Source of the DNA: Ideonella alba
Lineage (GTDB): Bacteria > Pseudomonadota > Gammaproteobacteria > Burkholderiales > Burkholderiaceae_C
Reading direction: 5' to 3'
Assembly (NCBI RefSeq): GCF_018069875.1
Contig: NZ_JAGQDF010000015.1
Span: 1 to 64,000 of the forward strand
DNA length: 64,000 bases
Shown: positions 1 to 64,000 of the stretch, one piece after another
Layout of the letters: the number at the start of each line of letters is the position of its first letter
Position numbering within the stretch: position 1 is the stretch's first letter
Position numbers and translations under genes: made by a program
The notes under the pieces: generated by a model
The model's input: the letters and a program-made list of their open reading frames with translations, nothing else
What the model was told of the DNA's origin: nothing
Database searches by the model: none

Positions 1-24
1 CTCTTCGTCCATCAACGTACTCAT
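1..24 (-). CDS. IS3-type transposase OrfA, first 8 codons only
   Basis: On the minus strand, ATG at 24 opens a frame reading MSTLMDEE and runs off the window edge. It is preceded by AAAGGACGACATC, a good ribosome binding site. From memory, this start resembles the small helix-turn-helix OrfA (DUF1153-like) of a group of IS3-family elements common in Betaproteobacteria. Only eight codons are visible, so the family call rests on that short match and on the fact that something interrupts abiEi here. The rest of the element would lie to the left of the window. Confidence 0.5.
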
Positions 25-64
25 GATGTCGTCCTTTCGACATTAACACCTGAGCAGGTTCTCA
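1..64 (-). mobile_element. End of an insertion sequence, boundary near position 64
   Basis: The abiEi reading frame loses its family-like sequence left of about position 65, although the frame stays open by chance. Read on the minus strand, the segment from 64 leftward begins TGAGAACCTGCTCAGG and leads within 40 bases to the transposase-like start. IS3-family elements begin with TG, so position 64 is my best guess for the end; a second TG at about 75 is also possible. The other end and the target duplication are outside the window. Confidence 0.4.
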
Positions 65-288
65 CTGGGTCGATACACGACGGCGCGCCGGTCCGCGTCT
101 ACAACCTCGCCAAGACCATCACCGACTGCTTCAAGCTGCGCAGCAAGGTGGGCCTCGACGTGGCGCTCGAAGCCCTTCGCGAGGCCTGGCAGCAGCGAAA
201 AGTGACGATGGATGACCTGTGGCGCTACGCCAAGGTCAACCGCATGACCAACGTGATGCGCCCCTACCTCGAGGCGCTGACCGGATGA
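65..288 (+). pseudogene. abiEi antitoxin, 3' remnant cut by an insertion sequence
   Basis: The frame ends in a typical AbiEi C-terminus: PVRVYNLAKTITDCFKLR, then GLDVALEALREA and a tail ending NVMRPYLEALTG. AbiEi is the DNA-binding antitoxin and autorepressor of the AbiE type IV toxin-antitoxin system. The N-terminal winged helix and most of the protein (usually about 200 or more residues) are missing, replaced by the insertion sequence. The stop overlaps the ATG of the abiEii remnant (ATGA), the normal arrangement of an abiE operon. The remnant should be non-functional. Confidence 0.8.
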
Positions 289-398
289 GCGCCGACCGCT
301 CGGCTTCGGTGCTCGCTCGCCTGCTGAATCGGTCGCGCAGCACGGGCGAAAACTACAACCTCCTGCTCTTGCGGCTTGCGGTCGAGCGGCTGCTGTAG
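285..398 (+). pseudogene. abiEii toxin, 5' remnant
   Basis: ATG at 285 overlaps the abiEi stop. The frame starts MSADRSASVLARLLNRSRS and continues with NYNLLLLRLAVERLL before a stop at 396-398. That is how AbiEii nucleotidyltransferase toxins begin (SASVRARLLN, then LLLTRYALERFL). The whole nucleotidyltransferase core is missing. The frame runs directly into the truncated end of the helicase gene on the other strand, so a deletion joined the two genes at about 390-398. The normal protein is about 300 residues and only about 36 codons remain. Confidence 0.75.
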
Positions 399-1303
399 CT
401 GAAATCGCGCCGCAAGTAGGCCGAGATCAGTTCGTAGAACTGAACTTCCTCTTCGGCAGGCGAGAACGGGTTGGTGAGCGCGTGGCGCTGGGTGTACGGC
501 ACGTACTCCAGCACGTCGCGCCGCAGGGTGCGCTTGATGAAGGGCTGCAGTCCGCGACGCAGCGAATGGATGTCGCCGTCGATGCTGCTGTACTGTGAAC
601 GGAAGCTGCGCTCGTCACCGAAGATTTCTTCGTCAATGAGCGAGGTCAGGCCGTACAGCTCCATCAGGGAGTTCTGCAGGGGCGTGGCCGTCAACAGCAG
701 CTTCTTGCGCCCAGCCAAGGCGCGCTTCAGGGCCTGCCCAGTTTCATGGCTCTTGCGGTGGGCGTTGCGCAGCTTGTGCGCTTCATCGATGACGACCAGG
801 TCCCAAGGTACGGCGCCGAGCTGGGCCTCCATTCGGGCTGCGAAGTGGATGGACATGATGCTGATGACATCGCGGTCCAGCGGGTCGTAGGTACCGCCTT
901 CACGCAGCAGGTGCCAGGTGCGCGCGTCCAGTACCTCGGACGGCAGGTTGAACTTGTCGGCCAGCTCTTGCGCCCACTGCTTGCGCAGCGATGCGGGGCA
1001 GAACACCAGCAGGCGGCGACGGCGCTCGGCCCAGAGTTGGCACAGCACCAGCGCGGCTTCGATCGTCTTGCCCAGGCCGACCTCGTCGGCCAGCACCACG
1101 CCCTTGCTGAGGGGGTTGTTGAGAGCAAAGAGAGCGGCATCGATCTGATGCGGGTTCAGGTCAACACTGGCATCGAACAGCGACTGCGCCAGGCGGTCTT
1201 CCTCTGAAGCCGCACGACGACGTGTGAGCTCCCATGCAAAGTACTTGGCGTGGTGTGCCGTGGTGCCCGCTGCTTCAACTGCGCCTTTGACTCCGCCTGA
1301 CAT
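353..1303 (-). pseudogene. SNF2-family helicase, C-terminal half deleted
   Basis: ATG at 1303 follows AGGGAGAAAAC. The product has the N-terminal ATPase lobe of a large SNF2/RapA-type helicase: Walker A at residues 73-80 (EVGLGKT), DEAH at 173-176, and motif III LLLTATPLQNSL near 203-214. The family is usually around 1000 residues and needs a second RecA lobe with motifs V and VI. Here family-like sequence stops after AYLRRDFSY (near position 397), and the last residues are read from the reverse complement of the abiEii remnant. Without lobe 2 it should not act as a helicase. It may once have belonged with the helicase-PLD operon that follows. Confidence 0.8.
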
Positions 1304-1588
1304 GTTTTCTCCCTGTCTCGAATTGACCCTGAGAGCGCCACCGTCCCGGCGCATCTGTACGAGTCACAGTCATTTCTTCAATGCTGTTGGCTTCACAATG
1401 AGCGCAGCAGCAAGCTCGCGAAGACCGTTCCTTTTTCAAGCGCGATCTGCCTCAAGCATGCAGGTGCCAATTGTCCAGGTGCCAGTCAGTTGCCATCCCT
1501 TCCTGCCACCACCCGGGCGCGAGCGCGCACGATTACTACAACCCGGCGTGACGTCGAGTATGCAAGGAAACCACTTCGACTCGACCGG
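1304..1588. other. Non-coding gap between two helicase genes
   Basis: I see no credible gene here. It holds the promoter at 1354-1381 and a short direct repeat CAGGTGCCA near 1460-1485. The composition is a little more AT-rich than the flanks. Confidence 0.5.
1354..1381 (-). promoter_or_regulatory. Probable promoter of the truncated helicase gene
   Basis: On the minus strand TTGAAG (1381-1376), 16 bases, then TACAGA (1359-1354) form a plausible sigma-70 promoter about 50 bases before the ATG at 1303. Confidence 0.4.
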
Positions 1589-4213
1589 TTACAGCGAGGG
1601 CGAGAAAGAAGGCGCGAGTGCATTGATCTTGTCTATGTTCTGATTGAACTGGGGGTCATCAGTTCGCAATGAGTCGGGCAGGATTACCCCGTGGAGTTGC
1701 GATCTCAGATCATCCCATCGCCTTAGCAGAACCTGCCAGTTGTACTCGTCGTAGGTGCCCTGAAAAACGAGGGGCCAAACGCGGATGCGGGGCCACTTCT
1801 CAGGCGCCCACCCTTCACGCTGCGCTCGATGGAGCATCTGCTCCCAATGGCTGCCCACGCGGTCCACCCGTCCGATCTGCTGCTCGACAACGCCCGGATT
1901 CCACTCTGGGTGGAGCAGCAGCACGGTACGACAGGCGCGATGCAGGTTGAGGCCTTCACGGCCGACAATGGACTGTGCCACCAGCACCCTAGGGAAGCTG
2001 TGTGCGCGGTTGAAGGCCAGTTGCAGTAGGCGCCGAGTAGGCTGCGACGTGCTGCCACGCATCAATCGCGCAAAACTGCCGGTGGGCGCGTCGTACTCAT
2101 CGTGCAGGCGCTGGAGAATGTTGGCCCACAAGTCCCCCACCTCGGCATCGTCAAGGCTGCCGTCACGGTTCCTGTCACCTTCGTCTCGGTCGCACAGGGC
2201 ATTGATCAGGTCTTCGAATCCTTGAGCCCAAGCGAGATCGCTGCAGGTTTCGGCGCCGGGCCCCAGGTGTTCGTGCAGGGCCGCAGCCAAGGTAGAACGG
2301 CTGAGCTGCGGATCACGCTCCATGGCCTGCTGAAGGGCCCGCAGCCGGGGGTTGGGCGGCAGTTGAGCCAGGCCGAGAGACAGGCGGCGAGCAAGTCCAT
2401 CGCGTAGACGTTCACGTGTGTTTTCGAGAGCCTTGTACTGCTCGCCCAGCCGCGCCTGCAACGCCTCGCGGTGGAAGGCGCCAGGGCGGCCCAGATCTCG
2501 ATGGGCCAGTTGAACTGCGTGCCAATCCTCGTCGTCAAGAGTGGACTGCGCCCAGGGACGGCGCTGGTCCAAGTGTCGCAGCAGCGCGCGTGCGTTGAGC
2601 ATGCGCGCCAGGGCCTCCATCGGCCGCGTGAACCTGCCGAAAACAAGCACCTTCTCGCCCTCGGCGTCGGCTGCCTCAATGGCCTGTATGGCTGCCCGAA
2701 GACCTGGGTGCTCGTACAGCGCATCGGCGCTGCGGTCAAAGGTCTGGCGCAGCAGGCCGAGCCAATAGGTTACTCGGGCCTGCGTCTTGTCGGCGGCGAG
2801 CACCGCCTCGTCCACATCGGAGTGGTCCTTCTCAGGGTCAGCGTCGGCAGACAATTCCTCGTCGGATGCCGCGGCGCGAGCTCCTGCATCCAGTACGGCA
2901 CTCAGACCATGCCCGCTGCCCAGGCTCAGGCGCAGACGTTGTGCGGCGGCACCCGTCACTTGGCCGCCCATCAGCGACAGCGCCTCGGCCGCGCAAAGTG
3001 CACGGGCCCAGGGCGCCGAGAGCGACTCCATCGGCACCAGCACCGGCTGATGCTCGCGGTAGGCATGGGCGGGCAGACCGGTGCCCCGTTGGAAGGCGAT
3101 GACCGACTCGGCCTCGCGCTTGTCGCGGCGCAACACATAGGGGCTCAATGCGGCATGGAAGAGCTGGGCAGCCTCAGCAAGTCTGTGGCGTGCCTCGGCT
3201 TGTGCGGGCAACGCGCGGACTTGCTCGACTGCCTCTGCATAGGCACGGATCGCCGGCTCAAGGGGGGCCGCAGCCACGCCGATGCGCTGAAGGGTGTGAT
3301 GCCATTGGGTGGCTGCCAGTTCAATGGGCGTGGCGGTCATGCCAAGGCGGCGCGCTTCTGGCTGGGCCAGAATGACCTGATCGAGCAGGCGCGTCAGGCC
3401 CGACTCTTCGCCCCGGCTCTTGTGCGCTTCGTCGATGATGACTAGATCAAAGTGCCCAAGACCGAGACCCACCGCCTGCTCAAGCCAGTGGCGCAAGGTA
3501 CCGGTCTTTGCGTACTCGGCGGCCTCTAAGGAGAGCTTCCACGGTGTTCCCTCGATCAACTCGTCCATCAACCGGCGTTCGGCGTTGCCGTCACGGCGCT
3601 TCGCGATCCGCACGATATCGGCGGCAGCACGGCGAGCGCGGTCATCCGTGGCACGGTCGTCACCGTGGTAGCCGTTGGGCAGGCGGCCAGTGGTGGCCGC
3701 TCGCCAGTGCGCATACAACTCCGGCAGCAACACCCACCGCCACGCCTCGGACTTGGCACCCAGACGCCAGTTGGTGAAACTGTGGGAAACAAGCAGCACA
3801 TTTTGCGAGGCCCAGGGATGGGCCGGCGGGTCGTCGGACTTCGCCTCGTCAACCGCCCAGGCATCGAGGTACTGCCTTAGGCTTCTCAACACCGGCTGGC
3901 ACATCACCTGGCCGTGCTTGAACTCGTCCACCCATTGGTAGCCCAAGCCTGGCGGAATCAGCACCGCTACTCGGCCCCCGGCCTCGATCACCGCCTTGGC
4001 CGTCATCACGGCGATGCGCGTCTTGCCCATACCCACTTCGTCGGCCACCAGCAGTCCGTGGTTCACCAAGCGCTCGGCAACAACGCGCAGGCTGCGGCGT
4101 TGGCCCTCGTTCAGCGCCTGCGGGGCCTCTCCGCCAGGTTGCGGAGTGCTGGCCATCTCGCGCAGTGCATCAGCAACCTGGCCCCAGCCAGCGAAACGCG
4201 GCGCGCGAGTCAT
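1589..4213 (-). CDS. SF2/SNF2-type helicase, third gene of helicase-PLD operon
   Basis: An 874-residue ATP-dependent nucleic-acid motor. Visible motifs are Walker A (VADEVGMGKT, lysine 64), DEAH at 261-264, TAT at 293-295, and in the C-terminal lobe VLVFGRFTRPMEAL and the motif V/VI segment GREGLNLHRA followed by QQIGRVDRVGS. This is the two-lobe layout of RapA/SNF2 helicases, with an unusually long insert between motifs I and II. The start at 4213 is chosen because it overlaps the stop of the upstream gene as ATGA; an upstream extension of 75 codons reads as low-complexity sequence and overlaps that gene. It probably translocates on DNA for the neighbouring Tdp1-like protein. No methyltransferase is present. 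Confidence 0.85.
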   Translation of the reverse strand: MTRAPRFAGWGQVADALREMASTPQPGGEAPQALNEGQRRSLRVVAERLVNHGLLVADEVGMGKTRIAVMTAKAVIEAGGRVAVLIPPGLGYQWVDEFKHGQVMCQPVLRSLRQYLDAWAVDEAKSDDPPAHPWASQNVLLVSHSFTNWRLGAKSEAWRWVLLPELYAHWRAATTGRLPNGYHGDDRATDDRARRAAADIVRIAKRRDGNAERRLMDELIEGTPWKLSLEAAEYAKTGTLRHWLEQAVGLGLGHFDLVIIDEAHKSRGEESGLTRLLDQVILAQPEARRLGMTATPIELAATQWHHTLQRIGVAAAPLEPAIRAYAEAVEQVRALPAQAEARHRLAEAAQLFHAALSPYVLRRDKREAESVIAFQRGTGLPAHAYREHQPVLVPMESLSAPWARALCAAEALSLMGGQVTGAAAQRLRLSLGSGHGLSAVLDAGARAAASDEELSADADPEKDHSDVDEAVLAADKTQARVTYWLGLLRQTFDRSADALYEHPGLRAAIQAIEAADAEGEKVLVFGRFTRPMEALARMLNARALLRHLDQRRPWAQSTLDDEDWHAVQLAHRDLGRPGAFHREALQARLGEQYKALENTRERLRDGLARRLSLGLAQLPPNPRLRALQQAMERDPQLSRSTLAAALHEHLGPGAETCSDLAWAQGFEDLINALCDRDEGDRNRDGSLDDAEVGDLWANILQRLHDEYDAPTGSFARLMRGSTSQPTRRLLQLAFNRAHSFPRVLVAQSIVGREGLNLHRACRTVLLLHPEWNPGVVEQQIGRVDRVGSHWEQMLHRAQREGWAPEKWPRIRVWPLVFQGTYDEYNWQVLLRRWDDLRSQLHGVILPDSLRTDDPQFNQNIDKINALAPSFSPSL

Positions 4214-6189
4214 GGTCTGCCTCCCGAGTGCAAGGGAGGCAAGCCCCAGGCCTGAGCGATGCGGTGCAGCGCCTCCAAGTAAGCCTGGGCGGCGCCTGTT
4301 GAGCCGGCGAGGGCGTGCTCCGGCCGGAAACTGTCGTCCGTCAGCGGCTGCAGCGGGTGAAACGGCAGTCTCTTGAAGCGCTGGACCGTATCGCTGTCCT
4401 TGGCGAGGATCATCAACTGCTCCAGTCGCAGGCACCAAGCGCGCCAGTCGGCGGCGGGAATGAGCACCTGCCGACGCGCGATGGTATCGATCAACTGCAT
4501 CATCTGCCGTGTGGCGTACTGTCCTGCGCCGGAGGCTGCCGTCTCGGGCGCCCCTGGACGCGCGCTCAAGGGGCCATCGAGGTGTTCGTCATCGTCCGGG
4601 CTGGCGTCCTCCGGCGCCGCGGGGTAGGCCCCGAGGGCGCTGGTGATGTCCTGGACGTCCATCGCTGGCAGCGGCACGGGCGCAATGCGGCCGAACTCGT
4701 CGATCACGGGGATCCAGGTTTCCGGCTGTCCAGGGCAGCGCAGGCAGGCCTGGGGCGGGCACACTGGATCGGGCCAGATCCAGGCGCCGGCTTCGCTACT
4801 ACAGGGCTGTCCCTGAGGGTCGAGCAGCTCAATGCCGGCGGGCACAGGGTCGGTCGTGAAGAGACGCGGCGCGGCAGGGCCTGGCTGCCACTGTAGGAAG
4901 GCCACCAAGGGCGCCACCCAGGCCGGCGGCCGCTCAGGCATCTCGGCTCCCGCGGCCAGCACCGCGGCGTCGGACAGAGCCGATCCTGGCTCGAAGGGCA
5001 GGAGATGGGCGATGGAGGAGCGCTCAGGGTCGCGCCGATCAGGCATCAAGGCCAAATCGCCAGTGGCCAACACCACGCCGGCTTCAAGATTTCCGGCCTT
5101 TGAGATGGCTGCCTTGCAGAAGCCTGGGTTCGTGAGATTGCCGGAACCCAGGTAGAGCCAGCCGCTGGTACACAGGTTCGGATTCGACGGGCTCGGATTC
5201 CAGCTGATGATGAACTTGGCGTGCAGGGTCCGCTTGTGATCGGCACCAAAGAGGTGTTCGGCACGGCTGGGCGGCAGCAAGCCCCAGCCTTCGCTTGCAA
5301 TGGCCTCGCGCGACGCGGCAATCGCCTGGCAGCCAGATTCGTTGACCACCAGTTCGACCCTGCTGGTCTTGGTGAGCAGGCTGTTGCGTCGCAGCGTGGT
5401 GACGATCCCGGCGGGAACACTGGGCAGCGCATCAGGGTTGGCATGGCCCTCATAGAAGCCCGAGCCCATGACCAGATGGCTGCGCCGCTTCGCGCCGGCG
5501 TGGTGGGCCACCCAGTCGGGCAACTGATCGAGCAGGCTCAGGGCTCGCGAGTCGAGAAACCGCGGTTTAACGCCACTGCCAACCCGCGCGCAAGCCGCAG
5601 CACCATCGTCCAGGCCTGCGATCAGCGCCAAGGTGGGCCCATCGGACTGTCGGACCGAGGCTACGAGCAGGCGCTGATCGAAGTACCTCCTAAGCCAGAT
5701 CAGCAGATCGGCGGCCGCTGCGATATCGGCGCAGCGCAGACGGGCGTCGTCGTCGGGTTCTTGCAGCTCGGCATGGTCGACCTCGACGCACCAGGCCATG
5801 TCCAGGCTCTCTTCTACGGTCTGGGTGGTCCAGTTACCGGTGGACACGATCAGGCGCAGACGCCAGCCGGGCTCCGCGTCCTCGCAGCGGAAACCCAGCA
5901 GCGCCACCTTGGCATGCAGCAGGTTGAAGGGCAATGCGTCGGCGGCATACACCGGCAAGTGCACGACACCCGGCACATCGCCCCAGGCCAGGCGAGGCTG
6001 ACCTGGGTCCAGCACCAAGGCCAGCACCACTCGGCCGGACGCCGCGCGCTGATGCCGGGTGGTGAGGGTGAAGCGATCGGTGGCGTCCACCATGAAGGGC
6101 GCGTCGGCAGAGTAGCCGCAAAGCCAGCCGAAGGCGCCGACATGCCCCTCGGGCGCATCGAAGTGCTGCAGCAACGAAGGGCGCGTCAT
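4210..6189 (-). CDS. Tdp1-like phospholipase D superfamily protein
   Basis: A 659-residue protein with two PLD half-sites. The first is H92-x-K94 with N119 (LLHAKVALLGF, then STGNW); the second is H323-x-K325 with N351 (LHAKFIISW, then LGSGNLT). Neither has the aspartate of the usual HxKxxxxD motif. The H-K-N pattern is that of tyrosyl-DNA phosphodiesterase 1, which cleaves 3'-phosphotyrosyl and other 3' adducts. Activity is therefore probably a nuclease or a DNA 3'-end phosphodiesterase. About 300 C-terminal residues follow without recognised motifs. Start ATG at 6189 overlaps the previous stop, and its own stop overlaps the helicase start, so the three genes are translationally coupled. A defence role is inferred from context. 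Confidence 0.75.
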   Translation of the reverse strand: MTRPSLLQHFDAPEGHVGAFGWLCGYSADAPFMVDATDRFTLTTRHQRAASGRVVLALVLDPGQPRLAWGDVPGVVHLPVYAADALPFNLLHAKVALLGFRCEDAEPGWRLRLIVSTGNWTTQTVEESLDMAWCVEVDHAELQEPDDDARLRCADIAAAADLLIWLRRYFDQRLLVASVRQSDGPTLALIAGLDDGAAACARVGSGVKPRFLDSRALSLLDQLPDWVAHHAGAKRRSHLVMGSGFYEGHANPDALPSVPAGIVTTLRRNSLLTKTSRVELVVNESGCQAIAASREAIASEGWGLLPPSRAEHLFGADHKRTLHAKFIISWNPSPSNPNLCTSGWLYLGSGNLTNPGFCKAAISKAGNLEAGVVLATGDLALMPDRRDPERSSIAHLLPFEPGSALSDAAVLAAGAEMPERPPAWVAPLVAFLQWQPGPAAPRLFTTDPVPAGIELLDPQGQPCSSEAGAWIWPDPVCPPQACLRCPGQPETWIPVIDEFGRIAPVPLPAMDVQDITSALGAYPAAPEDASPDDDEHLDGPLSARPGAPETAASGAGQYATRQMMQLIDTIARRQVLIPAADWRAWCLRLEQLMILAKDSDTVQRFKRLPFHPLQPLTDDSFRPEHALAGSTGAAQAYLEALHRIAQAWGLPPLHSGGRP

Positions 6190-7559
6190 GTGTCCAGCCT
6201 CGCTCGGCCGTGGGTTTGCAGCCATCCGTCCAACTCGTTGTGGAGATCCAGATTCAGCAGGAACAGGTTGTGGATGCGAAACGAGGTTCCCGACGGCCAG
6301 GCCAGCGTGTCCATGGCAGAGGGCTGCGGAGCAGCGGAAGGTTCGTTGGCATCGTCGGCCGGCGCTGGCGGCGCCCCTCGCCGAAACGCGCCGCCGGGCC
6401 GAACCTCGTTATGCGCAAGGCGGAGCACACGGCCGTCACGTTGCACCAAATGCTTCAACACGGCCGTGTCGGATAGCTGCACGCACTGGCGGCAGAAGTC
6501 GGTGGCGTCGGGGTCGGCATGGTTCAGGTCGAGGAAGGATCCAGCCAGCGTGCGCAGCCCGTTGAGGGCCACCAGTACTGGCTGAGCCAGCGGAGCACCC
6601 ATCGGCAGGCATTCGCGCGGTGTGGCGGCTACCTGCACTTCCACGGCATCCAGCAGGGCCAGGGCCTGGTCGCGCAACGCGAAGAGATTGGCGCCCGCCT
6701 GCAGGTCGTGCCAGTGATCGGGCTCGATCGGGTCTGGCCGATCTGCCCAGGCCCAGCGTTTCGGGCTACGGCGCGACAGGTCCACCCAGTCGAGCGCGGC
6801 ACGCCGCCTTCGCGTATCAACTGAGGGCTCACCAGCGGAGCCCGCCTGCAGGCAGGCGCGCAGCGCAGCGCAGGCTTCAGATTCGAGCGCCATGCGGGGC
6901 GACAGCGCGCTGATCAATCTTTCGGACCTCAACTTCAATTCTGCCCCACGGACCCAATTGAGCAAATGCTCGACCAAGGGCACATTGGCGGGGGAGTACC
7001 CCTGGAATGCCGCGCGCAGCACGGCTCGACCCGTATCGGTCGCCTCCAAGGCGTTGAATCGGCGCGTGCCCCCTGCAGCCAAGCCCAAAGGCTGAAGGGC
7101 CGAAGTGGTGCCCATGCGCATCGGCTGGCTGACATAAAAGCTGCGATGGCGCACAGCTTTGAATTCCATGCCGTGCTCGCGCGGTAGCTTCGACGTGCCA
7201 CGCAGACGTGGGTCCGGTCGGTCATCCGAGCCCGACTGAGGATCGCGCCGACCAATGGCCAGCCAGCATGCCAGCGCTTCGATTGCATTGGCACATTCCA
7301 CGTTACTGACCCTTGAGCCGGCCTCGCGCGCCAACTCGGCAACGTGAATGCCCAGGGTGGCTAGGACGAGTTGCTTGCCGAACCAGACCGACCCGAGCCC
7401 TGGTACGGCCAGTTCGTTGAACCTACGGACGGCCGCGCCCAGACCCAACGTTCTGACACGGCGCTCGTCGGCAACCGTAGCCGGGCCCAGTAGTCCCCAA
7501 GACATCGACAAGCGCAGCCTCCCTGCAGCACAATCCGTTTCGGATTGAACACCGGTCAT
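6186..7559 (-). CDS. Unknown protein, first gene of helicase-PLD operon
   Basis: A 457-residue protein I do not recognise. It has no signal peptide, no membrane segment and no zinc-type cysteine clusters. The N-terminal third has hydrophobic helices (GKQLVLATLGIHVAELAR and CANAIEALACWLAIG). The middle holds a basic stretch TRRRRAALDWVDLSRRS, and the C-terminal part is helical with a proline/alanine-rich linker. ATG at 7559 is preferred; TTG at 7592 would add 11 residues. Because it is first in an operon with a Tdp1-like enzyme and a helicase, it could be the sensor or specificity subunit, but nothing in the sequence proves that. Confidence 0.6.
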   Translation of the reverse strand: MTGVQSETDCAAGRLRLSMSWGLLGPATVADERRVRTLGLGAAVRRFNELAVPGLGSVWFGKQLVLATLGIHVAELAREAGSRVSNVECANAIEALACWLAIGRRDPQSGSDDRPDPRLRGTSKLPREHGMEFKAVRHRSFYVSQPMRMGTTSALQPLGLAAGGTRRFNALEATDTGRAVLRAAFQGYSPANVPLVEHLLNWVRGAELKLRSERLISALSPRMALESEACAALRACLQAGSAGEPSVDTRRRRAALDWVDLSRRSPKRWAWADRPDPIEPDHWHDLQAGANLFALRDQALALLDAVEVQVAATPRECLPMGAPLAQPVLVALNGLRTLAGSFLDLNHADPDATDFCRQCVQLSDTAVLKHLVQRDGRVLRLAHNEVRPGGAFRRGAPPAPADDANEPSAAPQPSAMDTLAWPSGTSFRIHNLFLLNLDLHNELDGWLQTHGRARLDT

Positions 7560-7577
7560 GGCCGCGCCAAGGCGAAA

Positions 7578-7592
7578 TTGGCGGGCCGCCAA
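7578..7592. promoter_or_regulatory. Perfect inverted repeat before the helicase-PLD operon
   Basis: TTGGCGG and CCGCCAA face each other around a single G, 18 bases upstream of the ATG at 7559. The place and symmetry suit an operator for a repressor, or a hairpin in the leader. Confidence 0.4.
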
Positions 7593-7613
7593 GTTTTTCG
7601 CATTGTGGCCGAT

Positions 7614-8588
7614 TCACCGCGGCAACTCGACTCCTCGAAGGCCATGCGACGGTGATGGATCGCGATGGTCGACCGATCGGTCGGTTGTCGCAGCTGCAGA
7701 TATCTCTCGAACATAGCTGCTGACGGACCTCGCAAGCTTCCGATCAGCCAAGTCTCCAGACGTGGCCAGCGCCTGGCCCAGTTGCTTCCAGGCCTCGACT
7801 GCCTCCGCCCGCGCCGCAACGGCAACACTGCTGCGCTTGCTACTGGATCTGACCGTATGAAGCCGCCCCTCCTGGCCTGCTTTCAGGCGCCACAGGGGTT
7901 CATAGTTCCTGCTCGTGCCACGTGTAGCCTGCCGCGTCGCTTCAGCCTCGACCCCGTACCCGCGCAGCTTCTCCGCAAACGTCTCGCGCCAGCGATGCAG
8001 ATCAGCCTTGCGCGGATTGAGCCGCCGGCCCTGGCGTGACTCTGCCCGCACGCTGATGTGCACATGCGGGTTGGCCTGGTGGTCGTGCAGCACCATCACA
8101 TAGGTGTGCTCGGCCAGTTCGACCCTTGCGAACTCGCGTGCCGCGCGCTGCACCGCCAGCGGGTCGGTGCCTCGCGGCATGGACAGCATGATGTTGTAGG
8201 CCTCGCGCCGCTGACCCGGTGCAGACTCCTCCGGAATCTTCGAACCGCCCCAACGCCACTCGTCGGCCAGGTCGTGCAGGCTGTCTTTGCCCCGCATCGT
8301 CTCGCCTCGCTGGTCCTCGATCTCCAGCCGACCGTTCTTGCTGATGTAGCGCAGGTGCGCCACGATGGCCTTCATGCCCCGCCCTCCCCCGGTCACCTTG
8401 ACCATCACCTGAGGCGCCCGTCGCACCACGGTGGCTTCGATGCTCCGGCGGATGACGGCGGCTCGCTGGCGCATCGCGTCCGGGTTCAGCCTGGGCTCAC
8501 GGGGTGCCCGTACGCTGCGATTGCCTGGGTAGAACAGCCGATCCCCCCAGGTGACCAGCATGCCGTCGATGTCGTGGGGCAAGGCCAT
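7614..8588 (-). CDS. VirD2/MobA-type relaxase
   Basis: A 324-residue DNA relaxase that would nick at oriT and pilot the strand during transfer. The metal-binding histidines are visible in VLHDHQANPHVHISV (H...HxH), and a candidate catalytic tyrosine lies in HLRYISKNG after the GGGRG motif, as in the MobP/VirD2 group. It lacks a C-terminal helicase or primase domain, so this is a mobilization rather than a self-transfer relaxase. ATG at 8588 follows GAGGAGACGCCC. It sits 23 bases after the MobC-like gene and points toward the defence operon, which it may co-transcribe. No coupling protein or secretion genes are visible. Confidence 0.85.
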   Translation of the reverse strand: MALPHDIDGMLVTWGDRLFYPGNRSVRAPREPRLNPDAMRQRAAVIRRSIEATVVRRAPQVMVKVTGGGRGMKAIVAHLRYISKNGRLEIEDQRGETMRGKDSLHDLADEWRWGGSKIPEESAPGQRREAYNIMLSMPRGTDPLAVQRAAREFARVELAEHTYVMVLHDHQANPHVHISVRAESRQGRRLNPRKADLHRWRETFAEKLRGYGVEAEATRQATRGTSRNYEPLWRLKAGQEGRLHTVRSSSKRSSVAVAARAEAVEAWKQLGQALATSGDLADRKLARSVSSYVREISAAATTDRSVDHRDPSPSHGLRGVELPR

Positions 8589-8611
8589 GGGCGTCTCCTC
8601 AGGTTCGTGGT

Positions 8612-9193
8612 TCAAGGATTGGCTTGGGTTGGCCGAGATGGCGCGCTTGGCCGGGCCCGTGGCTGCAGTGCTGACAGGACCGGTGCCACACGCTCCAGGT
8701 GCGAGCGAACCTGACCGGCTACCGTGTCCAGCAGCCCTCGGTAGGCGCGGGCCGACTCGGCATCGGCCTGGCGCAGCAGCGCGCTCAGCCGGTGGACGTT
8801 GCGGCTGAGGGTGGCCAGCTCGGCGCAGGAGGCGGTCAGCGCCGCAAGGTGAGCGTCGCGCCCGCCACCGGCAGACAGCACGGGCACGTCGGCTATCAGG
8901 CCTGCCAGGTAGGCGCCACGCGACAGGCCCGCAGCGCGCGCGCCCGCGGCGAGCTGGCGAGCCTCCTCGGCCGACAGTCGAATCGACAGCTTGACGGTCG
9001 CAGCACTCGCCGAACCAGCTGTCGGCGCATCCATGCGGCTCGCTTCGCCTTCCAATTCGACCCCGAGATCACGCGCCACCGCGCCACGGACCAGCACCGA
9101 CACGCTGACCCGATCGGCCTGCGCACGCGCCACCAGCGCAGCCTTCAAGCCGCGCATATCTACCGTAACGAAGTCATGGGCAATGGTGTTCAT
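8612..9193 (-). CDS. MobC-like relaxosome accessory protein
   Basis: A 193-residue protein. The middle reads KLSIRLSAEEARQLAAGARA, then GLSRGAYLAGLIA, the ribbon-helix-helix style of MobC/TraJ proteins that bind oriT and help the relaxase open the strands. The C-terminal part is helical (LATLSRNVHRLSALLRQ), also typical of MobC. Start ATG at 9193 is the last before the large intergenic region; longer upstream readings have no family-like sequence. It lies just before the relaxase and diverges from the StbA-like gene, with the probable oriT between. Confidence 0.75.
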   Translation of the reverse strand: MNTIAHDFVTVDMRGLKAALVARAQADRVSVSVLVRGAVARDLGVELEGEASRMDAPTAGSASAATVKLSIRLSAEEARQLAAGARAAGLSRGAYLAGLIADVPVLSAGGGRDAHLAALTASCAELATLSRNVHRLSALLRQADAESARAYRGLLDTVAGQVRSHLERVAPVLSALQPRARPSAPSRPTQANP

Positions 9194-9561
9194 GAGCCGA
9201 CGAATGGAGGGTCGCGAAGCGCTTGTGAAACTGGCGGCGGGCCGCCTATCTCTGCACTCACCTTGAAGACCAGTATTGGCCCGAATCCACGCAGCCTGCC
9301 TGCGAGATTCCGGGGCAAATGCTGCAGTCCCGGCGGCCCGCGTCGGGCCAAGATTCCGTGCCAGCGGGACGCGCTGGTGCTGGAGCGAGACTGACCCGGG
9401 AATCCCCCGGGACGTGATCGAGACAGGGCAGGACCGGACCGGGACAGCAGCGGTGCGAATGTCTGACGGCATCGAACGCAAGAGGAACACGCCCGCGACG
9501 CATGCGAACCGGACGGTCTGCACCGCAGCCCCACTGACCTCAGGACACAGCGGAATTCGCC
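9194..9561. other. Probable oriT and divergent promoters
   Basis: This 368-base gap lies between the divergent mobC-relaxase and stb-like operons, where oriT is found in comparable plasmids and elements. It holds inverted repeats: CCAGCG/CGCTGG (9361-9377) and CCCGGG-AATC-CCCGGG (about 9396-9411). On the minus strand GGTCCTGCCC (about 9427-9436) resembles the ATCCTG|CCC nick core of IncP-type relaxases. The region is inferred from position; the exact nick site is a guess. Confidence 0.5.
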
Positions 9562-10086
9562 TTGAACAATATCGACTCGACAGCTCCCAAGGCGGCGAAC
9601 TCGGGCGAACCAGCATGCGGCGATAGCGTCAACGCCCCAGGCTGCGCCAGCAGCGTTCGACTGGTACCTGACCAGCCCCCGGGGCGCAGCACGCGCAAGG
9701 CGCGCTCCTTCTCCGACGAGATCGGCCGCCTGCATGCGGCGGGCTACACGCTGCAAGCCATTCGCAGCGCGCTGGCCAAGGTCGGCGTCAAGGTCAGCCG
9801 CAGCACAGTGCACCGGGAGGTGACGAAGGCCAGGCGGCGGCAGCCCTCCTCTCCCGCTGAGGAGTCCGACCACGCCCAGATGGATCAGATCGCGCAGGCT
9901 GCAGAAGTCGACGCGACGCCGCATCCCCAGAAAGCCGCTGCCCCCGCGCGTTCCGCCCATCCGCCAGCCCCTGCTCCGATCGCTGCCCCCAGCTTCACCG
10001 GCGGCCCCAAGGGCGAGGACGTCGCCAAGGCCTACATGGCCACCCAGATCACCAACCCCTTCATGCGTCGAAAGGACCCAGGATGA
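9562..10086 (+). CDS. StbA/TraK-like DNA-binding protein
   Basis: A 174-residue protein. Residues about 45-90 hold a helix-turn-helix-like segment: FSDEIGRLHAAGYTLQAIRS, then KVSRSTVHREVTKA. This resembles plasmid proteins such as TraK or StbA that bind repeats beside oriT. The C-terminal half is proline/alanine-rich and probably disordered. The start is TTG at 9562, with no better ATG nearby, so the N-terminus is uncertain. The stop overlaps the next gene as ATGA. By analogy with plasmid R388 it may repress its own operon and help position the element in the cell. Confidence 0.6.
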   Translation: MNNIDSTAPKAANSGEPACGDSVNAPGCASSVRLVPDQPPGRSTRKARSFSDEIGRLHAAGYTLQAIRSALAKVGVKVSRSTVHREVTKARRRQPSSPAEESDHAQMDQIAQAAEVDATPHPQKAAAPARSAHPPAPAPIAAPSFTGGPKGEDVAKAYMATQITNPFMRRKDPG

Positions 10087-10793
10087 AGATCGCCGTCATC
10101 AACTTCTCGGGCAACGTGGGCAAGTCCACCGTCGCCCGCCACCTCTTGCAGCCGCGCGTCGAAGGCGCCGAGCTGATCTGCGTGGAGAGCCTCAACGCGA
10201 CCGAGGCCGAGACGCAGACGATGCGCGGCGCGCAGTTTGCCGACCTGCAGGAGTACCTGCAGACCGTCAGCAGCGCGGTCGTCGACATCGGTGCCAGCAA
10301 TGTCGAGCAACTGCTGGCGCTGATGCACCAGTACCGCGGCAGCCACGAGGACTTCGATGCCTTCGTCGTGCCGACCGTGCCGGCCTTCAAGCAGCAGCAA
10401 GACACCATCGCCACGCTCGTGGAGCTCGCCCGCATCGGCGTACCCGCCTCCCGGGTTCGGCTGCTGTTCAACATGGTTGACGATCGCGACGAACTGGCGC
10501 GCAGCTTCCATCCCTTGCTGAGTTTCGTGGCGGAGCATCCTGTCGCGCAGGCTGACCTGGCCTGCCGGCTGGGCACGAACGAGATCTACAGGCGGCTGAA
10601 GAGCACGGGCATGGACCTCGGAGGGTTGGTGCGTGACACGACGGACTACAAGGCGCTCATCGCCCAGGCCGGGGATGCCGCCGAGAAGATCGCCTGGGCC
10701 CAGAAACTGGCCACCCGCCGGCTGGCCCTGGGCGTGCTGCCTGAGTTGGACGCCTGCTTTGCGGCGCTGACCCTGGAGGCGGCCGCGGCATGA
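10083..10793 (+). CDS. StbB-like ParA-family ATPase
   Basis: A 236-residue protein starting MKIAVINFSGNVGKSTVARH, a deviant Walker A of the ParA/Soj type. Downstream are SSAVVDIGASN (Walker B region) and DAFVVPTVPAFKQQQDT. This matches StbB-type ATPases found beside oriT in mobilizable plasmids and islands, which influence conjugation and plasmid positioning. It overlaps the genes on both sides by ATGA, so the three-gene operon is translationally coupled. No centromere-binding ParB partner is visible. Confidence 0.75.
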   Translation: MKIAVINFSGNVGKSTVARHLLQPRVEGAELICVESLNATEAETQTMRGAQFADLQEYLQTVSSAVVDIGASNVEQLLALMHQYRGSHEDFDAFVVPTVPAFKQQQDTIATLVELARIGVPASRVRLLFNMVDDRDELARSFHPLLSFVAEHPVAQADLACRLGTNEIYRRLKSTGMDLGGLVRDTTDYKALIAQAGDAAEKIAWAQKLATRRLALGVLPELDACFAALTLEAAAA

Positions 10794-11260
10794 CGGCCCC
10801 GAGCTCTGCGCGCGAGGCGCTGATCGCCGAAGCGCTGGGCGAGATGGCGGCGCTGCTGGAGCGGCTGGAAGCCGTGGCCCCGGCGCTGGAGGCCAGTCGG
10901 CTGGCGGTGGTTGGCGCCGGCAACAGCCTCGCCGACCAGGTGGACGCCTACGAGCGCCGCATGGCTGTGCTCACCGAGAACGCCAAGGCGCAGGCGCTCA
11001 AACACATCGCCCGCCGAACGGAAGAGCTGGCCCGCGAATCGGCCCAGACGCAGATCCGTGCGATGGAAGAAGCGGCGCGCATGCTGTTCAGGACCGAGGT
11101 GGGGCCGGCCCTGCACCGGGTGGCGATCCCGATGCAGCACCTGGCAAATCTGGCCCACCGTGGCGCCCACCCCTGGCAGACCTGGCTGACGCACGCGGCC
11201 ACGGCCGGCGTCGCGTCTGGCGTCACCTGGGCCTTGGCGGCTTGGTGGTGGGCGCGCTGA
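10790..11260 (+). CDS. StbC-like coiled-coil membrane protein
   Basis: A 156-residue protein, third gene of the stb-like operon. Most of it is an Ala/Glu/Arg-rich helix likely to form a coiled coil (residues about 10-110), followed by one hydrophobic segment near the C-terminus (AATAGVASGVTWALAAWWWA). It thus looks like an anchored coiled-coil protein of the StbC/TraM kind. The role is not established in the family. Confidence 0.6.
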   Translation: MTAPSSAREALIAEALGEMAALLERLEAVAPALEASRLAVVGAGNSLADQVDAYERRMAVLTENAKAQALKHIARRTEELARESAQTQIRAMEEAARMLFRTEVGPALHRVAIPMQHLANLAHRGAHPWQTWLTHAATAGVASGVTWALAAWWWAR

Positions 11261-11301
11261 GGGTCGAGTCACTCCATCGGGCTTTGCTATGTCCGCCGGT
11301 G

Positions 11302-11334
11302 CCCTGGCCTGGCGCCCGAGGCCGAAGGCCAGGG
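11302..11334. repeat. Inverted repeat after the stb-like operon
   Basis: CCCTGGCC (11302-11309) and GGCCAGGG (11327-11334) can form a hairpin 42 bases past the StbC-like stop. Confidence 0.35.
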
Positions 11335-11402
11335 CCAAGCTGGGCGCTGGCGGCAAGCACCAGCGTGCCGTGCAGCCGAAGGCGAGCACGGCGCGGACCC
11401 TT

Positions 11403-11430
11403 GCGCGGGCCGGCGCCAGCCGGCCCGCGC
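11403..11430. terminator. Strong hairpin between convergent genes
   Basis: An 11-bp perfect stem GCGCGGGCCGG / CCGGCCCGCGC with a 6-base loop lies between the convergent stb-like operon and the DUF7673-like gene. There is no T-run on either side, so termination is likely but not certain. Confidence 0.45.
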
Positions 11431-11478
11431 GGCGATGGACCACTGCCAGCCTTGTCCACCAGCAGGCGGCAGGGCGCC

Positions 11479-11832
11479 TCAGGCCGGGCTGGGCCAGCGC
11501 AGTCCCCAGCGCGCGATGACCGACCGCACCCGGGCGTCCCCGTCGGGGACCAGGGTGTGCAGGTCGGCGCGGCCCCAGCGCAGCGCGTCCAGGCAGCACA
11601 GCATGTCGTCGCTGATGGCGATGTCGACGGCGCGCAGCTCGTACAGGTCCAACGGAAACGCCCGGCCGTTGTAGGTCGCGGCCAGGAAGGCCGCGATGCG
11701 CCGGATCTGGCCGGAGTCGCCCTGCTCGGTCAGCGTGAGCAGGCGCGCGAAGGCCTGGGCGCCGGCCTGAGTGGCCTGGCGCGAACGGGCGTCGAGCTGC
11801 CTGAGCACGGCGGGGAGGTCTTCGGACGGCAT
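11479..11832 (-). CDS. DUF7673-like island protein
   Basis: A 117-residue protein. The middle (TEQGDSGQIRRIAAFLAATY, then LYELRAVDIAISDDML) follows the pattern I associate with DUF7673 proteins of integrative elements, which have TGQSxRVAxFLLAWWN then DLTDLWxVDxAIADDM. The function is unknown in the family. ATG at 11832 is chosen because GAGGAG stands seven bases upstream; TTG at 11898 would add 22 residues without such a site. It shares direction with the DUF932 and ssb genes, a trio often found together in such islands. Confidence 0.55.
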   Translation of the reverse strand: MPSEDLPAVLRQLDARSRQATQAGAQAFARLLTLTEQGDSGQIRRIAAFLAATYNGRAFPLDLYELRAVDIAISDDMLCCLDALRWGRADLHTLVPDGDARVRSVIARWGLRWPSPA

Positions 11833-11938
11833 GGGCAACTCCTCGATCGAGGTGACAGGTCGACCCGCCCAATCGTCGGGCGGATCGGGCTTGGCCAAGG
11901 CGCCAGATTCGGTGCTGAATCTGGCGCGCTGGCCTGTA

Positions 11939-12802
11939 TCAGGCCTTCAGCCTGCGCATCTCCTCGGCCAGCATCCACAGCGCACGGTTCAGGCTCACGC
12001 CACGGTCGATGCTGCCCACCGGCCGGGTCTGCAGGCGGCGCCCTTGCGCGCTGCGGCCGGGCTGGCCGCCTCGGATGACGTTTTCCTGCACGCGCTGGAA
12101 GGTGGTCCACAGGCTGCGGCCGATGTCCTCGGGTCGGCGCGCTTCGTTCAGCTGCTGGGCAGTGACCGGGGCCGGGGCCAGGTCGTCGCCCTCCTCTGTC
12201 TGGCGCTCACCAAAGCGCAGCGCCAGGGCTGCCGTCGCGAAGGCCATCTCCTCGGCCGGTTGCAGCTGCAGGGCCTTCATCGCCTCGGTGTGCTGGTTCA
12301 CCGCCTCGAACTCACCCAGCACGCGAAACGCTCCCTCGATCACCTCGCCCTGGATGTTGCCCTTGTGAGGGATACGGATGTCGTCCACCACCTGGCCTAC
12401 CACCAGGCCGTTACAGCAAACGAACCTGAAGAGACCGGCCAGCATTTGGTACGAGCTGGCGCCATCGTGGCTGTTGATCAGGATGATCTCGTTAGCCTCG
12501 GGACGGGCCTGGACCTGTCCGGCATGGCGCATGCGGATCAGGTGCTTGGTGAACTCCGCCTTGCCTTCGACGCGGCTGGCGCCCTGGGCGACCATGAAGG
12601 GCTCGAAACCCTCCTTGCGCAGGCCGCGCAGCACGTCGATGGTGGGGATGTAGGTGTAGCGCTCAGAGCGGCTGGCGTGCTTGCCCTCGGCAAAGATGGA
12701 CGGCGCCGCGGCGCGCATCTGGTCTTCGCTCAGCGGCTGGTCGCCGCGCACCACGCGGGTGTTGCGGGCAAAGCGGGTCGCCAGGGTCGGGGTCGAGTAC
12801 AT
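11939..12802 (-). CDS. DUF932 domain protein
   Basis: A 287-residue protein with the DUF932 pattern: YTYIPTIDVLRGLRKEGFEP, then INSHDGASSYQMLAGLFRFVC and CNGLVVG. DUF932 proteins are common on plasmids and phages, often near ssb, and are suspected to work in DNA replication or repair, but the activity is unknown. ATG at 12802 follows AAGGAAACCACC. It lies 89 bases after ssb in the same direction. Confidence 0.85.
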   Translation of the reverse strand: MYSTPTLATRFARNTRVVRGDQPLSEDQMRAAAPSIFAEGKHASRSERYTYIPTIDVLRGLRKEGFEPFMVAQGASRVEGKAEFTKHLIRMRHAGQVQARPEANEIILINSHDGASSYQMLAGLFRFVCCNGLVVGQVVDDIRIPHKGNIQGEVIEGAFRVLGEFEAVNQHTEAMKALQLQPAEEMAFATAALALRFGERQTEEGDDLAPAPVTAQQLNEARRPEDIGRSLWTTFQRVQENVIRGGQPGRSAQGRRLQTRPVGSIDRGVSLNRALWMLAEEMRRLKA

Positions 12803-12891
12803 GGTGGTTTCCTTCGATCGTTGATGGAGCTTCGAAGGGCGAGCGCGGCTCGTTGGCCTATTGACCAACATGGCGCCCACCCGGTCAGGGG

Positions 12892-13356
12892 TCAGGCGTC
12901 GGCGTGCGCCGGCTGGCGACCGCTGCGGGGCTTGCGGCTCGCGGCGGGGGTGCTGGGGCGCTCGGCGCTGCTGGTGCCGCCTTCGGCACCGGGGCCACCG
13001 CTGCGGCGCGCTTCGGACTCGGCACGGCTGTCGAGGTAGTCGATCTCCTCGGCCGTGAACGCCATGCCGTAGACGGTTTCGCCGTCCTTCTCGTAGTTGT
13101 TGTTGCGCAGCCGCCCGACGATGTTGACGTGCGAGCCCTTGCCCAGGTACTCCGCCGCGTTCTCGGCCTGCTTGCCCCAGAGCGTCCACTGAATCGCGGT
13201 GGATTCCTCCTCGCGGGCTTCGCCCGAACCGCGCCGGGTGTTGCTGATCGCGGTCAACACCGCCTTGGCGATCTTGCCTTCGCGGCCGTTGACGAGTTCG
13301 AGCTTGACGGCGCCGGCCAGGTGGGCGTGACGCTGGGTGACAGAAACTTGAGCCAT
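12892..13356 (-). CDS. ssb: Single-stranded DNA-binding protein, plasmid type
   Basis: A 154-residue OB-fold protein. Family marks are AVLTAISNTRRGSG, AIQWTLWGKQAENAAEYLGK and GSHVNIVGRLRNNNYEKDG. The tail is polar and disordered but lacks the acidic DDDIPF tip of the chromosomal protein, so it probably does not recruit host partners in the same way. It would coat single-stranded DNA after conjugative entry or during island replication. ATG at 13356 has GGAG nearby. Confidence 0.85.
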   Translation of the reverse strand: MAQVSVTQRHAHLAGAVKLELVNGREGKIAKAVLTAISNTRRGSGEAREEESTAIQWTLWGKQAENAAEYLGKGSHVNIVGRLRNNNYEKDGETVYGMAFTAEEIDYLDSRAESEARRSGGPGAEGGTSSAERPSTPAASRKPRSGRQPAHADA

Positions 13357-13472
13357 GACGATCTCCAAACGAGAGCCACCAGCCGGGTCCCGGTCCGGGT
13401 TCCCTGACAACTGATCCTCTCGCTCGGACTCACCTCGCACCCGCCCTGGGGCGGGCGGGGGGTGGGGGATGG

Positions 13473-13496
13473 CCCCTTCCCTCGGGAGGGAAGGGG
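13473..13496. repeat. Perfect 11-bp inverted repeat
   Basis: CCCCTTCCCTC and GAGGGAAGGGG with a two-base spacer, about 120 bases upstream of ssb. A G-rich tract lies on either side. It could form a cruciform or serve as an origin or terminator-like element. Confidence 0.6.
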
Positions 13497-13980
13497 TGGG
13501 GGATGGGTGCGCCTCTTCGCAGCCGAAGCAGTGAGCCGGTTTCCCGGCCCACCGCTTGAAGATCCCCCCACAAGTCCCCCTCGCAATTCGACGGGGGCGC
13601 GTGGGGGGAGCGCGGTGGGACGACTGGCGCACGGGCTGCCCTCCCCCATGTTCCCCACGGGCGGCGCAGCGTCGCGGCCGATGTGCCAGCTCGCCTGGCG
13701 CAGCGGTTGCAGCGCAGCCGACCAAACGACCACGAGCAGCGGCGACTCTGCGGCCGACGTGCCACCGAGCGAGCCACAGGCGAGCGACTGGCGCGGCGGT
13801 CGAGCCGCTGATCGCTGGCTTTGCAGCGGCTTAGCTGCTGCGGGCAATTCAACGCATTTGGTCTTCAGCGGCCCGGCTCCGGGCATGGCGGGTGCCCGGG
13901 GTGGCGATCTGGCGGGCGCCGCACCGAGCGAAGCGCAGCGTAGCGACCTGCAAGCCGGCCAGTTCGCCAAGCGGGCGTCG

Positions 13981-13997
13981 TTCACGCGTAGCGTGAA
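13981..13997. repeat. Perfect 7-bp inverted repeat
   Basis: TTCACGC-GTA-GCGTGAA, followed about 55 bases later by a GCCGG-CTTCG-CCGGC hairpin. Confidence 0.55.
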
Positions 13998-14294
13998 GGA
14001 ACCAGGGCCCGCGATCCCCGGGCAGGGGACAGGGACGCCTCACAAGGACCGCCGGCTTCGCCGGCCTGGCCGTGTTCGCGTGAGGGATGGCCGCCCGACA
14101 GGGGCGAGACGCTGGGCCTTTGACAGCGGCTCGACGCGCCGCGCAACAGCCCGGCCCCGCGCAGCGGGGACACGCCCGGGAAGAACCTCCTGATCGACAC
14201 CACGCCAACAGAGGTCGCCACCGCTCCCACAGCCAGCCCACCCACGAGAACTACCAACTACCATCCTCTCTCGCCGAGCCAACCAGACCACAGC

Positions 14295-15101
14295 ATGCTC
14301 CCCAGTCCACTATCCCGACTGAGCTCCTCGCCGAAGGACCTCAATCCCGGCGAGCGGGTCTACTACCGCGACCGCTTTCGCGAGGCGCGCTACGCCGCCC
14401 TGGCCGATGCCGAGGGCTTTGGCGCTATCTGCTTCGCACTTGAGGCCCTGGGCCTTCGGCTGCACGGCAAACAGGCAGCACTCGAGCACTACAGACCCAA
14501 GCTTGCCATCTGCGCGGCGAACTCGCCGCTACTGACGGGCCTGCCCGAACGCTTCCCCTCGACGTTCAAGTCGTTCGAGGCGCTCTTCAAGACGGTCCAG
14601 ACGGCCCGCAACGACGCAATGCACATCGGCGCCTACGCGCGCCACGCAACCGAAGCCGCAATCGAGCTGAGCATCGGATTGGAGGAAGCACTGATGGCGA
14701 ACTTCGAGAGGAAGGTCAAGGACGTGATGGTCAAGTCACCCATGACCGTTGAGCCCTGGCAACCGGTCGCCCAGGCCCGGCAACTCATGTTGATGCACTC
14801 GTTCTCCTTCCTGCCCGTGCGCATCGGTAGGTCGTGGTGGCTCGTGTCGGAGATCGGCCTGGCCAAGTTCCTGAACGGAGACGGCAAGAAGGATCGCCTC
14901 GCCCAGCCGATTCAGGATGCGAAGGCAGCTGGCATGCAGCTGGTCAGACTGCGTGAGGCGGATCTGCTGCACGAAGACACGACGATCGCCGAGGTGCTGG
15001 AGCGTGCGAAGGTTCAGAAGGGACCAACCCTCTGGCTGGTTGTCGACAAGCAGCACCCCGGACACCTCGCCGGAGTCCTGTCGCCCTTCGAGCTCATGTA
15101 A
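14295..15101 (+). CDS. HEPN-like domain fused to a CBS pair
   Basis: A 268-residue protein. The N-terminal helical part (1-125) ends in ARNDAMHIGAYARHAT, which contains R105-N106-x3-H110, the RNxxxH-type signature of HEPN ribonucleases. Residues about 135-268 look like two CBS motifs (VKDVMVKSPMTVEPWQPVAQ, then HEDTTIAEVLERAKV and a final HLAGVLSPFEL), a module that usually binds adenine nucleotides. A nucleotide-sensing RNase is therefore plausible, but HEPN motifs can be inactive. It stands alone, facing the MazG-NYN gene with 40 bases between their ends. Confidence 0.6.
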   Translation: MLPSPLSRLSSSPKDLNPGERVYYRDRFREARYAALADAEGFGAICFALEALGLRLHGKQAALEHYRPKLAICAANSPLLTGLPERFPSTFKSFEALFKTVQTARNDAMHIGAYARHATEAAIELSIGLEEALMANFERKVKDVMVKSPMTVEPWQPVAQARQLMLMHSFSFLPVRIGRSWWLVSEIGLAKFLNGDGKKDRLAQPIQDAKAAGMQLVRLREADLLHEDTTIAEVLERAKVQKGPTLWLVVDKQHPGHLAGVLSPFELM

Positions 15102-15141
15102 GTCGCATCGGACTCCACCCAGCGAACCGCGCAGCGGAGCC

Positions 15142-16410
15142 CTACGACGCGCCGGCTCCGGCCCCCGCAGCGGACTCGAACAACGGGTACTTGACGTCGC
15201 TCTCGGCGTTGATCACCACGGTGCCGGCCGCAACCAGCTTGTCGAGGGCCACCTCGATCGAGGCGTCGCCGGTCTCGGCGGCGAGCAGCGACTTCAACAA
15301 GCGCCGCAGCGCGGCCGGCTTCGTCGGGCGATTGACACCGACCTTGCGAAGGTTCTCGGTGATCCTCTTGATGTCGGCGTCGGACACCGACTTCTTCGGC
15401 GACGGGGACGCAGGGACAGCGCCGGTGCCACTCGGCGCCACAGCGGCCGGAACGGCCAACACTTTGCCTGGCCCAGCCGCCACGCCCCTTGCCCCAGCCG
15501 GTGTGGGAGCTTCCGCCTTCTTGGCAGGCACGACCTTCGGCGGCGACGCCTTCTTCGCCGCTGACGAAGACGCTGGCGTCTTGGCAACTGGCTTCTTCGC
15601 AGCGACCGGCTTGGCCACCGCCTTCTTCGTTGCGGCCTTCTTCGCAGCAACCTTCTTAGCTGGCGCCTTCTTGGCGGCCACCTTCTTCGCCGCGGCCTTC
15701 TTCGCTGGTGGTTTCACCTCGCCATGGGGCTGTCGGCGCACCACGAAGCCCATCGCCTTTGCATGCTCCAACATGGGCTCGTAGCCCTTGTCGTTGGCGA
15801 CGACGACCATCGCCGACTCGGGGTTCCGCGACGCGATGTAGCCCATGTAGAACGACAGATGGAAGTCCAGCGCGTTCTTGCCCGACTTGCTGATCGGCAC
15901 GGCCGTAGCACCGGTCCCGAACGATGCGAAGCGCTTTTCGACCTCCCGCTGGTGCGGCCCATGGAACACCCAGACCTGGCCAGCATCCGGGACCAGCGCC
16001 CGCAGCTCCGCATCACTAGGCTGGACGTTCTCGAAGTCCAGCAGCACATGCGTACCAGGCACCGATGCGCGCGTCGGCGAAACCCGCGGGATCACGCGTT
16101 TCGCCGGGTACTTGACCGCGTTTCTCGCCAGCTTGTCCCGCACCGCCTGCGACATATCGATCTGGCAGTGATCTGCCACCTGCAGAAGGTAGAGGAGCAC
16201 ATCGGCGACCTCCTCGCCGATGCGTTGCTTGGCCGCGGCGTCTTCGTGCGCAGTCCGGGACTCCTCAGGCGTCTGCCACTGGAAGATCTCCGCCAGCTCG
16301 GCCGCCTCAACCATCAGGGCCGTCGTCAGGTTCTTGGGTGTGTGAAACGGCTGCCAGTCGCGCTCTGCCGCGAAGTGCCGCAACTCAGCCTGCAGTTCAC
16401 CAAGGTTCAT
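15142..16410 (-). CDS. MazG-type pyrophosphohydrolase fused to an NYN nuclease
   Basis: A 422-residue three-part protein. Residues 1-105 are a MazG/RS21-C6-like nucleotide pyrophosphohydrolase (EAAELAEIF, E35/E38, and EEVADVLLY, E67/D70). Residues about 118-230 are an NYN/PIN-like nuclease with acidic residues at D125 (LLDFENV), D182 (ALDFHLSFY) and D207 (ANDKGYEPML). Residues 235-285 are a Lys/Ala tract of repeated KKAAAKK units like histone H1 tails, followed by a helical C-terminal domain. ATG at 16410 follows GGGAGACAGG. The parts are normally separate genes; no stop or frameshift lies between them. It may remove nucleotides and cut RNA under stress or infection. Confidence 0.75.
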   Translation of the reverse strand: MNLGELQAELRHFAAERDWQPFHTPKNLTTALMVEAAELAEIFQWQTPEESRTAHEDAAAKQRIGEEVADVLLYLLQVADHCQIDMSQAVRDKLARNAVKYPAKRVIPRVSPTRASVPGTHVLLDFENVQPSDAELRALVPDAGQVWVFHGPHQREVEKRFASFGTGATAVPISKSGKNALDFHLSFYMGYIASRNPESAMVVVANDKGYEPMLEHAKAMGFVVRRQPHGEVKPPAKKAAAKKVAAKKAPAKKVAAKKAATKKAVAKPVAAKKPVAKTPASSSAAKKASPPKVVPAKKAEAPTPAGARGVAAGPGKVLAVPAAVAPSGTGAVPASPSPKKSVSDADIKRITENLRKVGVNRPTKPAALRRLLKSLLAAETGDASIEVALDKLVAAGTVVINAESDVKYPLFESAAGAGAGAS

Positions 16411-16465
16411 CCCTGTCTCCCTTCTTCAGGCGCATCTTGCCAGCCAAGGCAGCGACCCAGCACCG

Positions 16466-16471
16466 CAGAAT
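16466..16471 (+). promoter_or_regulatory. -10 box for a probable leaderless mRNA
   Basis: CAGAAT lies exactly six bases before the ATG at 16478, so transcription should begin at or next to the start codon. Confidence 0.4.
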
Positions 16472-16477
16472 CGCCAC

Positions 16478-16987
16478 ATGAGCGACCCGGACACGACATG
16501 GCTGCTGTTCGACTTCGGTGACCCTGGCGCGGTCGCCGAGTGGGCCGCGATCGACGACCGTGTGATGGGCGGCGTCTCGAGCAGCCGGCTGCGACACGAC
16601 TCGGCCGGCCATGCGGTCTTCGAAGGCACCGTCTCCTTCGAACGCAACGGAGGCTTCGCCTCGATCCGGTCAACGCCCGCCGATCGAGGCGGTCCCGGCG
16701 CGCAGACCTGCTTCATCGAGGCCCGCGCCACAGGCAAGCGCTTCAAGCTGAATCTGCTGACCGAAGATGCCTTCGACAGCATCAACTACCAGGCCAGCTT
16801 TGCCCCGGGCGCTACCTGGCAGACGCTGCATATTCCCTTGTCCACCTTCCGCGCCACCTTTCGCGGCCGAGAGGTCCCCGGCGCACCGGCACTCGACCCT
16901 GCCCGCATCCGCCAGGTCGGCCTCATGATCGCCGAGCGCCAGGCCGGCGCCTTCGCGCTCGAAGTCCGGCGCATCGGCCTGGCGTGA
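16478..16987 (+). CDS. CIA30-family protein
   Basis: A 169-residue protein of the CIA30 (complex I intermediate-associated protein 30) family, a jelly-roll fold resembling carbohydrate-binding modules. Marks are WAAIDDRVMGGVSSSRL near the N-terminus, FEGTVSFERNGGFASIRS, and the C-terminal RIRQVGLMIAERQAGAFAL. Bacterial members have no firmly assigned role. It has no signal peptide. It points away from the MazG-NYN gene and toward radC. It looks more like chromosomal cargo than a mobility gene. Confidence 0.85.
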   Translation: MSDPDTTWLLFDFGDPGAVAEWAAIDDRVMGGVSSSRLRHDSAGHAVFEGTVSFERNGGFASIRSTPADRGGPGAQTCFIEARATGKRFKLNLLTEDAFDSINYQASFAPGATWQTLHIPLSTFRATFRGREVPGAPALDPARIRQVGLMIAERQAGAFALEVRRIGLA

Positions 16988-17023
16988 GCGGCAAGTGGCG
17001 CCGCAACGCGGCGCCTGCGCGAG

Positions 17024-17539
17024 CTACACAAGCCCGTGCTCCGCAAACGAACACACGTCGGCACCGGCCACCACCAGGTGATCGAGCACCCGCACGTCGA
17101 CCAGTGCAAGCGCCGTCTTCAGCGTCTGCGTCAAGAACTCGTCGGCCCGGCTCGGCTCCACGGATCCCGACGGATGGTTGTGCGCCAGGATCACCGCCGC
17201 CGCATTCACCGACAGTGCTTCCTTGACAACCTCGCGCGGGTAGACGGAGGTCTGCGACACGGTGCCGCGGAACATCTGCTTCAGCGCAATGATGCGATGC
17301 TGCGCATCCAGGAACAGCACACAGAAGACCTCATGCTCCAGCGCACCGAGCTCCAGGCGCAGATGGTCCTTCACGGCCTGCGGCGATGACATCGTGGCAC
17401 CTCGCCGCACGCGGTTGGCCAGCAGCCGCCGTGCATGGCACAGCACTTCGTCGGCATGCGCCGGCCGGTACTGACCGTCGACATCGCGGACCAGCAGCGT
17501 ATCGGCGGCACCCACGGATGAGATCGAAGACGTGGACAT
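17024..17539 (-). CDS. RadC-type JAMM-domain protein
   Basis: A 171-residue protein with the full JAMM metal site: E70, then [14 protein letters not shown] giving H120, H122 and D133. The flanking [20 protein letters not shown] is typical of RadC/YeeS proteins. It lacks most of the N-terminal helix-hairpin-helix of chromosomal RadC (about 220 residues). Such short RadC proteins are frequent on plasmids, integrative elements and anti-restriction islands; their activity remains unclear despite the historical DNA-repair label. ATG at 17539 has GGAG upstream. Confidence 0.85.
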
Positions 17540-17844
17540 GATGGACTCCGGTGTGTCGGGCGGGATTGCCCGAGACCGGAGCACCACGGCGCAGCGCAGC
17601 CGTCAGGGTTCGAGGACGGCCGCAGGCCGCAAGCGCTCGCCCTGCGACCGCGCAGACCTTGACGGCGAGAACGGCGTGGTAGCGTGGGTCGACACGGCAA
17701 GCCCAACCTCCAAGCACCGTCGTCCAACTTGTGATGTGCGGCGGCACTGCCGCCCTGACCGCGTTAGCCGTGAGTACACCGAGTCGCTCCGAATGTGGTT
17801 TCCCACCGGCAAGAGCCCCTGTCACGTCAGATCATGCAGTTCGC
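17540..17844. other. Gap upstream of radC
   Basis: About 300 bases without a convincing gene. It should hold the radC promoter. I see no strong hairpin or repeat. Confidence 0.5.
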
Positions 17845-18303
17845 TCAAGCTTTGTTAGAGACCATCGGGACCAAGCGCCCGTCGTCCATCTCCATGACCA
17901 CAGTCGTCACCGTCAGCGGGTCCTCGGGCAGCTTCAACGAGAAGGCCTCGTAGCCTCCGTTCGCGGTGCGTGCCTGCTTTGGCACCGCGGCCTCGAGCTT
18001 GTTGAAGAGCGGCCCAAACAACACTCCGGGCGTCACCCCGTCATTCAACATCGAGGCATGGGCAACGCCTTCCATGCGCTCCCCATCAGGATTGCTGATC
18101 ACGAACTTCTTGGAAACACCCATCCACTCGGCGTGTAGGAAGTCGGTGGCGGCCAACTGATGCAAGACAGCCAGCTTGGCCGCGTCGTCGCCATCCAGCA
18201 CGTAGCTTCGTGCTGCGACGCGGGCAATGTAGCCAGCCTCATCGGCATAGGCCCACAGATTGACGCACACCTCAGGGTTGCGGAGCGGGCGCGGCGCAGT
18301 CAT
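17845..18303 (-). CDS. Hypothetical protein
   Basis: A 152-residue protein I do not recognise. ATG at 18303 has GGGAG upstream. The sequence is globular (KFVISNPDGERMEGVAHASM in the middle, TTVVMEMDDGRLVPMV at the end) with no membrane segment or catalytic motif I can name. It is the last of a run of minus-strand genes with the nuclease, peptidase and partner genes, but the 54-base gap leaves co-transcription open. Confidence 0.6.
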   Translation of the reverse strand: MTAPRPLRNPEVCVNLWAYADEAGYIARVAARSYVLDGDDAAKLAVLHQLAATDFLHAEWMGVSKKFVISNPDGERMEGVAHASMLNDGVTPGVLFGPLFNKLEAAVPKQARTANGGYEAFSLKLPEDPLTVTTVVMEMDDGRLVPMVSNKA

Positions 18304-18357
18304 GACAAGTCTCCCGAAGGCGGTGAATACCGAGCATCATGAAACAGGCTTGCTCGC

Positions 18358-19167
18358 TTACGCAGGGAGCTCAAGAGAGGGGACCTTCGACACCGTCACT
18401 TGGAGGCGGTACTCGTAGAGCTCCACTTCCTTGTTGCTGGCACAGGCCAGGACCAAGTCTTCAGACATCGTCCTGCAAACGATGATGCCGCGCACGCGCT
18501 GGCCCGGCTCAGCAAGCTCCTTCCGCACCCAGTTCACGTAGCGCAGCAGTTGCCCGACCACGCGGTCGTAGCCCTTCTCGACCTTCAGTTCGAGCACAAC
18601 GAAGTTGCCCGACTTGTCCTTTGCCAAGATGTCGATGCGGCGGCCTCCGCCCGCGGGGTACTCGAACCCGGTGATGTCTTCGTCCTGGAACAAGGTCAGC
18701 CCGGGCTCGATGAGCTGGAGGTTATCGGCCAAGTAGCGCTGCAGGTCCTTCTCCAGGGCGAACTGGGTCGAGCCGGCGAGCGCGGCGTCAACGGCTGCCC
18801 CAGCATCGTCGTCCTCCTCATCGACGGTGACCATCGCCCCACCGGCGCCAGCGATCTGAGTCTTGCCCGGCTGATGAATCGGCGCTGGGTCGACGCCAGG
18901 CTGGTAGCGCCGGTACTCGCGTGACCCGACCTTGAACAGGAGATCATCGGTGGCATTCGTCGCCGGATGGTGGCGACGACTCGGGTCGTTCGTCGAAGCC
19001 TGAACAAGGTGCGCGTGGATGCTGCCGGCCTTCAGCTTCGGGTAGTTCTTTGCGAACCACTCAACCGCACGCTGGGCGCTGAACGTTTCGTCGGGCTTGA
19101 GCTTCCACTCGGCGAGCATGTCCTTGAGAAGCGCCCGCGTTGGCTTGTCGTAGATGGTCCGAGCCAT
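18358..19167 (-). CDS. NucS-like (DUF91) endonuclease-fold protein
   Basis: A 269-residue protein. The N-terminal 90 residues look like a small helical DNA-binding or recognition domain. The C-terminal half has a restriction-endonuclease-like core: ALEKDLQRYLADNLQLIEPG, then D179 in GRRIDILAKD and E193-x-K195 in FVVLELKVEKG, followed by VVGQLLRYVNWV. That is the D-ExK-Q pattern of NucS/DUF91 nucleases, which cut branched or mismatched DNA. All expected active-site residues are present. It follows the XRE-ImmA gene by 37 bases in the same direction, suggesting one operon. Confidence 0.75.
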   Translation of the reverse strand: MARTIYDKPTRALLKDMLAEWKLKPDETFSAQRAVEWFAKNYPKLKAGSIHAHLVQASTNDPSRRHHPATNATDDLLFKVGSREYRRYQPGVDPAPIHQPGKTQIAGAGGAMVTVDEEDDDAGAAVDAALAGSTQFALEKDLQRYLADNLQLIEPGLTLFQDEDITGFEYPAGGGRRIDILAKDKSGNFVVLELKVEKGYDRVVGQLLRYVNWVRKELAEPGQRVRGIIVCRTMSEDLVLACASNKEVELYEYRLQVTVSKVPSLELPA

Positions 19168-19204
19168 GGGGCGTTCTCACTTTCCAAGCAAGCGGTGGAT
19201 TCGA

Positions 19205-20413
19205 TCAAGACCTTCGGGGGTCACGAAATGGCAGCACGGTGCTCGGCGCAGACGCTGAACTGGCAGGCGCATCCGCCGACTGACGGATGCGGGCCAGTTG
19301 AACGACGTTGCCTCGCCCCTGAAAGTAGCCTTCGGGCAACCCAGCCAGCATCTCGATATCGTGCGACGCAAGGCCGAGATGCCGAGGAATGGCTTCCAGC
19401 GGCATCACGTTCTCATCGACGAGCAGGTCGATCGTGCGACGCAGCAAGCGGGGTCGCTCAGGCGCTCGATCGCCATCCCCCGGTTCCGACTTGGCGCCCC
19501 ATCGCGCCGACCGACGCTTGAACAGCGCCTGAGCTCCTTCATCGTCCAGGAGTTTGAGAGCCCGCAGCCGCATCAAGATCGCGCCAACGGATACGCCCCA
19601 ACGACGCTTCATCAACAGCAAGTCGTCCAAGGTCACCGGCATGCGCACTTCGGATGCGAAGGTCTCCGCGGGCAGGAGAAACGCGCCCGCAAACCTGTGG
19701 GCCTGCTGTTCAAGTTCCTTGTGACGCTCCCGATCGGTCGGACGTGCGATGTGCCTGTGCAGGATCAGGTGACCGAGTTCATGGGCCAGGTCGAAGCGGC
19801 TTCGATAGCCGTTGTCCTTGTCGGCGGAGAGAAGTACCAGCGGTCTTCCAAGCACTGCGCTCCACGCAGACAGGCCTTCGATCTGCGCGATACCAGTCTC
19901 TTCACGGACGAGCACAACCCCAGCGCCTTCGATGGCCAGCGCCAAGTCCTGGACAGCCGACCGCCCAAGGCGCCAGAGATCGCGACACTCCGCCGCCGCC
20001 AGTTCGATCTCTTCTTTGGTGATCTGCTCAGGATCGGTGAAGTTGCGGCTCGGCAGGTTCAGCGCCGGGAAGTCGACGAACTCGGTCAGGGCCAACGCAA
20101 TGTCTTGAGCCCACTCCATCCTAGCTTCCAGCATGGCCCGGGCAGCCACATGCGCAGAGGCGTTGCTCCGGAAAAGCGGCAGCGAAACCTTCTCCGCGGG
20201 CGGCCTGGTGAACCACTCGGGCGTAACATTGACAACGTCGGCCAATCGATCGAGCGCTTCTCGCTCTGGAGCTTGGGCTCCAGCGCGCCACTTGCTCACC
20301 GTCGCGGGCGACACCCCCACCAGCGAAGCGAGCTGCGCTTGGGTCAGGCGGCGCGCAGCCAACATCTGGCTGAGGCGATCACACTGGAATCCCTGAACGC
20401 CACCGCGGCTCAT
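19205..20413 (-). CDS. XRE regulator fused to ImmA/IrrE metallopeptidase
   Basis: A 402-residue protein. Residues 10-65 form an XRE helix-turn-helix (LTQAQLASLVGVSPATVSKW). Residues 150-300 form an ImmA/IrrE zinc peptidase with HELGH at 211-215. In phages and mobile elements ImmA cleaves a repressor after DNA damage; in other systems the XRE-ImmA fusion acts as an antitoxin or regulator. ATG at 20413 overlaps the stop of the upstream 216-aa gene (ATGA), so the two are translationally coupled and probably partners. Confidence 0.85.
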   Translation of the reverse strand: MSRGGVQGFQCDRLSQMLAARRLTQAQLASLVGVSPATVSKWRAGAQAPEREALDRLADVVNVTPEWFTRPPAEKVSLPLFRSNASAHVAARAMLEARMEWAQDIALALTEFVDFPALNLPSRNFTDPEQITKEEIELAAAECRDLWRLGRSAVQDLALAIEGAGVVLVREETGIAQIEGLSAWSAVLGRPLVLLSADKDNGYRSRFDLAHELGHLILHRHIARPTDRERHKELEQQAHRFAGAFLLPAETFASEVRMPVTLDDLLLMKRRWGVSVGAILMRLRALKLLDDEGAQALFKRRSARWGAKSEPGDGDRAPERPRLLRRTIDLLVDENVMPLEAIPRHLGLASHDIEMLAGLPEGYFQGRGNVVQLARIRQSADAPASSASAPSTVLPFRDPRRS

Positions 20414-21060
20414 GACGAGGTGCCGTCCATGTCCTTCTTGCCGATGTTCTTCTTGAGCCTCGGCACGGCCAGGTCGATTTGGCTGGGCTCTTGGACGTCA
20501 TAGCGCTTGGCAAACACCTCCAGCGGCTCGCGGAACAGCCAGCCGCGCATGTACCGGTCGGGCACTGCGATCTGGATCGAGGTGGGCGATTCAGGCTGGA
20601 TCTGCAATGACCCCGAGAAGCAGGCCACGAAGAACGCCACGGCTTCAGCCGGCGGCTGGTACTGATCGAACAACTCTGGCTGCACCAGCGGCTCGATGGC
20701 CTTGTTTGCGAACGCCATCTGGCGGCGAGTCTGGCTGCGCCGACCGTTGATCCAGGATCCTTCGGGGATATTGAACCTGGCGAGGGTGAAGACGCCAGTG
20801 CGGCCGGTCACCAAGCCGTTGCCCTGGATGGCCGTAGGCGCCGCCTCGGCCGCCGCGAGCGCGCGGTAGAAGGCTTCGTTCATGTTGAAGTGCCGGAGCT
20901 GGCCCAAGACATGCGGAAGGTGGCCTTCATCCATCCCCTTTGCGGCGGCGTACGCGCGCGCAGCCCCAGCATTGAGTGCGTCTTCGACGCCGAGCACAAG
21001 CCCGCGCGGGATGCTGCGCAGCAGCAGGCCTGGGATCGTGTCCTTGGTGGGCGGGTTCAT
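20410..21060 (-). CDS. Unknown partner of the XRE-ImmA protein
   Basis: A 216-residue protein I cannot assign. It has an Ala-rich helical N-terminal half and QIQPESPTSIQIAVPDRYMR near residue 165, ending in a basic tail (RLKKNIGKKDMDG). ATG at 21060 follows GAGGTGACATAAAGC, and its stop overlaps the XRE-ImmA start. Operons of an XRE-ImmA gene plus a small coupled gene are often toxin-antitoxin or repressor-sensor pairs, so this could be a toxin or an immunity substrate. That is inference. Confidence 0.55.
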   Translation of the reverse strand: MNPPTKDTIPGLLLRSIPRGLVLGVEDALNAGAARAYAAAKGMDEGHLPHVLGQLRHFNMNEAFYRALAAAEAAPTAIQGNGLVTGRTGVFTLARFNIPEGSWINGRRSQTRRQMAFANKAIEPLVQPELFDQYQPPAEAVAFFVACFSGSLQIQPESPTSIQIAVPDRYMRGWLFREPLEVFAKRYDVQEPSQIDLAVPRLKKNIGKKDMDGTSS

Positions 21061-21083
21061 GCTTTATGTCACCTCGTCAGCGA

Positions 21084-21123
21084 TTTCGCTTAGGCGGATT
21101 TTATAACAAAATAGTTTCGCTTA
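21084..21123. promoter_or_regulatory. Direct repeats TTTCGCTTA, possible operator
   Basis: TTTCGCTTA occurs at 21084-21092 and 21115-21123, 31 bases apart (three helix turns), around an AT-rich stretch TTTTATAACAAAATAG upstream of the ATG at 21060. This is a good place for binding by the XRE protein encoded in the operon. Confidence 0.5.
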
Positions 21124-21193
21124 AACAGGGGGGAGCATGTAGGCACCAGGGTGCCGAAAGGAGTCAAGCTCACGCCATAGCGGAGCACTTCAC

Positions 21194-21222
21194 TTGAAAG
21201 TCGTCAGAAAACGATTCATAAT
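21194..21222 (+). promoter_or_regulatory. Sigma-70 promoter of the abiE pair
   Basis: TTGAAA (21194-21199), 17 bases, CATAAT (21217-21222), close to consensus and 22 bases before the GTG start. Confidence 0.7.
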
Positions 21223-21228
21223 TCTGAC
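21203..21228 (+). promoter_or_regulatory. Inverted-repeat operator of the abiE pair
   Basis: GTCAGAA (21203-21209) and TTCTGAC (21222-21228) are perfect inverted repeats that straddle the spacer and -10 box. AbiEi antitoxins are known to bind inverted repeats in their own promoter and repress it, so this is the likely autoregulation site. Confidence 0.6.
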
Positions 21229-21243
21229 AACCAAGAAATCACC

Positions 21244-21840
21244 GTGCCCAACCTCGCCCAGCAAGTCCTCGCGCACGCCGCCTCGATTCCGGAAGGCGCC
21301 AGCCTGTCCGCCAAGGCTCTGCTGCACCTGGGCAGCCGGGCTGCGGTGGATCAGGCGCTGTCGCGCCTGGCGCGCAGCGGCGAACTGCTGCGCGCCGGGC
21401 GGGGCGTCTACGTCCTGCCGGTGAAGGGCAAGTTCGGCGCACGGGCACCGGATGTCGCCAAGGTGGTCCAGGAGTGGGCCAGCCAGCGCGGCGAAACCGT
21501 CGTCGGTAACGGCGCGGCTGCAGCGAATGCGCTGGGTCTGACGACCCAGGTGCCGGTGCGCCAGGTCTTCCTGACCTCGGGCCGCAGCCGCAAGCTCAAG
21601 CTCGGCGCGCAGACGGTCGAGTTGAAGCATGCCCCGCCGTGGCAACTGCTCTATCCAGGGCAGGCCGCGGGCGAAGCCATCCGCTCGCTGGCCTGGGTAG
21701 GGCCGTCGGGATCTCAAGCGGCGCTCGGTCAGCTCAGGGAAAGGCTGCCGGCGTCGGAACTGCTGGCCGTCGCCAACGCGCGCGCGCGCCTGCCCACCTG
21801 GCTTGCGAGCCAGGTCAGCAGCCTGGTGACCCGTGCCTGA
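21244..21840 (+). CDS. AbiEi-type antitoxin (DUF6088-like)
   Basis: A 198-residue protein. The N-terminus is a winged-helix DNA-binding domain (SLSAKALLHLGSRAAVDQAL, then GELLRAGRGVYVLP) and the rest resembles the AbiEi/DUF6088 antitoxin body (NALGLTTQVPVRQVFLTSGR). Antitoxins of this kind repress the operon and counter the nucleotidyltransferase toxin. The start is GTG at 21244, 22 bases after the -10 box. The stop overlaps the toxin gene by eight bases. It is intact, unlike the abiE genes at the left edge, and of a different subfamily. Confidence 0.8.
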   Translation: MPNLAQQVLAHAASIPEGASLSAKALLHLGSRAAVDQALSRLARSGELLRAGRGVYVLPVKGKFGARAPDVAKVVQEWASQRGETVVGNGAAAANALGLTTQVPVRQVFLTSGRSRKLKLGAQTVELKHAPPWQLLYPGQAAGEAIRSLAWVGPSGSQAALGQLRERLPASELLAVANARARLPTWLASQVSSLVTRA

Positions 21841-22858
21841 ATACTTCGCCCTGCCGCGCGAGGACCAGCGCGAGGTGCTACTCGTCGCGGCAGAGCGTTC
21901 GGGCCGTCCCCTGCACTTGCTCGAGAAGGACGTGTGGGTCGTATGGGCCCTGCACCACCTGTTCACCGGACGGCACGCGCCGTACCTGGTCTTCAAGGGC
22001 GGTACATCGCTCTCAAAGGCCTACGGCGTCATCAAGCGCTTCTCGGAAGATGTGGACCTCACCTACGACATCCGTGCCATCGCTCCGGACCTGATCCAGA
22101 AGGCCGACTCCCCCTGGCCCACATCACGCAGCCAGGAGAAGAAGTGGAGCAAGGCGATCCGGCAGCGCCTTGCCGAACTTGTCAGCGGCAAGCTGGCGCC
22201 TGATCTCACCGAGGCAATCGCCGAGCAGGGGCTACCGGCGAAGGCCCGCGCAGAAGGCGAGCAGATCTTCATCGACTACGAGGCCTTGGGCGAAGGCACG
22301 GGCTATGTGCGCCCCTCGGTCCTGCTGGAGTTCGGCGCGAGATCGACGGGTGAGCCCAACGAGCCGCGACTGGTAGCGTGCGACGCAGCGCCGCACCTGC
22401 CGGACGTGAGCTTTCCATCGGCCGTGCCCCAGGTCATGCGCCCCGAGCGCACGTTCTGGGAGAAGGCCACGGCCATCCATGTCTTCTGCGCCCAAGGCAG
22501 CTTTCGAGGCGGTGACCGCTACGCGCGCCACTGGCACGACGTGACGCGGCTCGATGCTGCCGGCTTCGCCGACAGCGCCGCGAAGGACCGCGCATTGGCG
22601 CTCGCCGTCGCAGAGCACAAGAGCATCTTCTTCGCCGAATCGATGCCAGACGGTGCGCCCATCGACTACCGCGCAGCGGTCACCGGTGCACTGGATCTGG
22701 CACCGAGCGGCGAAGCGCGGAAGACGCTGGCCGAGGACTACCAGCGCATGATCGAGGACGGCCTGCTCTTGGACGACGCCGAACCCTTCGACGTCCTGCT
22801 GCAGCGTTGCCAGGCGCTTGCGCTCAAGGTGAACGCGGCGGCGCTGGGGGCCGCATGA
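21833..22858 (+). CDS. AbiEii-type nucleotidyltransferase toxin
   Basis: A 341-residue protein of the AbiEii/DUF1814 group. The nucleotidyltransferase motif is complete: GGTSLSK at 56-62 and RFSEDVDL with D73 and D75, then ERTFWEKATAIH in the middle. Related toxins (MenT, AbiEii) transfer nucleotides to tRNA or another target and stop growth, which aborts phage infection. The start is GTG at 21833, inside the antitoxin gene. It is the last island gene before the chromosomal xth. Confidence 0.85.
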   Translation: MPEYFALPREDQREVLLVAAERSGRPLHLLEKDVWVVWALHHLFTGRHAPYLVFKGGTSLSKAYGVIKRFSEDVDLTYDIRAIAPDLIQKADSPWPTSRSQEKKWSKAIRQRLAELVSGKLAPDLTEAIAEQGLPAKARAEGEQIFIDYEALGEGTGYVRPSVLLEFGARSTGEPNEPRLVACDAAPHLPDVSFPSAVPQVMRPERTFWEKATAIHVFCAQGSFRGGDRYARHWHDVTRLDAAGFADSAAKDRALALAVAEHKSIFFAESMPDGAPIDYRAAVTGALDLAPSGEARKTLAEDYQRMIEDGLLLDDAEPFDVLLQRCQALALKVNAAALGAA

Positions 22859-23034
22859 CGCTCTGCCCGCGCATCCAAGAACGCGCGCCGAGGACCGCTT
22901 GTAGGATGGTGACAACAGATTGCCGCCCAGCGCCATCGCCTGGGCTCGCAGCGGAAAAAACTGGGGGTATGCGTGGGGGTACCGACCAGATCTCAATAGA
23001 TAAAGTTCAATAAATACAGTACGTTAGGACTGCT
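22859..23034. other. Probable right end of the island
   Basis: This gap holds two direct copies of TGGGGGTA (22962-22969 and 22974-22981). Similar GGGGGTA repeats lie beside attachment sites of elements with P4-type integrases, as I recall. An AT-rich stretch ATAAAGTTCAATAAATACAG follows right up to xth. I place the chromosome-island boundary between about 22,960 and 23,045. Confidence 0.5.
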
Positions 23035-23802
23035 TTGAAACTAGCCACCTGGAACGTCAACTCGCTGGCCGTGCGCCTGCCTCAACTGCTGGACTGGCTG
23101 GCTGCGCATCCGGTGGATGCGCTGGTGCTGCAGGAGACCAAGCTCACCGATGACAAGTTTCCGCAGGCCGAGATCGAGGCCGCCGGCTACCACGTGGTCT
23201 TCCACGGCCAGAAGACCTACAACGGCGTGGCGCTGCTGTCGCGCAGCGCGGCGACCGACGTGGTGCGCAACATCCCCGGCTTCGCCGACGAGCAGGCGCG
23301 CGTCATCGCCGGCACCGTGGATGGCGTGCGCGTGGTGGGCGGCTATTTCCCGAACGGCCAGGCGCCCGACAGCGAGAAGTTCGTCTACAAGATGGGCTGG
23401 CTGCGGGCGCTGGAAACCTGGCTGGCCGACGAGCTGACGCGCCACGACTCACTGGTGCTGATGGGCGACTTCAACATCGCGCCCGAAGACCGCGACGTCT
23501 ACGACCCGGTGGGCTGGGCCGGCCAGATCCACTGCACCGATGAGGAGCGGGCCCACTTTCGTGCGCTGCTGGACCTGGGTCTGGTGGATGCCTTCCGCCT
23601 GTTCGAGCAGCCGCCCAAGAGCTGGAGCTGGTGGGACTACCGCAACCTGGCCTTCCGCAAGAACCAGGGCCTGCGCATCGACCACATCCTGGTCAGCCAG
23701 GTGCTGCAGCCGCGCGTCAGCGCCTGCGAGATCGACAAGGCACCGCGCAAGAACGAGCGCCCCAGCGACCACGCGCCGGTGATCGTCACGCTGGCGCCTT
23801 GA
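23035..23802 (+). CDS. xth: Exodeoxyribonuclease III
   Basis: A 255-residue enzyme of base excision repair: AP endonuclease and 3'-5' exonuclease on double-stranded DNA. It has LATWNVNSLAVRLPQLL, the catalytic glutamate in VLQETKL, GDFNIAPEDRDVYDP in the middle, and SDHAPVIVTL at the end. The start here is TTG; relatives normally have ATG. The first codons include AAACTAGCC, with a rare CTA, right at the island junction, which suggests the element replaced the native 5' end. The 3' end overlaps the convergent transporter gene by 17 bases. Confidence 0.95.
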   Translation: MKLATWNVNSLAVRLPQLLDWLAAHPVDALVLQETKLTDDKFPQAEIEAAGYHVVFHGQKTYNGVALLSRSAATDVVRNIPGFADEQARVIAGTVDGVRVVGGYFPNGQAPDSEKFVYKMGWLRALETWLADELTRHDSLVLMGDFNIAPEDRDVYDPVGWAGQIHCTDEERAHFRALLDLGLVDAFRLFEQPPKSWSWWDYRNLAFRKNQGLRIDHILVSQVLQPRVSACEIDKAPRKNERPSDHAPVIVTLAP

Positions 23803-24685
23803 TCGATGGACCGGCGCGCTGCGGCCACAGCGCCCAGACATTGCCGGCCACCGCCAGCAGCGCGCCGGCCACGGCCAGCGCCTCGGGCCGGTAGCCCTCG
23901 AACAGCATCGACACCGTCATCGCCACCACCGGCGTGCTGACGCCCACATAGGCCGCACGCGCCGGGCCGATGCGCTTCATCAGCGCGTAGTAGCTGCCAA
24001 ACGCCAGCACCGAGCCGGCCAGCACCAGGTAGGCCAGGGACCAGCCGAAGGCCGCGCTCCAGCGCAGGGTCCAGGATTCGCCGCTGGCCAGCGACAGCAG
24101 CGCCATGCACAGCGCGCCATAGCCCATCGCCCAGGCCAGCGGCGCCGGGCCGCTGACCTGCTGGCGGTGGTAGTGCGCGGCACACAGGCTGGAGACCGAG
24201 GACATCAGCACCGCCGCCGCGGTCAGCGCCGCGCCGGTCAGCACCGATGGCGACGCGGCCAGCCGTGCGAACTCGTGCCAGAAGATCATCACCACGCCCC
24301 CCACGCCGGCCACGCCGCCGATGGCCACGCGGCGCGACATCGGGCTGCCCAGCAGCCAGCGGGCAAGCACCATGTTGAGCAGCGGTGACGCCGCGTAGCC
24401 CACCGCCACCAGCCCGGTCACCACGTGGCGCTCGGCCTCATAGACGCACCAGTAGGCCAGCGCAAAGCCGGCCAGGCCCTGCAGCGCGAACCAGCGGTGC
24501 AGCCGCACGGGCAGGCGCAGGCGCTCGCCGCGCCACCACGCCCACAAAGCCACCGCCAGCGCCGCCAGCGTAAAGCGCAGCGCCACGCCAGCCCCAGGCG
24601 CGATCGCCTCCAACTGGTAGAGGATGGCGAACCAGGTCGTGCCCCAGACGAGCACGCAGACGATGAACAGCACGGACGAGGGCAT
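23786..24685 (-). CDS. EamA/DMT-family inner-membrane transporter
   Basis: A 299-residue membrane protein with about ten hydrophobic helices in two EamA repeats. The first helix holds VLVWGTTWFAI, a usual start for this family, followed by LRFTLAALAVALWAWW. Members export metabolites or amino acids; the substrate cannot be read from the sequence. ATG at 24685 is preferred over a GTG six codons upstream. It is convergent with xth and follows ntrC in direction, with 61 bases between. Confidence 0.85.
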   Translation of the reverse strand: MPSSVLFIVCVLVWGTTWFAILYQLEAIAPGAGVALRFTLAALAVALWAWWRGERLRLPVRLHRWFALQGLAGFALAYWCVYEAERHVVTGLVAVGYAASPLLNMVLARWLLGSPMSRRVAIGGVAGVGGVVMIFWHEFARLAASPSVLTGAALTAAAVLMSSVSSLCAAHYHRQQVSGPAPLAWAMGYGALCMALLSLASGESWTLRWSAAFGWSLAYLVLAGSVLAFGSYYALMKRIGPARAAYVGVSTPVVAMTVSMLFEGYRPEALAVAGALLAVAGNVWALWPQRAGPSIKAPA

Positions 24686-24746
24686 CGCGGGGCAGTGTCG
24701 CACGCCCCGCGAATGGCCCGCTCATGGCCCACTCATGGCCCGCCGA

Positions 24747-26246
24747 TCAGTCGTCGATCTGCAGTTCCTGGATCTTGCGCGTGATGGTGTTGCGGCCGAT
24801 GCCCAGCTTCTGCGCCGCCTCGATGCGGCGCCCGCGGGTGATCAGCAGCGCGGTGTGGATCAGGCGGGCCTCGAACTGGCGCGTCAGCGCGTCCCACACC
24901 TCGGGGGCGCCGGACTCCAGCATGCGGCGCGCCACGCCTTCCAGATCGTCCAGCCACCCGGCCGGCATGGGCGCCGCTGGCGACGCGGCGACTGCCGCCG
25001 GTGCCGCCATCGGCACCGGAGCCGCGGGCTCGTGCATCACCGGCGTGGGCAGCGCGGCCGAGGCGGGTTCGGCGGCCAGCGCGCCCAGCAGTTCGGGCGG
25101 CAGGTCCTTCAGTTCGATCACCTGGGCCGGCGCCATCACGGTCAGCCAGTGGCAGACGTTCTCGAGCTGGCGCACGTTGCCCGGGAACTCGAAGCCCTTG
25201 AGCTTTTCCAGGGCCTCGTCGGTGATGCGCTTGGGCTCGACACCCAGCTCCTTGGCGCTCTTCTGCAGGAAGAAACGGGCCAGCGCCGGGATGTCCTCGG
25301 CGCGCTCGCGCAGCGGCGGCAGGCGCAGGCGGATCACGTTCAGGCGGTGAAACAGGTCCTCGCGGAAGGCGCCGTCGCGCACCCGCTGCTCCAGGTTCTG
25401 GTGCGTGGCGGCAATGACCCGCACATTGGCCTTGAGCGGCTGGTGGCCGCCCACGCGGTAGAACTGGCCATCCGACAGCACGCGCAGCAGGCGCGTCTGC
25501 AAATCGAACGGCATGTCGCCGATTTCATCGAGGAACAGCGTGCCGCCATCGGCCTGCTCGAAGCGGCCGCGGCGCATGGTCTGCGCGCCGGTGAAGGCGC
25601 CGCGCTCATGGCCGAAGAGCTCGCTCTCCAGCAGGTCCTTGGGGATGGCCGCGGTGTTGATGGCGATGAAGGGGCCGTTGGTGCCGCCATCGCCGCGCGG
25701 GCTGTGCCGGTGCAAGGCGCGCGCCACCAGTTCCTTGCCCGAGCCGCTCTCGCCGGTGATCAGCACCGTGACGTTGCTCTGGCTGAGGCGGCCGATGGCG
25801 CGGAAAACATCCTGCATCGCCGGGGCCTGACCCAGGATCTCGGGCGCGGGCTGGTGGCGTTCATCGCCCACCTCCTCGCGCAGGCTCTCATCCACCGCGC
25901 GGCGGATCAGCTCGGTGGCCTTGGTCAGGTCGAAGGGCTTGGGCAGGTACTCGAAGGCGCCGCCCTGGAAGGCCGACACGGCACTGTCCAGGTCGGAGTA
26001 GGCGGTCATGATGATGACCGGCAGACCCGGCAGGCGCTGCTTGACCTGGCTGAGCAGGTCCAGGCCGGAGCCGCCCGGCATGCGGATGTCGCTGACCAGC
26101 ACCTGCGGCTCGTCGCCGTCGTTCAGGGCGTGCAGGACGTCGCGGGGGTTGGCGAAGCTGCGCACCGGCAGCTGCTCGCGCGCGAGGGCCTTCTCGAGCA
26201 CGAAGCGGATGGATTGGTCGTCGTCAACGATCCAGATGGGTTTCAT
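24747..26246 (-). CDS. ntrC: Nitrogen regulator NtrC, sigma-54 activator
   Basis: A 499-residue response regulator. The receiver domain has the phosphorylated aspartate in LVSDIRMPGGSG. The AAA+ domain has Walker A GESGSGKE, the sigma-54 contact motif ERGAFTGA and LFLDEIGDMP. An Ala/Pro-rich linker leads to a Fis-type helix-turn-helix (AAQKLGIGRNTITRKIQEL). It activates genes for nitrogen assimilation when phosphorylated by NtrB. It is nine bases after ntrB. Likely targets in the window are the two NtrC sites upstream of glnA. Confidence 0.97.
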   Translation of the reverse strand: MKPIWIVDDDQSIRFVLEKALAREQLPVRSFANPRDVLHALNDGDEPQVLVSDIRMPGGSGLDLLSQVKQRLPGLPVIIMTAYSDLDSAVSAFQGGAFEYLPKPFDLTKATELIRRAVDESLREEVGDERHQPAPEILGQAPAMQDVFRAIGRLSQSNVTVLITGESGSGKELVARALHRHSPRGDGGTNGPFIAINTAAIPKDLLESELFGHERGAFTGAQTMRRGRFEQADGGTLFLDEIGDMPFDLQTRLLRVLSDGQFYRVGGHQPLKANVRVIAATHQNLEQRVRDGAFREDLFHRLNVIRLRLPPLRERAEDIPALARFFLQKSAKELGVEPKRITDEALEKLKGFEFPGNVRQLENVCHWLTVMAPAQVIELKDLPPELLGALAAEPASAALPTPVMHEPAAPVPMAAPAAVAASPAAPMPAGWLDDLEGVARRMLESGAPEVWDALTRQFEARLIHTALLITRGRRIEAAQKLGIGRNTITRKIQELQIDD

Positions 26247-26255
26247 GCAGGGTGC

Positions 26256-27350
26256 TCAGGGCAACGGAATCACGATCTTGAAGACCGTGCGTCCCGGCTC
26301 GCTGTCGCACTCGATCGTGCCCTGGTGTTGTTGCACGAAAGTCTGCGCCAGCGTGAGCCCGAGGCCTGAGCCGCCCTCCCGCCCCGATACCAGCGGGTAG
26401 AAGATGCGGTCTCGCAGCGATTCGGGGACGCCCGGTCCGTTGTCCTGGATATGCAATTCCAGTGCCAGTCGGAAGCGCTGCTTGCCGATCGTCACCTGCC
26501 GCGACACGCGCGTGCGCAGCACGATGCGCGCATCGCCGTGGTCGATCTGCTCGGCCAGCGCCTGACAGGCGTTGTGGACGATGTTGAGCACCGCCTGGAT
26601 CAGTTGCTCGCGGTCGCCGCGGAACTCGGGGATCGAGGCGTCGTAGTCGCGCAGCACCTGCAGGCCGCGCGGGTACTCGGCCAGCACCAGCGAGCGCACG
26701 CGTTCGCAGACCTCGTGGATGTTGACGTCGCTGACGATGTGGGGCTTGCGGTGCGGCGCCAGCAGGCGGTCGACCAGGGCCTGCAGCCGGTCGGCCTCGT
26801 GGATGATGACCTGGGTGTACTCGCCCAGCTCCGGCGAGGGCAGCTCCAGCGCCAGCAACTGCGCCGCGCCGCGGATGCCGCCCAGCGGGTTCTTGATCTC
26901 ATGCGCCAGGTTGCGGATCAGCTCGCGCGTGACCTGGGACTGACCGGCCACCCGCTCCTCGCGGTCCTGGCGGGTCTGCTGCTCGATCTCGATCATCTCC
27001 ACCAGCAGCCGCTCGTGCGAGTGGTCGATCTGGCTGACGATGAAATGCACCGGCAGCGGCTCGGTGGCGCCCACCACTGCGCGGCGCAGCGCGCTCTCGA
27101 AGCGGCGGGTGGAGAACTGGTTGGCGGCCAGCGCCTGCAGGGCCTCGAGCAGCTGGGCCGGCTCGCGGCACCACTCCAGCAGCGAGCGCGAGGTCAGCGT
27201 GCGGCGCGACAGGCCGATCACCGACTCCAGCACGCTGTTGACGAACAGGCACTGGCCATCGGGGCGCACCACCGCCACCATCGTGGCGAGCTGGTCGAAG
27301 GCCTCCCAGTGACGCTCGCTGGGCGACGGGGTCACCGGTCGCGTGGGCAT
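26256..27350 (-). CDS. ntrB: Nitrogen sensor histidine kinase NtrB
   Basis: A 364-residue cytoplasmic kinase. The N-terminal PAS domain (LATMVAVVRPDGQCLFVNSV) is followed by the phosphoacceptor in NLAHEIKNPLGGIRGAAQLL and the ATP-binding region with NIVHNACQALAE and GREGGSGLGLTL. With PII protein it sets NtrC phosphorylation according to glutamine level. ATG at 27350 shares one base with the TGA of the DUF4124 gene (TGATG), so the genes are coupled. Confidence 0.95.
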   Translation of the reverse strand: MPTRPVTPSPSERHWEAFDQLATMVAVVRPDGQCLFVNSVLESVIGLSRRTLTSRSLLEWCREPAQLLEALQALAANQFSTRRFESALRRAVVGATEPLPVHFIVSQIDHSHERLLVEMIEIEQQTRQDREERVAGQSQVTRELIRNLAHEIKNPLGGIRGAAQLLALELPSPELGEYTQVIIHEADRLQALVDRLLAPHRKPHIVSDVNIHEVCERVRSLVLAEYPRGLQVLRDYDASIPEFRGDREQLIQAVLNIVHNACQALAEQIDHGDARIVLRTRVSRQVTIGKQRFRLALELHIQDNGPGVPESLRDRIFYPLVSGREGGSGLGLTLAQTFVQQHQGTIECDSEPGRTVFKIVIPLP

Positions 27351-27856
27351 CACGAGGCCACTTTGCTGATCTCGCGCCGCAGTGCGGCGATGTCGGCTTC
27401 CTTGCGGGTGATGGCCGCCTTGATCTCGGCCACGCGGTCGATGTACTTCTGCGGGTTGCGCACCTCGTCACCGCGGCGTTCGGGTTCGCCGTTGTTGTAC
27501 TCGCGACGCAAGGCCTCGAGGGCGGCCTCCTCCTTGGCGAGTTCGGACTCGAGGATGCGGCGGGCGTCACTCTCGCGGGCGCGCTGGTCGGCGTCATTGA
27601 CCTTGGTGCTGCCAGGCGAGGCCGAGGGCACCGGCCGCGCCTTGGGCATGGCCACCGACGTGGGCTGCTGGGCTTCGCGCGCCTTGCAGCCGCGCTGCTC
27701 GGCTTCCTTGGCGGTGATGGTGTTGGTGAACACGTTGCCAGGGCAGACGTAGTACACCTGCGTGCCCGACTGGGCCCGGACGGCCGACGCCGCCAGCAGG
27801 CCCAGGCCGAGGACCAACAGCACACCAGGAGCACGGGGGGCAGGAGGGGATCGCAT
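27350..27856 (-). CDS. Exported DUF4124 protein
   Basis: A 168-residue protein with a signal peptide (LLVLGLGLLAASAVRAQ, cleavage after about residue 28), then a short DUF4124-like segment VYYVCPGNVFTNTITAKEAE with cysteines, and a long charged helix that may form a coiled coil. The function is unknown. Its position between glnA and ntrB is common in Burkholderiales. Upstream, GACAAT lies exactly six bases before ATG at 27856, suggesting a leaderless mRNA that would also transcribe ntrBC. Confidence 0.75.
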   Translation of the reverse strand: MRSPPAPRAPGVLLVLGLGLLAASAVRAQSGTQVYYVCPGNVFTNTITAKEAEQRGCKAREAQQPTSVAMPKARPVPSASPGSTKVNDADQRARESDARRILESELAKEEAALEALRREYNNGEPERRGDEVRNPQKYIDRVAEIKAAITRKEADIAALRREISKVAS

Positions 27857-27950
27857 GGCGGCATTGTCGCTGGATTGGCAGCGCAGCGTGATGACAGGCT
27901 GGGGATCAACGCCTGGCGCCGCCCGCCGGCCGACGCCGCTGCGGCGCCCC

Positions 27951-27980
27951 AAAGAAAAAGGGACGGCCAGGCCGTCCCTT
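27951..27980 (-). terminator. Terminator of glnA
   Basis: An 11-bp stem AAGGGACGGCC / GGCCGTCCCTT with one-base loop (27958-27980), followed on the minus strand by a T-rich run, 23 bases after the glnA stop. Confidence 0.85.
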
Positions 27981-28002
27981 TCGTGCGCGATCCCGCGAGG
28001 GA

Positions 28003-29418
28003 TCACAGGGCGTAGTACATGTCGTACTCGACCGGGTGCACGGCCATGCGGAAGCGGGTGACTTCCTGCATCTTCAGGTCGATGTAGGCATCGAGGTAGG
28101 CGTCGGTGAACACGCCGCCCTTGGTCAGGAACGCGCGGTCCTTGTCCAGGTACTCGAGGGCCTGGTCCAGGCTGTGGCAGACGGTCGGGATCTTCGCGTC
28201 TTCTTCCGGCGGCAGGTGGTACAGGTCCTTGGTGGCGGCTTCGCCCGGGTGGATCTTGTTCTCCACGCCGTCCAGGCCCGCCATCAGCAGCGCGGCGAAG
28301 CACAGGTACGGGTTGGCGGAAGGGTCCGGGAAGCGGGCTTCCACGCGACGGCCCTTCGGGTTGGCCACGTAGGGGATGCGGATCGAGGCCGAGCGGTTCT
28401 TGGCCGAGTAGGCCAGCTTGACCGGGGCTTCGAAGCCGGGGACCAGGCGCTTGTAGCTGTTGGTGCCGGGGTTGGTGATCGCGTTCAGCGCGCGGGCGTG
28501 CTTGATGATGCCGCCGATGTAGTACAGCGCGAACTCGCTCAGGCCGGCATAGCCGTCGCCCGCGAACAGGTTCTTGCCGTCCTTCCAGACCGACTGGTGC
28601 ACGTGCATGCCGGAGCCGTTGTCGCCAACGATGGGCTTGGGCATGAAGGTGGCGGTCTTGCCATAGGCATGGGCCACGTTCACGATGATGTACTTCTGCA
28701 GCTGCAGCCAGTCAGCGCGCTGGACCAGCGAGCTGAACTTGGTGCCGATTTCCATCTGGCCGGCGTTGGCCACTTCGTGGTGGTGCACTTCCACCGGGAT
28801 GCCCAGCTGCTCGAGAAGCAGGCACATCTCCGAGCGCATGTCCTGGCCGCTGTCGACCGGCGGGACCGGGAAGTAGCCGCCCTTGACGGTGGGACGGTAG
28901 CCGGTGTTGCCGTGCTCGTACTCCTTGCTGGAGTTCCAGGCGGCTTCCTCGGACTCGATCTTGAAGAACGAGCCGCCCATTTCGTTGCCCCAGCGGACGC
29001 TGTCGAACACGAAGAACTCGGGCTCCGGACCGAAGTAGGCGACATCGCCCAGGCCGGAGGCCTTCATGTAGGCTTCAGCGCGCTTGGCCAGCGAGCGCGG
29101 ATCGCGCTCGTAGGGCTTGCCGTCGGTGGGATCGATGACGTCGCAGGTCAGGATCAGCGTCGGCTCTTCGAAGAACGGGTCGATGTTGGCCGTGTTCGGG
29201 TCCGGCATCAGCAGCATGTCCGACGCTTCGATGCCCTTCCAGCCAGCGATCGACGAGCCGTCGAACGCATGGCCCGACTGGAACTTGTCTTCGTCAAAAG
29301 CGGACACGGGCACGGAGACGTGCTGTTCCTTGCCACGGGTATCGGTGAAGCGGAAGTCAACGAACTTGACGTCGTTGTCCTTCACGAGCTTCATCACGTC
29401 GGCGACGGTCTTGGCCAT
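28003..29418 (-). CDS. glnA: Glutamine synthetase, type I
   Basis: A 471-residue enzyme, the usual GSI length. It joins ammonia to glutamate with ATP. Marks: [36 protein letters not shown], the ATP loop [25 protein letters not shown], and the adenylylation-site region [20 protein letters not shown] near the C-terminus (tyrosine in NLYHLPP-like segment, here [10 protein letters not shown]). So activity should also be controlled by adenylylation. Expression is under a sigma-54 promoter with NtrC sites upstream. ATG at 29418 has AGGAGC-type RBS. Confidence 0.98.
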
Positions 29419-29544
29419 CAGAAAGGCTCCTGGCGGATGGTTGGCTGAGAAGAATCGGGAATGAATTCCGGGAACGGCGGTCGGGCGGTACAGGGCCCCA
29501 TGACAGGGTTCACCCGTGGAACCCGACTGCAGCGGGCGGAATGT

Positions 29545-29560
29545 AGCAGAAAGCGTGCCC
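29545..29560 (-). promoter_or_regulatory. Sigma-54 promoter of glnA
   Basis: The minus strand reads GGGCACGCTTTCTGCT, against consensus TGGCACGNNNNTTGCW: the GG and GC pairs are correctly spaced. It is about 127 bases upstream of the glnA ATG. Confidence 0.75.
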
Positions 29561-29641
29561 AAATCTGGTGATCGGCCAGGGGGTTTCAGCGGGGCGGGTC
29601 CCCGAGGAAGCAAGGGACTTGACGGACGTCACCTGAGGCAA

Positions 29642-29658
29642 TGCACCGTCCTGGTGAT
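29642..29658. promoter_or_regulatory. NtrC binding site 1
   Basis: TGCACC-GTCCT-GGTGAT, near the consensus TGCACC-N5-GGTGCA, about 90 bases upstream of the sigma-54 promoter. Confidence 0.7.
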
Positions 29659-29663
29659 CAATA

Positions 29664-29680
29664 TGCATCATATTGGTGCA
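29664..29680. promoter_or_regulatory. NtrC binding site 2
   Basis: TGCATC-ATATT-GGTGCA. It is 22 bases (two helix turns) from site 1, as expected for cooperative NtrC dimers. Confidence 0.75.
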
Positions 29681-29692
29681 TTCGCGGCGCCC

Positions 29693-30478
29693 TCATTCGG
29701 TGCTGACGCGCAGCTCCGGAAAGGCCGCCAATCCGCCCTTCAGCGCCTCGAAGGCCTGGGCGGCCAGCACCGGCTCGCCCTTGACCCCGAGCTCGATGTG
29801 ACGCCCGCGCTGCGGATGGTCGACGCTGGGCAGGCTGAACACCCGCACGCCGGCAAAGCGCGCCTCGATGGACTCCATCAGCGGCGTCAGCGTGGCCTCC
29901 AGGCCGTTGTAGACGTACAGCGCATGCTCGGCATGCGGCTGCGGGCGCAGGTCGGCGTAGCAGGTGTCGAGCACCCACTCGATCATCGGGTGCGCCATCA
30001 CCGGGAACCCGGGCAAGAAGTGCAGGCGCCCGAGGCTGAAGCCGGGGATCTTGTTGTACGGGTTGGGGATCAGCGTGGCGCCTGCCGGGAACACGCCCAT
30101 GTTCAGGCGGTGCACGTTGTCGGGCCGCTCGGGCTCCCAGGCCACGCCCTGCTCGGCGGCCACCTCGCGCATGCGCTCCTCGATCAGCGCCTTGGCGCCC
30201 GGGTGCAGCGCCAGCGGCAGGCCGGCGGCCAGGGCGGCGCACTGGCGTGTGTGGTCGTCGGGCGTGGCGCCGATGCCGCCGCACGAGAAGACGATGTCGC
30301 CGCTCTCGCGGGCCTCCTTCAGCGCGGCGATGATGCGCGGGCGGTCGTCGCCGATGAACTGCGCCCAGCCCAGCGCATGGCCCCGGGCCGCCAGCAGTTC
30401 GATCAGCCTGGGCAGGTGCTTGTCCTGGCGGCGACCCGAGAGGATCTCGTCGCCGATCACGAGCAGACCGAAACTCAT
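29693..30478 (-). CDS. CinA/MoaB-like molybdopterin-binding domain protein
   Basis: A 261-residue protein with the MoCF-binding fold of CinA N-terminal domains and MoaB/MogA: GLLVIGDEILSGRRQDKHLP, FSCGGIGATPDDHTRQ, and NPYNKIPGFSLGRLHFLPGFP. CinA N-domains hydrolyse ADP-ribose-type compounds; the nicotinamide deamidase half of full CinA is absent. The true substrate is not certain. ATG at 30478 overlaps the stop of the EI24 gene by four bases. Confidence 0.85.
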   Translation of the reverse strand: MSFGLLVIGDEILSGRRQDKHLPRLIELLAARGHALGWAQFIGDDRPRIIAALKEARESGDIVFSCGGIGATPDDHTRQCAALAAGLPLALHPGAKALIEERMREVAAEQGVAWEPERPDNVHRLNMGVFPAGATLIPNPYNKIPGFSLGRLHFLPGFPVMAHPMIEWVLDTCYADLRPQPHAEHALYVYNGLEATLTPLMESIEARFAGVRVFSLPSVDHPQRGRHIELGVKGEPVLAAQAFEALKGGLAAFPELRVSTE

Positions 30479-31347
30479 GGCAACCTCGGTGCGTCGGTGA
30501 CGGGGGGCAGCGGTGCGGCAGGCGGCTCGACGGGCACCACCTCGACCATCTGGCGGCGGCGCAACTCGTCCAGCGCCGCCAGCGCATAGTGGGCGAACCA
30601 CAGCGCCGCGAAAGCGAAGACCAGCGTGTAGAGCCACACCGCCACCGCGATCATCAGCGGCGCGAAGATCAGCGCCGCCGCACCGCCCACCGCCCAGATC
30701 AGCGAGGGCGCCGCGCCCAGATAGCCGGTGACCACGCCGATCAGCAGCAGAGGCCAACGGTGCTCGGCGACCACGGTGCGGCGCTCGGCGGCGCTGGCGG
30801 TGTCGGCCAGCACGTCGAAGCCCATGACCTGGCGGGTCAGCCAACCCCAGATCAGCGGCGGGACGATCAGCACCAGTGGCGGAATCAGCCACAGCGGCAT
30901 GGTCACCAGCAGGGCCGCCAGCGCCACCAGCGTGCAGCCAACCGACCACAGCACCGCGGTCACGAAGGACGCGCCATGGCGCTGCTCCAGCGTCGGGAAT
31001 CGCCGCTCGCGCACCAGACGGGCCACCGCCGGCGTGGCCAACCAGGCCACCAGCAGCAGGCTCAGCACGACGATCAGCGGCACCGCCAGCGCCAGCACGA
31101 TCACCGGCCCGACCAGCGACCGCCACGACGCGCCCAGGTTGACCTCGATCCACTGCAGCATCGCCGCCACCAGCGACCAGCCCTCCAGCGTGGACCGCAC
31201 GCCGGCCACCGCGGACTCCCAGAACAGCCAGCCCAGACCCAGCGCCAGCAGCGAGGACAGCAGCAGCGGCATCAGCGTCAGGCCCATCACCCGGGGCAGG
31301 AACAGGTAGGCGCCGGCGCGCCAGAAGGAATCGAGCAGCAGCTTCAT
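30475..31347 (-). CDS. EI24-domain inner-membrane protein
   Basis: A 290-residue protein with about six transmembrane segments. The N-terminus MKLLLDSFWRAGAYLFLPRV and the central FDVLADTASAAERR match EI24/CysZ-like proteins. CysZ is a sulfate channel, but many members have no known substrate. TATCCT lies seven bases before the ATG at 31347, again a leaderless-type start. It is coupled to the CinA-like gene by ATGA. Confidence 0.8.
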   Translation of the reverse strand: MKLLLDSFWRAGAYLFLPRVMGLTLMPLLLSSLLALGLGWLFWESAVAGVRSTLEGWSLVAAMLQWIEVNLGASWRSLVGPVIVLALAVPLIVVLSLLLVAWLATPAVARLVRERRFPTLEQRHGASFVTAVLWSVGCTLVALAALLVTMPLWLIPPLVLIVPPLIWGWLTRQVMGFDVLADTASAAERRTVVAEHRWPLLLIGVVTGYLGAAPSLIWAVGGAAALIFAPLMIAVAVWLYTLVFAFAALWFAHYALAALDELRRRQMVEVVPVEPPAAPLPPVTDAPRLP

Positions 31348-31391
31348 GGTGCGGAGGATAGCCTCAGGTGCGGCGGATCAGGCGCGGCGGA

Positions 31392-32420
31392 TCATGCGCG
31401 CCCGATCAGGCGCAGCAAGCCCAGGCGCTGCTGTGCCCAGAAGCCGCGACCGTAGTCGCGACCGCCTTCGTCAGGCCATTGGTCACGGATGCCGCAGGGC
31501 CCGTTGTCATGGCGGAAGTCGGCGGTGCCCAGCAGCATGTCCCACAGCGGGAACAGCACGGCGAAGTTGCAGCCGCCCAGCGTGCCCTTGCCATGCGATT
31601 CATGGCCGATGCCGGCGCCGTGGTGGCGCCGATGGAAGGCCGGCCCCACCAGCAGGCGCTCGCCCAACCAGCCGAAGGACAGCCGCAGGTTGGCGTGCGC
31701 CAGGTTCTCGACCAGTTGCGACAGCGCGATCAAGGCCACGAACTGCCCCGGGGCCACGCCGATGACGCGCGCCACCAGCACGAACACCGCGTCGACGATC
31801 AGGCTGTCGAGCAGGTGGTTGCGGCTGTCGCTCCACATCGTCACATGCCGCTGGCTGTGGTGCAGCGCATGCAGCGCCCACCACCAGTTGAACTGGTGCT
31901 GGGCGCGGTGCAGCGCGTAGTTCAGCAGGTCGAAGACCAGCAGGTAAACCAGAAAGCCGGCCAACTGCGTGTCGCTGACCCCGGGCCACCACGGCGCGAT
32001 CCACTGGTCCAGGTGCCAGCCGTCCACACCATGCACGGCCAGCCAGCCGAACAGCGCGTTGAACAGCGGATCGACCGCGAAGAACAGCGCCACCCGGAAC
32101 AGGCCGAGCCGGTGGATCAGCGTGTAGAGCACGTCCACGCGCACCGCCTGCCGGCGCTCGGTCTGCGCCACGGCGCTGGTGGCCCGCGGCTCATCGGGGC
32201 GCCAGCGCTGCAGCGGCGCGATCAGCAGCAGCATCGCGGCGATCTGCAACACGCCCACCAGCAACCAGCCGGTGGCGTCGAAGGCGTCGCTGATGAATGA
32301 GCCCAGCCCCGCGTGGAACAGCAGCGGCTGCACCACCGCCTCGAACAAGGCCTGCTGGGCGTCGCCGAAGGCCCCGGTCAGCGCGTCGACGGCGGCCTGG
32401 GCGGTGTCGACGAGGCTCAT
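31392..32420 (-). CDS. Fatty acid hydroxylase / sterol desaturase family protein
   Basis: A 342-residue membrane enzyme with the diiron histidine boxes HRAQH, HALHHSQRH and HRRHHG. Several hydrophobic segments surround them. Such proteins hydroxylate or desaturate lipids using oxygen; the substrate is not readable. ATG at 32420 overlaps the stop of the deacetylase gene (ATGA), so the two are coupled and may act on the same envelope component. Confidence 0.85.
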   Translation of the reverse strand: MSLVDTAQAAVDALTGAFGDAQQALFEAVVQPLLFHAGLGSFISDAFDATGWLLVGVLQIAAMLLLIAPLQRWRPDEPRATSAVAQTERRQAVRVDVLYTLIHRLGLFRVALFFAVDPLFNALFGWLAVHGVDGWHLDQWIAPWWPGVSDTQLAGFLVYLLVFDLLNYALHRAQHQFNWWWALHALHHSQRHVTMWSDSRNHLLDSLIVDAVFVLVARVIGVAPGQFVALIALSQLVENLAHANLRLSFGWLGERLLVGPAFHRRHHGAGIGHESHGKGTLGGCNFAVLFPLWDMLLGTADFRHDNGPCGIRDQWPDEGGRDYGRGFWAQQRLGLLRLIGRA

Positions 32421-33208
32421 GGCGGCGAGGCGGCCAGCGCCGCGCGGTAAGCCGGGTGGTCGCGCAGCGACGCGAAGCACAGGCCTCGCGCCTTCAGCCC
32501 GGTGATCAAGGGCTCGAGCACCGCGGGCGCCCAGGGGTCCTGGCGCGACCAGATGCCCAGGTGGGCCAGCAGCACGTCGCCCGGGCGGATGTCGCGCAGC
32601 GCCTTGTCGAGCAGCGCGCGGTTGGGGAAGCGCTCGCTGGAGAGCTCGTCGCCCAGGAAGCCGGCGGGGCTCCAGCCCACATGGGTCCAGCCGCAGGACG
32701 CCGCGGCGCGCAGCAGCGCGGGCGAGGTCTTGCCTCCCGGCGCGCGGAAGAGGCGCGGCATGCTGCGGCCCGTCATCTGCGTGAAGCGGGTGCGCACGCG
32801 CTCGAGTTCCTGGCAGTAGTCCTGCGCGCTCCAGTGCAGGGTCTGGCCGTTGCGCGGACCGGCGCTGGGCCGCATCTCGAAGCCGCCGTCGGCACGGTCG
32901 GCGCGCCAGTAGACGTGGTCGAAGGTGTGGCTGCCGAACAGGTGTCCCTCGTCGGCACGGGCCTTCCACCAGGGCGCCCAGCGCTCATCCAGGCTGCCGC
33001 CACCCTCCTGGGTGCGCTCGTTGGCCAGAAAGAAGACCGCCGGCACCTGCTGGCGCTGCAGCACCTCGGCCACCAGCGGCGCCACGCCCATGTGGCCGGT
33101 GTCGAAGCTCAGGTAGATGGGTCGCTCGCAGGCGGCGCCCGCCGCCAGCGGCCAGGCGACCGCGGCCAGCAGCAGCCCGCGGCGCAGCGCGTCACTGCCG
33201 CGGGGCAT
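32417..33208 (-). CDS. Secreted polysaccharide deacetylase (NodB domain)
   Basis: A 263-residue protein with a signal peptide (LRRGLLLAAVAWPLAAGAA). The NodB metal site is visible: SFDTGHMG for the catalytic aspartate, and GSHTFDHVYW for the two histidines, with FRAPGGKT downstream. It should remove acetyl groups from a cell-wall or exported sugar polymer in the periplasm. ATG at 33208 puts the signal peptide at the N-terminus; ATG at 33229 would add seven residues. It overlaps the propeller gene by 17 bases. Confidence 0.85.
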   Translation of the reverse strand: MPRGSDALRRGLLLAAVAWPLAAGAACERPIYLSFDTGHMGVAPLVAEVLQRQQVPAVFFLANERTQEGGGSLDERWAPWWKARADEGHLFGSHTFDHVYWRADRADGGFEMRPSAGPRNGQTLHWSAQDYCQELERVRTRFTQMTGRSMPRLFRAPGGKTSPALLRAAASCGWTHVGWSPAGFLGDELSSERFPNRALLDKALRDIRPGDVLLAHLGIWSRQDPWAPAVLEPLITGLKARGLCFASLRDHPAYRAALAASPP

Positions 33209-34238
33209 GGTCCAGCGTGTAGATCCCATGGGGCGAGCGGCCCACGTTGACCTGGCGGATCACCTTGCCCTGTTCGATGTCGATCCAGGTCACCTTGCGC
33301 GCCCAGCGCGAGCTGAGCATCAGCGTCTTGCCGTCGGCCGACACGTCCATGCAGTCGGGGCCGCCGGGGCCAGGCAGCGTGCGCACCACGCTCATGCTCT
33401 GGGTGTCGATCATGCTGACCGTGTTGGCCACCCGGTTGCTGACGAAGATGTGGCGCTTGTCGCCCAGCGCACGGAAGGCATGCGCGCCCTCGCCGGTCTC
33501 GATGCGCTTGACCAGCTTGGCGGGGCCGCTGGAGACGTCGTAGACCTCAACGAAGCGGTCGCCGGTGAGCCCGACGAACAGCGTCTTGTCGTCGGCCGTC
33601 AGGTACACGTCGGCCGGCAGCGAGCCGGTGGGCACGCGCCAGCGGATGGTCTGGGTGGTCAGGTCCACCGCGATCAGTTCGCTGCTGTCCTGCATCGACG
33701 CATAGACCACCGAGCTCTTGCTGTCGATCCACTGGTGGCTGGGCGTCTTGCCGGTGGCGATGCGCTTGACCAGCTTCAGCGGCTCGGTGCTGCTCTCGGG
33801 CTGCCAGCGGTAGATGTCGACATGGTTCAGGCGGTTGGCCAGCGTGACGAACCACTTCATGTCGGGCGAGAAACGCAGCTGGTAGGGGTCGACGATGCCG
33901 GTCAGCGTGCGCTGCACCTGGGCGGTCAGCGGGTCGATGAAGGTCAGCGTGTCGCCCACGGCGTTGGCCACCAGCAGCGATTTCTCGTCCGGGGTCAGGT
34001 ACAGGTGGTGCGGCTCCTTGCCCACCGGGATGCGCTTGACTTCCTTGAAGCTGACCGGATCGATCACGCTGACGTTCGCATCCAGGGAGTTCAGCACGAA
34101 GATCGGTCGCTGGCCCGGCGGCGGGACCGCAGTCGCCGACTGCGCAACGGCCGGCGCCGCATCCAGCCACAGGACACCGGCCAGGCCACAGACCAGAGCG
34201 TCGCGCAGGGCGCGGAAGAAGCGGTTCACAAGGATCAC
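33192..34238 (-). CDS. Secreted YncE-like beta-propeller protein
   Basis: A 348-residue protein with a signal peptide (ALVCGLAGVLWLDAAPAVAQ) followed by about seven blades of the YncE/YVTN type: IFVLNSLDANVSVIDPVSF, LLVANAVGDTLTFID, IFVSNRVANTVSMID. YVTN propellers bind ligands or DNA and often sit with cell-surface genes. It leads an apparent operon with the deacetylase and desaturase. The start is GTG at 34238, or a second GTG three codons on. Confidence 0.85.
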   Translation of the reverse strand: MILVNRFFRALRDALVCGLAGVLWLDAAPAVAQSATAVPPPGQRPIFVLNSLDANVSVIDPVSFKEVKRIPVGKEPHHLYLTPDEKSLLVANAVGDTLTFIDPLTAQVQRTLTGIVDPYQLRFSPDMKWFVTLANRLNHVDIYRWQPESSTEPLKLVKRIATGKTPSHQWIDSKSSVVYASMQDSSELIAVDLTTQTIRWRVPTGSLPADVYLTADDKTLFVGLTGDRFVEVYDVSSGPAKLVKRIETGEGAHAFRALGDKRHIFVSNRVANTVSMIDTQSMSVVRTLPGPGGPDCMDVSADGKTLMLSSRWARKVTWIDIEQGKVIRQVNVGRSPHGIYTLDHAPRQ

Positions 34239-34346
34239 GTCAACACCAGCAACAGCAAACCTGTCAGTGTAGACGCCCCCACGGGATAACCCGCACGGGG
34301 GCCGCGCACGGCGCGCTGCGGGCCGCCGCCGCGGGCCGAAAGTCCC

Positions 34347-35159
34347 TCACTCGTCGTCGCCACCCAACACGCCACCCAGCAGGCCGCCGCCCAGCACGCC
34401 GCCCAGCACCGAGCCCTCCTCGCGCGAGCCGCCCATCTGCGGTGCGGCGGCGAAGACACGGCTGGCCAGACGCGAGAACGGCAGGCTCTGCAGCCACACC
34501 GTGCCCGGGCCGCTGAGCTTGGCGAAGAACAGGCCCTCGCCGCCGAACAGCGCGGTCTTGATCTTGCCGACGTACTGGATCTCGAAGTTCACGTTGGGCG
34601 TGAAGGCCACCACGCAGCCGGTGTCCACCAGCAGCGTCTCACCCGGCTTCAGTTCGCGCTTGACCACGGTGCCGCCCGCGTGCACGAAGGCCAGGCCGTC
34701 GCCCTCGAGCTTCTGCATGATGAAGCCCTCGCCGCCGAAGAAGCCCACCGACAGCTTCTGCTGGAAGTAGATGCCCAGCGACACCCCGCGCGCCGCGCAC
34801 AGGAACGCATCCTTCTGGCACACCAGCATGCCGCCCATCTGGCGCAGGTCCATCGGGATGATCTTGCCCGGGTACGGCGCCGCGAAGGCCACGCGCTGCT
34901 TGGCCGGCGCATTGTTGGTGTAGACGGTCGTGAACAGCGACTCACCGGTGATCAGGCGCTTGCCGGCACCCAGCAGCTTGCCGAAGAAGCCGCCGCCCTG
35001 GTTGGAGCCGTCGCCGAAGACGGTGTCCATGCCGATGCCGGCCTCCATGTACATCAGGCTGCCGGCCTCGCCGACCGCCGCTTCGCCGGGGTCGAGCTCG
35101 ACCTCGACGAACTGCATCTCCGAGCCCTTGATCTCGTAGTCCACCACATCCATGGCCAT
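34347..35159 (-). CDS. AIM24/TIGR00266 family protein
   Basis: A 270-residue protein of the AIM24 family: [20 protein letters not shown] at the start, [19 protein letters not shown], and [20 protein letters not shown]. The C-terminal tail is a Gly-rich repeat ([17 protein letters not shown]). It is a TRAP-like beta-roll fold found in bacteria and mitochondria; the role is unclear. ATG at 35159 follows AGGAGAAGACC. Confidence 0.9.
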
Positions 35160-35273
35160 GGTCTTCTCCTGTGCGGAAATCTGGAACGGCGCGCATCGTA
35201 CCAAGGCGCGTGAGACCCCTGGAATGCTCCGGATGGCTCAAGCCGGCAGGGCCACGTTATGCTGGGCTTCACG

Positions 35274-37100
35274 ATGAGTCACCCCCACCGCTATCGGCGC
35301 TTCAGCGCCCAGGCCCCGCTGGCCGCCATCGCCCTGGTGGCCGGCCTGGTCCTGGCCCCTGTGCCCAGCCTGGCCGCCCACCACCGCCCTGCCCCCATGC
35401 CCACCAGTGCGCAACGCGATTTCGCCGCCCTGAGCCACGCCTTCATCGAGGCGCTGTGGCGCATCGACCCGGATGCCGCGATCTACGCCGGGCGCTACGA
35501 AGGCAGCGGCCGCCTGCCGGTGCCCGATGCGGCGGCCCGCGCGGCGCGCCTGGCCTTCGTCACCGACTGGCAGCAGCGCCTGGCCGCGGTGGACGCCCAG
35601 ACACTGGGCATCCAGCAGCGCACCGACCTGATCCAGTTGCGCAACAAGCTCGAGCAGGACCGCTTCGAGCTGGAGGTGCTGCGCCAGTACCGCTGGGACC
35701 CGTCGGCCTACAGCATCGCCGGCCCGATCGACCTGATGCTGCAGACCCGCTTTGCCCCCGAGCCCCAGCGCCTGCGCCTGCTGCTGCGACGCCTGCAGGC
35801 CGTCCCGGCCTACTACCAGGCGGCCCAGCAGGCCATCGAGCAGCCCACGCGCGAGCACACCGCGCTGGCGATTGCGCAGGCACCGGGCAATCTGTCGGTG
35901 CTGGACGAACTGGGCCGTGCCGCGCGCGCCTCCAAGGCACTGGGCGCCGCCGAGCGGCGCCAGTTCGAGGTGCGCCTGGGTGCCGCCAAGGCGGCGGTGG
36001 ACGGGTATGTCGAATTCCTGCGCGGGCAGCTGCGCCGCATGGACGCCGAGCCCGGCTACGCACGCCCGTTCCGCCTGGGCGGCACGCTCTACGAGCAGAA
36101 GTTCCGCCTCGACATCCAGTCCGAGCGCAGCGCTGCGCAGACCTATGACGCCGCCCTGCAGGCACGCGAGCAGTTGCTGACCCAGATGGCCGATCTGGCG
36201 CGCGGCCTGTGGCCCCGCGTGATCGGCCCGGCCGCACCACCCACCGACCGCCTGGTGCTGATCGGCCAGGTGATCGACAAGCTCAGCGAGCGGCATGTGG
36301 CGCGCGCCGATTTCTACCCCGAGATCCGCCGCCAGATCGCCACGTTGCAGGACTGGGTGCGCCAGAAAGACCTGATCAGCCAGGACCCGCGCAAGCCGCT
36401 GGTGGTGCGCGAAACCCCGGTGTACCAGCGCGGTGTGGCAGGCGCAGGCATCGAATCCCCCGGTCCCTACCGGCCGCAGGACCGCACCTACTACAACGTC
36501 ACGCCGCTCGACGAGCTGACCGATGAGCAGGCCGAGAGCACGCTGCGCGAGTACAACCACTGGATCCTGCAGATCCTCAACATCCACGAGGCGGTGCCCG
36601 GCCACTACACGCAGCTGGTGCATGCCAACCGCTCACCGTCGCTGGTCAAGACGCTGTTCGGCAACGGCGCCATGATCGAGGGCTGGGCGGTGTTCAGCGA
36701 ACGCATGATGCTGGAGAACGGCTGGGGCGACCACGCGCCCGAGATGTGGCTGATGTGGTGCAAGTGGAACCTGCGCAGCGTCACCAACGCCATCCTCGAC
36801 TACGCGGTGCATGTGCAGGGCATGACCGAAACCGAGGCCCTGGACCTGCTGACCCGCCAGGCCTTCCAGACCCCGCAGGAAGCGCGCGAGAAATGGCGCC
36901 GGGTGACCCTCACCTCGGTGCAGCTGACCAGCTACTTCAGCGGCTACAGCGAGATCATGGCGCTGCGCCAGGCCCGACAAGCCCAGCTGGGCGAGCGCTT
37001 CCGCGTGAAGGACTTCAACGAGCAGTTCCTGAGCTACGGCAATGCGCCCGTCGGCGCGATCCGGGCGCTGATGCTGGAGCGGGCGGCGACGCCCCAATGA
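35274..37100 (+). CDS. Exported DUF885 metallopeptidase-like protein
   Basis: A 608-residue protein with a signal peptide (LAAIALVAGLVLAPVPSLAA). DUF885 has a zinc-peptidase-like core: NIHEAVPGHYTQLVH gives H-E-x4-H, and EGWAVFSERMMLENG supplies a downstream glutamate. Further marks are YCVAP-free EYNHWILQ and the conserved end LSYGNAPVGAIRALML. Function is probably peptide hydrolysis in the periplasm. ATG at 35274 is used; ATG at 35259 would add five residues. Confidence 0.85.
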   Translation: MSHPHRYRRFSAQAPLAAIALVAGLVLAPVPSLAAHHRPAPMPTSAQRDFAALSHAFIEALWRIDPDAAIYAGRYEGSGRLPVPDAAARAARLAFVTDWQQRLAAVDAQTLGIQQRTDLIQLRNKLEQDRFELEVLRQYRWDPSAYSIAGPIDLMLQTRFAPEPQRLRLLLRRLQAVPAYYQAAQQAIEQPTREHTALAIAQAPGNLSVLDELGRAARASKALGAAERRQFEVRLGAAKAAVDGYVEFLRGQLRRMDAEPGYARPFRLGGTLYEQKFRLDIQSERSAAQTYDAALQAREQLLTQMADLARGLWPRVIGPAAPPTDRLVLIGQVIDKLSERHVARADFYPEIRRQIATLQDWVRQKDLISQDPRKPLVVRETPVYQRGVAGAGIESPGPYRPQDRTYYNVTPLDELTDEQAESTLREYNHWILQILNIHEAVPGHYTQLVHANRSPSLVKTLFGNGAMIEGWAVFSERMMLENGWGDHAPEMWLMWCKWNLRSVTNAILDYAVHVQGMTETEALDLLTRQAFQTPQEAREKWRRVTLTSVQLTSYFSGYSEIMALRQARQAQLGERFRVKDFNEQFLSYGNAPVGAIRALMLERAATPQ

Positions 37101-37102
37101 AC

Positions 37103-37132
37103 AAGGCCCGGGCGCCGATGCGCCAGGGCCTT
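37103..37132 (+). terminator. Terminator between DUF885 gene and tmRNA
   Basis: AAGGCCC (37103-37109) pairs with GGGCCTT (37126-37132), and GGCGC with GCGCC inside it. It can act on both strands between the convergent genes. Confidence 0.65.
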
Positions 37133-37162
37133 GAAGCAAGCACGCCGGAGCGTGCAGTGTGA

Positions 37163-37534
37163 TGGTGGAGCCGGGGGGAATTGAACCCCCGTCCGCAAGC
37201 CATCGCCAGGTAGATCTACATGCTTAGCTGACTGATTTGGATCTCACACCCCGTGCCGCGCAGCAGCACGCTGCCCGGGATGCCAGCCACTGAGTCTCGT
37301 CGCCTGGTGAGTGGCCCACCGGTCGACCAGCCAATGTGAATGACCTCTCTGTCTTCGGCCTTGCGACCTCAGACGCAGCCCATCGGCCAACTGCTGAGAG
37401 GCTCACCGGTGTTAAGCGGCGAGGGCGAAACGTTCGTCGTTCGCAGTTACTTGTTTCCAGTGGTTTTACGAGCGAACTGGTGCTCGGCATGCACTATCCC
37501 GACTCCGCACCCACGTCGAAACCAGGTCGGCCCC
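37163..37534 (-). ncRNA. ssrA: tmRNA
   Basis: A 372-base transfer-messenger RNA that rescues stalled ribosomes. The 5' GGGGCCG (37534) pairs with CGGCTCC before the 3' ACCA end (37163). The tRNA-like T arm GGGGTTCAATTCCCC is at the 3' side. The tag frame lies at 37412-37444 and reads ANDERFALAA followed by TAA, preceded by GTAACTGC. The tag is the one usual for Betaproteobacteria. The CCA end is encoded. Confidence 0.97.
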
Positions 37535-37548
37535 AGGAATCCTGTAGT

Positions 37549-38214
37549 TTAGGTCAGTTCCAGCCACTTCAAGAGATCGATCGGTTCGGACAGCACCGCA
37601 TCGGCCGCCCAGTCCTCGATCGCCTCGCCCTGGCCCAGGTAACCCCAGGCGGCGGCCAGGGCCGCCATGCCGGCGGCGCGGCCGGCCTGGATGTCGCGCA
37701 GGTCGTCGCCGACGTAGATGCAGGCCTCGGGCGCCACGCCGGCCTGCCGGGCCGCTTCCAGCAGTGGCGCGGGGTGCGGCTTGGCATGCGGCGTGGTATC
37801 GCCTGCCACCAGCGCCGCGGCGCGTCTGTCCAGCCCCAGGCCCTGGATCACCGGCCAGGCGAAGCGCTCGTGCTTGTTGGTCACGATGCCCCAGCGCAGA
37901 CCGGCGCCTTCCAGGCGCTGCAGCACCGGCTCCATCGCCGCAAAGACGCGCGTCTCGCGCAGCATGCGGGCCTCGTAGAGCGACAGGAAGTCCTCGCGCA
38001 GGGTGTCGAATGCGGCATCGCCCGGCGCCACGCCGAAGGCCACGCCCAGCATGCCGCGCGCGCCGGCGCCCACCATCGGACGCAGGGCCTCGAAGGGCAA
38101 GGCAGGCCGCTGGTGGCGTTCACGCAGCTCATTGGCGGCACCGGCCAGGTCGGGCGCACTGTCGACCAGGGTGCCGTCCAGATCGAACAGCACCGCCTGC
38201 ACACCGGCCCTCAT
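37549..38214 (-). CDS. gph: Phosphoglycolate phosphatase, HAD family
   Basis: A 221-residue HAD hydrolase. Motif I is [14 protein letters not shown], motif II TNK in [11 protein letters not shown], motif III lysine in [10 protein letters not shown], and motif [17 protein letters not shown]. It removes phosphate from 2-phosphoglycolate, formed during DNA repair. ATG at 38214 overlaps the ubiG stop (ATGA), the usual ubiG-gph order in Burkholderiales. Confidence 0.9.
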
Positions 38215-38915
38215 GCGAGCGGCTTGCGGCAGGCGATCAGGTAGTTCACGCTGGTGTCGCTGCTGAGCCAGTAGCGACCGGTCAGCGGGTTGTGTTCCAT
38301 GCCCCGCATCGCCGACAGTTCCAGCCCCGCCCCGCGCACCCAGCGCGACAGTTCGCTCGGACGGATGAAGCGGTGGTGATCGTGCGTGCCAGCCGGCAGC
38401 ATCTTCAGCACGTACTCCGCGCCCACGATGGCAAACAGCCAGGACTTGAAGTTGCGGTTGAGGGTGGAAAAGAACACCCAGCCACCGGGCTTGGCCAGCG
38501 TGGCGCAGGCCTGCACCACCGAGCCCGGCTCAGGCACATGCTCCAGCATCTCCATGCAGGTGACCACATCGAACGCGCCCGGCTGCTCGGCCGCCAGCGC
38601 CTCGGCGGCCACCTCGCGGTAGTCCACCGCCACGCCCGACTCCATCGCATGCAGCCGTGCCACCTTCAGCGGTTTCGTGGAGAGGTCGATGCCCGTGACC
38701 TGGGCGCCGCGGCGGGCCATGGCCTCGGCCAGGATGCCGCCACCGCAGCCCACGTCCAGTGCACGCGCGCCCGCCAGCGTGGCCTGCTCGGCGATCCAGT
38801 CCAGGCGCAGCGGGTTGATCTGGTGCAAGGGGCGGAATTCGCCATCGGGGTCCCACCATTTGTGGGCCAGGTCTCCGAACTTGTCCAGTTCCTGCGGGTC
38901 GGCGTTGATGCTCAT
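38211..38915 (-). CDS. ubiG: Ubiquinone biosynthesis O-methyltransferase
   Basis: A 234-residue SAM-dependent methyltransferase that performs both O-methylations in ubiquinone synthesis. Motifs: [18 protein letters not shown] (SAM loop), [24 protein letters not shown]. The N-terminal [19 protein letters not shown] and [14 protein letters not shown] are specific for UbiG. TACCAT stands seven bases before ATG at 38915, another leaderless-type start. Confidence 0.95.
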
Positions 38916-38943
38916 GGGCGTGATGGTAGCGGCCTGAAACGAA

Positions 38944-38965
38944 CAATCCCGCCGCAGCGGGATTG
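38944..38965. terminator. Second hairpin between ompA and ubiG
   Basis: A 9-bp stem CAATCCCGC / GCGGGATTG with loop CGCA. It has the same loop and core as the ompA terminator 25 bases away. It lies in the ubiG upstream region and may serve as a back-up terminator. Confidence 0.55.
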
Positions 38966-38987
38966 GATCTGATCAGCGGCAGATGTG

Positions 38988-39011
38988 AAAAACCCCGCCG
39001 CAGCGGGGTTT
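38988..39011 (-). terminator. Terminator of ompA
   Basis: AAACCCCGC / GCGGGGTTT with loop CGCA, followed on the minus strand by TTTTT, about 20 bases past the ompA stop. Confidence 0.85.
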
Positions 39012-39031
39012 CGAAGCATCCGGCGAGCGGA

Positions 39032-39697
39032 TTACTTGTTGCGGGTACCGACGACCTCGATCTCGACGCGGCGGTTCTTCGCCTTGCCTTCCTTGGTCTT
39101 GTTGTCGGCGACCGGCTGCTTCTCGCCCTTGCCTTCGGTGTAGACGCGGTTCTTCTCGACGCCCTTGTCGACCAGGTAGGCCTTCACGGAGTCAGCGCGG
39201 CGGACCGACAGCTTCTGGTTGTAGGCGTCAGAGCCGTCGCTGTCGGTGTGGCCGACGGCGATGATGACTTCCAGGTTCATGCCCTTGGTCTTGGCAACCA
39301 GGTCGTCCAGCTTGGCCTTGGCTTCAGGCTTCAGCACCGACTTGTCGACGTCGAAGAAGGCGTCGGCAGCGTAGGTGACCTTTTCGCTGACCGGAGCGGC
39401 CGGCGGAGCGGGCGGTGCGGGCGGCTTGGCGGGCGCCGGAGCCGGGGCGGGCGCGGGGGCCGGAGCGGGCGCCGGGGCCGGAGCGGCAGGCTTCAGCGCG
39501 CCGTCGCAGTTCTCGGCAGCCGTTGCGGGCGTCCAGTTGGCATCGCGCCAGCAGAGTTCGTTGGTGCCGTTCTTCCACACCAGCGAGCCATCAGCATTAC
39601 GCCAGTTGTCGACGGTCTTCTGGGCGAAGGCGCTCGACATCGGGGCAGCAAGCGCGGCAGCTGCGAACAGCATTGCCACCTTGTTCAGTTTCTTCAT
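39032..39697 (-). CDS. ompA: OmpA-family outer-membrane protein
   Basis: A 221-residue exported protein. A signal peptide ends in PMSSAFAQ. It lacks the 8-strand barrel of enterobacterial OmpA; a short N-terminal domain (about residues 26-68) leads through a Pro-Ala repeat (PAPAPAPAPAPAPAPAPA) into an OmpA C-domain (AAPVSEKVTYAADAFFDVDK, then GHTDSDGSDAYNQKLSVRRA, NRRVEIEV) that binds peptidoglycan. A strong RBS GAGAGGAGAATC precedes ATG at 39697. Confidence 0.92.
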   Translation of the reverse strand: MKKLNKVAMLFAAAALAAPMSSAFAQKTVDNWRNADGSLVWKNGTNELCWRDANWTPATAAENCDGALKPAAPAPAPAPAPAPAPAPAPAKPPAPPAPPAAPVSEKVTYAADAFFDVDKSVLKPEAKAKLDDLVAKTKGMNLEVIIAVGHTDSDGSDAYNQKLSVRRADSVKAYLVDKGVEKNRVYTEGKGEKQPVADNKTKEGKAKNRRVEIEVVGTRNK

Positions 39698-39897
39698 GAT
39701 TCTCCTCTCAAGGAAAGCCGCAGAGGCCTGCGATACGTCCAAATCGGAAGCGAGATAACCTGGCAAACACCCGGTCCTTGCGAGCGCTCACCACCGACAA
39801 CTCATTGTGCCATAGGGCGTCGGGTGATCCGCATTTTGGGCGCCGGGCGTGGTCGGAGGACACAGCCTGTTGCGCCGTCGCGACAGGGTGCCCCCTT

Positions 39898-39903
39898 TAG
39901 AAT
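39898..39903 (+). promoter_or_regulatory. Possible -10 box for gyrA
   Basis: TAGAAT, 66 bases before the gyrA ATG. I see no well-placed -35. Confidence 0.3.
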
Positions 39904-39969
39904 GCCCGGTTTCGGCCTTATCGCGCCCCGCCACCGTTCTGCGCCCCCGCGCAGGACCGCGCCGACCCC

Positions 39970-42593
<2,624 letters not shown>

Positions 42594-42597
<4 letters not shown>

Positions 42598-43178
42598 CGC
42601 ACCGACTCACCCTGCTGGCGCTGGCCGCCCTGATGGCCGCCGCACCGGCGTGGGCCCAGACCAAGAAGGAGCTGGTCGCGCGCGTCGTGGCACTGCAGCA
42701 GGCCGACTACGAGGCCATCGGCCGCGGCGTCGCCGGCCAGCCGGCGCAGCAGTTGCTGGCCGCCGCCGGCCAGGCCCTGAACCAGTTGCCGCCCGAACGC
42801 CGCGAGGCCGTGGGCAAGGAGATCCAGGCCGAGGTGCGCAAGTTCTACGACGGCATCGCCCCGATGCTGGTCGAGCGCGCCGGCAAGGCCGGCCAGGCGA
42901 TCGCCCCGGCGATGCTGGAAGAGAAGTTCAGCGAGGACGAGCTGAAGCTGGTCATCGCCTTTCTGGAATCGCCCGCGTCCAAGAAGTACAGCGAGATCGG
43001 CGGACAGTTGCCGGGCCGCATCTCCGAGCGCGTGGTCAGCGAGACGCGCGCCACCGTCGAGCCCAAGCTCAAGGCGCTGGAGCAGACGGTCATGGCCAAG
43101 CTGAAGGCGGCTGCGGCGGCCGGTCCGGCCGCGTCGGCGCCGGCGCCCAAGCCCGCGGCGTCCGGAGCCCGCAAGTGA
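42594..43178 (+). CDS. Exported DUF2059 protein
   Basis: A 194-residue protein with signal peptide ([16 protein letters not shown]). The DUF2059 region is in the middle: [20 protein letters not shown], followed by [19 protein letters not shown]. The end is an Ala/Pro-rich tail. Function unknown. It is wedged between gyrA and serC by overlaps of four bases on each side, so it is translated within that operon. Confidence 0.85.
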
Positions 43179-44269
43179 CGAGACCGTTCAACTTCTCGGC
43201 CGGACCGGCGATGTTGCCGCAGGCCGTGCTGCAGCAGGCCGCCGCCGAGATGCTGGACTGGCACGGCAGCGGCATGGGCGTGATGGAGATGAGCCACCGC
43301 GGCAAGGAGTTCATCTCGATCTACGAAGCGGCCGAGCGCGACCTGCGTGAGCTGCTGGCGGTGCCTGCGCACTTCCGCATCCTGTTCATGCAGGGTGGCG
43401 GTCTGGGCGAGAACGCCATAGTGCCGATGAACTGCTCGCGCGGCGGCGCGGTCGATGTGGTGGTCACGGGCTCGTGGAGCCAGAAGTCGCTGCAGGAAGC
43501 GCGCCGGTACGCTGACGCGCAGGCCGCCGCCAGCAACGAGGCCGATCGGCACACCACGCTGCCCGCCCCCACCAGCTGGCGCCTGCGCGACAACGCCGCC
43601 TATGTGCATGTGTGCTCGAACGAGACCATCCATGGCGTCGAGATGCACACCCTGCCCGACCTGGCCGCGCTGGGCCACCGCGCGCCGCTGGTGGTGGACT
43701 GCTCCTCGCACGTGCTCTCGCGCGGCATCGACTGGTCGCGCGTGGGCCTGGCCTTCGCCGGCGCGCAGAAGAACATCGGCCCGGCCGGCGTGACCATCGT
43801 CATCGTGCGCGAGGACCTGCTGGGCCACGCGCTGCCGATCACGCCCTCGGCCTTCGACTACAAGAACGTGGCCGACAACGCCTCGATGTACAACACGCCG
43901 CCCACCTACGGCATCTACATCGCCGGCCTGGTGTTCCAGTGGATCAAAGCCCAGGGCGGCGTGGCCGAGATGGAGCGCCGCGCCATCGAGAAGGCGCAGC
44001 TGCTCTACGGCTACCTCGACGACAACGGCGGCTTCTACAGCAACCGCGTCGCCCGCGATGCCCGCTCGCGCATGAACGTGCCCTTCTTCCTGGCCGACGA
44101 GCGCCTGAACGAGGCCTTCCTGGCCGGCGCCCGCGAAGCCGGACTGCTTCAGCTCAAGGGCCACAAGAGCGTGGGCGGCATGCGCGCGTCCATCTACAAC
44201 GCCATGCCGCTGGCCGGCGTGCAGGCGCTGGTCACCTACCTGCAGGACTTCGCCCGCCGCCATGGCTGA
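43175..44269 (+). CDS. serC: Phosphoserine aminotransferase
   Basis: A 364-residue PLP enzyme of serine and pyridoxine synthesis. The N-terminus reads [20 protein letters not shown]; the PLP lysine is in [15 protein letters not shown]; the end has [15 protein letters not shown]. The start is GTG at 43175, overlapping the DUF2059 stop. The gene overlaps pheA by eight bases. Confidence 0.96.
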
Positions 44270-45395
44270 TGAACCGATCCAACCGCCGCCGGGCGACACC
44301 CAACCCGCCGCCCAGCCGGCGCTGCTGGCGCTGCGCGACCAGATCGACGCCCTGGACCGCGACCTGCTGGCACTGCTGAACCGGCGCGCCAGCATCGCGC
44401 TGCAGGTGGGCGAGATCAAGAAGAAGGAAGGCTCGGTGGTCTTCCGCCCCGAGCGCGAAGCCCAGGTCATCGACGGCCTGAAGGCCGGCAACCCCGGACC
44501 GCTGAAGAACGACAACATCGCACCCATCTGGCGCGAGATCATGAGCGCCTGCCGCGCGCTGGAAACGCCCACCCGCGTGGCCTACCTGGGCCCGTCCGGC
44601 ACCTTCAGCGAGGAGGCGGCGCTGGGCTACTTCGGCAGCTCGATCGTGCGCGTGCCCTGCGCCAGCATCGACGAGGTGTTCCGCAACACCTCGGCCGGCG
44701 TGGCCGATTTCGGCGTGGTGCCGGTCGAGAATTCCACCGAAGGCATGGTGGCGCGCTCGCTGGACATCTTCCTGACCACGCCACTGTTCATCATCGGCGA
44801 GACCAGCCTGTTCGTGCGCCACAACCTGCTGCGCAAGGACAACTCGCTGGACGCGATCGAGGCGGTCTGCGCCCATCCGCAGGCGCTGGCGCAGTGCCAC
44901 GAATGGCTGTCGCTGCACCTGCCGCAGGCCGAGCGCCGCCCGGTGGCCAGCAACGCCGAAGGCGCACGCCAGGCGGGCCAGGATGCGCGCCTGGCCGGCA
45001 TTGCCAGCGTGCGCGCGGCCAACGAGTACGGCCTGCATGTGGTGGCACCGGCCATCCAGGACGACGCCCACAACCGCACCCGCTTCGCCATCGTCACCGA
45101 CCCGCACCGCCACCCGGCGCCCAAGGCCTCGGGCCACGACTGCACCAGCCTGGTGGTCTCGGTCAACAACCGGCCCGGCGCGATGTACGACATCCTGGCG
45201 CCGCTGAAGAAGCATGGCGTGTCGATGAGCCGCCTCGAATCCCGCCCGGCGCGCTCGGGCCAGTGGGAGTACTACTTCTTCATCGACCTGCAGGGCCACC
45301 CGGATGAATCCCGCGTGGACCAGGCGATGAAGGAGCTGCGTGAGGCCTGCGCCTTCTTCAAGGTGCTGGGCACCTACCCCGTCGACGTCCACTGA
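44262..45395 (+). CDS. pheA: Chorismate mutase / prephenate dehydratase (P-protein)
   Basis: A 377-residue bifunctional enzyme for phenylalanine synthesis. Residues 20-105 are an AroQ mutase ([20 protein letters not shown]). Residues 110-290 are the dehydratase ([25 protein letters not shown]). Residues 295-377 are an ACT domain with the regulatory ESRP segment ([12 protein letters not shown]), so feedback by phenylalanine is expected. ATG at 44262. Confidence 0.97.
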
Positions 45396-45409
45396 GGGCT
45401 GCGCCGACC

Positions 45410-46294
45410 ATGGCAATGTTCAAGCAACTCGGCCTGATCGGCTGCGGCCTGATGGGCGGCTCCTTTGCGCTGGCGCTGAAGGAGGCCGGACTGGTCGACA
45501 AGGTGATCGGCTACAGCAAGTCGCCCACCACCACCGACAAGGCGCGCCAGCTGGGCGTGATCGATCAGGTCGCCGAATCCGCGCTGCTGGCCGTCTCCGG
45601 CGCCGACATCGTGCTGCTGGCCGTGCCGGTGGCCGCCACCGATGCCACGCTGCGCGCCATCCGCCACCTGGTGACGCCGGCCACGCTGTTCATGGACGTG
45701 GGCAGCACCAAGCGCGACGTGGTGGATGCGGTGCGCCGCGTGCTCAAGGAGCGCGCACCGGCCTTCGTGCCGGCCCATCCGATCGCCGGCAAGGAACAGG
45801 CCGGCGTGCAGCACGCCGACGCCCAGCTCTACCGCGACCGCCAGGTCATCCTCACACCGATCGCCCAGACCGATGCCGGCCTGGTCGACAAGGCGCGTGC
45901 GGTCTGGACCGCGGTGGGCGCCCATGTGCAGGTGATGACGCCCGAGGCGCACGACGCCGCGTTTGCCGCCGTCAGCCACCTGCCGCACCTGCTGGCCTTT
46001 GCCTACATGGCCGGGCTGCTGCAGCAGAAGGACAGCGAGCAGTTCCTGGCGCTGGCCGGACCGGGATTCCGCGACTTCACCCGCATCGCCGCCTCCGACC
46101 CGGCGATCTGGCGCGACATCCTGATTGCCAACCGCGAGGAGGTGATCAAGCAGTCCGAGCGCTTCCGCGGCGCGCTGGGCGTGCTCGAGAAGGCGCTGCA
46201 GGACTGCCACGGCGAGGCGCTGGAGGCGCTGATCCAGGGCGTCTCGCAAGCCCGCAGCCATTGGCGCCTGAGCTCCGGCGCCCGCCACAACTGA
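45410..46294 (+). CDS. tyrA: Prephenate dehydrogenase
   Basis: A 294-residue enzyme for tyrosine synthesis. The NAD-binding loop is [32 protein letters not shown] and [16 protein letters not shown] form the catalytic region. No chorismate mutase or ACT domain is attached, as usual for TyrA of this order. It lies 14 bases after pheA. Confidence 0.95.
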
Positions 46295-46329
46295 TCCCCT
46301 GCCGGCGCTGTGCCGCCGGCCGCCGACCC

Positions 46330-48348
46330 ATGTTCGACACCGCCTTCCTCGACCTGCCGCCCCTCGTCCGCGCCCGCGGCACCGTGCGCCTGCCGGGCTC
46401 GAAGAGCATCTCCAACCGCGTGCTGCTGCTGGCCGGCCTGGCCGAGGGCACGACTGCGGTCCACGACCTGCTCGATTCCGACGACACCCGGGTGATGCTG
46501 GCCGCGCTGGAACAGCTGGGCTGCGGCCTGCGCCGCGAGGGCGAGGTGCTGCATGTGTCCGGCCTGGGCGGCCGCCTGCACACGCGCGAGGCCCGGCTCT
46601 TCCTGGGCAACGCCGGCACCGCGATGCGCCCGCTGACCGCCGCGCTGGCGGTGCTGGCGGCCACCCAGGGCGGTGCCTTCGAACTCTCCGGCGTGGCGCG
46701 CATGCATGAGCGGCCGATCGGCGACCTGGTCGACGCGCTGCGCGCGCTGGGCTGCCCGGTGGCCGACCTGGGCCAGCCCGGCTACCCGCCGCTGCGCGTG
46801 GGCGATGGCGCGCTGCACGCGCTGGACACCGCGCAACCGATCCCGGTGCGTGGCGACGTCTCCAGCCAGTTCCTCACCGCGCTGCTGCTGGCGCTGCCGC
46901 TGGTCAGCGGACACGGCCCTGTGGTGATCGAGGTGGTGGGCGAGCTGATTTCCAAGCCCTACATCGAGATCACGCTGAACCTGCTGGCGCGTTTCGGCAT
47001 CCACGTGCAGCGCGAGGGCTGGCAGCGTTTCACCATCCCGCAGGGCTCGGCCTACCGCACGCCGGGCCGCATCCATGTGGAAGGCGATGCGTCCTCGGCC
47101 TCGTACTTCATCGCGCTGGGCGCGATCGCCGGCACCGACGCGCCGGTGCGCATCGAGGGCGTGGGCTTCGACGCCATCCAGGGCGACATCCGCTTCGTCG
47201 AGGCGGCCCAGGCCATGGGCGCGCAGGTCAGCGGCGGCCCGGGCTGGTTGGAGGTGCGCCGCGGCGCCTGGCCGCTCAAGGGCATCACGCTGGACTGCAA
47301 CCACATCCCCGACGCCGCGATGACGCTGGCGGTGATGGCCTTGTACGCCGATGGCCCGACCCGGCTGACCAACATCGCCAGCTGGCGCGTCAAGGAGACC
47401 GACCGCATCGCCGCCATGGCCACCGAGTTGCGCCAGCTCGGCGCCACGGTCACCGAAGGCCCCGACTTCATCGAGGTGCAGCCGCTGCACGCCTGGCGCG
47501 CCCCGCTGATCCACACCTACGACGACCACCGCATGGCGATGTGCCTGTCGCTGGCCGCCTTCAACCCGCTGGCCGGCGCATCGGTGCCCGTGCGCATCGC
47601 CGACCCGAAGTGCGTGGCCAAGACCTTCCCCGACTACTTCGAGGCGCTGTTCAGCCTGGTCGAGCCGCTGCCCGGCGCGGTGCCGGTGATCGCGGTGGAT
47701 GGCCCCACGGCGTCGGGCAAGGGCACGCTGGCGGCCGAACTGGCCGAGCGCCTGGGCTACCACCTGCTGGACTCCGGTGCGCTCTACCGCGCCGCCGCCC
47801 TGGCCGCCCGGGCGGCGGGCGTGGCGCTGGACGATGGCGCGGGCGTGGCCCGGGTGGCGGCCGCGATGGCGCTGCGTTTCCAGGGCCAGCAGGTCTGGCT
47901 GGACGGCCGCGATATCAGCGACGAGCTGCGCCTGGAAACCACCGGCGCGATGGCCTCGCAGGTGAGCGTCCACCCCGCCGTGCGCCAGGCGCTGCACGAC
48001 GTGCAGCTCTCGTTTGCCCGCGTGCCGGGCCTGGTGGCCGACGGCCGCGACATGGGCACCGTGGTGTTCCCGGGCGCGGCGCTCAAGGTCTTCCTCACCG
48101 CCAGCGCCGACGAGCGCGCCGAGCGCCGCTACAAGCAGTTGATTTCTAAGGGAATTTCCGCTAATATCGACAGTCTTCGCGCAGACATCCGGGCGCGCGA
48201 CGAGCGGGACATGAACCGCTCGGCTGCGCCCCTGAAGCCCGCCGAGGACGCCGTGCTGCTGGACAACTCGCAGTTGGGCATCGAGGAATCGGTGCAACGC
48301 TGCCTGGGCTGGTGGCACGAGCGCCGGCCGTTTGGCCGCCTGGCCTGA
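46330..48348 (+). CDS. aroA-cmk: Fused EPSP synthase and cytidylate kinase
   Basis: A 672-residue fusion without an internal stop. Residues 1-445 are EPSP synthase of the shikimate pathway ([47 protein letters not shown]). Residues 450-672 are CMP kinase ([47 protein letters not shown]). The two are adjacent genes in many bacteria; the fusion couples aromatic synthesis to nucleotide metabolism in one polypeptide. The promoter of rpsA lies inside the kinase part. Confidence 0.95.
48139..48167 (+). promoter_or_regulatory. Strong internal promoter for rpsA
   Basis: TTGATT, 17 bases, TAATAT inside the cmk coding region. The local AT-rich codons depart from the gene's normal usage. It lies 340 bases before rpsA. 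Confidence 0.7.
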
Positions 48349-48510
48349 GCCATCCCGCTCAGGCTGCGCGTTCAGCGGCCACAGGGCCCACCGCCCCTCC
48401 CTCCTGGTGCGCACAGCACCGCCGGGGGCGGTGATCTCGTCAACCTCAACCCGGCAGGCCTCCCGGTCTGCAGCCAACGCCGGCGGCGCGCCGCCGGTCC
48501 AGGAAACACC

Positions 48511-50196
48511 ATGCAAGAATCCTTTGCCGCCCTCTTCGAGGAATCGCTGAAGAGCGCCGACATGCGCGTCGGCGAGGTCATCTCCGCCGAAGTCGTTCGT
48601 ATCGAGCACAGCCACGTCGTGGTCAACGCCGGCCTGAAGTCCGAAGCGTATGTGCCCATCGAGGAATTCAAGAACGACCAGGGCGAAGTCGAAGTCCAGG
48701 TCGGTGACTTCGTCTCGGTGGCGATCGACGCCGTCGAGAACGGCTACGGCGACACCATCCTGTCGCGTGACAAGGCCAAGCGCCTGGCCTCGTGGCTGGC
48801 GCTGGAAACCGCGCTGGAGTCGGGCGACTTCGTCACCGGCACCGTCAGCGGCAAGGTCAAGGGCGGCCTGACCGTGCTGGTCAACGGCATCCGCGCCTTC
48901 CTGCCGGGCTCGCTGCTCGACACGCGTCCTGTCAAGGACATGACGCCGTTCGAGGGCAAGACCATGGAATTCAAGGTCATCAAGCTCGACCGCAAGCGCA
49001 ACAACGTCGTGCTGTCGCGCCGTGCCGTGGTCGAGGCCTCGATGGGCGAAGAGCGCGCCAAGCTGCTCGAGACCCTGACCGAAGGCGCGATCGTCAACGG
49101 CGTGGTCAAGAACATCACCGAATACGGTGCGTTCGTCGACCTCGGCGGCATCGACGGCCTGCTGCACATCACCGACATGGCCTGGCGCCGTGTCCGTCAC
49201 CCGAGCGAAGTGGTCACCGTCGGCCAGGAACTGCAGGCCAAGGTCCTGAAGTTCGACGCCGAGAAGAACCGCGTCTCGCTGGGCCTGAAGCAGCTGGGCG
49301 ACGACCCCTGGATGGGCGTGGCCCGCCGCTACCCGCAGGGCACCCGCCTGTTCGGCAAGGTCACCAACATCGCCGACTACGGCGCCTTCGTCGAGATCGA
49401 GCCGGGCATCGAAGGCCTGGTGCACGTCTCCGAAATGGACTGGACCAACAAGAACGTCGCGCCTTCCAAGGTGGTCACCCTGGGCGAGGAAGTCGAAGTC
49501 ATGGTCCTGGAGATCGACGAGGACAAGCGTCGCATCTCGCTGGGCATGAAGCAGTGCAAGGCCAACCCGTGGGAGGAGTTCTCCGCCACGGTCAAGCGCG
49601 GCGACCGCGTCAAGGGCCCGATCAAGTCGATCACCGACTTCGGCGTCTTCGTGGGCCTGGCTGCCGGCATCGATGGCCTGGTGCACCTGTCGGACCTGTC
49701 CTGGCACGAGCCGGGCGAGACCGCCGTGCGCAACTACAAGAAGGGCCAGGAAGTCGACGCGATCGTTCTGGGCATCGATGTCGAACGCGAGCGCATCTCG
49801 CTGGGCATCAAGCAGCTCGACGGCGACCCGTTTGCCACCTTCACCTCGGTCAATGACCGTGGCGCCATCGTCAACGGCACCGTCAAGACGGTCGACCCGC
49901 GCGGCGCCGAAGTGCAGCTGGCCGACGACGTCATGGGCTACCTGCGCGCCTCCGAAATCAGCCGCGACCGCGTCGAAGACGCCCGCAACGTGCTGAAGGA
50001 AGGCGACGAGGTCTCGGTGATGATCGTCAACGTCGACCGCAAGACCCGCAACATCCAGCTGTCGATCAAGGCCAAGGACCAGGCCGACCAGCAGGAAGCC
50101 ATGCAGCGTCTGTCGCAGTCCAACGAGCGCGAGAACGCCGGCACCACCAGCCTGGGCGCCCTGCTGCGCGCCAAGCTGGACCAGGGCGGCAACTGA
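48511..50196 (+). CDS. rpsA: Ribosomal protein S1
   Basis: A 561-residue RNA-binding protein with six S1 domains, needed to bring mRNA to the 30S subunit. Repeats are clear: [80 protein letters not shown]. The 160-base leader may carry S1 autocontrol. ATG at 48511. Confidence 0.97.
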
Positions 50197-50213
50197 TCGC
50201 CTGAGAACGCCGA

Positions 50214-50513
50214 ATGACCCGATCGGATTTGGTCAACAAGCTCGCGGAACGGTTCTCGCAGCTCACGCAGCGGGACACCGAGTTCGCGGTCAAGACCATG
50301 CTCGACGCGATGTCCGATGCGCTGGCCCGCGGCCACCGCATCGAGATCCGGGGCTTCGGCAGCTTCTCGATCAACCGCCGGCCGCCGCGCGTGGGGCGCA
50401 ATCCCCGCAGCGGCGAGCAGGTCACGATCCCCGAGAAGCTGGTGCCGCACTTCAAGCCGGGCAAGGCGCTGCGCGAAGGCGTGGACGCCAGCCTGCCGGC
50501 CGATCCGGCCTGA
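50214..50513 (+). CDS. ihfB: Integration host factor subunit beta
   Basis: A 99-residue HU-family protein that bends DNA as IHF with Ihf[40 protein letters not shown] and the DNA-entering arm [15 protein letters not shown] are typical. It follows rpsA by 17 bases and is followed by a terminator. IHF also assists NtrC/sigma-54 promoters. Confidence 0.97.
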
Positions 50514-50537
50514 GGCACGACACCATCCGCGCTGACC

Positions 50538-50559
50538 AGGGCCCTTCGGGGCCCTTTTT
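50538..50559 (+). terminator. Terminator of rpsA-ihfB
   Basis: AGGGCC / GGCCCT stem around a TTCG-type loop and TTTTT. Confidence 0.9.
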
Positions 50560-50609
50560 CATGCGCGGCCGGCCCTGCCTACAATGCGCCGAACATCCCT
50601 GCCCCGCCG

Positions 50610-50933
50610 ATGCGCTTCATCGTCTGGCTCCTGCGAGCCTTCATCTTCTTCTCGCTGTTCGCCTTCGCGCTGAACAACCAGCATGTCGTGGCTCTGAACT
50701 GGTTCTTCGGCCACGCCTGGGAGACGCGCATGGTCTTCGTGGTGCTGGCGGCCTTCGGCGCCGGGCTGGTGCTGGGCGTGCTGGCCATGGCGCCCTCGTG
50801 GTGGCGCCAGCGCCGTCTGGCCCAGCGCAGCGCCGCACCGGTGGCCGCGCCAGCGGGACCGGCCCAGGCGCCCGCGGTGCCCGCCACCGCCTCGGTCAAC
50901 GACCTCACCGACGCCCGCGCGCATGGAATTTGA
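50610..50933 (+). CDS. lapA: LapA-type membrane protein (DUF1049)
   Basis: A 107-residue protein with two transmembrane segments (LLRAFIFFSLFAFALNN and VFVVLAAFGAGLVLGVLA). LapA works with LapB in control of LPS synthesis in the inner membrane. TACAAT at 50579-50584 is the likely -10. It overlaps lapB by 11 bases. Confidence 0.85.
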   Translation: MRFIVWLLRAFIFFSLFAFALNNQHVVALNWFFGHAWETRMVFVVLAAFGAGLVLGVLAMAPSWWRQRRLAQRSAAPVAAPAGPAQAPAVPATASVNDLTDARAHGI

Positions 50934-52071
50934 CCTCTCCTGGCTGCTGCTGGGGCTGCCGCTGGCCTTCGGCCTGGGCTGGCTGGCCTCGCGCATGGAC
51001 CTGCGCCAGTGGAAGCGCGCCCAGTCCGATTCACCGCGCGCCTACTACCAGGGCCTGAACCTGCTGCTCAACGAACAGCAGGACAAGGCGATCGACGCCT
51101 TCATCGAGGCCGTCCAGCACGACCCCGACACCACCGAGCTGCACTTCGCGCTGGGCAGCCTGTTCCGCCGCCGTGGCGAATTTGAACGCGCGGTGCGCGT
51201 GCACCAGCACCTGCTGAACCGCGGCGACCTGGCCACCAGCGACCGCGACCGCGTGCAGCACGAACTGGCGCAGGACTTCATGAAGGCCGGCCTGTTCGAC
51301 CGCGCCGAACAGGCCTACAAGGCGCTGCAGGGCACCCCCTTCGACACCGACGCCCGGTTGGCGCTGCTGGGCCTGTACGAGCGCTCGCGCGAGTGGGAGC
51401 AGGCCGCCGACACCGCCGCCGCGCTCGAAAAGCTGGGCACCGGTGCCTTCGGCACCCGCATCGCCCACCACTGGTGCGAGCGTGCGCTGGAACTGGACGG
51501 CCGCGGCCAGCCTGATGAGGCCGCCGCCGCGCTGGCCACCGCCCGCGCTGCCGCCCCCAACGCCCCGCGGCCGCTGCTGCTGGCCGGCCAGCGCGCGCTG
51601 CGCCTGGGCGATGCCGCCGGCGCGCTGGCGCTGTGGGGCGACCTGGAGGTGCGCGACCCGCAGGTCTTCCAGCTGGTGGCCCAGGACTATGCCGAGGCCG
51701 CCCGCGCCGCCGGCCAGCAGGAGGCCGCCCGCCAGCGCCTGACCGAGGCCTACCGCCGCGCACCCAGCCTGCCGCTGCTGCGCGCCCTGGCCCGGCTGGA
51801 CGGCGCCGAGCTGGCCGACGCACCCGGCCTGCTGCCGCACCTGGCCGCCCAGCCCACGCTGAGTGCCGCGCTGGGTGTGCTGGCGCGGCCGGTCGAGCAG
51901 TGGGACGCCGCCAGCGCCCAGGCCGTGCGCGAGGCCGTGGCCCGCGCCGCCAAGCCGCTGCAGCGCTACCGCTGCGCCGCCTGCGGCTTCGAGGCGCAGC
52001 GCCACTTCTGGCAATGCCCGGGCTGCCTCAGCTGGGACAGCTTCCCGCCCCGGATGCTCGACGAACCCTGA
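50923..52071 (+). CDS. lapB: LPS assembly regulator LapB
   Basis: A 382-residue protein: one N-terminal membrane anchor (WLLLGLPLAFGLGWLAS), tetratricopeptide repeats (residues 40-330), and a C-terminal rubredoxin-like metal knuckle with two CxxC pairs (YRCAACGFEAQRHFWQCPGC). In E. coli LapB presents LpxC to the FtsH protease. ATG at 50923. Confidence 0.93.
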   Translation: MEFDLSWLLLGLPLAFGLGWLASRMDLRQWKRAQSDSPRAYYQGLNLLLNEQQDKAIDAFIEAVQHDPDTTELHFALGSLFRRRGEFERAVRVHQHLLNRGDLATSDRDRVQHELAQDFMKAGLFDRAEQAYKALQGTPFDTDARLALLGLYERSREWEQAADTAAALEKLGTGAFGTRIAHHWCERALELDGRGQPDEAAAALATARAAAPNAPRPLLLAGQRALRLGDAAGALALWGDLEVRDPQVFQLVAQDYAEAARAAGQQEAARQRLTEAYRRAPSLPLLRALARLDGAELADAPGLLPHLAAQPTLSAALGVLARPVEQWDAASAQAVREAVARAAKPLQRYRCAACGFEAQRHFWQCPGCLSWDSFPPRMLDEP

Positions 52072-52105
52072 GGGCCACCGCCCGGCCCGCTGCCCACCAC
52101 CCGCC

Positions 52106-53569
52106 ATGACGATCCGCCTGCTTGCCGTGTCCACCGCGGCCAACACCGATGCGGCCCTGCAGGAGCTGCTGCGCCAGGCCGGGCCGGAGGTCGAGCTGGT
52201 CCTGCACCTGGGCAACACCGAGTCCGACTACAAGGCCTCTGCTGTCTCGCGGATGAACCTGCGCCGCGGCCGCCGCGGCCACCTGACCCAGGACACGCGC
52301 TTCACTGGCCTGGCCCACGCCCTCTTCATGCAGGAGGACTACGAGGAGCGGGTGGACGAGTTCATCGACCACCTGCACCGCCGGGCCGAGCCCTTTGCCC
52401 ACCTGCCGCACCCGCTGCACGGCTTCCACGAATACTGGGACTACTTCCATGTGCTGGCGGATGTCTTCGCGCAGCGCATCGCCGAGAGCGGCGCCACGCA
52501 TGCGCTGTTCTTCAACGTGCCCCACCTGGTGCACGACACCCTGGTCTGGCAGGTGGCGCGGGCCATGGGCCTGCCCACGCTGATCGTCTCGCAGTCGCTG
52601 TTTCCCAACCGCTTCATCTCGATGCCGACGATCGAGGCCTACGGCCGCCTGCGCCCCGACGCCGAGGCCGCGCCGCCCTACCCCATCCAGCGCGGCGAGA
52701 CCCTGCAGCACTTCTACATGAAGGGCATCGGCCAGCAGAAGCAGGCGGGCGGCCGCATCTCGGTGCGTGCCGTGGCGCAGCTGATGACCTTCCTGCTCAC
52801 CAAGCGCAAGCTCAAGGCCTTGAACCCGCTGTACGTGGCGGGACTGCTGCGGCGCATGCAGCGCATCTACGGCGGCCTGCCCGACTGGCGCGACCCCTTC
52901 GCGCGCTTCTTCCACGAAGACTCGCTGGCCTATTTCGAGCACCTGCTGCAGTTCGAGGACGTGCAGCCCGACTGGAGCCGGCGCTTCGTCTACTTCCCGC
53001 TGCAACTGCAGCCCGAGATGACCACCTCGGCGCTGGGCGGCCCGTTCAAGGACCAGGCCCTGGCGATCGAGTCGCTGGCGCGCATGCTGCCCGAGGACGT
53101 GGCCATCTACGTGAAGGAGAACCCCAAGCAGGGCGCCTTCATGCGCGGGCCGATGTTCTTCCACCGCCTGCGCCGCATTCCCAACCTGGTCTTCATGGCC
53201 TCGCACACCAGCACCCATGAGCTGACCGCGCGCAGCGAGTTCGTCGCCAGCATCAGCGGCACCGTGGGCTGGGAGGCGGTGCGCCAGGGCAAGCCGGCGC
53301 TGGTCTTCGGCGCCACCTGGTACGCCGACCTGCCGGGCGTGCACCGCTGGCACCCGGGCCTGCGCTTCGAGGATATCGTCGCCGCACCGCCCGACCACGC
53401 GGCGCTGGAGCGCTCGGTCGGCCAGTTTCTGCACCACTGCCATGAGGGTGTGGTCGAGCGCCACTACAAGACCCTGGTGCCGGACTTCGACGAGGCGCAC
53501 AACGCCCGCCAGGTGGGCGCGGCGCTGCTGGCGCTGCTGACCGGCCGCACACCCACCACCTTCGCCTGA
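52106..53569 (+). CDS. Capsule-polysaccharide-synthesis-like protein
   Basis: A 487-residue cytosolic protein. The C-terminal part (RRFVYFPLQLQPEMTTSALG, then DVAIYVKENPKQ, SHTSTHELTARS, ISGTVGWEAVRQGKPALVFG) is the layout of capsule polysaccharide biosynthesis proteins such as KpsS/WcbA-type glycosyltransferases. A sugar-polymer role at the envelope is likely; the sugar is unknown. It follows lapB by 34 bases. Confidence 0.75.
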   Translation: MTIRLLAVSTAANTDAALQELLRQAGPEVELVLHLGNTESDYKASAVSRMNLRRGRRGHLTQDTRFTGLAHALFMQEDYEERVDEFIDHLHRRAEPFAHLPHPLHGFHEYWDYFHVLADVFAQRIAESGATHALFFNVPHLVHDTLVWQVARAMGLPTLIVSQSLFPNRFISMPTIEAYGRLRPDAEAAPPYPIQRGETLQHFYMKGIGQQKQAGGRISVRAVAQLMTFLLTKRKLKALNPLYVAGLLRRMQRIYGGLPDWRDPFARFFHEDSLAYFEHLLQFEDVQPDWSRRFVYFPLQLQPEMTTSALGGPFKDQALAIESLARMLPEDVAIYVKENPKQGAFMRGPMFFHRLRRIPNLVFMASHTSTHELTARSEFVASISGTVGWEAVRQGKPALVFGATWYADLPGVHRWHPGLRFEDIVAAPPDHAALERSVGQFLHHCHEGVVERHYKTLVPDFDEAHNARQVGAALLALLTGRTPTTFA

Positions 53570-55197
53570 TGCGCGCGGACGCCCTGGTGCAGCGGCCCGG
53601 CGGGCGCTTCGTCCTCTTCGGCCTGGGCCTGCATGCGGCGGCATGGGCTCTGGGCTTCATGCTGACCAAGGACCTGGCCAAGTCGCTGGCCTGGTGGCTG
53701 GTGCTGGGCGGCGGGCTGTGGCTGCTGGCGGGCTGCCGCAGTCCGCGCGCTGCCAAGCACGTGTGGCTGCTGCTGGCCGGGCTGTTTGCGCTGGACATCG
53801 GCACCCAGGGCCTGCTGCGCGGCTACTTCGGCTCGCAGCCGCAGCCCAGCGTGATCGCCGAGTCGCTGGCCAACACCAGCGGTGCCGAGGTCGCCGGTTT
53901 CCTGGGTGAGCAGTGGCGCGCCATCGCCACCGGCCTGGGCTTCACCGCGGCCGCGCTGTGGAGCGCCTGGCGCTGGCGCCTGGCGCCCGCCGCCAACCAC
54001 CGCGCGGCGCGCTGGCCGCTGATCGCCCTGCTGCTGCTGGCCGCCCTGCTCCACCTGAACCCGGCGATGCTGCGTGCCGAGCCGCTGGCGCGCTGGGGCG
54101 TGGTCTATGCCCGCCACCTGAAGGCCCAGCGCGAGATCGCCCAGCTCGACAGCACCCGCGCCGCGCTCTGGGCCCAGCGCGCCGACTGGCAGGTCCGGCG
54201 GCTGGACGAGCAGCCGCGCACCGTGGTGCTGGTCATTGGCGAGTCCAACACCCGCCTGAACTGGGGCCTGCTGGGCTACCCGCGCGACACCACCGCCGCG
54301 CTGGCCCAGGCCATGGCCCGGCTGCCCGGCAGCCATGTGCTGCTGCGCCAGGCCTGGTCGGCCGAAGCCTTCACGCTGCCTTCGCTGCGCCTGGCACTGA
54401 CCGCCGCCACGCTGGAGCGGCCCGAGGACTGGGCCAGCACGCCGGATGTGACGCAGCTGGCCCGCGCGGCCGGCTACCGCGTGACCTGGCTGTCCAACCA
54501 GCCGGCGCACGAGGGCTGGTTCGCGTCGATGGCCGCCAGCGCCGACCAGCGCCGCTTCATCAACCACGGCAACTGGCGCGACAGCTCGGCCACCGACCAC
54601 GACCTGCTGCCCGCGCTGGACCAGTGGCTGGCGGCCCCTGCGGCGCCGCAGGAGCTGCTGGTGATCCACCTGCTGGGCCAGCACTTCCACTTCGCGCAGC
54701 GCTGCCCCGCCGCCATGCGCCAGTGGGCCGTGGCCACCGAGGACGACGAGGTCACCCGCGCGCTGCGCGCCGCCGGCCGCAGCAGCAGCATCGTGCGCGC
54801 CCGCAACGAGTACGACGACGCGGTGCGCTGCGGCGCCGACGTGCTGGCGCGCATGATGGACGCGCTGCACCGTCAGCGTCCCGACCGCGCGCTGGAGCTG
54901 CTGTATGTGAGCGACCACGGCCAGGAGGTCGGCCACGTCAGCGACTTCGCCGGCCACAGCCAGAGCACCGAGGCCGGCTACGCCATCCCGCTCTACTGGT
55001 GGAGCCGCGGTACGGCGCCGGACCCAGCGCAGTTGCAGGCCCTGGCGCAGCGCCCATTCCGGCTGGATTGGGCCGACCACGCCGTGCAGCACCTGCTGGC
55101 GGTCCGATCGCGCTACTACGAGCCCACGCTGGACCTGTTCGGCACCGAGTACGCACCACCCAGCCCGGCGCGCCCGCCGGCCCTGGCCGCGCGATGA
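53569..55197 (+). CDS. Phosphoethanolamine-transferase-like membrane sulfatase
   Basis: A 542-residue protein with four to five N-terminal membrane helices and a periplasmic sulfatase domain. The nucleophile region is VLVIGESNTRLNWGLLGYPR, with a Thr-Arg pair in the place of the EptA-type catalytic threonine; the metal site includes LLYVSDHGQEVGH. Such enzymes decorate lipid A or other glycans with phosphoethanolamine. Its ATG shares one base with the previous stop (TGATG). Confidence 0.8.
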   Translation: MRADALVQRPGGRFVLFGLGLHAAAWALGFMLTKDLAKSLAWWLVLGGGLWLLAGCRSPRAAKHVWLLLAGLFALDIGTQGLLRGYFGSQPQPSVIAESLANTSGAEVAGFLGEQWRAIATGLGFTAAALWSAWRWRLAPAANHRAARWPLIALLLLAALLHLNPAMLRAEPLARWGVVYARHLKAQREIAQLDSTRAALWAQRADWQVRRLDEQPRTVVLVIGESNTRLNWGLLGYPRDTTAALAQAMARLPGSHVLLRQAWSAEAFTLPSLRLALTAATLERPEDWASTPDVTQLARAAGYRVTWLSNQPAHEGWFASMAASADQRRFINHGNWRDSSATDHDLLPALDQWLAAPAAPQELLVIHLLGQHFHFAQRCPAAMRQWAVATEDDEVTRALRAAGRSSSIVRARNEYDDAVRCGADVLARMMDALHRQRPDRALELLYVSDHGQEVGHVSDFAGHSQSTEAGYAIPLYWWSRGTAPDPAQLQALAQRPFRLDWADHAVQHLLAVRSRYYEPTLDLFGTEYAPPSPARPPALAAR

Positions 55198-55475
55198 ACC
55201 GCCAACGCCGCCACTGGCTCGCCTGGTGCCTGAGCGCCCCCGTGGCGCTGCAGGCGGCCGACACGCGCCTGGAGGTCAACCAGGCCAACCAGGCCGAGCT
55301 GGAAATGCTGCCCGGCGTCGGTCCGGCCTTGTCCGAGGCCATCCTGGCCGAGCGCCGGCGTGGCGGACCGTTCAAGGACTGGCGCGCGCTGCAGCGCCGC
55401 GTCAAGGGCCTGGGCCCGGCCACCGCGCGGCGCCTGTCACAGGCGGGTCTGCGCGTGAATGGCGCGGCTGTCTGA
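55194..55475 (+). CDS. ComEA-like helix-hairpin-helix DNA-binding protein
   Basis: A 93-residue exported protein. After a signal-like N-terminus (WLAWCLSAPVALQAA) a double helix-hairpin-helix follows (VNQANQAELEMLPGVGPALS, then LQRRVKGLGPATARRLSQAG). ComEA proteins bind incoming DNA in the periplasm during natural transformation. It overlaps the sulfatase gene by four bases. Confidence 0.85.
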   Translation: MNRQRRHWLAWCLSAPVALQAADTRLEVNQANQAELEMLPGVGPALSEAILAERRRGGPFKDWRALQRRVKGLGPATARRLSQAGLRVNGAAV

Positions 55476-55511
55476 GCCTTCGCCTGACCAGCCACCCCGG
55501 CTGCGTCCGGC

Positions 55512-56705
55512 CTACCGGTCCCAACCGAAGAAGCGCCGCACGTCGTCACGCCGCGCCAGCGTATCGGCCTCGCCCAGCGCGATCAGCTCGCGGGTGTAGT
55601 CGGCCTCGAACAGCAGGTAGCTGGCCAGTGCCGCACCGCTGGTCGAGCCCGCCGACCCGGACACCCCCAGGCCGCGCAGCAGGGCGCGGACCATCGGCGG
55701 CAGCGCATGCAGGTGGCGCGCGGCCAGGTCATCCAGGCGCTGGCTGGGCGCGATCACCAGCAGCTCGACCGGCCGCAGGCTGCTGGCCTCGCGGGCCTCG
55801 GGCGGCATCAGCGACAGTGTGCGGTTGATGCGCTGCAGGCGTTCGATGTCCACCGCCAACGTGTCCAGGAAGATGCTCGACAGCGCGTGGCCGCCGATCT
55901 GCGCCAGCGACGGATAGCCAGGGTCGACGTGGCGCTCGCCCGGCGGCTCATGCATGCGGCCGGCACCCACCACCAGCACGCGCTGTGCGCCCAGGTGGAT
56001 GGCCGGCGAGATCGGCGCCGCCTGCCGCATCGACCCATCGCCCAGCCATTCGGGCATGCCATCGATCGACAGCAGCCGAGCCGGAAACACGAAGGGAATG
56101 GCCGACGAGGCCATCAGGTGGTCGATGCACAGCCGCTGCCGCACCGCCAGGCGCTGCGAACGCACCCAGGGTTGCGCCTCCTGGGCCGCCTCGTAGAAGG
56201 TGATGTGCTGGCCCGTGCTGTAGCTCGAGGCGCTCAGCGCCAGCGCCTGCAGATGGCCGCTGGCGATCAGCTGCGGCAGGCGCTCGAGCCGGGCCGCCTC
56301 GGCCAGCAGCGCGGCCAGCGGCGTGTTGTCCAGCAGCGAGCGTGGCTTCTGGCGGCGCCAGCGCGCCAGCATCCAGCCGATCGACAGCATCGTCAGCCAG
56401 CCGGCGCCGCTGCGGATCACGCCCAGGGCGTCGGCACGGTAGACCTGTTCGGCGTGGAAATCGTGCCAGACCGCGTGCATGCGCGCCACGGTGGCGTCAA
56501 AGTCATCGGCACCGGCGGCCAGCACGGCGGCGTTGATGGCCCCGGCCGAGGTGCCGGCAATCACCGGAAACGGGGTCGGGGCGCCGGCCTGACCGGCCTC
56601 GGCGCGCAGCCGGCCCAAGGCCACGAGCACGCCGACCTGGTAGGCCGCGCGGGCACCGCCGCCGGTGAGCACCAGGCCCGTGACAGGGGACGAGGACGCG
56701 GACAT
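55512..56705 (-). CDS. Patatin-like phospholipase
   Basis: A 397-residue hydrolase with the Ser-Asp dyad: LTGGGARAAYQVGVL (oxyanion loop), catalytic serine in AGTSAGAINAAVL, and aspartate in WLGDGSMRQAAPIS. It should cut acyl chains from phospholipids. TAGACT lies six bases before ATG at 56705, a leaderless-type start. Confidence 0.9.
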   Translation of the reverse strand: MSASSSPVTGLVLTGGGARAAYQVGVLVALGRLRAEAGQAGAPTPFPVIAGTSAGAINAAVLAAGADDFDATVARMHAVWHDFHAEQVYRADALGVIRSGAGWLTMLSIGWMLARWRRQKPRSLLDNTPLAALLAEAARLERLPQLIASGHLQALALSASSYSTGQHITFYEAAQEAQPWVRSQRLAVRQRLCIDHLMASSAIPFVFPARLLSIDGMPEWLGDGSMRQAAPISPAIHLGAQRVLVVGAGRMHEPPGERHVDPGYPSLAQIGGHALSSIFLDTLAVDIERLQRINRTLSLMPPEAREASSLRPVELLVIAPSQRLDDLAARHLHALPPMVRALLRGLGVSGSAGSTSGAALASYLLFEADYTRELIALGEADTLARRDDVRRFFGWDR

Positions 56706-56766
56706 GGGGCGAGTCTATGCCCGCCCCCGGTGCCTGCATTGCGAGGAAAAGACCGCTGTCGACCGA

Positions 56767-57189
56767 TCAGTCGTGGCCGCGGCCGCGGCCATGCTCGCCG
56801 GGACCGTGCGGCTCGTAGCGGGGATGCGAGCGGTAGACCGGGGCCGGCGCGACATGGCGGCGATACCAGTCCTCGCGGACGAAGTACACCGGCACGCCGC
56901 AGGCGTTGTAGCGGCCGCAGTGGCGCGACCAGTGCTTGCGGTGGCCCGGCGGCACCCACAGATACACCGGCTGCGGCGGCGCCGAATAGACCGGTACCTG
57001 GCGCACCACCACCGGCTGCTGGACGATGACGTCCGGCTGCGGGAAGCGGCCGATGTCGATGCGCCCATACACGCCCGGCTGGCTGATCCCGATCGACACC
57101 CCGACCTCGGCGGCCTGGGCCGGTGATCCCAGCACGGCGGCCAGCAGGCCGGCGGCGCCCATCACAAGCAGGGGGGTCAGCTTCTTCAT
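56767..57189 (-). CDS. Small exported Pro/His-rich protein
   Basis: A 140-residue protein with signal peptide (LLVMGAAGLLAAVLGSPAQA). The mature part has VGVSIGISQPGVYGRIDIG, a VVVRQVPVY segment and YLWVPPGHRKHWSRHCGRYN with two Cys (GRYNACGVPVYFV), and a His/Gly/Arg-rich tail. It resembles small periplasmic proteins common in Burkholderiales; function unknown. Confidence 0.7.
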   Translation of the reverse strand: MKKLTPLLVMGAAGLLAAVLGSPAQAAEVGVSIGISQPGVYGRIDIGRFPQPDVIVQQPVVVRQVPVYSAPPQPVYLWVPPGHRKHWSRHCGRYNACGVPVYFVREDWYRRHVAPAPVYRSHPRYEPHGPGEHGRGRGHD

Positions 57190-57294
57190 GTTCAGATCGG
57201 TCTCAAGTGGCGATGCGTGAACAACGCCGCACGCCCGGCCTTGGTTGTCACAGGGCGGCGGGCAAGCCGCAAGCAATTGTGAAGCGGCCGCCGC

Positions 57295-60200
57295 TCAGCG
57301 GCCCTCGTCGTAGGCGATGCGTGCCTGCCCCTCGGCGGCCAGGGCGCGCCAGGCGGCCAGGGCCTCGTCGGCCGGCCAGAAGCGGCCGGCCTCGCCCAGG
57401 TCCAGCTCGCCGCTGGCGCGGTCGCCGGTGATGCGCAGGCGCACCGGCAGGCCCTGGCGGGTCTCGCCCTGCTCGTCGCTGACCACCTTGGGCGGGTGCA
57501 GGCGCAGCAGTTCGGTGATGCGCGGCAGCGCGGCGGTGCTGCCGCCGCGCAGTTCCACCCACAGCTGGCGCCCGTGGCGCGCCCGCGCGGCGGGCAGGCT
57601 CCACACCGCGCTGACATCCAGCCGCAGGCCGCCGCTGAAGCGGTCGGGCTTCACCCGGCCCTGCACGATCAGCAGCTCGTCGTCCTTCAGCAGGTCGCGG
57701 TGGGCGTCCAGCAGCTCCTCGCCGGCCACGGCCTCGATCGGTTCGCTCTTGTCGTCGAGCTTGAAGATGCCCACGCGGCCGCGCTGGCCATTGATGATGC
57801 GAAGGTCGCTGACGATGCCGGCCAGCAGCTGCGGGTCGCGCGAATCGATCAGGTCGGCCACGCGACGCTTGACGAAGCGGCGCACCTCGGCCTCGTCCTG
57901 GTCGAACAGGTGGCCCGACAGGTAGAAGCCCAGCGCGGTCTTCTCCAGCGAGAGCTTCTCGCGCACCGTCCAGGGCTCGGCCACCACCAGCGGCGGCTCC
58001 TGGGTGTGGCTGCCGTGGCCGTCGCCATCGTCGAAGTCGAACAGGCCGCCCTGGTTGGCGTTGGCCTGCTGGGTTTCGGCCCAGTCGAAGGCCAGCGACA
58101 CGCTGGCCAGTGCCGCCGCGCGATCCGGGTGCTGCTCGTCAAACGCGCCGGCCTTGATCAGCGCCTCGACCACGCGCTTGTTCACGCGGCCCTTGTCCAC
58201 GCGCTGGCAGAAATTGAACAGGCTGCTGAAGGGCCCACCCTCCTCGCGCGCCGCCACGATGGCCTCGATCGCGCCCTGGCCGGTGCCCTTGATCGCGCCC
58301 AGGCCATAGCGGATCGCCTTGCGCCCCTCAGGCCCGGGCAAGGGCTCGAAGCGGTAGACGCCGCGGTTGACGCTGGGCGGCTCGAAGCGGATGCCGAAGT
58401 TCTTGACCGCGTCGTTCAGCAACACCTTGAGCTTGTCGGTGTCGCTGATTTCGATCGTCATGTTGGCCGCGAAGAACTCGGCCGTGTAGTGCACCTTCAG
58501 CCAGCCGGTGTGGTAGGCCAGCAGCGAGTACGCGGCGGCGTGCGACTTGTTGAAGCCGTAGCCGGCGAACTTCTCCATCAGGTCGAAGATCTCGTCGGCC
58601 TTCTCGGGCTCGATGCCGTTCTTCGCCGCGCCGTTGCGGAAGATCAGCCGGTGCTCGGCCATCTCCTCCGCCTTCTTCTTGCCCATCGCGCGGCGCAGCA
58701 GGTCGGCGCCGCCCAGGCTGTAGCCGCCCAGCACCTGGGCGGTCTGCATCACCTGCTCCTGGTAGACCATGATCCCGTAGGTCTCGGAGAGCACCGGCTC
58801 GACCAGCGGGTGCGGGTACTCCACCACCTCCTTGCCGTGCTTGCGCGCGACGAAGCTGGGGATCAGGTCCATCGGGCCCGGGCGGTACAGCGCGTTCAGC
58901 GCGATCAGATCTTCCAGCCGGCTGGGCCGGGCGTCGCGCAGCATGCCTTGCATGCCGCGCGATTCGAACTGGAACACCGCCTCGGTCAGGCCGTCGGAGA
59001 AGAGCTTGTAGACCGCCTTGTCGTCCAGCGGCAGGTTCTCGTAGGCGAAGTCCTTCTGGTCCGGGTAGCGGCTGGTGATGAAGTCCTTGGCCAGCTCCAG
59101 GATGGTCAGCGTGGCCAGGCCCAGGAAGTCGAACTTCACCAGGCCGATGGCTTCCACATCGTCCTTGTCGTACTGGCTGACCGCGCTGTCGCTGCCAGGC
59201 TGCTGGTAGAGCGGGCAGAAGTCGGTGATCTTGCCCGGCGCGATCAGCACGCCACCGGCGTGCATGCCGATGTTGCGCACCATGCCCTCGACATTGGCGG
59301 CCAGGCGCAGCAGCTCGGCCACCTCCTCGTCGTTCTTCTCGCGCTCCTCCAGCTCGGGCGCTTCCAGGCGCGCATAGATCACGCCCTTGTCGGGCTCGGG
59401 CGGCACCTTGGCCAGCGTCACCGTCTTGCCCGGCGGCGCCGGGATCAGCTTGGCGATGCTGTCCACATGGCCGAAGCCCATGCCCAGCACGCGGCCGATG
59501 TCGCGCAGCGCGGCCTTGGCGGCCATGGTGCCGAAGGTGGCGATCTGGCTGACCGCGGGTCGGCCGTACTTCTCCTTGACGTACTCGATCACCCGGTCGC
59601 GGTTGCCCTGGCAGAAGTCGACGTCGAAGTCGGGCATCGACACCCGCTCGGGGTTCAGGAAGCGCTCGAACAGCAGCTTGTACTGCAGTGGGTCGAGGTC
59701 AGTGATGAACAGCACGTAGGCCACCAGCGAGCCCGCGCCCGAGCCCCGGCCCGGCCCCACCGGGCAGCCGTTGGCCTTGGCCCACTTGATGAAGTCCGAG
59801 ACGATCAGGAAGTAGCCCGGAAAGCCCATCTTCAGGATGGTGCCCAGCTCGAACTCCAGCCGCTCCACATAGCGCGGCCGCTCGGCTTCGCGCTGCGCCG
59901 GGTCGGGGAAGAGCTGCTGCAGGCGCTTGTCCAGGCCGTTGTAGCTTTCCTCGCGGAAGAACTGCTCGATCGGCATGCGGCTGCCGTCGGGCAGCTCGGG
60001 CGTGGGGAAGTCGGGCAGCTGCGGCTTGCCCAGCACCAGGCTCAGGCTGCAGCGCTGGGCGATCTTCAGCGTGTTGGCCAGCGCGCTGGGCACGTCGGCG
60101 AACAGCGCCTGCATCTCGGCCTGCGACTTCAGGTACTGGTCGCGGGTGAAGCGCTTGACGCGCTTGGGGTTGGCCAGCGTTTCGCCCTCGGCCACGCAGA

Positions 60201-60849
60201 CGCGGGCCTCGTGGGCCTCGAAGTCATCGGGCGTCAGGAACTGCACCGGGTGCGTGGCCACCACCGGCAGGCCCAGCTCGGCGGCCAGCGGCACGGTGGC
60301 GCGCACCAGCGGCTCATGGCTGGGGATGCCGGCGCGCTGCAGCTCCAGGTAGAAGCGGCGCGGAAACAGCGCGGCCAGCTCGCGCGCCACCGCGGCGGCG
60401 CGGGCGGTGTCGCCCTGCAGCAGCGCCTGGCCCACCGCGCCATGCTCGAAGCCCGACAGGCAGATCAGCCCGGCGTGCAGCTCGCGCAGGTCGCTCCAGG
60501 CCACCCAGGCCTGGGCGCGCTGCACATGCTGGGTCCAGGCGCGGGCCAGCAGCTCCGACAGGTTGAGGTAGCCCTGCTTGTTCTGCACCAGCAGCAGCAG
60601 GCGCGTGGCCTGGGTGCGGTCGCCCGCGTCGGGCAGTGGCTCGACCCAGACATCGGCGCCCAGGATGGGCTTGACGCCCTTGCCGCGGCAGGCCTTGTAG
60701 AACTTGACCCCGCCGAACAGGTTGGCCAGGTCGGTGATGGCCATCGCCACCTGCCCATCGCCCTTGGCCGCCGCCGCCGCATCGTCGATCCGCAGGGTGC
60801 CATCGACGACGGAGAACTCGGTGTGGGTGCGCAGGTGGACGAAAGACAT
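57295..60849 (-). CDS. dnaE: DNA polymerase III alpha subunit
   Basis: The 1184-residue replicative polymerase. The N-terminal PHP domain (FVHLRTHTEFSVVDGTL) is followed by the C-family catalytic centre (GPGRGSGAGSLVAYVL, PDFDVDFCQGNRDRVIEYVK with the catalytic Asp residues), a helix-hairpin-helix region, and an OB domain. TAGAAT sits six bases before ATG at 60849, so the mRNA may be leaderless. Confidence 0.97.
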   Translation of the reverse strand: MSFVHLRTHTEFSVVDGTLRIDDAAAAAKGDGQVAMAITDLANLFGGVKFYKACRGKGVKPILGADVWVEPLPDAGDRTQATRLLLLVQNKQGYLNLSELLARAWTQHVQRAQAWVAWSDLRELHAGLICLSGFEHGAVGQALLQGDTARAAAVARELAALFPRRFYLELQRAGIPSHEPLVRATVPLAAELGLPVVATHPVQFLTPDDFEAHEARVCVAEGETLANPKRVKRFTRDQYLKSQAEMQALFADVPSALANTLKIAQRCSLSLVLGKPQLPDFPTPELPDGSRMPIEQFFREESYNGLDKRLQQLFPDPAQREAERPRYVERLEFELGTILKMGFPGYFLIVSDFIKWAKANGCPVGPGRGSGAGSLVAYVLFITDLDPLQYKLLFERFLNPERVSMPDFDVDFCQGNRDRVIEYVKEKYGRPAVSQIATFGTMAAKAALRDIGRVLGMGFGHVDSIAKLIPAPPGKTVTLAKVPPEPDKGVIYARLEAPELEEREKNDEEVAELLRLAANVEGMVRNIGMHAGGVLIAPGKITDFCPLYQQPGSDSAVSQYDKDDVEAIGLVKFDFLGLATLTILELAKDFITSRYPDQKDFAYENLPLDDKAVYKLFSDGLTEAVFQFESRGMQGMLRDARPSRLEDLIALNALYRPGPMDLIPSFVARKHGKEVVEYPHPLVEPVLSETYGIMVYQEQVMQTAQVLGGYSLGGADLLRRAMGKKKAEEMAEHRLIFRNGAAKNGIEPEKADEIFDLMEKFAGYGFNKSHAAAYSLLAYHTGWLKVHYTAEFFAANMTIEISDTDKLKVLLNDAVKNFGIRFEPPSVNRGVYRFEPLPGPEGRKAIRYGLGAIKGTGQGAIEAIVAAREEGGPFSSLFNFCQRVDKGRVNKRVVEALIKAGAFDEQHPDRAAALASVSLAFDWAETQQANANQGGLFDFDDGDGHGSHTQEPPLVVAEPWTVREKLSLEKTALGFYLSGHLFDQDEAEVRRFVKRRVADLIDSRDPQLLAGIVSDLRIINGQRGRVGIFKLDDKSEPIEAVAGEELLDAHRDLLKDDELLIVQGRVKPDRFSGGLRLDVSAVWSLPAARARHGRQLWVELRGGSTAALPRITELLRLHPPKVVSDEQGETRQGLPVRLRITGDRASGELDLGEAGRFWPADEALAAWRALAAEGQARIAYDEGR

Positions 60850-60855
60850 CGCGGC

Positions 60856-60861
60856 ATTCTA
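60856..60861 (-). promoter_or_regulatory. -10 box of dnaE, leaderless type
   Basis: TAGAAT on the minus strand, six bases before the dnaE ATG. It overlaps the edge of the hairpin at 60861-60884. Confidence 0.45.
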
Positions 60862-60884
60862 CGGAGGCGCCACCGCGCCTCCGT
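60861..60884. terminator. Hairpin after the kelch gene
   Basis: ACGGAGGCG / CGCCTCCGT with a 6-base loop between the kelch stop and dnaE. There is no T-run, so it is a terminator by position only. Confidence 0.5.
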
Positions 60885-60909
60885 GGCCGCCCACCGCCTC
60901 AGTCGGCGC

Positions 60910-62496
60910 TCAAGGACAGGCCTGCAGCGGGATGTCGGCGGCCGTGCCGGTGCCGGCCACCTGGTCCGCCGTCAGCGTCAGGCACACCGGCAGCGATTCC
61001 ACGCCCGCCGCGCTCACCACCAGGCTCACCAGGCCGGCCGGCGTGCCGGTCTTCAGCGTGAAGCGGGTGCTGGTGATTTTGCGCACCTGCACGTCGGTGC
61101 TCTTCCAGTTGGAGGTGCGGCCGTACCAGACCGAGCTGCCGCCGGGCTGGCCGAAGCGCACGATGGGGTAGTTCTCGTCCGACTCGGCGTCGTCGCCGTA
61201 GGTGCTGCCGGCGTTGGCGCCGGTCAGCTGGCGGCCGCTCAGCGTGAAGCGGCCCTTGCCGTCGTAGCGCACCGTTTCCACCGTGGGCCGGGCCTTGTCG
61301 GGGGGCGCGCCGTCGGCGGTGTAGATCCACACATCGGTGCCGCCGCGGGTGAACAGCACCTGGCCGGTGGGCAGCACCAGCATGCGGTGCACGAAGGCCG
61401 GGTCACCCAGCGTGACCGGCAGCGCCGGGCTGAGCGGCTGGATGGTGTTCTGCGCCGGGTTGTAGGTGAACAGCTGCGTCGGCCCCGAGAAGGCGGTGCC
61501 GGTGGAGGGGCTGGCATCGGCGGCCAGCATCACGCGGCCGTCGGGCAGCGCCGCCGCCGGCGCATCAACCGCACCAAACAGGCCCTGGGCGCCGCTGGGC
61601 AGCGTGCCGATGATGTCCGGCCCGGCCGACCAGGTGTTGCTGGCCACGTCGTAAAGCGCGGTGTGGCCGGTGGCGCCGATCGTGATCACGCGGCCACCGC
61701 GGTCGCGGCTGCGCAGCGCCAGCGCGCCGCCGATTTCGTAGCCCATGGCCGGGCTGCTGAGCTGCGGGATGCTGCCCGCGGCGGTGCCGTCGGACGGGCT
61801 GCGGCCGCTCCACAGGCCGGTCTTGGGGTCGTAGACCTCGGCGTAGCCGCCGCCGGTGGCGATGCTGCGGAACAGGTCATAGACCATCACCTTGCCGCCG
61901 GGCAGCTTGACGTAGGTTTCTTCGTCGCTGCTGTCGTCGTAGGCCTTGTCGGCGGCGCGGGTCCAGCTGTTGCTGCCGATGTCGTACAGGTAGGTGCTGC
62001 GGCCGAACAGCGAACCGGCCAGGATGCGGTCCTTGTCGAGCAGCATGGTGGGCACGTCGCCGAAGTTGGCTTCAGGGTGCGGGGCGATCGGCGTCCAGAC
62101 GTTGCGCAGCGTGTCGTACCACTCGCCGGTGTTGGTCCAGTTGGCGTCCAGGTTGGGACCGCTGTACTCGCCACCCAGCACCCAGACGTCGCCGCTGCGC
62201 AGCACATGGCTGGCGAAGTACAGGCGATTGGTGCCCATGCCGGCCACGCGCGTCCAGCGGCCGTTGGCGTAGTTGCCGTTGGCGTCCGGGCTCAGCTTGA
62301 GCCAGATGTTGCCGGGGCCGTCGTAGGAATGGGCCAGCACCGTGCCGTCGGTCAGCAGCAGCATGGTCTCCACGCTGTTGGGCGGCTTGCGCGCGACCGG
62401 GGTCCAGCTGGCGGCGGCGGCGCTCAGCGGTGCGCAGGCCAGGCTGGCCAGCGTCAGCGCACAGGCCAGGGTCTTCGACGACTTCAATGCGGGCAT
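60910..62496 (-). CDS. Secreted kelch / galactose-oxidase-like propeller protein
   Basis: A 528-residue protein with signal peptide (LACALTLASLACAPLSAAAA). About six kelch-type blades follow (VWVLGGEYSGPNLDANWTNT, YLYDIGSNSWTRAADK, VYDPKTGLWSGRSPSDG). The C-terminal Ig-like segment (FTLSGRQLTGANAGSTYGDD, NYPIVRFG) is that of galactose-oxidase-like proteins. I do not see the copper-ligand set of true galactose oxidase, so an enzyme role is unproven. It may bind surface sugars. Confidence 0.75.
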   Translation of the reverse strand: MPALKSSKTLACALTLASLACAPLSAAAASWTPVARKPPNSVETMLLLTDGTVLAHSYDGPGNIWLKLSPDANGNYANGRWTRVAGMGTNRLYFASHVLRSGDVWVLGGEYSGPNLDANWTNTGEWYDTLRNVWTPIAPHPEANFGDVPTMLLDKDRILAGSLFGRSTYLYDIGSNSWTRAADKAYDDSSDEETYVKLPGGKVMVYDLFRSIATGGGYAEVYDPKTGLWSGRSPSDGTAAGSIPQLSSPAMGYEIGGALALRSRDRGGRVITIGATGHTALYDVASNTWSAGPDIIGTLPSGAQGLFGAVDAPAAALPDGRVMLAADASPSTGTAFSGPTQLFTYNPAQNTIQPLSPALPVTLGDPAFVHRMLVLPTGQVLFTRGGTDVWIYTADGAPPDKARPTVETVRYDGKGRFTLSGRQLTGANAGSTYGDDAESDENYPIVRFGQPGGSSVWYGRTSNWKSTDVQVRKITSTRFTLKTGTPAGLVSLVVSAAGVESLPVCLTLTADQVAGTGTAADIPLQACP

Positions 62497-62631
62497 GGGT
62501 CTGGGTCTCCTTGTGGGTCCCGAAGTGTCGCAAAGTGTTACCAAGCCCCGGACCCACCCCCCACGTTTCAGGTCGGACGGATGTCACACCCCTGTGACCA
62601 GACGGGGACCGCGGCCGCCGGGCGCGGCTCC

Positions 62632-62637
62632 TAGAAT
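62632..62637 (+). promoter_or_regulatory. -10 box, leaderless type
   Basis: TAGAAT six bases before ATG at 62644. Confidence 0.45.
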
Positions 62638-62643
62638 CGCCGC

Positions 62644-63594
62644 ATGCTGTCCGTCCTGCTGCGCGCCTTCGGTATCCTGCTGATGCTGACCGCCGTGGCC
62701 CTGCCGCTGGCGCGGGCGCCCGACCGCTCGCCGGAATCGCTGGTGGCCCGCTGGGCGCCACGGCCGTCCGAGCTGGTGGAGGTGGGTGGCCTGATGGTCC
62801 ATCTGCGCGACGAGGGGCCGCGCAACGACCCCACCCCGCTGCTGTTCATCCACGGCCTGGGCTCCAGCCTGCACACCTGGGAAGGCTGGGCCAGCGCACT
62901 GCGCGCGCAGCGCCGCGTGATCCGCTTCGATCTGCCCGGCGCCGGCCTGACCGGCCCCTTCCCCGAGCCCCAGCCCCAGGACTACCGCAGCGAAACCCTG
63001 GCCCGCTTCACGCTGCAACTGATGGACCAGCTGAAGCTGCGCCAGGTGGTGCTGGTGGGCCATTCGCTGGGCGGCGAGGTGGCCTGGCAACTGGCCAGCC
63101 GGGCCCCCGAACGCATCAGCCGCCTGGTGCTGCTGGACGCCACCGGCCTGGCGATCGAGCCGCTGGAAGTGCCCCCGGGCCTGCGCCTGGCCCGCGTGCC
63201 GGTGCTGGGCTGGCTGGGCCAGTCGCTGCTGCCGCGCGGCGTGGTCGAGGCCACCCTGGAAGCGGTCTACGCCGATCCGCGGCGCCTGACGCCGGAGGTG
63301 GTGGACCGCCATTTCGAGCTGCTGCTGCGCGACGGCAACCGCCAGGCCTTGCGGCAGACCCTGCTGCAGCAGCAGCCGGGGCGCGACGTCGAGCGTCTGG
63401 CCGGCCTGCGCCTGCCCACGCTGCTGCTGTGGGGCGAGAAGGACCGCGTGGTGCCGCCCGCCGCCGGCGCCGAGTTCGCCCGGCGCATTCCCGGCGCCCA
63501 GTTCCAGGTGCTGGCCGGCCTGGGCCATGCGCCCCAGGAAGAGCTGCCGGCGCGCAGCCTGGGCGCACTGCAGGCCTTTCTGCCGCCACGCTGA
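62644..63594 (+). CDS. Alpha/beta hydrolase
   Basis: A 316-residue hydrolase with an N-terminal hydrophobic helix (LRAFGILLMLTAVALPLA), probably a membrane anchor or signal. The oxyanion loop is FIHGLGSSLHTWEGWA, the nucleophile serine is in VLVGHSLGGEVAW, and the late segment LLWGEKDRVVPPAAG supplies the Asp and GLGHAPQEE the His. The substrate is unknown. Confidence 0.88.
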   Translation: MLSVLLRAFGILLMLTAVALPLARAPDRSPESLVARWAPRPSELVEVGGLMVHLRDEGPRNDPTPLLFIHGLGSSLHTWEGWASALRAQRRVIRFDLPGAGLTGPFPEPQPQDYRSETLARFTLQLMDQLKLRQVVLVGHSLGGEVAWQLASRAPERISRLVLLDATGLAIEPLEVPPGLRLARVPVLGWLGQSLLPRGVVEATLEAVYADPRRLTPEVVDRHFELLLRDGNRQALRQTLLQQQPGRDVERLAGLRLPTLLLWGEKDRVVPPAAGAEFARRIPGAQFQVLAGLGHAPQEELPARSLGALQAFLPPR

Positions 63595-63713
63595 GGCACA
63601 TCCCCCCGCGCCGCGGCTGGCGGATCTGCCCCGCCTTGGCCCGCCTATTCCGCCCCATGGCCCCGGGCCGCCCTGACTAGCATCGGCTGGAGACCCCATA
63701 CCGTGTCCCAGCC

Positions 63714-64000
63714 ATGTCCGCGACCACCCTTGCCGCCCCGCTGACCGCCCCCACCGGCGATCCCGCCAGCGCCCCCGTTGCCACCCCGGCGCAAGCCGAT
63801 CTGGCGCGCCTGCGCAGCGGCGCCTGTCCGCTGGCCGAGCTGCTGGACCGCACCGCCGCCTGGCAGGCCCGGGGCGACGACGACACCGCGATCCGCCTGT
63901 ACGCCGAGTGGCTGGCCCACACCGACTCCCCCTTCCGCCACGTGGCGCTGTTCAACCAGGGCACGCTGCTGGCCGCCCGCCAGCGCGATACCGAGGCCGA
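63714..64000 (+). CDS. TPR-like protein, cut by the window end
   Basis: The first 95 codons of a longer frame starting at ATG 63714. After an Ala/Pro/Thr-rich N-terminus come helices ELLDRTAAWQARGDDDTAIR and FRHVALFNQGTLLAARQRD that look like tetratricopeptide repeats. In this order such starts often belong to O-GlcNAc-transferase-like (SPINDLY) proteins, but nothing of a catalytic domain is visible here. Confidence 0.55.
   Translation, partial: MSATTLAAPLTAPTGDPASAPVATPAQADLARLRSGACPLAELLDRTAAWQARGDDDTAIRLYAEWLAHTDSPFRHVALFNQGTLLAARQRDTEA

Follow-up and report, generated by a model that had tools for sequence, protein, structure and literature searches.

The window, by which we mean the whole 64,000-nucleotide stretch of DNA that was analyzed, opens at base 1 of its contig in a 5.5 Mb genome of the Burkholderiales and carries a cassette of three closely packed genes on the minus strand. 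Gene A (positions 7559 to 6186; P0003, 457 amino acids) belongs to no known family by sequence; gene B (6189 to 4210; 659 amino acids from the ATG that overlaps gene A) is predicted to encode a Tdp1-type protein of the PLD superfamily, as judged from ZacB matches, motifs, and predicted fold; and gene C (4213 to 1589; 874 amino acids) encodes an SNF2/RapA-class ATPase according to its motifs and its Pfam, PADLOC, and NCBIfam matches. Residues are numbered below in P0002, which is B with 12 extra N-terminal residues, and in P0001, which is C with 2 extra N-terminal residues. All three open reading frames are full length and uninterrupted. The original prediction had described the genes as overlapping by ATGA, and both junctions were confirmed on the coding strand: A ends in ...GAC ACA TGA where B starts with ATG ACG CGC, and B ends in ...AGA CCA TGA where C starts with ATG ACT CGC. 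Because the genes overlap so tightly, the arrangement suggests that A, B, and C are made in a fixed ratio and form a complex.

A search anchored on B yielded a set of 81 loci, consisting of the best 80 of 129 confirmed stretches in species genomes plus one viral contig and including three loci already met in the family-level search (L070, L076, and L107). We found that A adjoins B in 78 of these 81 loci, which span several phyla, at a spacing of 80 bases or less in 77 of the 78 and of 547 bases in the other (L123). C adjoins B in 77 of the 81, a count that discounts a minus-strand helicase in L127 and includes L129, where C is fragmented and begins 1745 bases on. All seven misses (three loci without A and four without C) coincide with contig ends. 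A 4-base overlap was present at 34/78 A/B and 53/76 B/C junctions when the start nearest to such an overlap was picked, which favors that value. With A as the anchor instead, matches occurred at five places in 4 of 200 genomes of the family, one of the four being the window genome; B was present at all four places outside the window and C at three, the fourth stopping at a contig end. Finally, the B-anchored search matched 7 of 72,556 plasmid records, and A and C were present in 7/7. Plasmid locus L015 is a disrupted cassette, and in plasmid locus L014 one reading frame spans both A and B, perhaps as a fusion or because of a frameshift. Collectively, these data identify A-B-C as a real unit, fixed in order and closely spaced across several phyla; the three genes are kept together well beyond the window, in line with the earlier proposal that the set is inherited as a unit.

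The protein encoded by gene B has an H-x-K motif in each half. The first (H104/K106 of P0002; 5908 to 5916, minus strand) is accompanied by asparagine N131 (5833 to 5835) and the second (H335/K337; 5215 to 5223, minus strand) by N363 (5137 to 5139), and all six residues are invariant in 79/79 aligned B proteins. These are the residues previously listed as H92/K94/N119 and H323/K325/N351, which had been counted from Met13, the second B start. The predicted model of B has the Tdp1 fold, and Tdp1 accounts for every one of its first 28 structural matches. Fold and motifs agree with the earlier description of a Tdp1-like protein, as opposed to one with an HKD pair, and B is accordingly modeled as a PLD fold of the Tdp1 type with H-x-K...N in both halves. 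It differs from Tdp1 in several respects, however: identity is 10 to 12%, Pfam Tyr-DNA_phospho is matched only at an E value of 0.097, the C terminus of B extends about 240 residues further, and its gene shares an operon with those of A and C.

ZacB was the only PADLOC family to match B at E 1 (E = 1.7e-7, 28.5 bits, positions 110 to 336 of 586), and it matched 10/10 B proteins of the first alignment, of which PDC-M27B (E = 0.018), PbeC, a type II enzyme, and DrmC (E = 0.055) matched one each, with E values from 0.018 to 0.055. Profile-profile comparison of B with ZacB gave an E value of 2.2e-7, or 9.5e-6 with a larger alignment. Each half carried H-x-K...N in all nine ZacB-type rows, followed by N-x-E, the same pattern as in B. 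A genuine ZacB scores 526 bits with the ZacB model, so B is a distant relative; judged by sequence, it is nonetheless homologous to ZacB.

The product of gene C retains the invariant SNF2 ATPase motifs. Its Walker A G-K-T (G65-K66-T67 of P0001; 4019 to 4027, minus strand) is invariant in 55/55 aligned C proteins, and K66 is the Walker A lysine to which importance had been attached as K64. C matched the PADLOC ZacC model with an E value of 1.5e-12 (45 bits), and profile-profile comparison of C with ZacC gave 3.4e-12, or 3.2e-10 with the larger alignment. The similarity is perhaps just that of SNF2 proteins in general, because PADLOC ranks other helicases (PDC-M27C, DrmD, and BrxHI) above ZacC; the motif region reads QQIGRVDR in C versus LEQREGRVHR in ZacC. 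As far as these models tell, ZacC is not a closer relative of C than other defense helicases are.

Gene A matched nothing in Pfam, PADLOC, or NCBIfam, as expected from the earlier statement that the first protein fits no recognized family. Its AlphaFold model is mostly helical (mean pLDDT 88.8), and a structure search with this model gave no clear PDB match. No PADLOC profile, ZacA among them, matched any of 10 A proteins at E 10, and DUF6361 matched none of 75 at E 1. Profile-profile comparison of A with ZacA gave an E value of 0.22 with the first alignment and, in hhalign with the larger alignment, 0.35 versus 0.059 and 0.062 for the reversed controls; a forced, full-length alignment of the two is colinear but weak. 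Homology of A to ZacA (DUF6361) is thus not detectable at the sequence level.

Directly upstream of the cassette, and outside it, lie a gene for a MobA/VirD2-type relaxase (7614 to 8615, minus strand; PF03432, E = 3.9e-12) and, on the same strand, one for a weakly NikA-like protein (under the Pfam cut-off), which makes the earlier description of a mobilizable island reasonable. Downstream, also outside the cassette, is a truncated SNF2 helicase (353 to 1303, minus strand) that resembles the N-terminal part of DrmD_b and, used as a query, gave no match above 60 bits in the 81 loci. Positions 79 to 397 hold what we take to be an abiE remnant, recognized from translated ends; a full-length AbiEii family protein is encoded at 21833 to 22855. 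The two pieces of the remnant have no Pfam match, but they share 90% identity with sequence from a second genome of the genus.

Several observations bear on how the cassette is distributed. At the DNA level, three of 16 genomes in the genus (that of the window, G076, and G647) match in all three genes, and G640 matches solely within C. In an even sample of 349 genomes from the phylum, A was found in 2 (the window's included) and DUF6361 in 4. A tree of 79 B proteins comprises 66 rows from Pseudomonadota, 2 rows in no group, and representatives of Planctomycetota, Acidobacteriota, Thermodesulfobacteriota, Nitrospirota, and Myxococcota. Because the phylum label is clustered on this tree (8 changes, against a minimum of 5 and a shuffled mean of 10.9), it does not show transfer between phyla. 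Within Pseudomonadota, short branches join B proteins from mixed families and classes (e.g., L081, L082, L088, L124, and L131), some of the short-branch proteins coming from metagenome bins, and two Ideonella copies (L070 and L114) are separate from the window copy and L076. Mobility of the cassette is supported by the upstream relaxase, the plasmid copies, the presence in 3/16 genomes of the genus, and the mixed families on short branches.

To place these loci beside Azaca (ZacABC), we draw on one Azaca locus in a same-family genome, found with the ZacB model and confirmed by PADLOC, which has ZacA, ZacB, and ZacC in order, and on eight plasmid Azaca loci, found with that ZacA and identified by annotation, in which DUF6361 is followed by a PLD or hypothetical protein and then by a helicase-related one (hypothetical in one case). 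In L045 and L047 the Azaca genes are preceded by a PD-(D/E)XK gene and a UvrD gene, and in L050 two such genes lie nearby on the opposite strand; in L051, a PD-(D/E)XK gene follows the Azaca genes at the stretch end. The same two types of gene lie upstream of the cassette in L012, L013, and L016 and in 5/78 A-bearing loci of the B-anchored set (L072, L112, L113, L116, and L121). Compared with each other, the Azaca and cassette pairs are distant (UvrD about 75 to 103 bits, PD-(D/E)XK without cross-match), and at L100 and L104 it is an Azaca-type pair that adjoins the cassette (PD-(D/E)XK 815 and 808 bits). DUF6361 was not found in these two genomes by a search whose controls were equally silent, so its absence is not firm, and there is no second cassette within 15 kb past the L104 pair.

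An AAA ATPase and a WYL regulator lie upstream in 12/78 A-bearing loci by a scripted rule that counted some weak matches. In 42/78, the same-strand region upstream lacks every partner type searched for, and another 10 loci are too short to judge. Among 93 upstream neighbors, the WYL model is the commonest PADLOC class (11), and 4 match IetA. The 98 downstream neighbors include methyltransferases, mad2, WYL, and LeoA (2 each) and KwaB (1), and no PADLOC family exceeds 2/98 among the 25 of 44 families listed. The L012 cassette has BREX genes as neighbors, with genes for a reverse transcriptase and a helicase close by. Neither the WYL/AAA nor the PD-(D/E)XK and UvrD module was seen directly beside the window copy. 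Taken as raw counts, these neighbors make the defense context of the cassette suggestive, not strong.

The closest known system is Azaca, which the original prediction had not considered. Both have three genes in identical A-B-C order, a middle PLD protein with a double H-x-K...N and then N-x-E, an SNF2-type helicase as the third gene, and at times preceding PD-(D/E)XK and UvrD genes. They differ in the first protein, which in Azaca is ZacA (DUF6361), whereas A was not ZacA in any sequence test run. From homology, mobility, and context we infer a defense role, and we consider it probable, with moderate confidence, that A, B, and C make up a single mobile defense of three subunits, directed at DNA and active against phages (or plasmids), with a mode of action like that of Azaca. 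In such a system, C would be an ATP-driven motor that travels on, or remodels, the double-stranded DNA of the invader; A would recognize DNA or couple C to B; and B would cut the backbone through a covalent phospho-histidine intermediate. In some genomes an accessory module is attached, either an AAA ATPase plus a WYL regulator or the PD-(D/E)XK and UvrD pair. Points against the defense reading are that A shows no ZacA homology by sequence, that C scores higher with the PDC-M27C, DrmD, and BrxHI models than with ZacC, that few defense genes lie downstream, and that the searched upstream partners are missing from 42/78 loci.

As a special case of this explanation, the cassette could be a divergent Azaca of the same mechanism and origin, with A a ZacA that has drifted past sequence recognition. 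The identical gene order, the homology of B to ZacB with their common motifs, the PD-(D/E)XK and UvrD neighbors in both, and the colinear, though weak, forced alignment of A with ZacA argue for this possibility. However, the A-ZacA profile comparison is no better than its reversed controls, DUF6361 matches none of the 75 A proteins, and ZacC is not the nearest model to C; we hold this special case only tentatively.

The relaxase gene directly upstream in the window, together with the conjugative type of 4/7 plasmid records that carry a relative, would also fit a system directed against plasmids or conjugation instead of phages, or an addiction-type stabilizer of the mobilizable element. No toxin or antitoxin family is among the Pfam matches of A, B, and C, and we regard this alternative as unlikely. 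Tdp1 repairs topoisomerase adducts, and this established role, with Tdp1 filling the first 28 structural matches of B, is consistent with a DNA repair or end-processing module on mobile elements, in which B would strip protein adducts and C would remodel DNA at the lesion with no antiviral role. The patchy distribution in the phylum sample, the WYL/AAA and nuclease-helicase modules linked to some loci, and the homology of B to the PLD protein of a defense system all fit defense better; a repair module seems rather improbable. Least probable, in our estimate, is a separate, widespread, and unnamed immune system in which A has a new fold and the Tdp1-type nuclease acts on protein-bound DNA, sensing adducts (for example, invader-made recombinase or topoisomerase intermediates bound covalently to DNA) and not sequence or modification.

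Returning to the Azaca-like reading, we compared the cassette with other known systems. DISARM likewise combines a PLD protein with an SNF2 helicase but also has a DUF1998 protein (DrmB) and a methyltransferase, neither of which is among the matches listed for A, B, C, and P0004 (Pfam, PADLOC, and NCBIfam). What is conserved across the 81 loci is A-B-C, C reaches 73.3 of the 610 bits needed for DrmD (NCBIfam), and DrmC too falls under the curated level. DISARM was therefore rejected, as it had been originally. Of the PADLOC models, the PDC-M27 helicase scores highest with C (E = 1.7e-20), whereas PDC-M27B matches only one of the 10 B proteins; PDC-M27 is itself just a candidate system in PADLOC. 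As regards Mokosh, whose PLD component may still have a counterpart in B, the sole PADLOC 2.0.0 family that B matches at E 1 is ZacB. A passage of PMC10952713 places Azaca and Mokosh alike under a PLD-like domain, and one in PMC12278908 counts ZacC among SF1/SF2 helicases.

By present models the cassette is not a member of Azaca, and because ZacA was sought by sequence and not found we label it Azaca-like, not Azaca. The claim of a candidate new defense system is supported insofar as the cassette is unnamed in the libraries searched (PADLOC 2023 and NCBIfam 2026): no named system matched exactly, and the ZacB and ZacC scores are weak (28.5 and 45 bits). That it is wholly new is not supported, given how near Azaca stands. 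If our reading is true, Azaca would be one branch of a larger class that pairs a Tdp1-type nuclease with an SNF2 motor, in which the first subunit varies and accessory modules can be exchanged. Because B and ZacB have the H-x-K...N site in common, the chemistry of the two systems is open to direct testing.

The first 77 nucleotides of the window also occur on contig C19 of the same genome (100% identity) and in further genomes of the genus (94 to 97%). Because this stretch recurs both within the genome and across the genus, a repeated element probably forms this end of the contig. The adjoining positions 79 to 397 (+), which we take to be the end of abiEi and the start of abiEii, are 90% identical to contig C187 of another genome of the genus (G649); a Pfam search of the pieces of this segment gave no match. 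A full-length AbiEii toxin family protein is encoded at 21833 to 22855 (+) (PF08843; E = 2.5e-37).

Beside the cassette, positions 353 to 1303 (-) encode a truncated SNF2 helicase, an N-terminal part that resembles DrmD_b (259.8 of 950 bits), and a longer relative, with an open frame of 1018 codons, lies at position 257977 of contig C30 in the same genome. Contig C10 of that genome carries three SNF2-type matches inside about 27 kb (17208 to 43645), which is perhaps a second defense region.

Domain matches elsewhere in the window identified a protein with PIN7 and MazG-like domains (15145 to 16410, -), an unusual combination in one protein, and an HTH protein with an IrrE-like peptidase domain (19208 to 20413, -; PF06114).

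In the plasmid-record locus from Paracoccus versutus (L014), a single open reading frame spans genes A and B (8795 to 11809), which may reflect a fusion or a frameshift. On one contig of the viral collection (L132), the A-B-C cassette occurs together with AAA and WYL and with a PD-(D/E)XK and UvrD pair. In Acidovorax defluvii (L126), a ZacA-like fragment (14745 to 15146, -; 62 bits) lies immediately behind cassette gene C.
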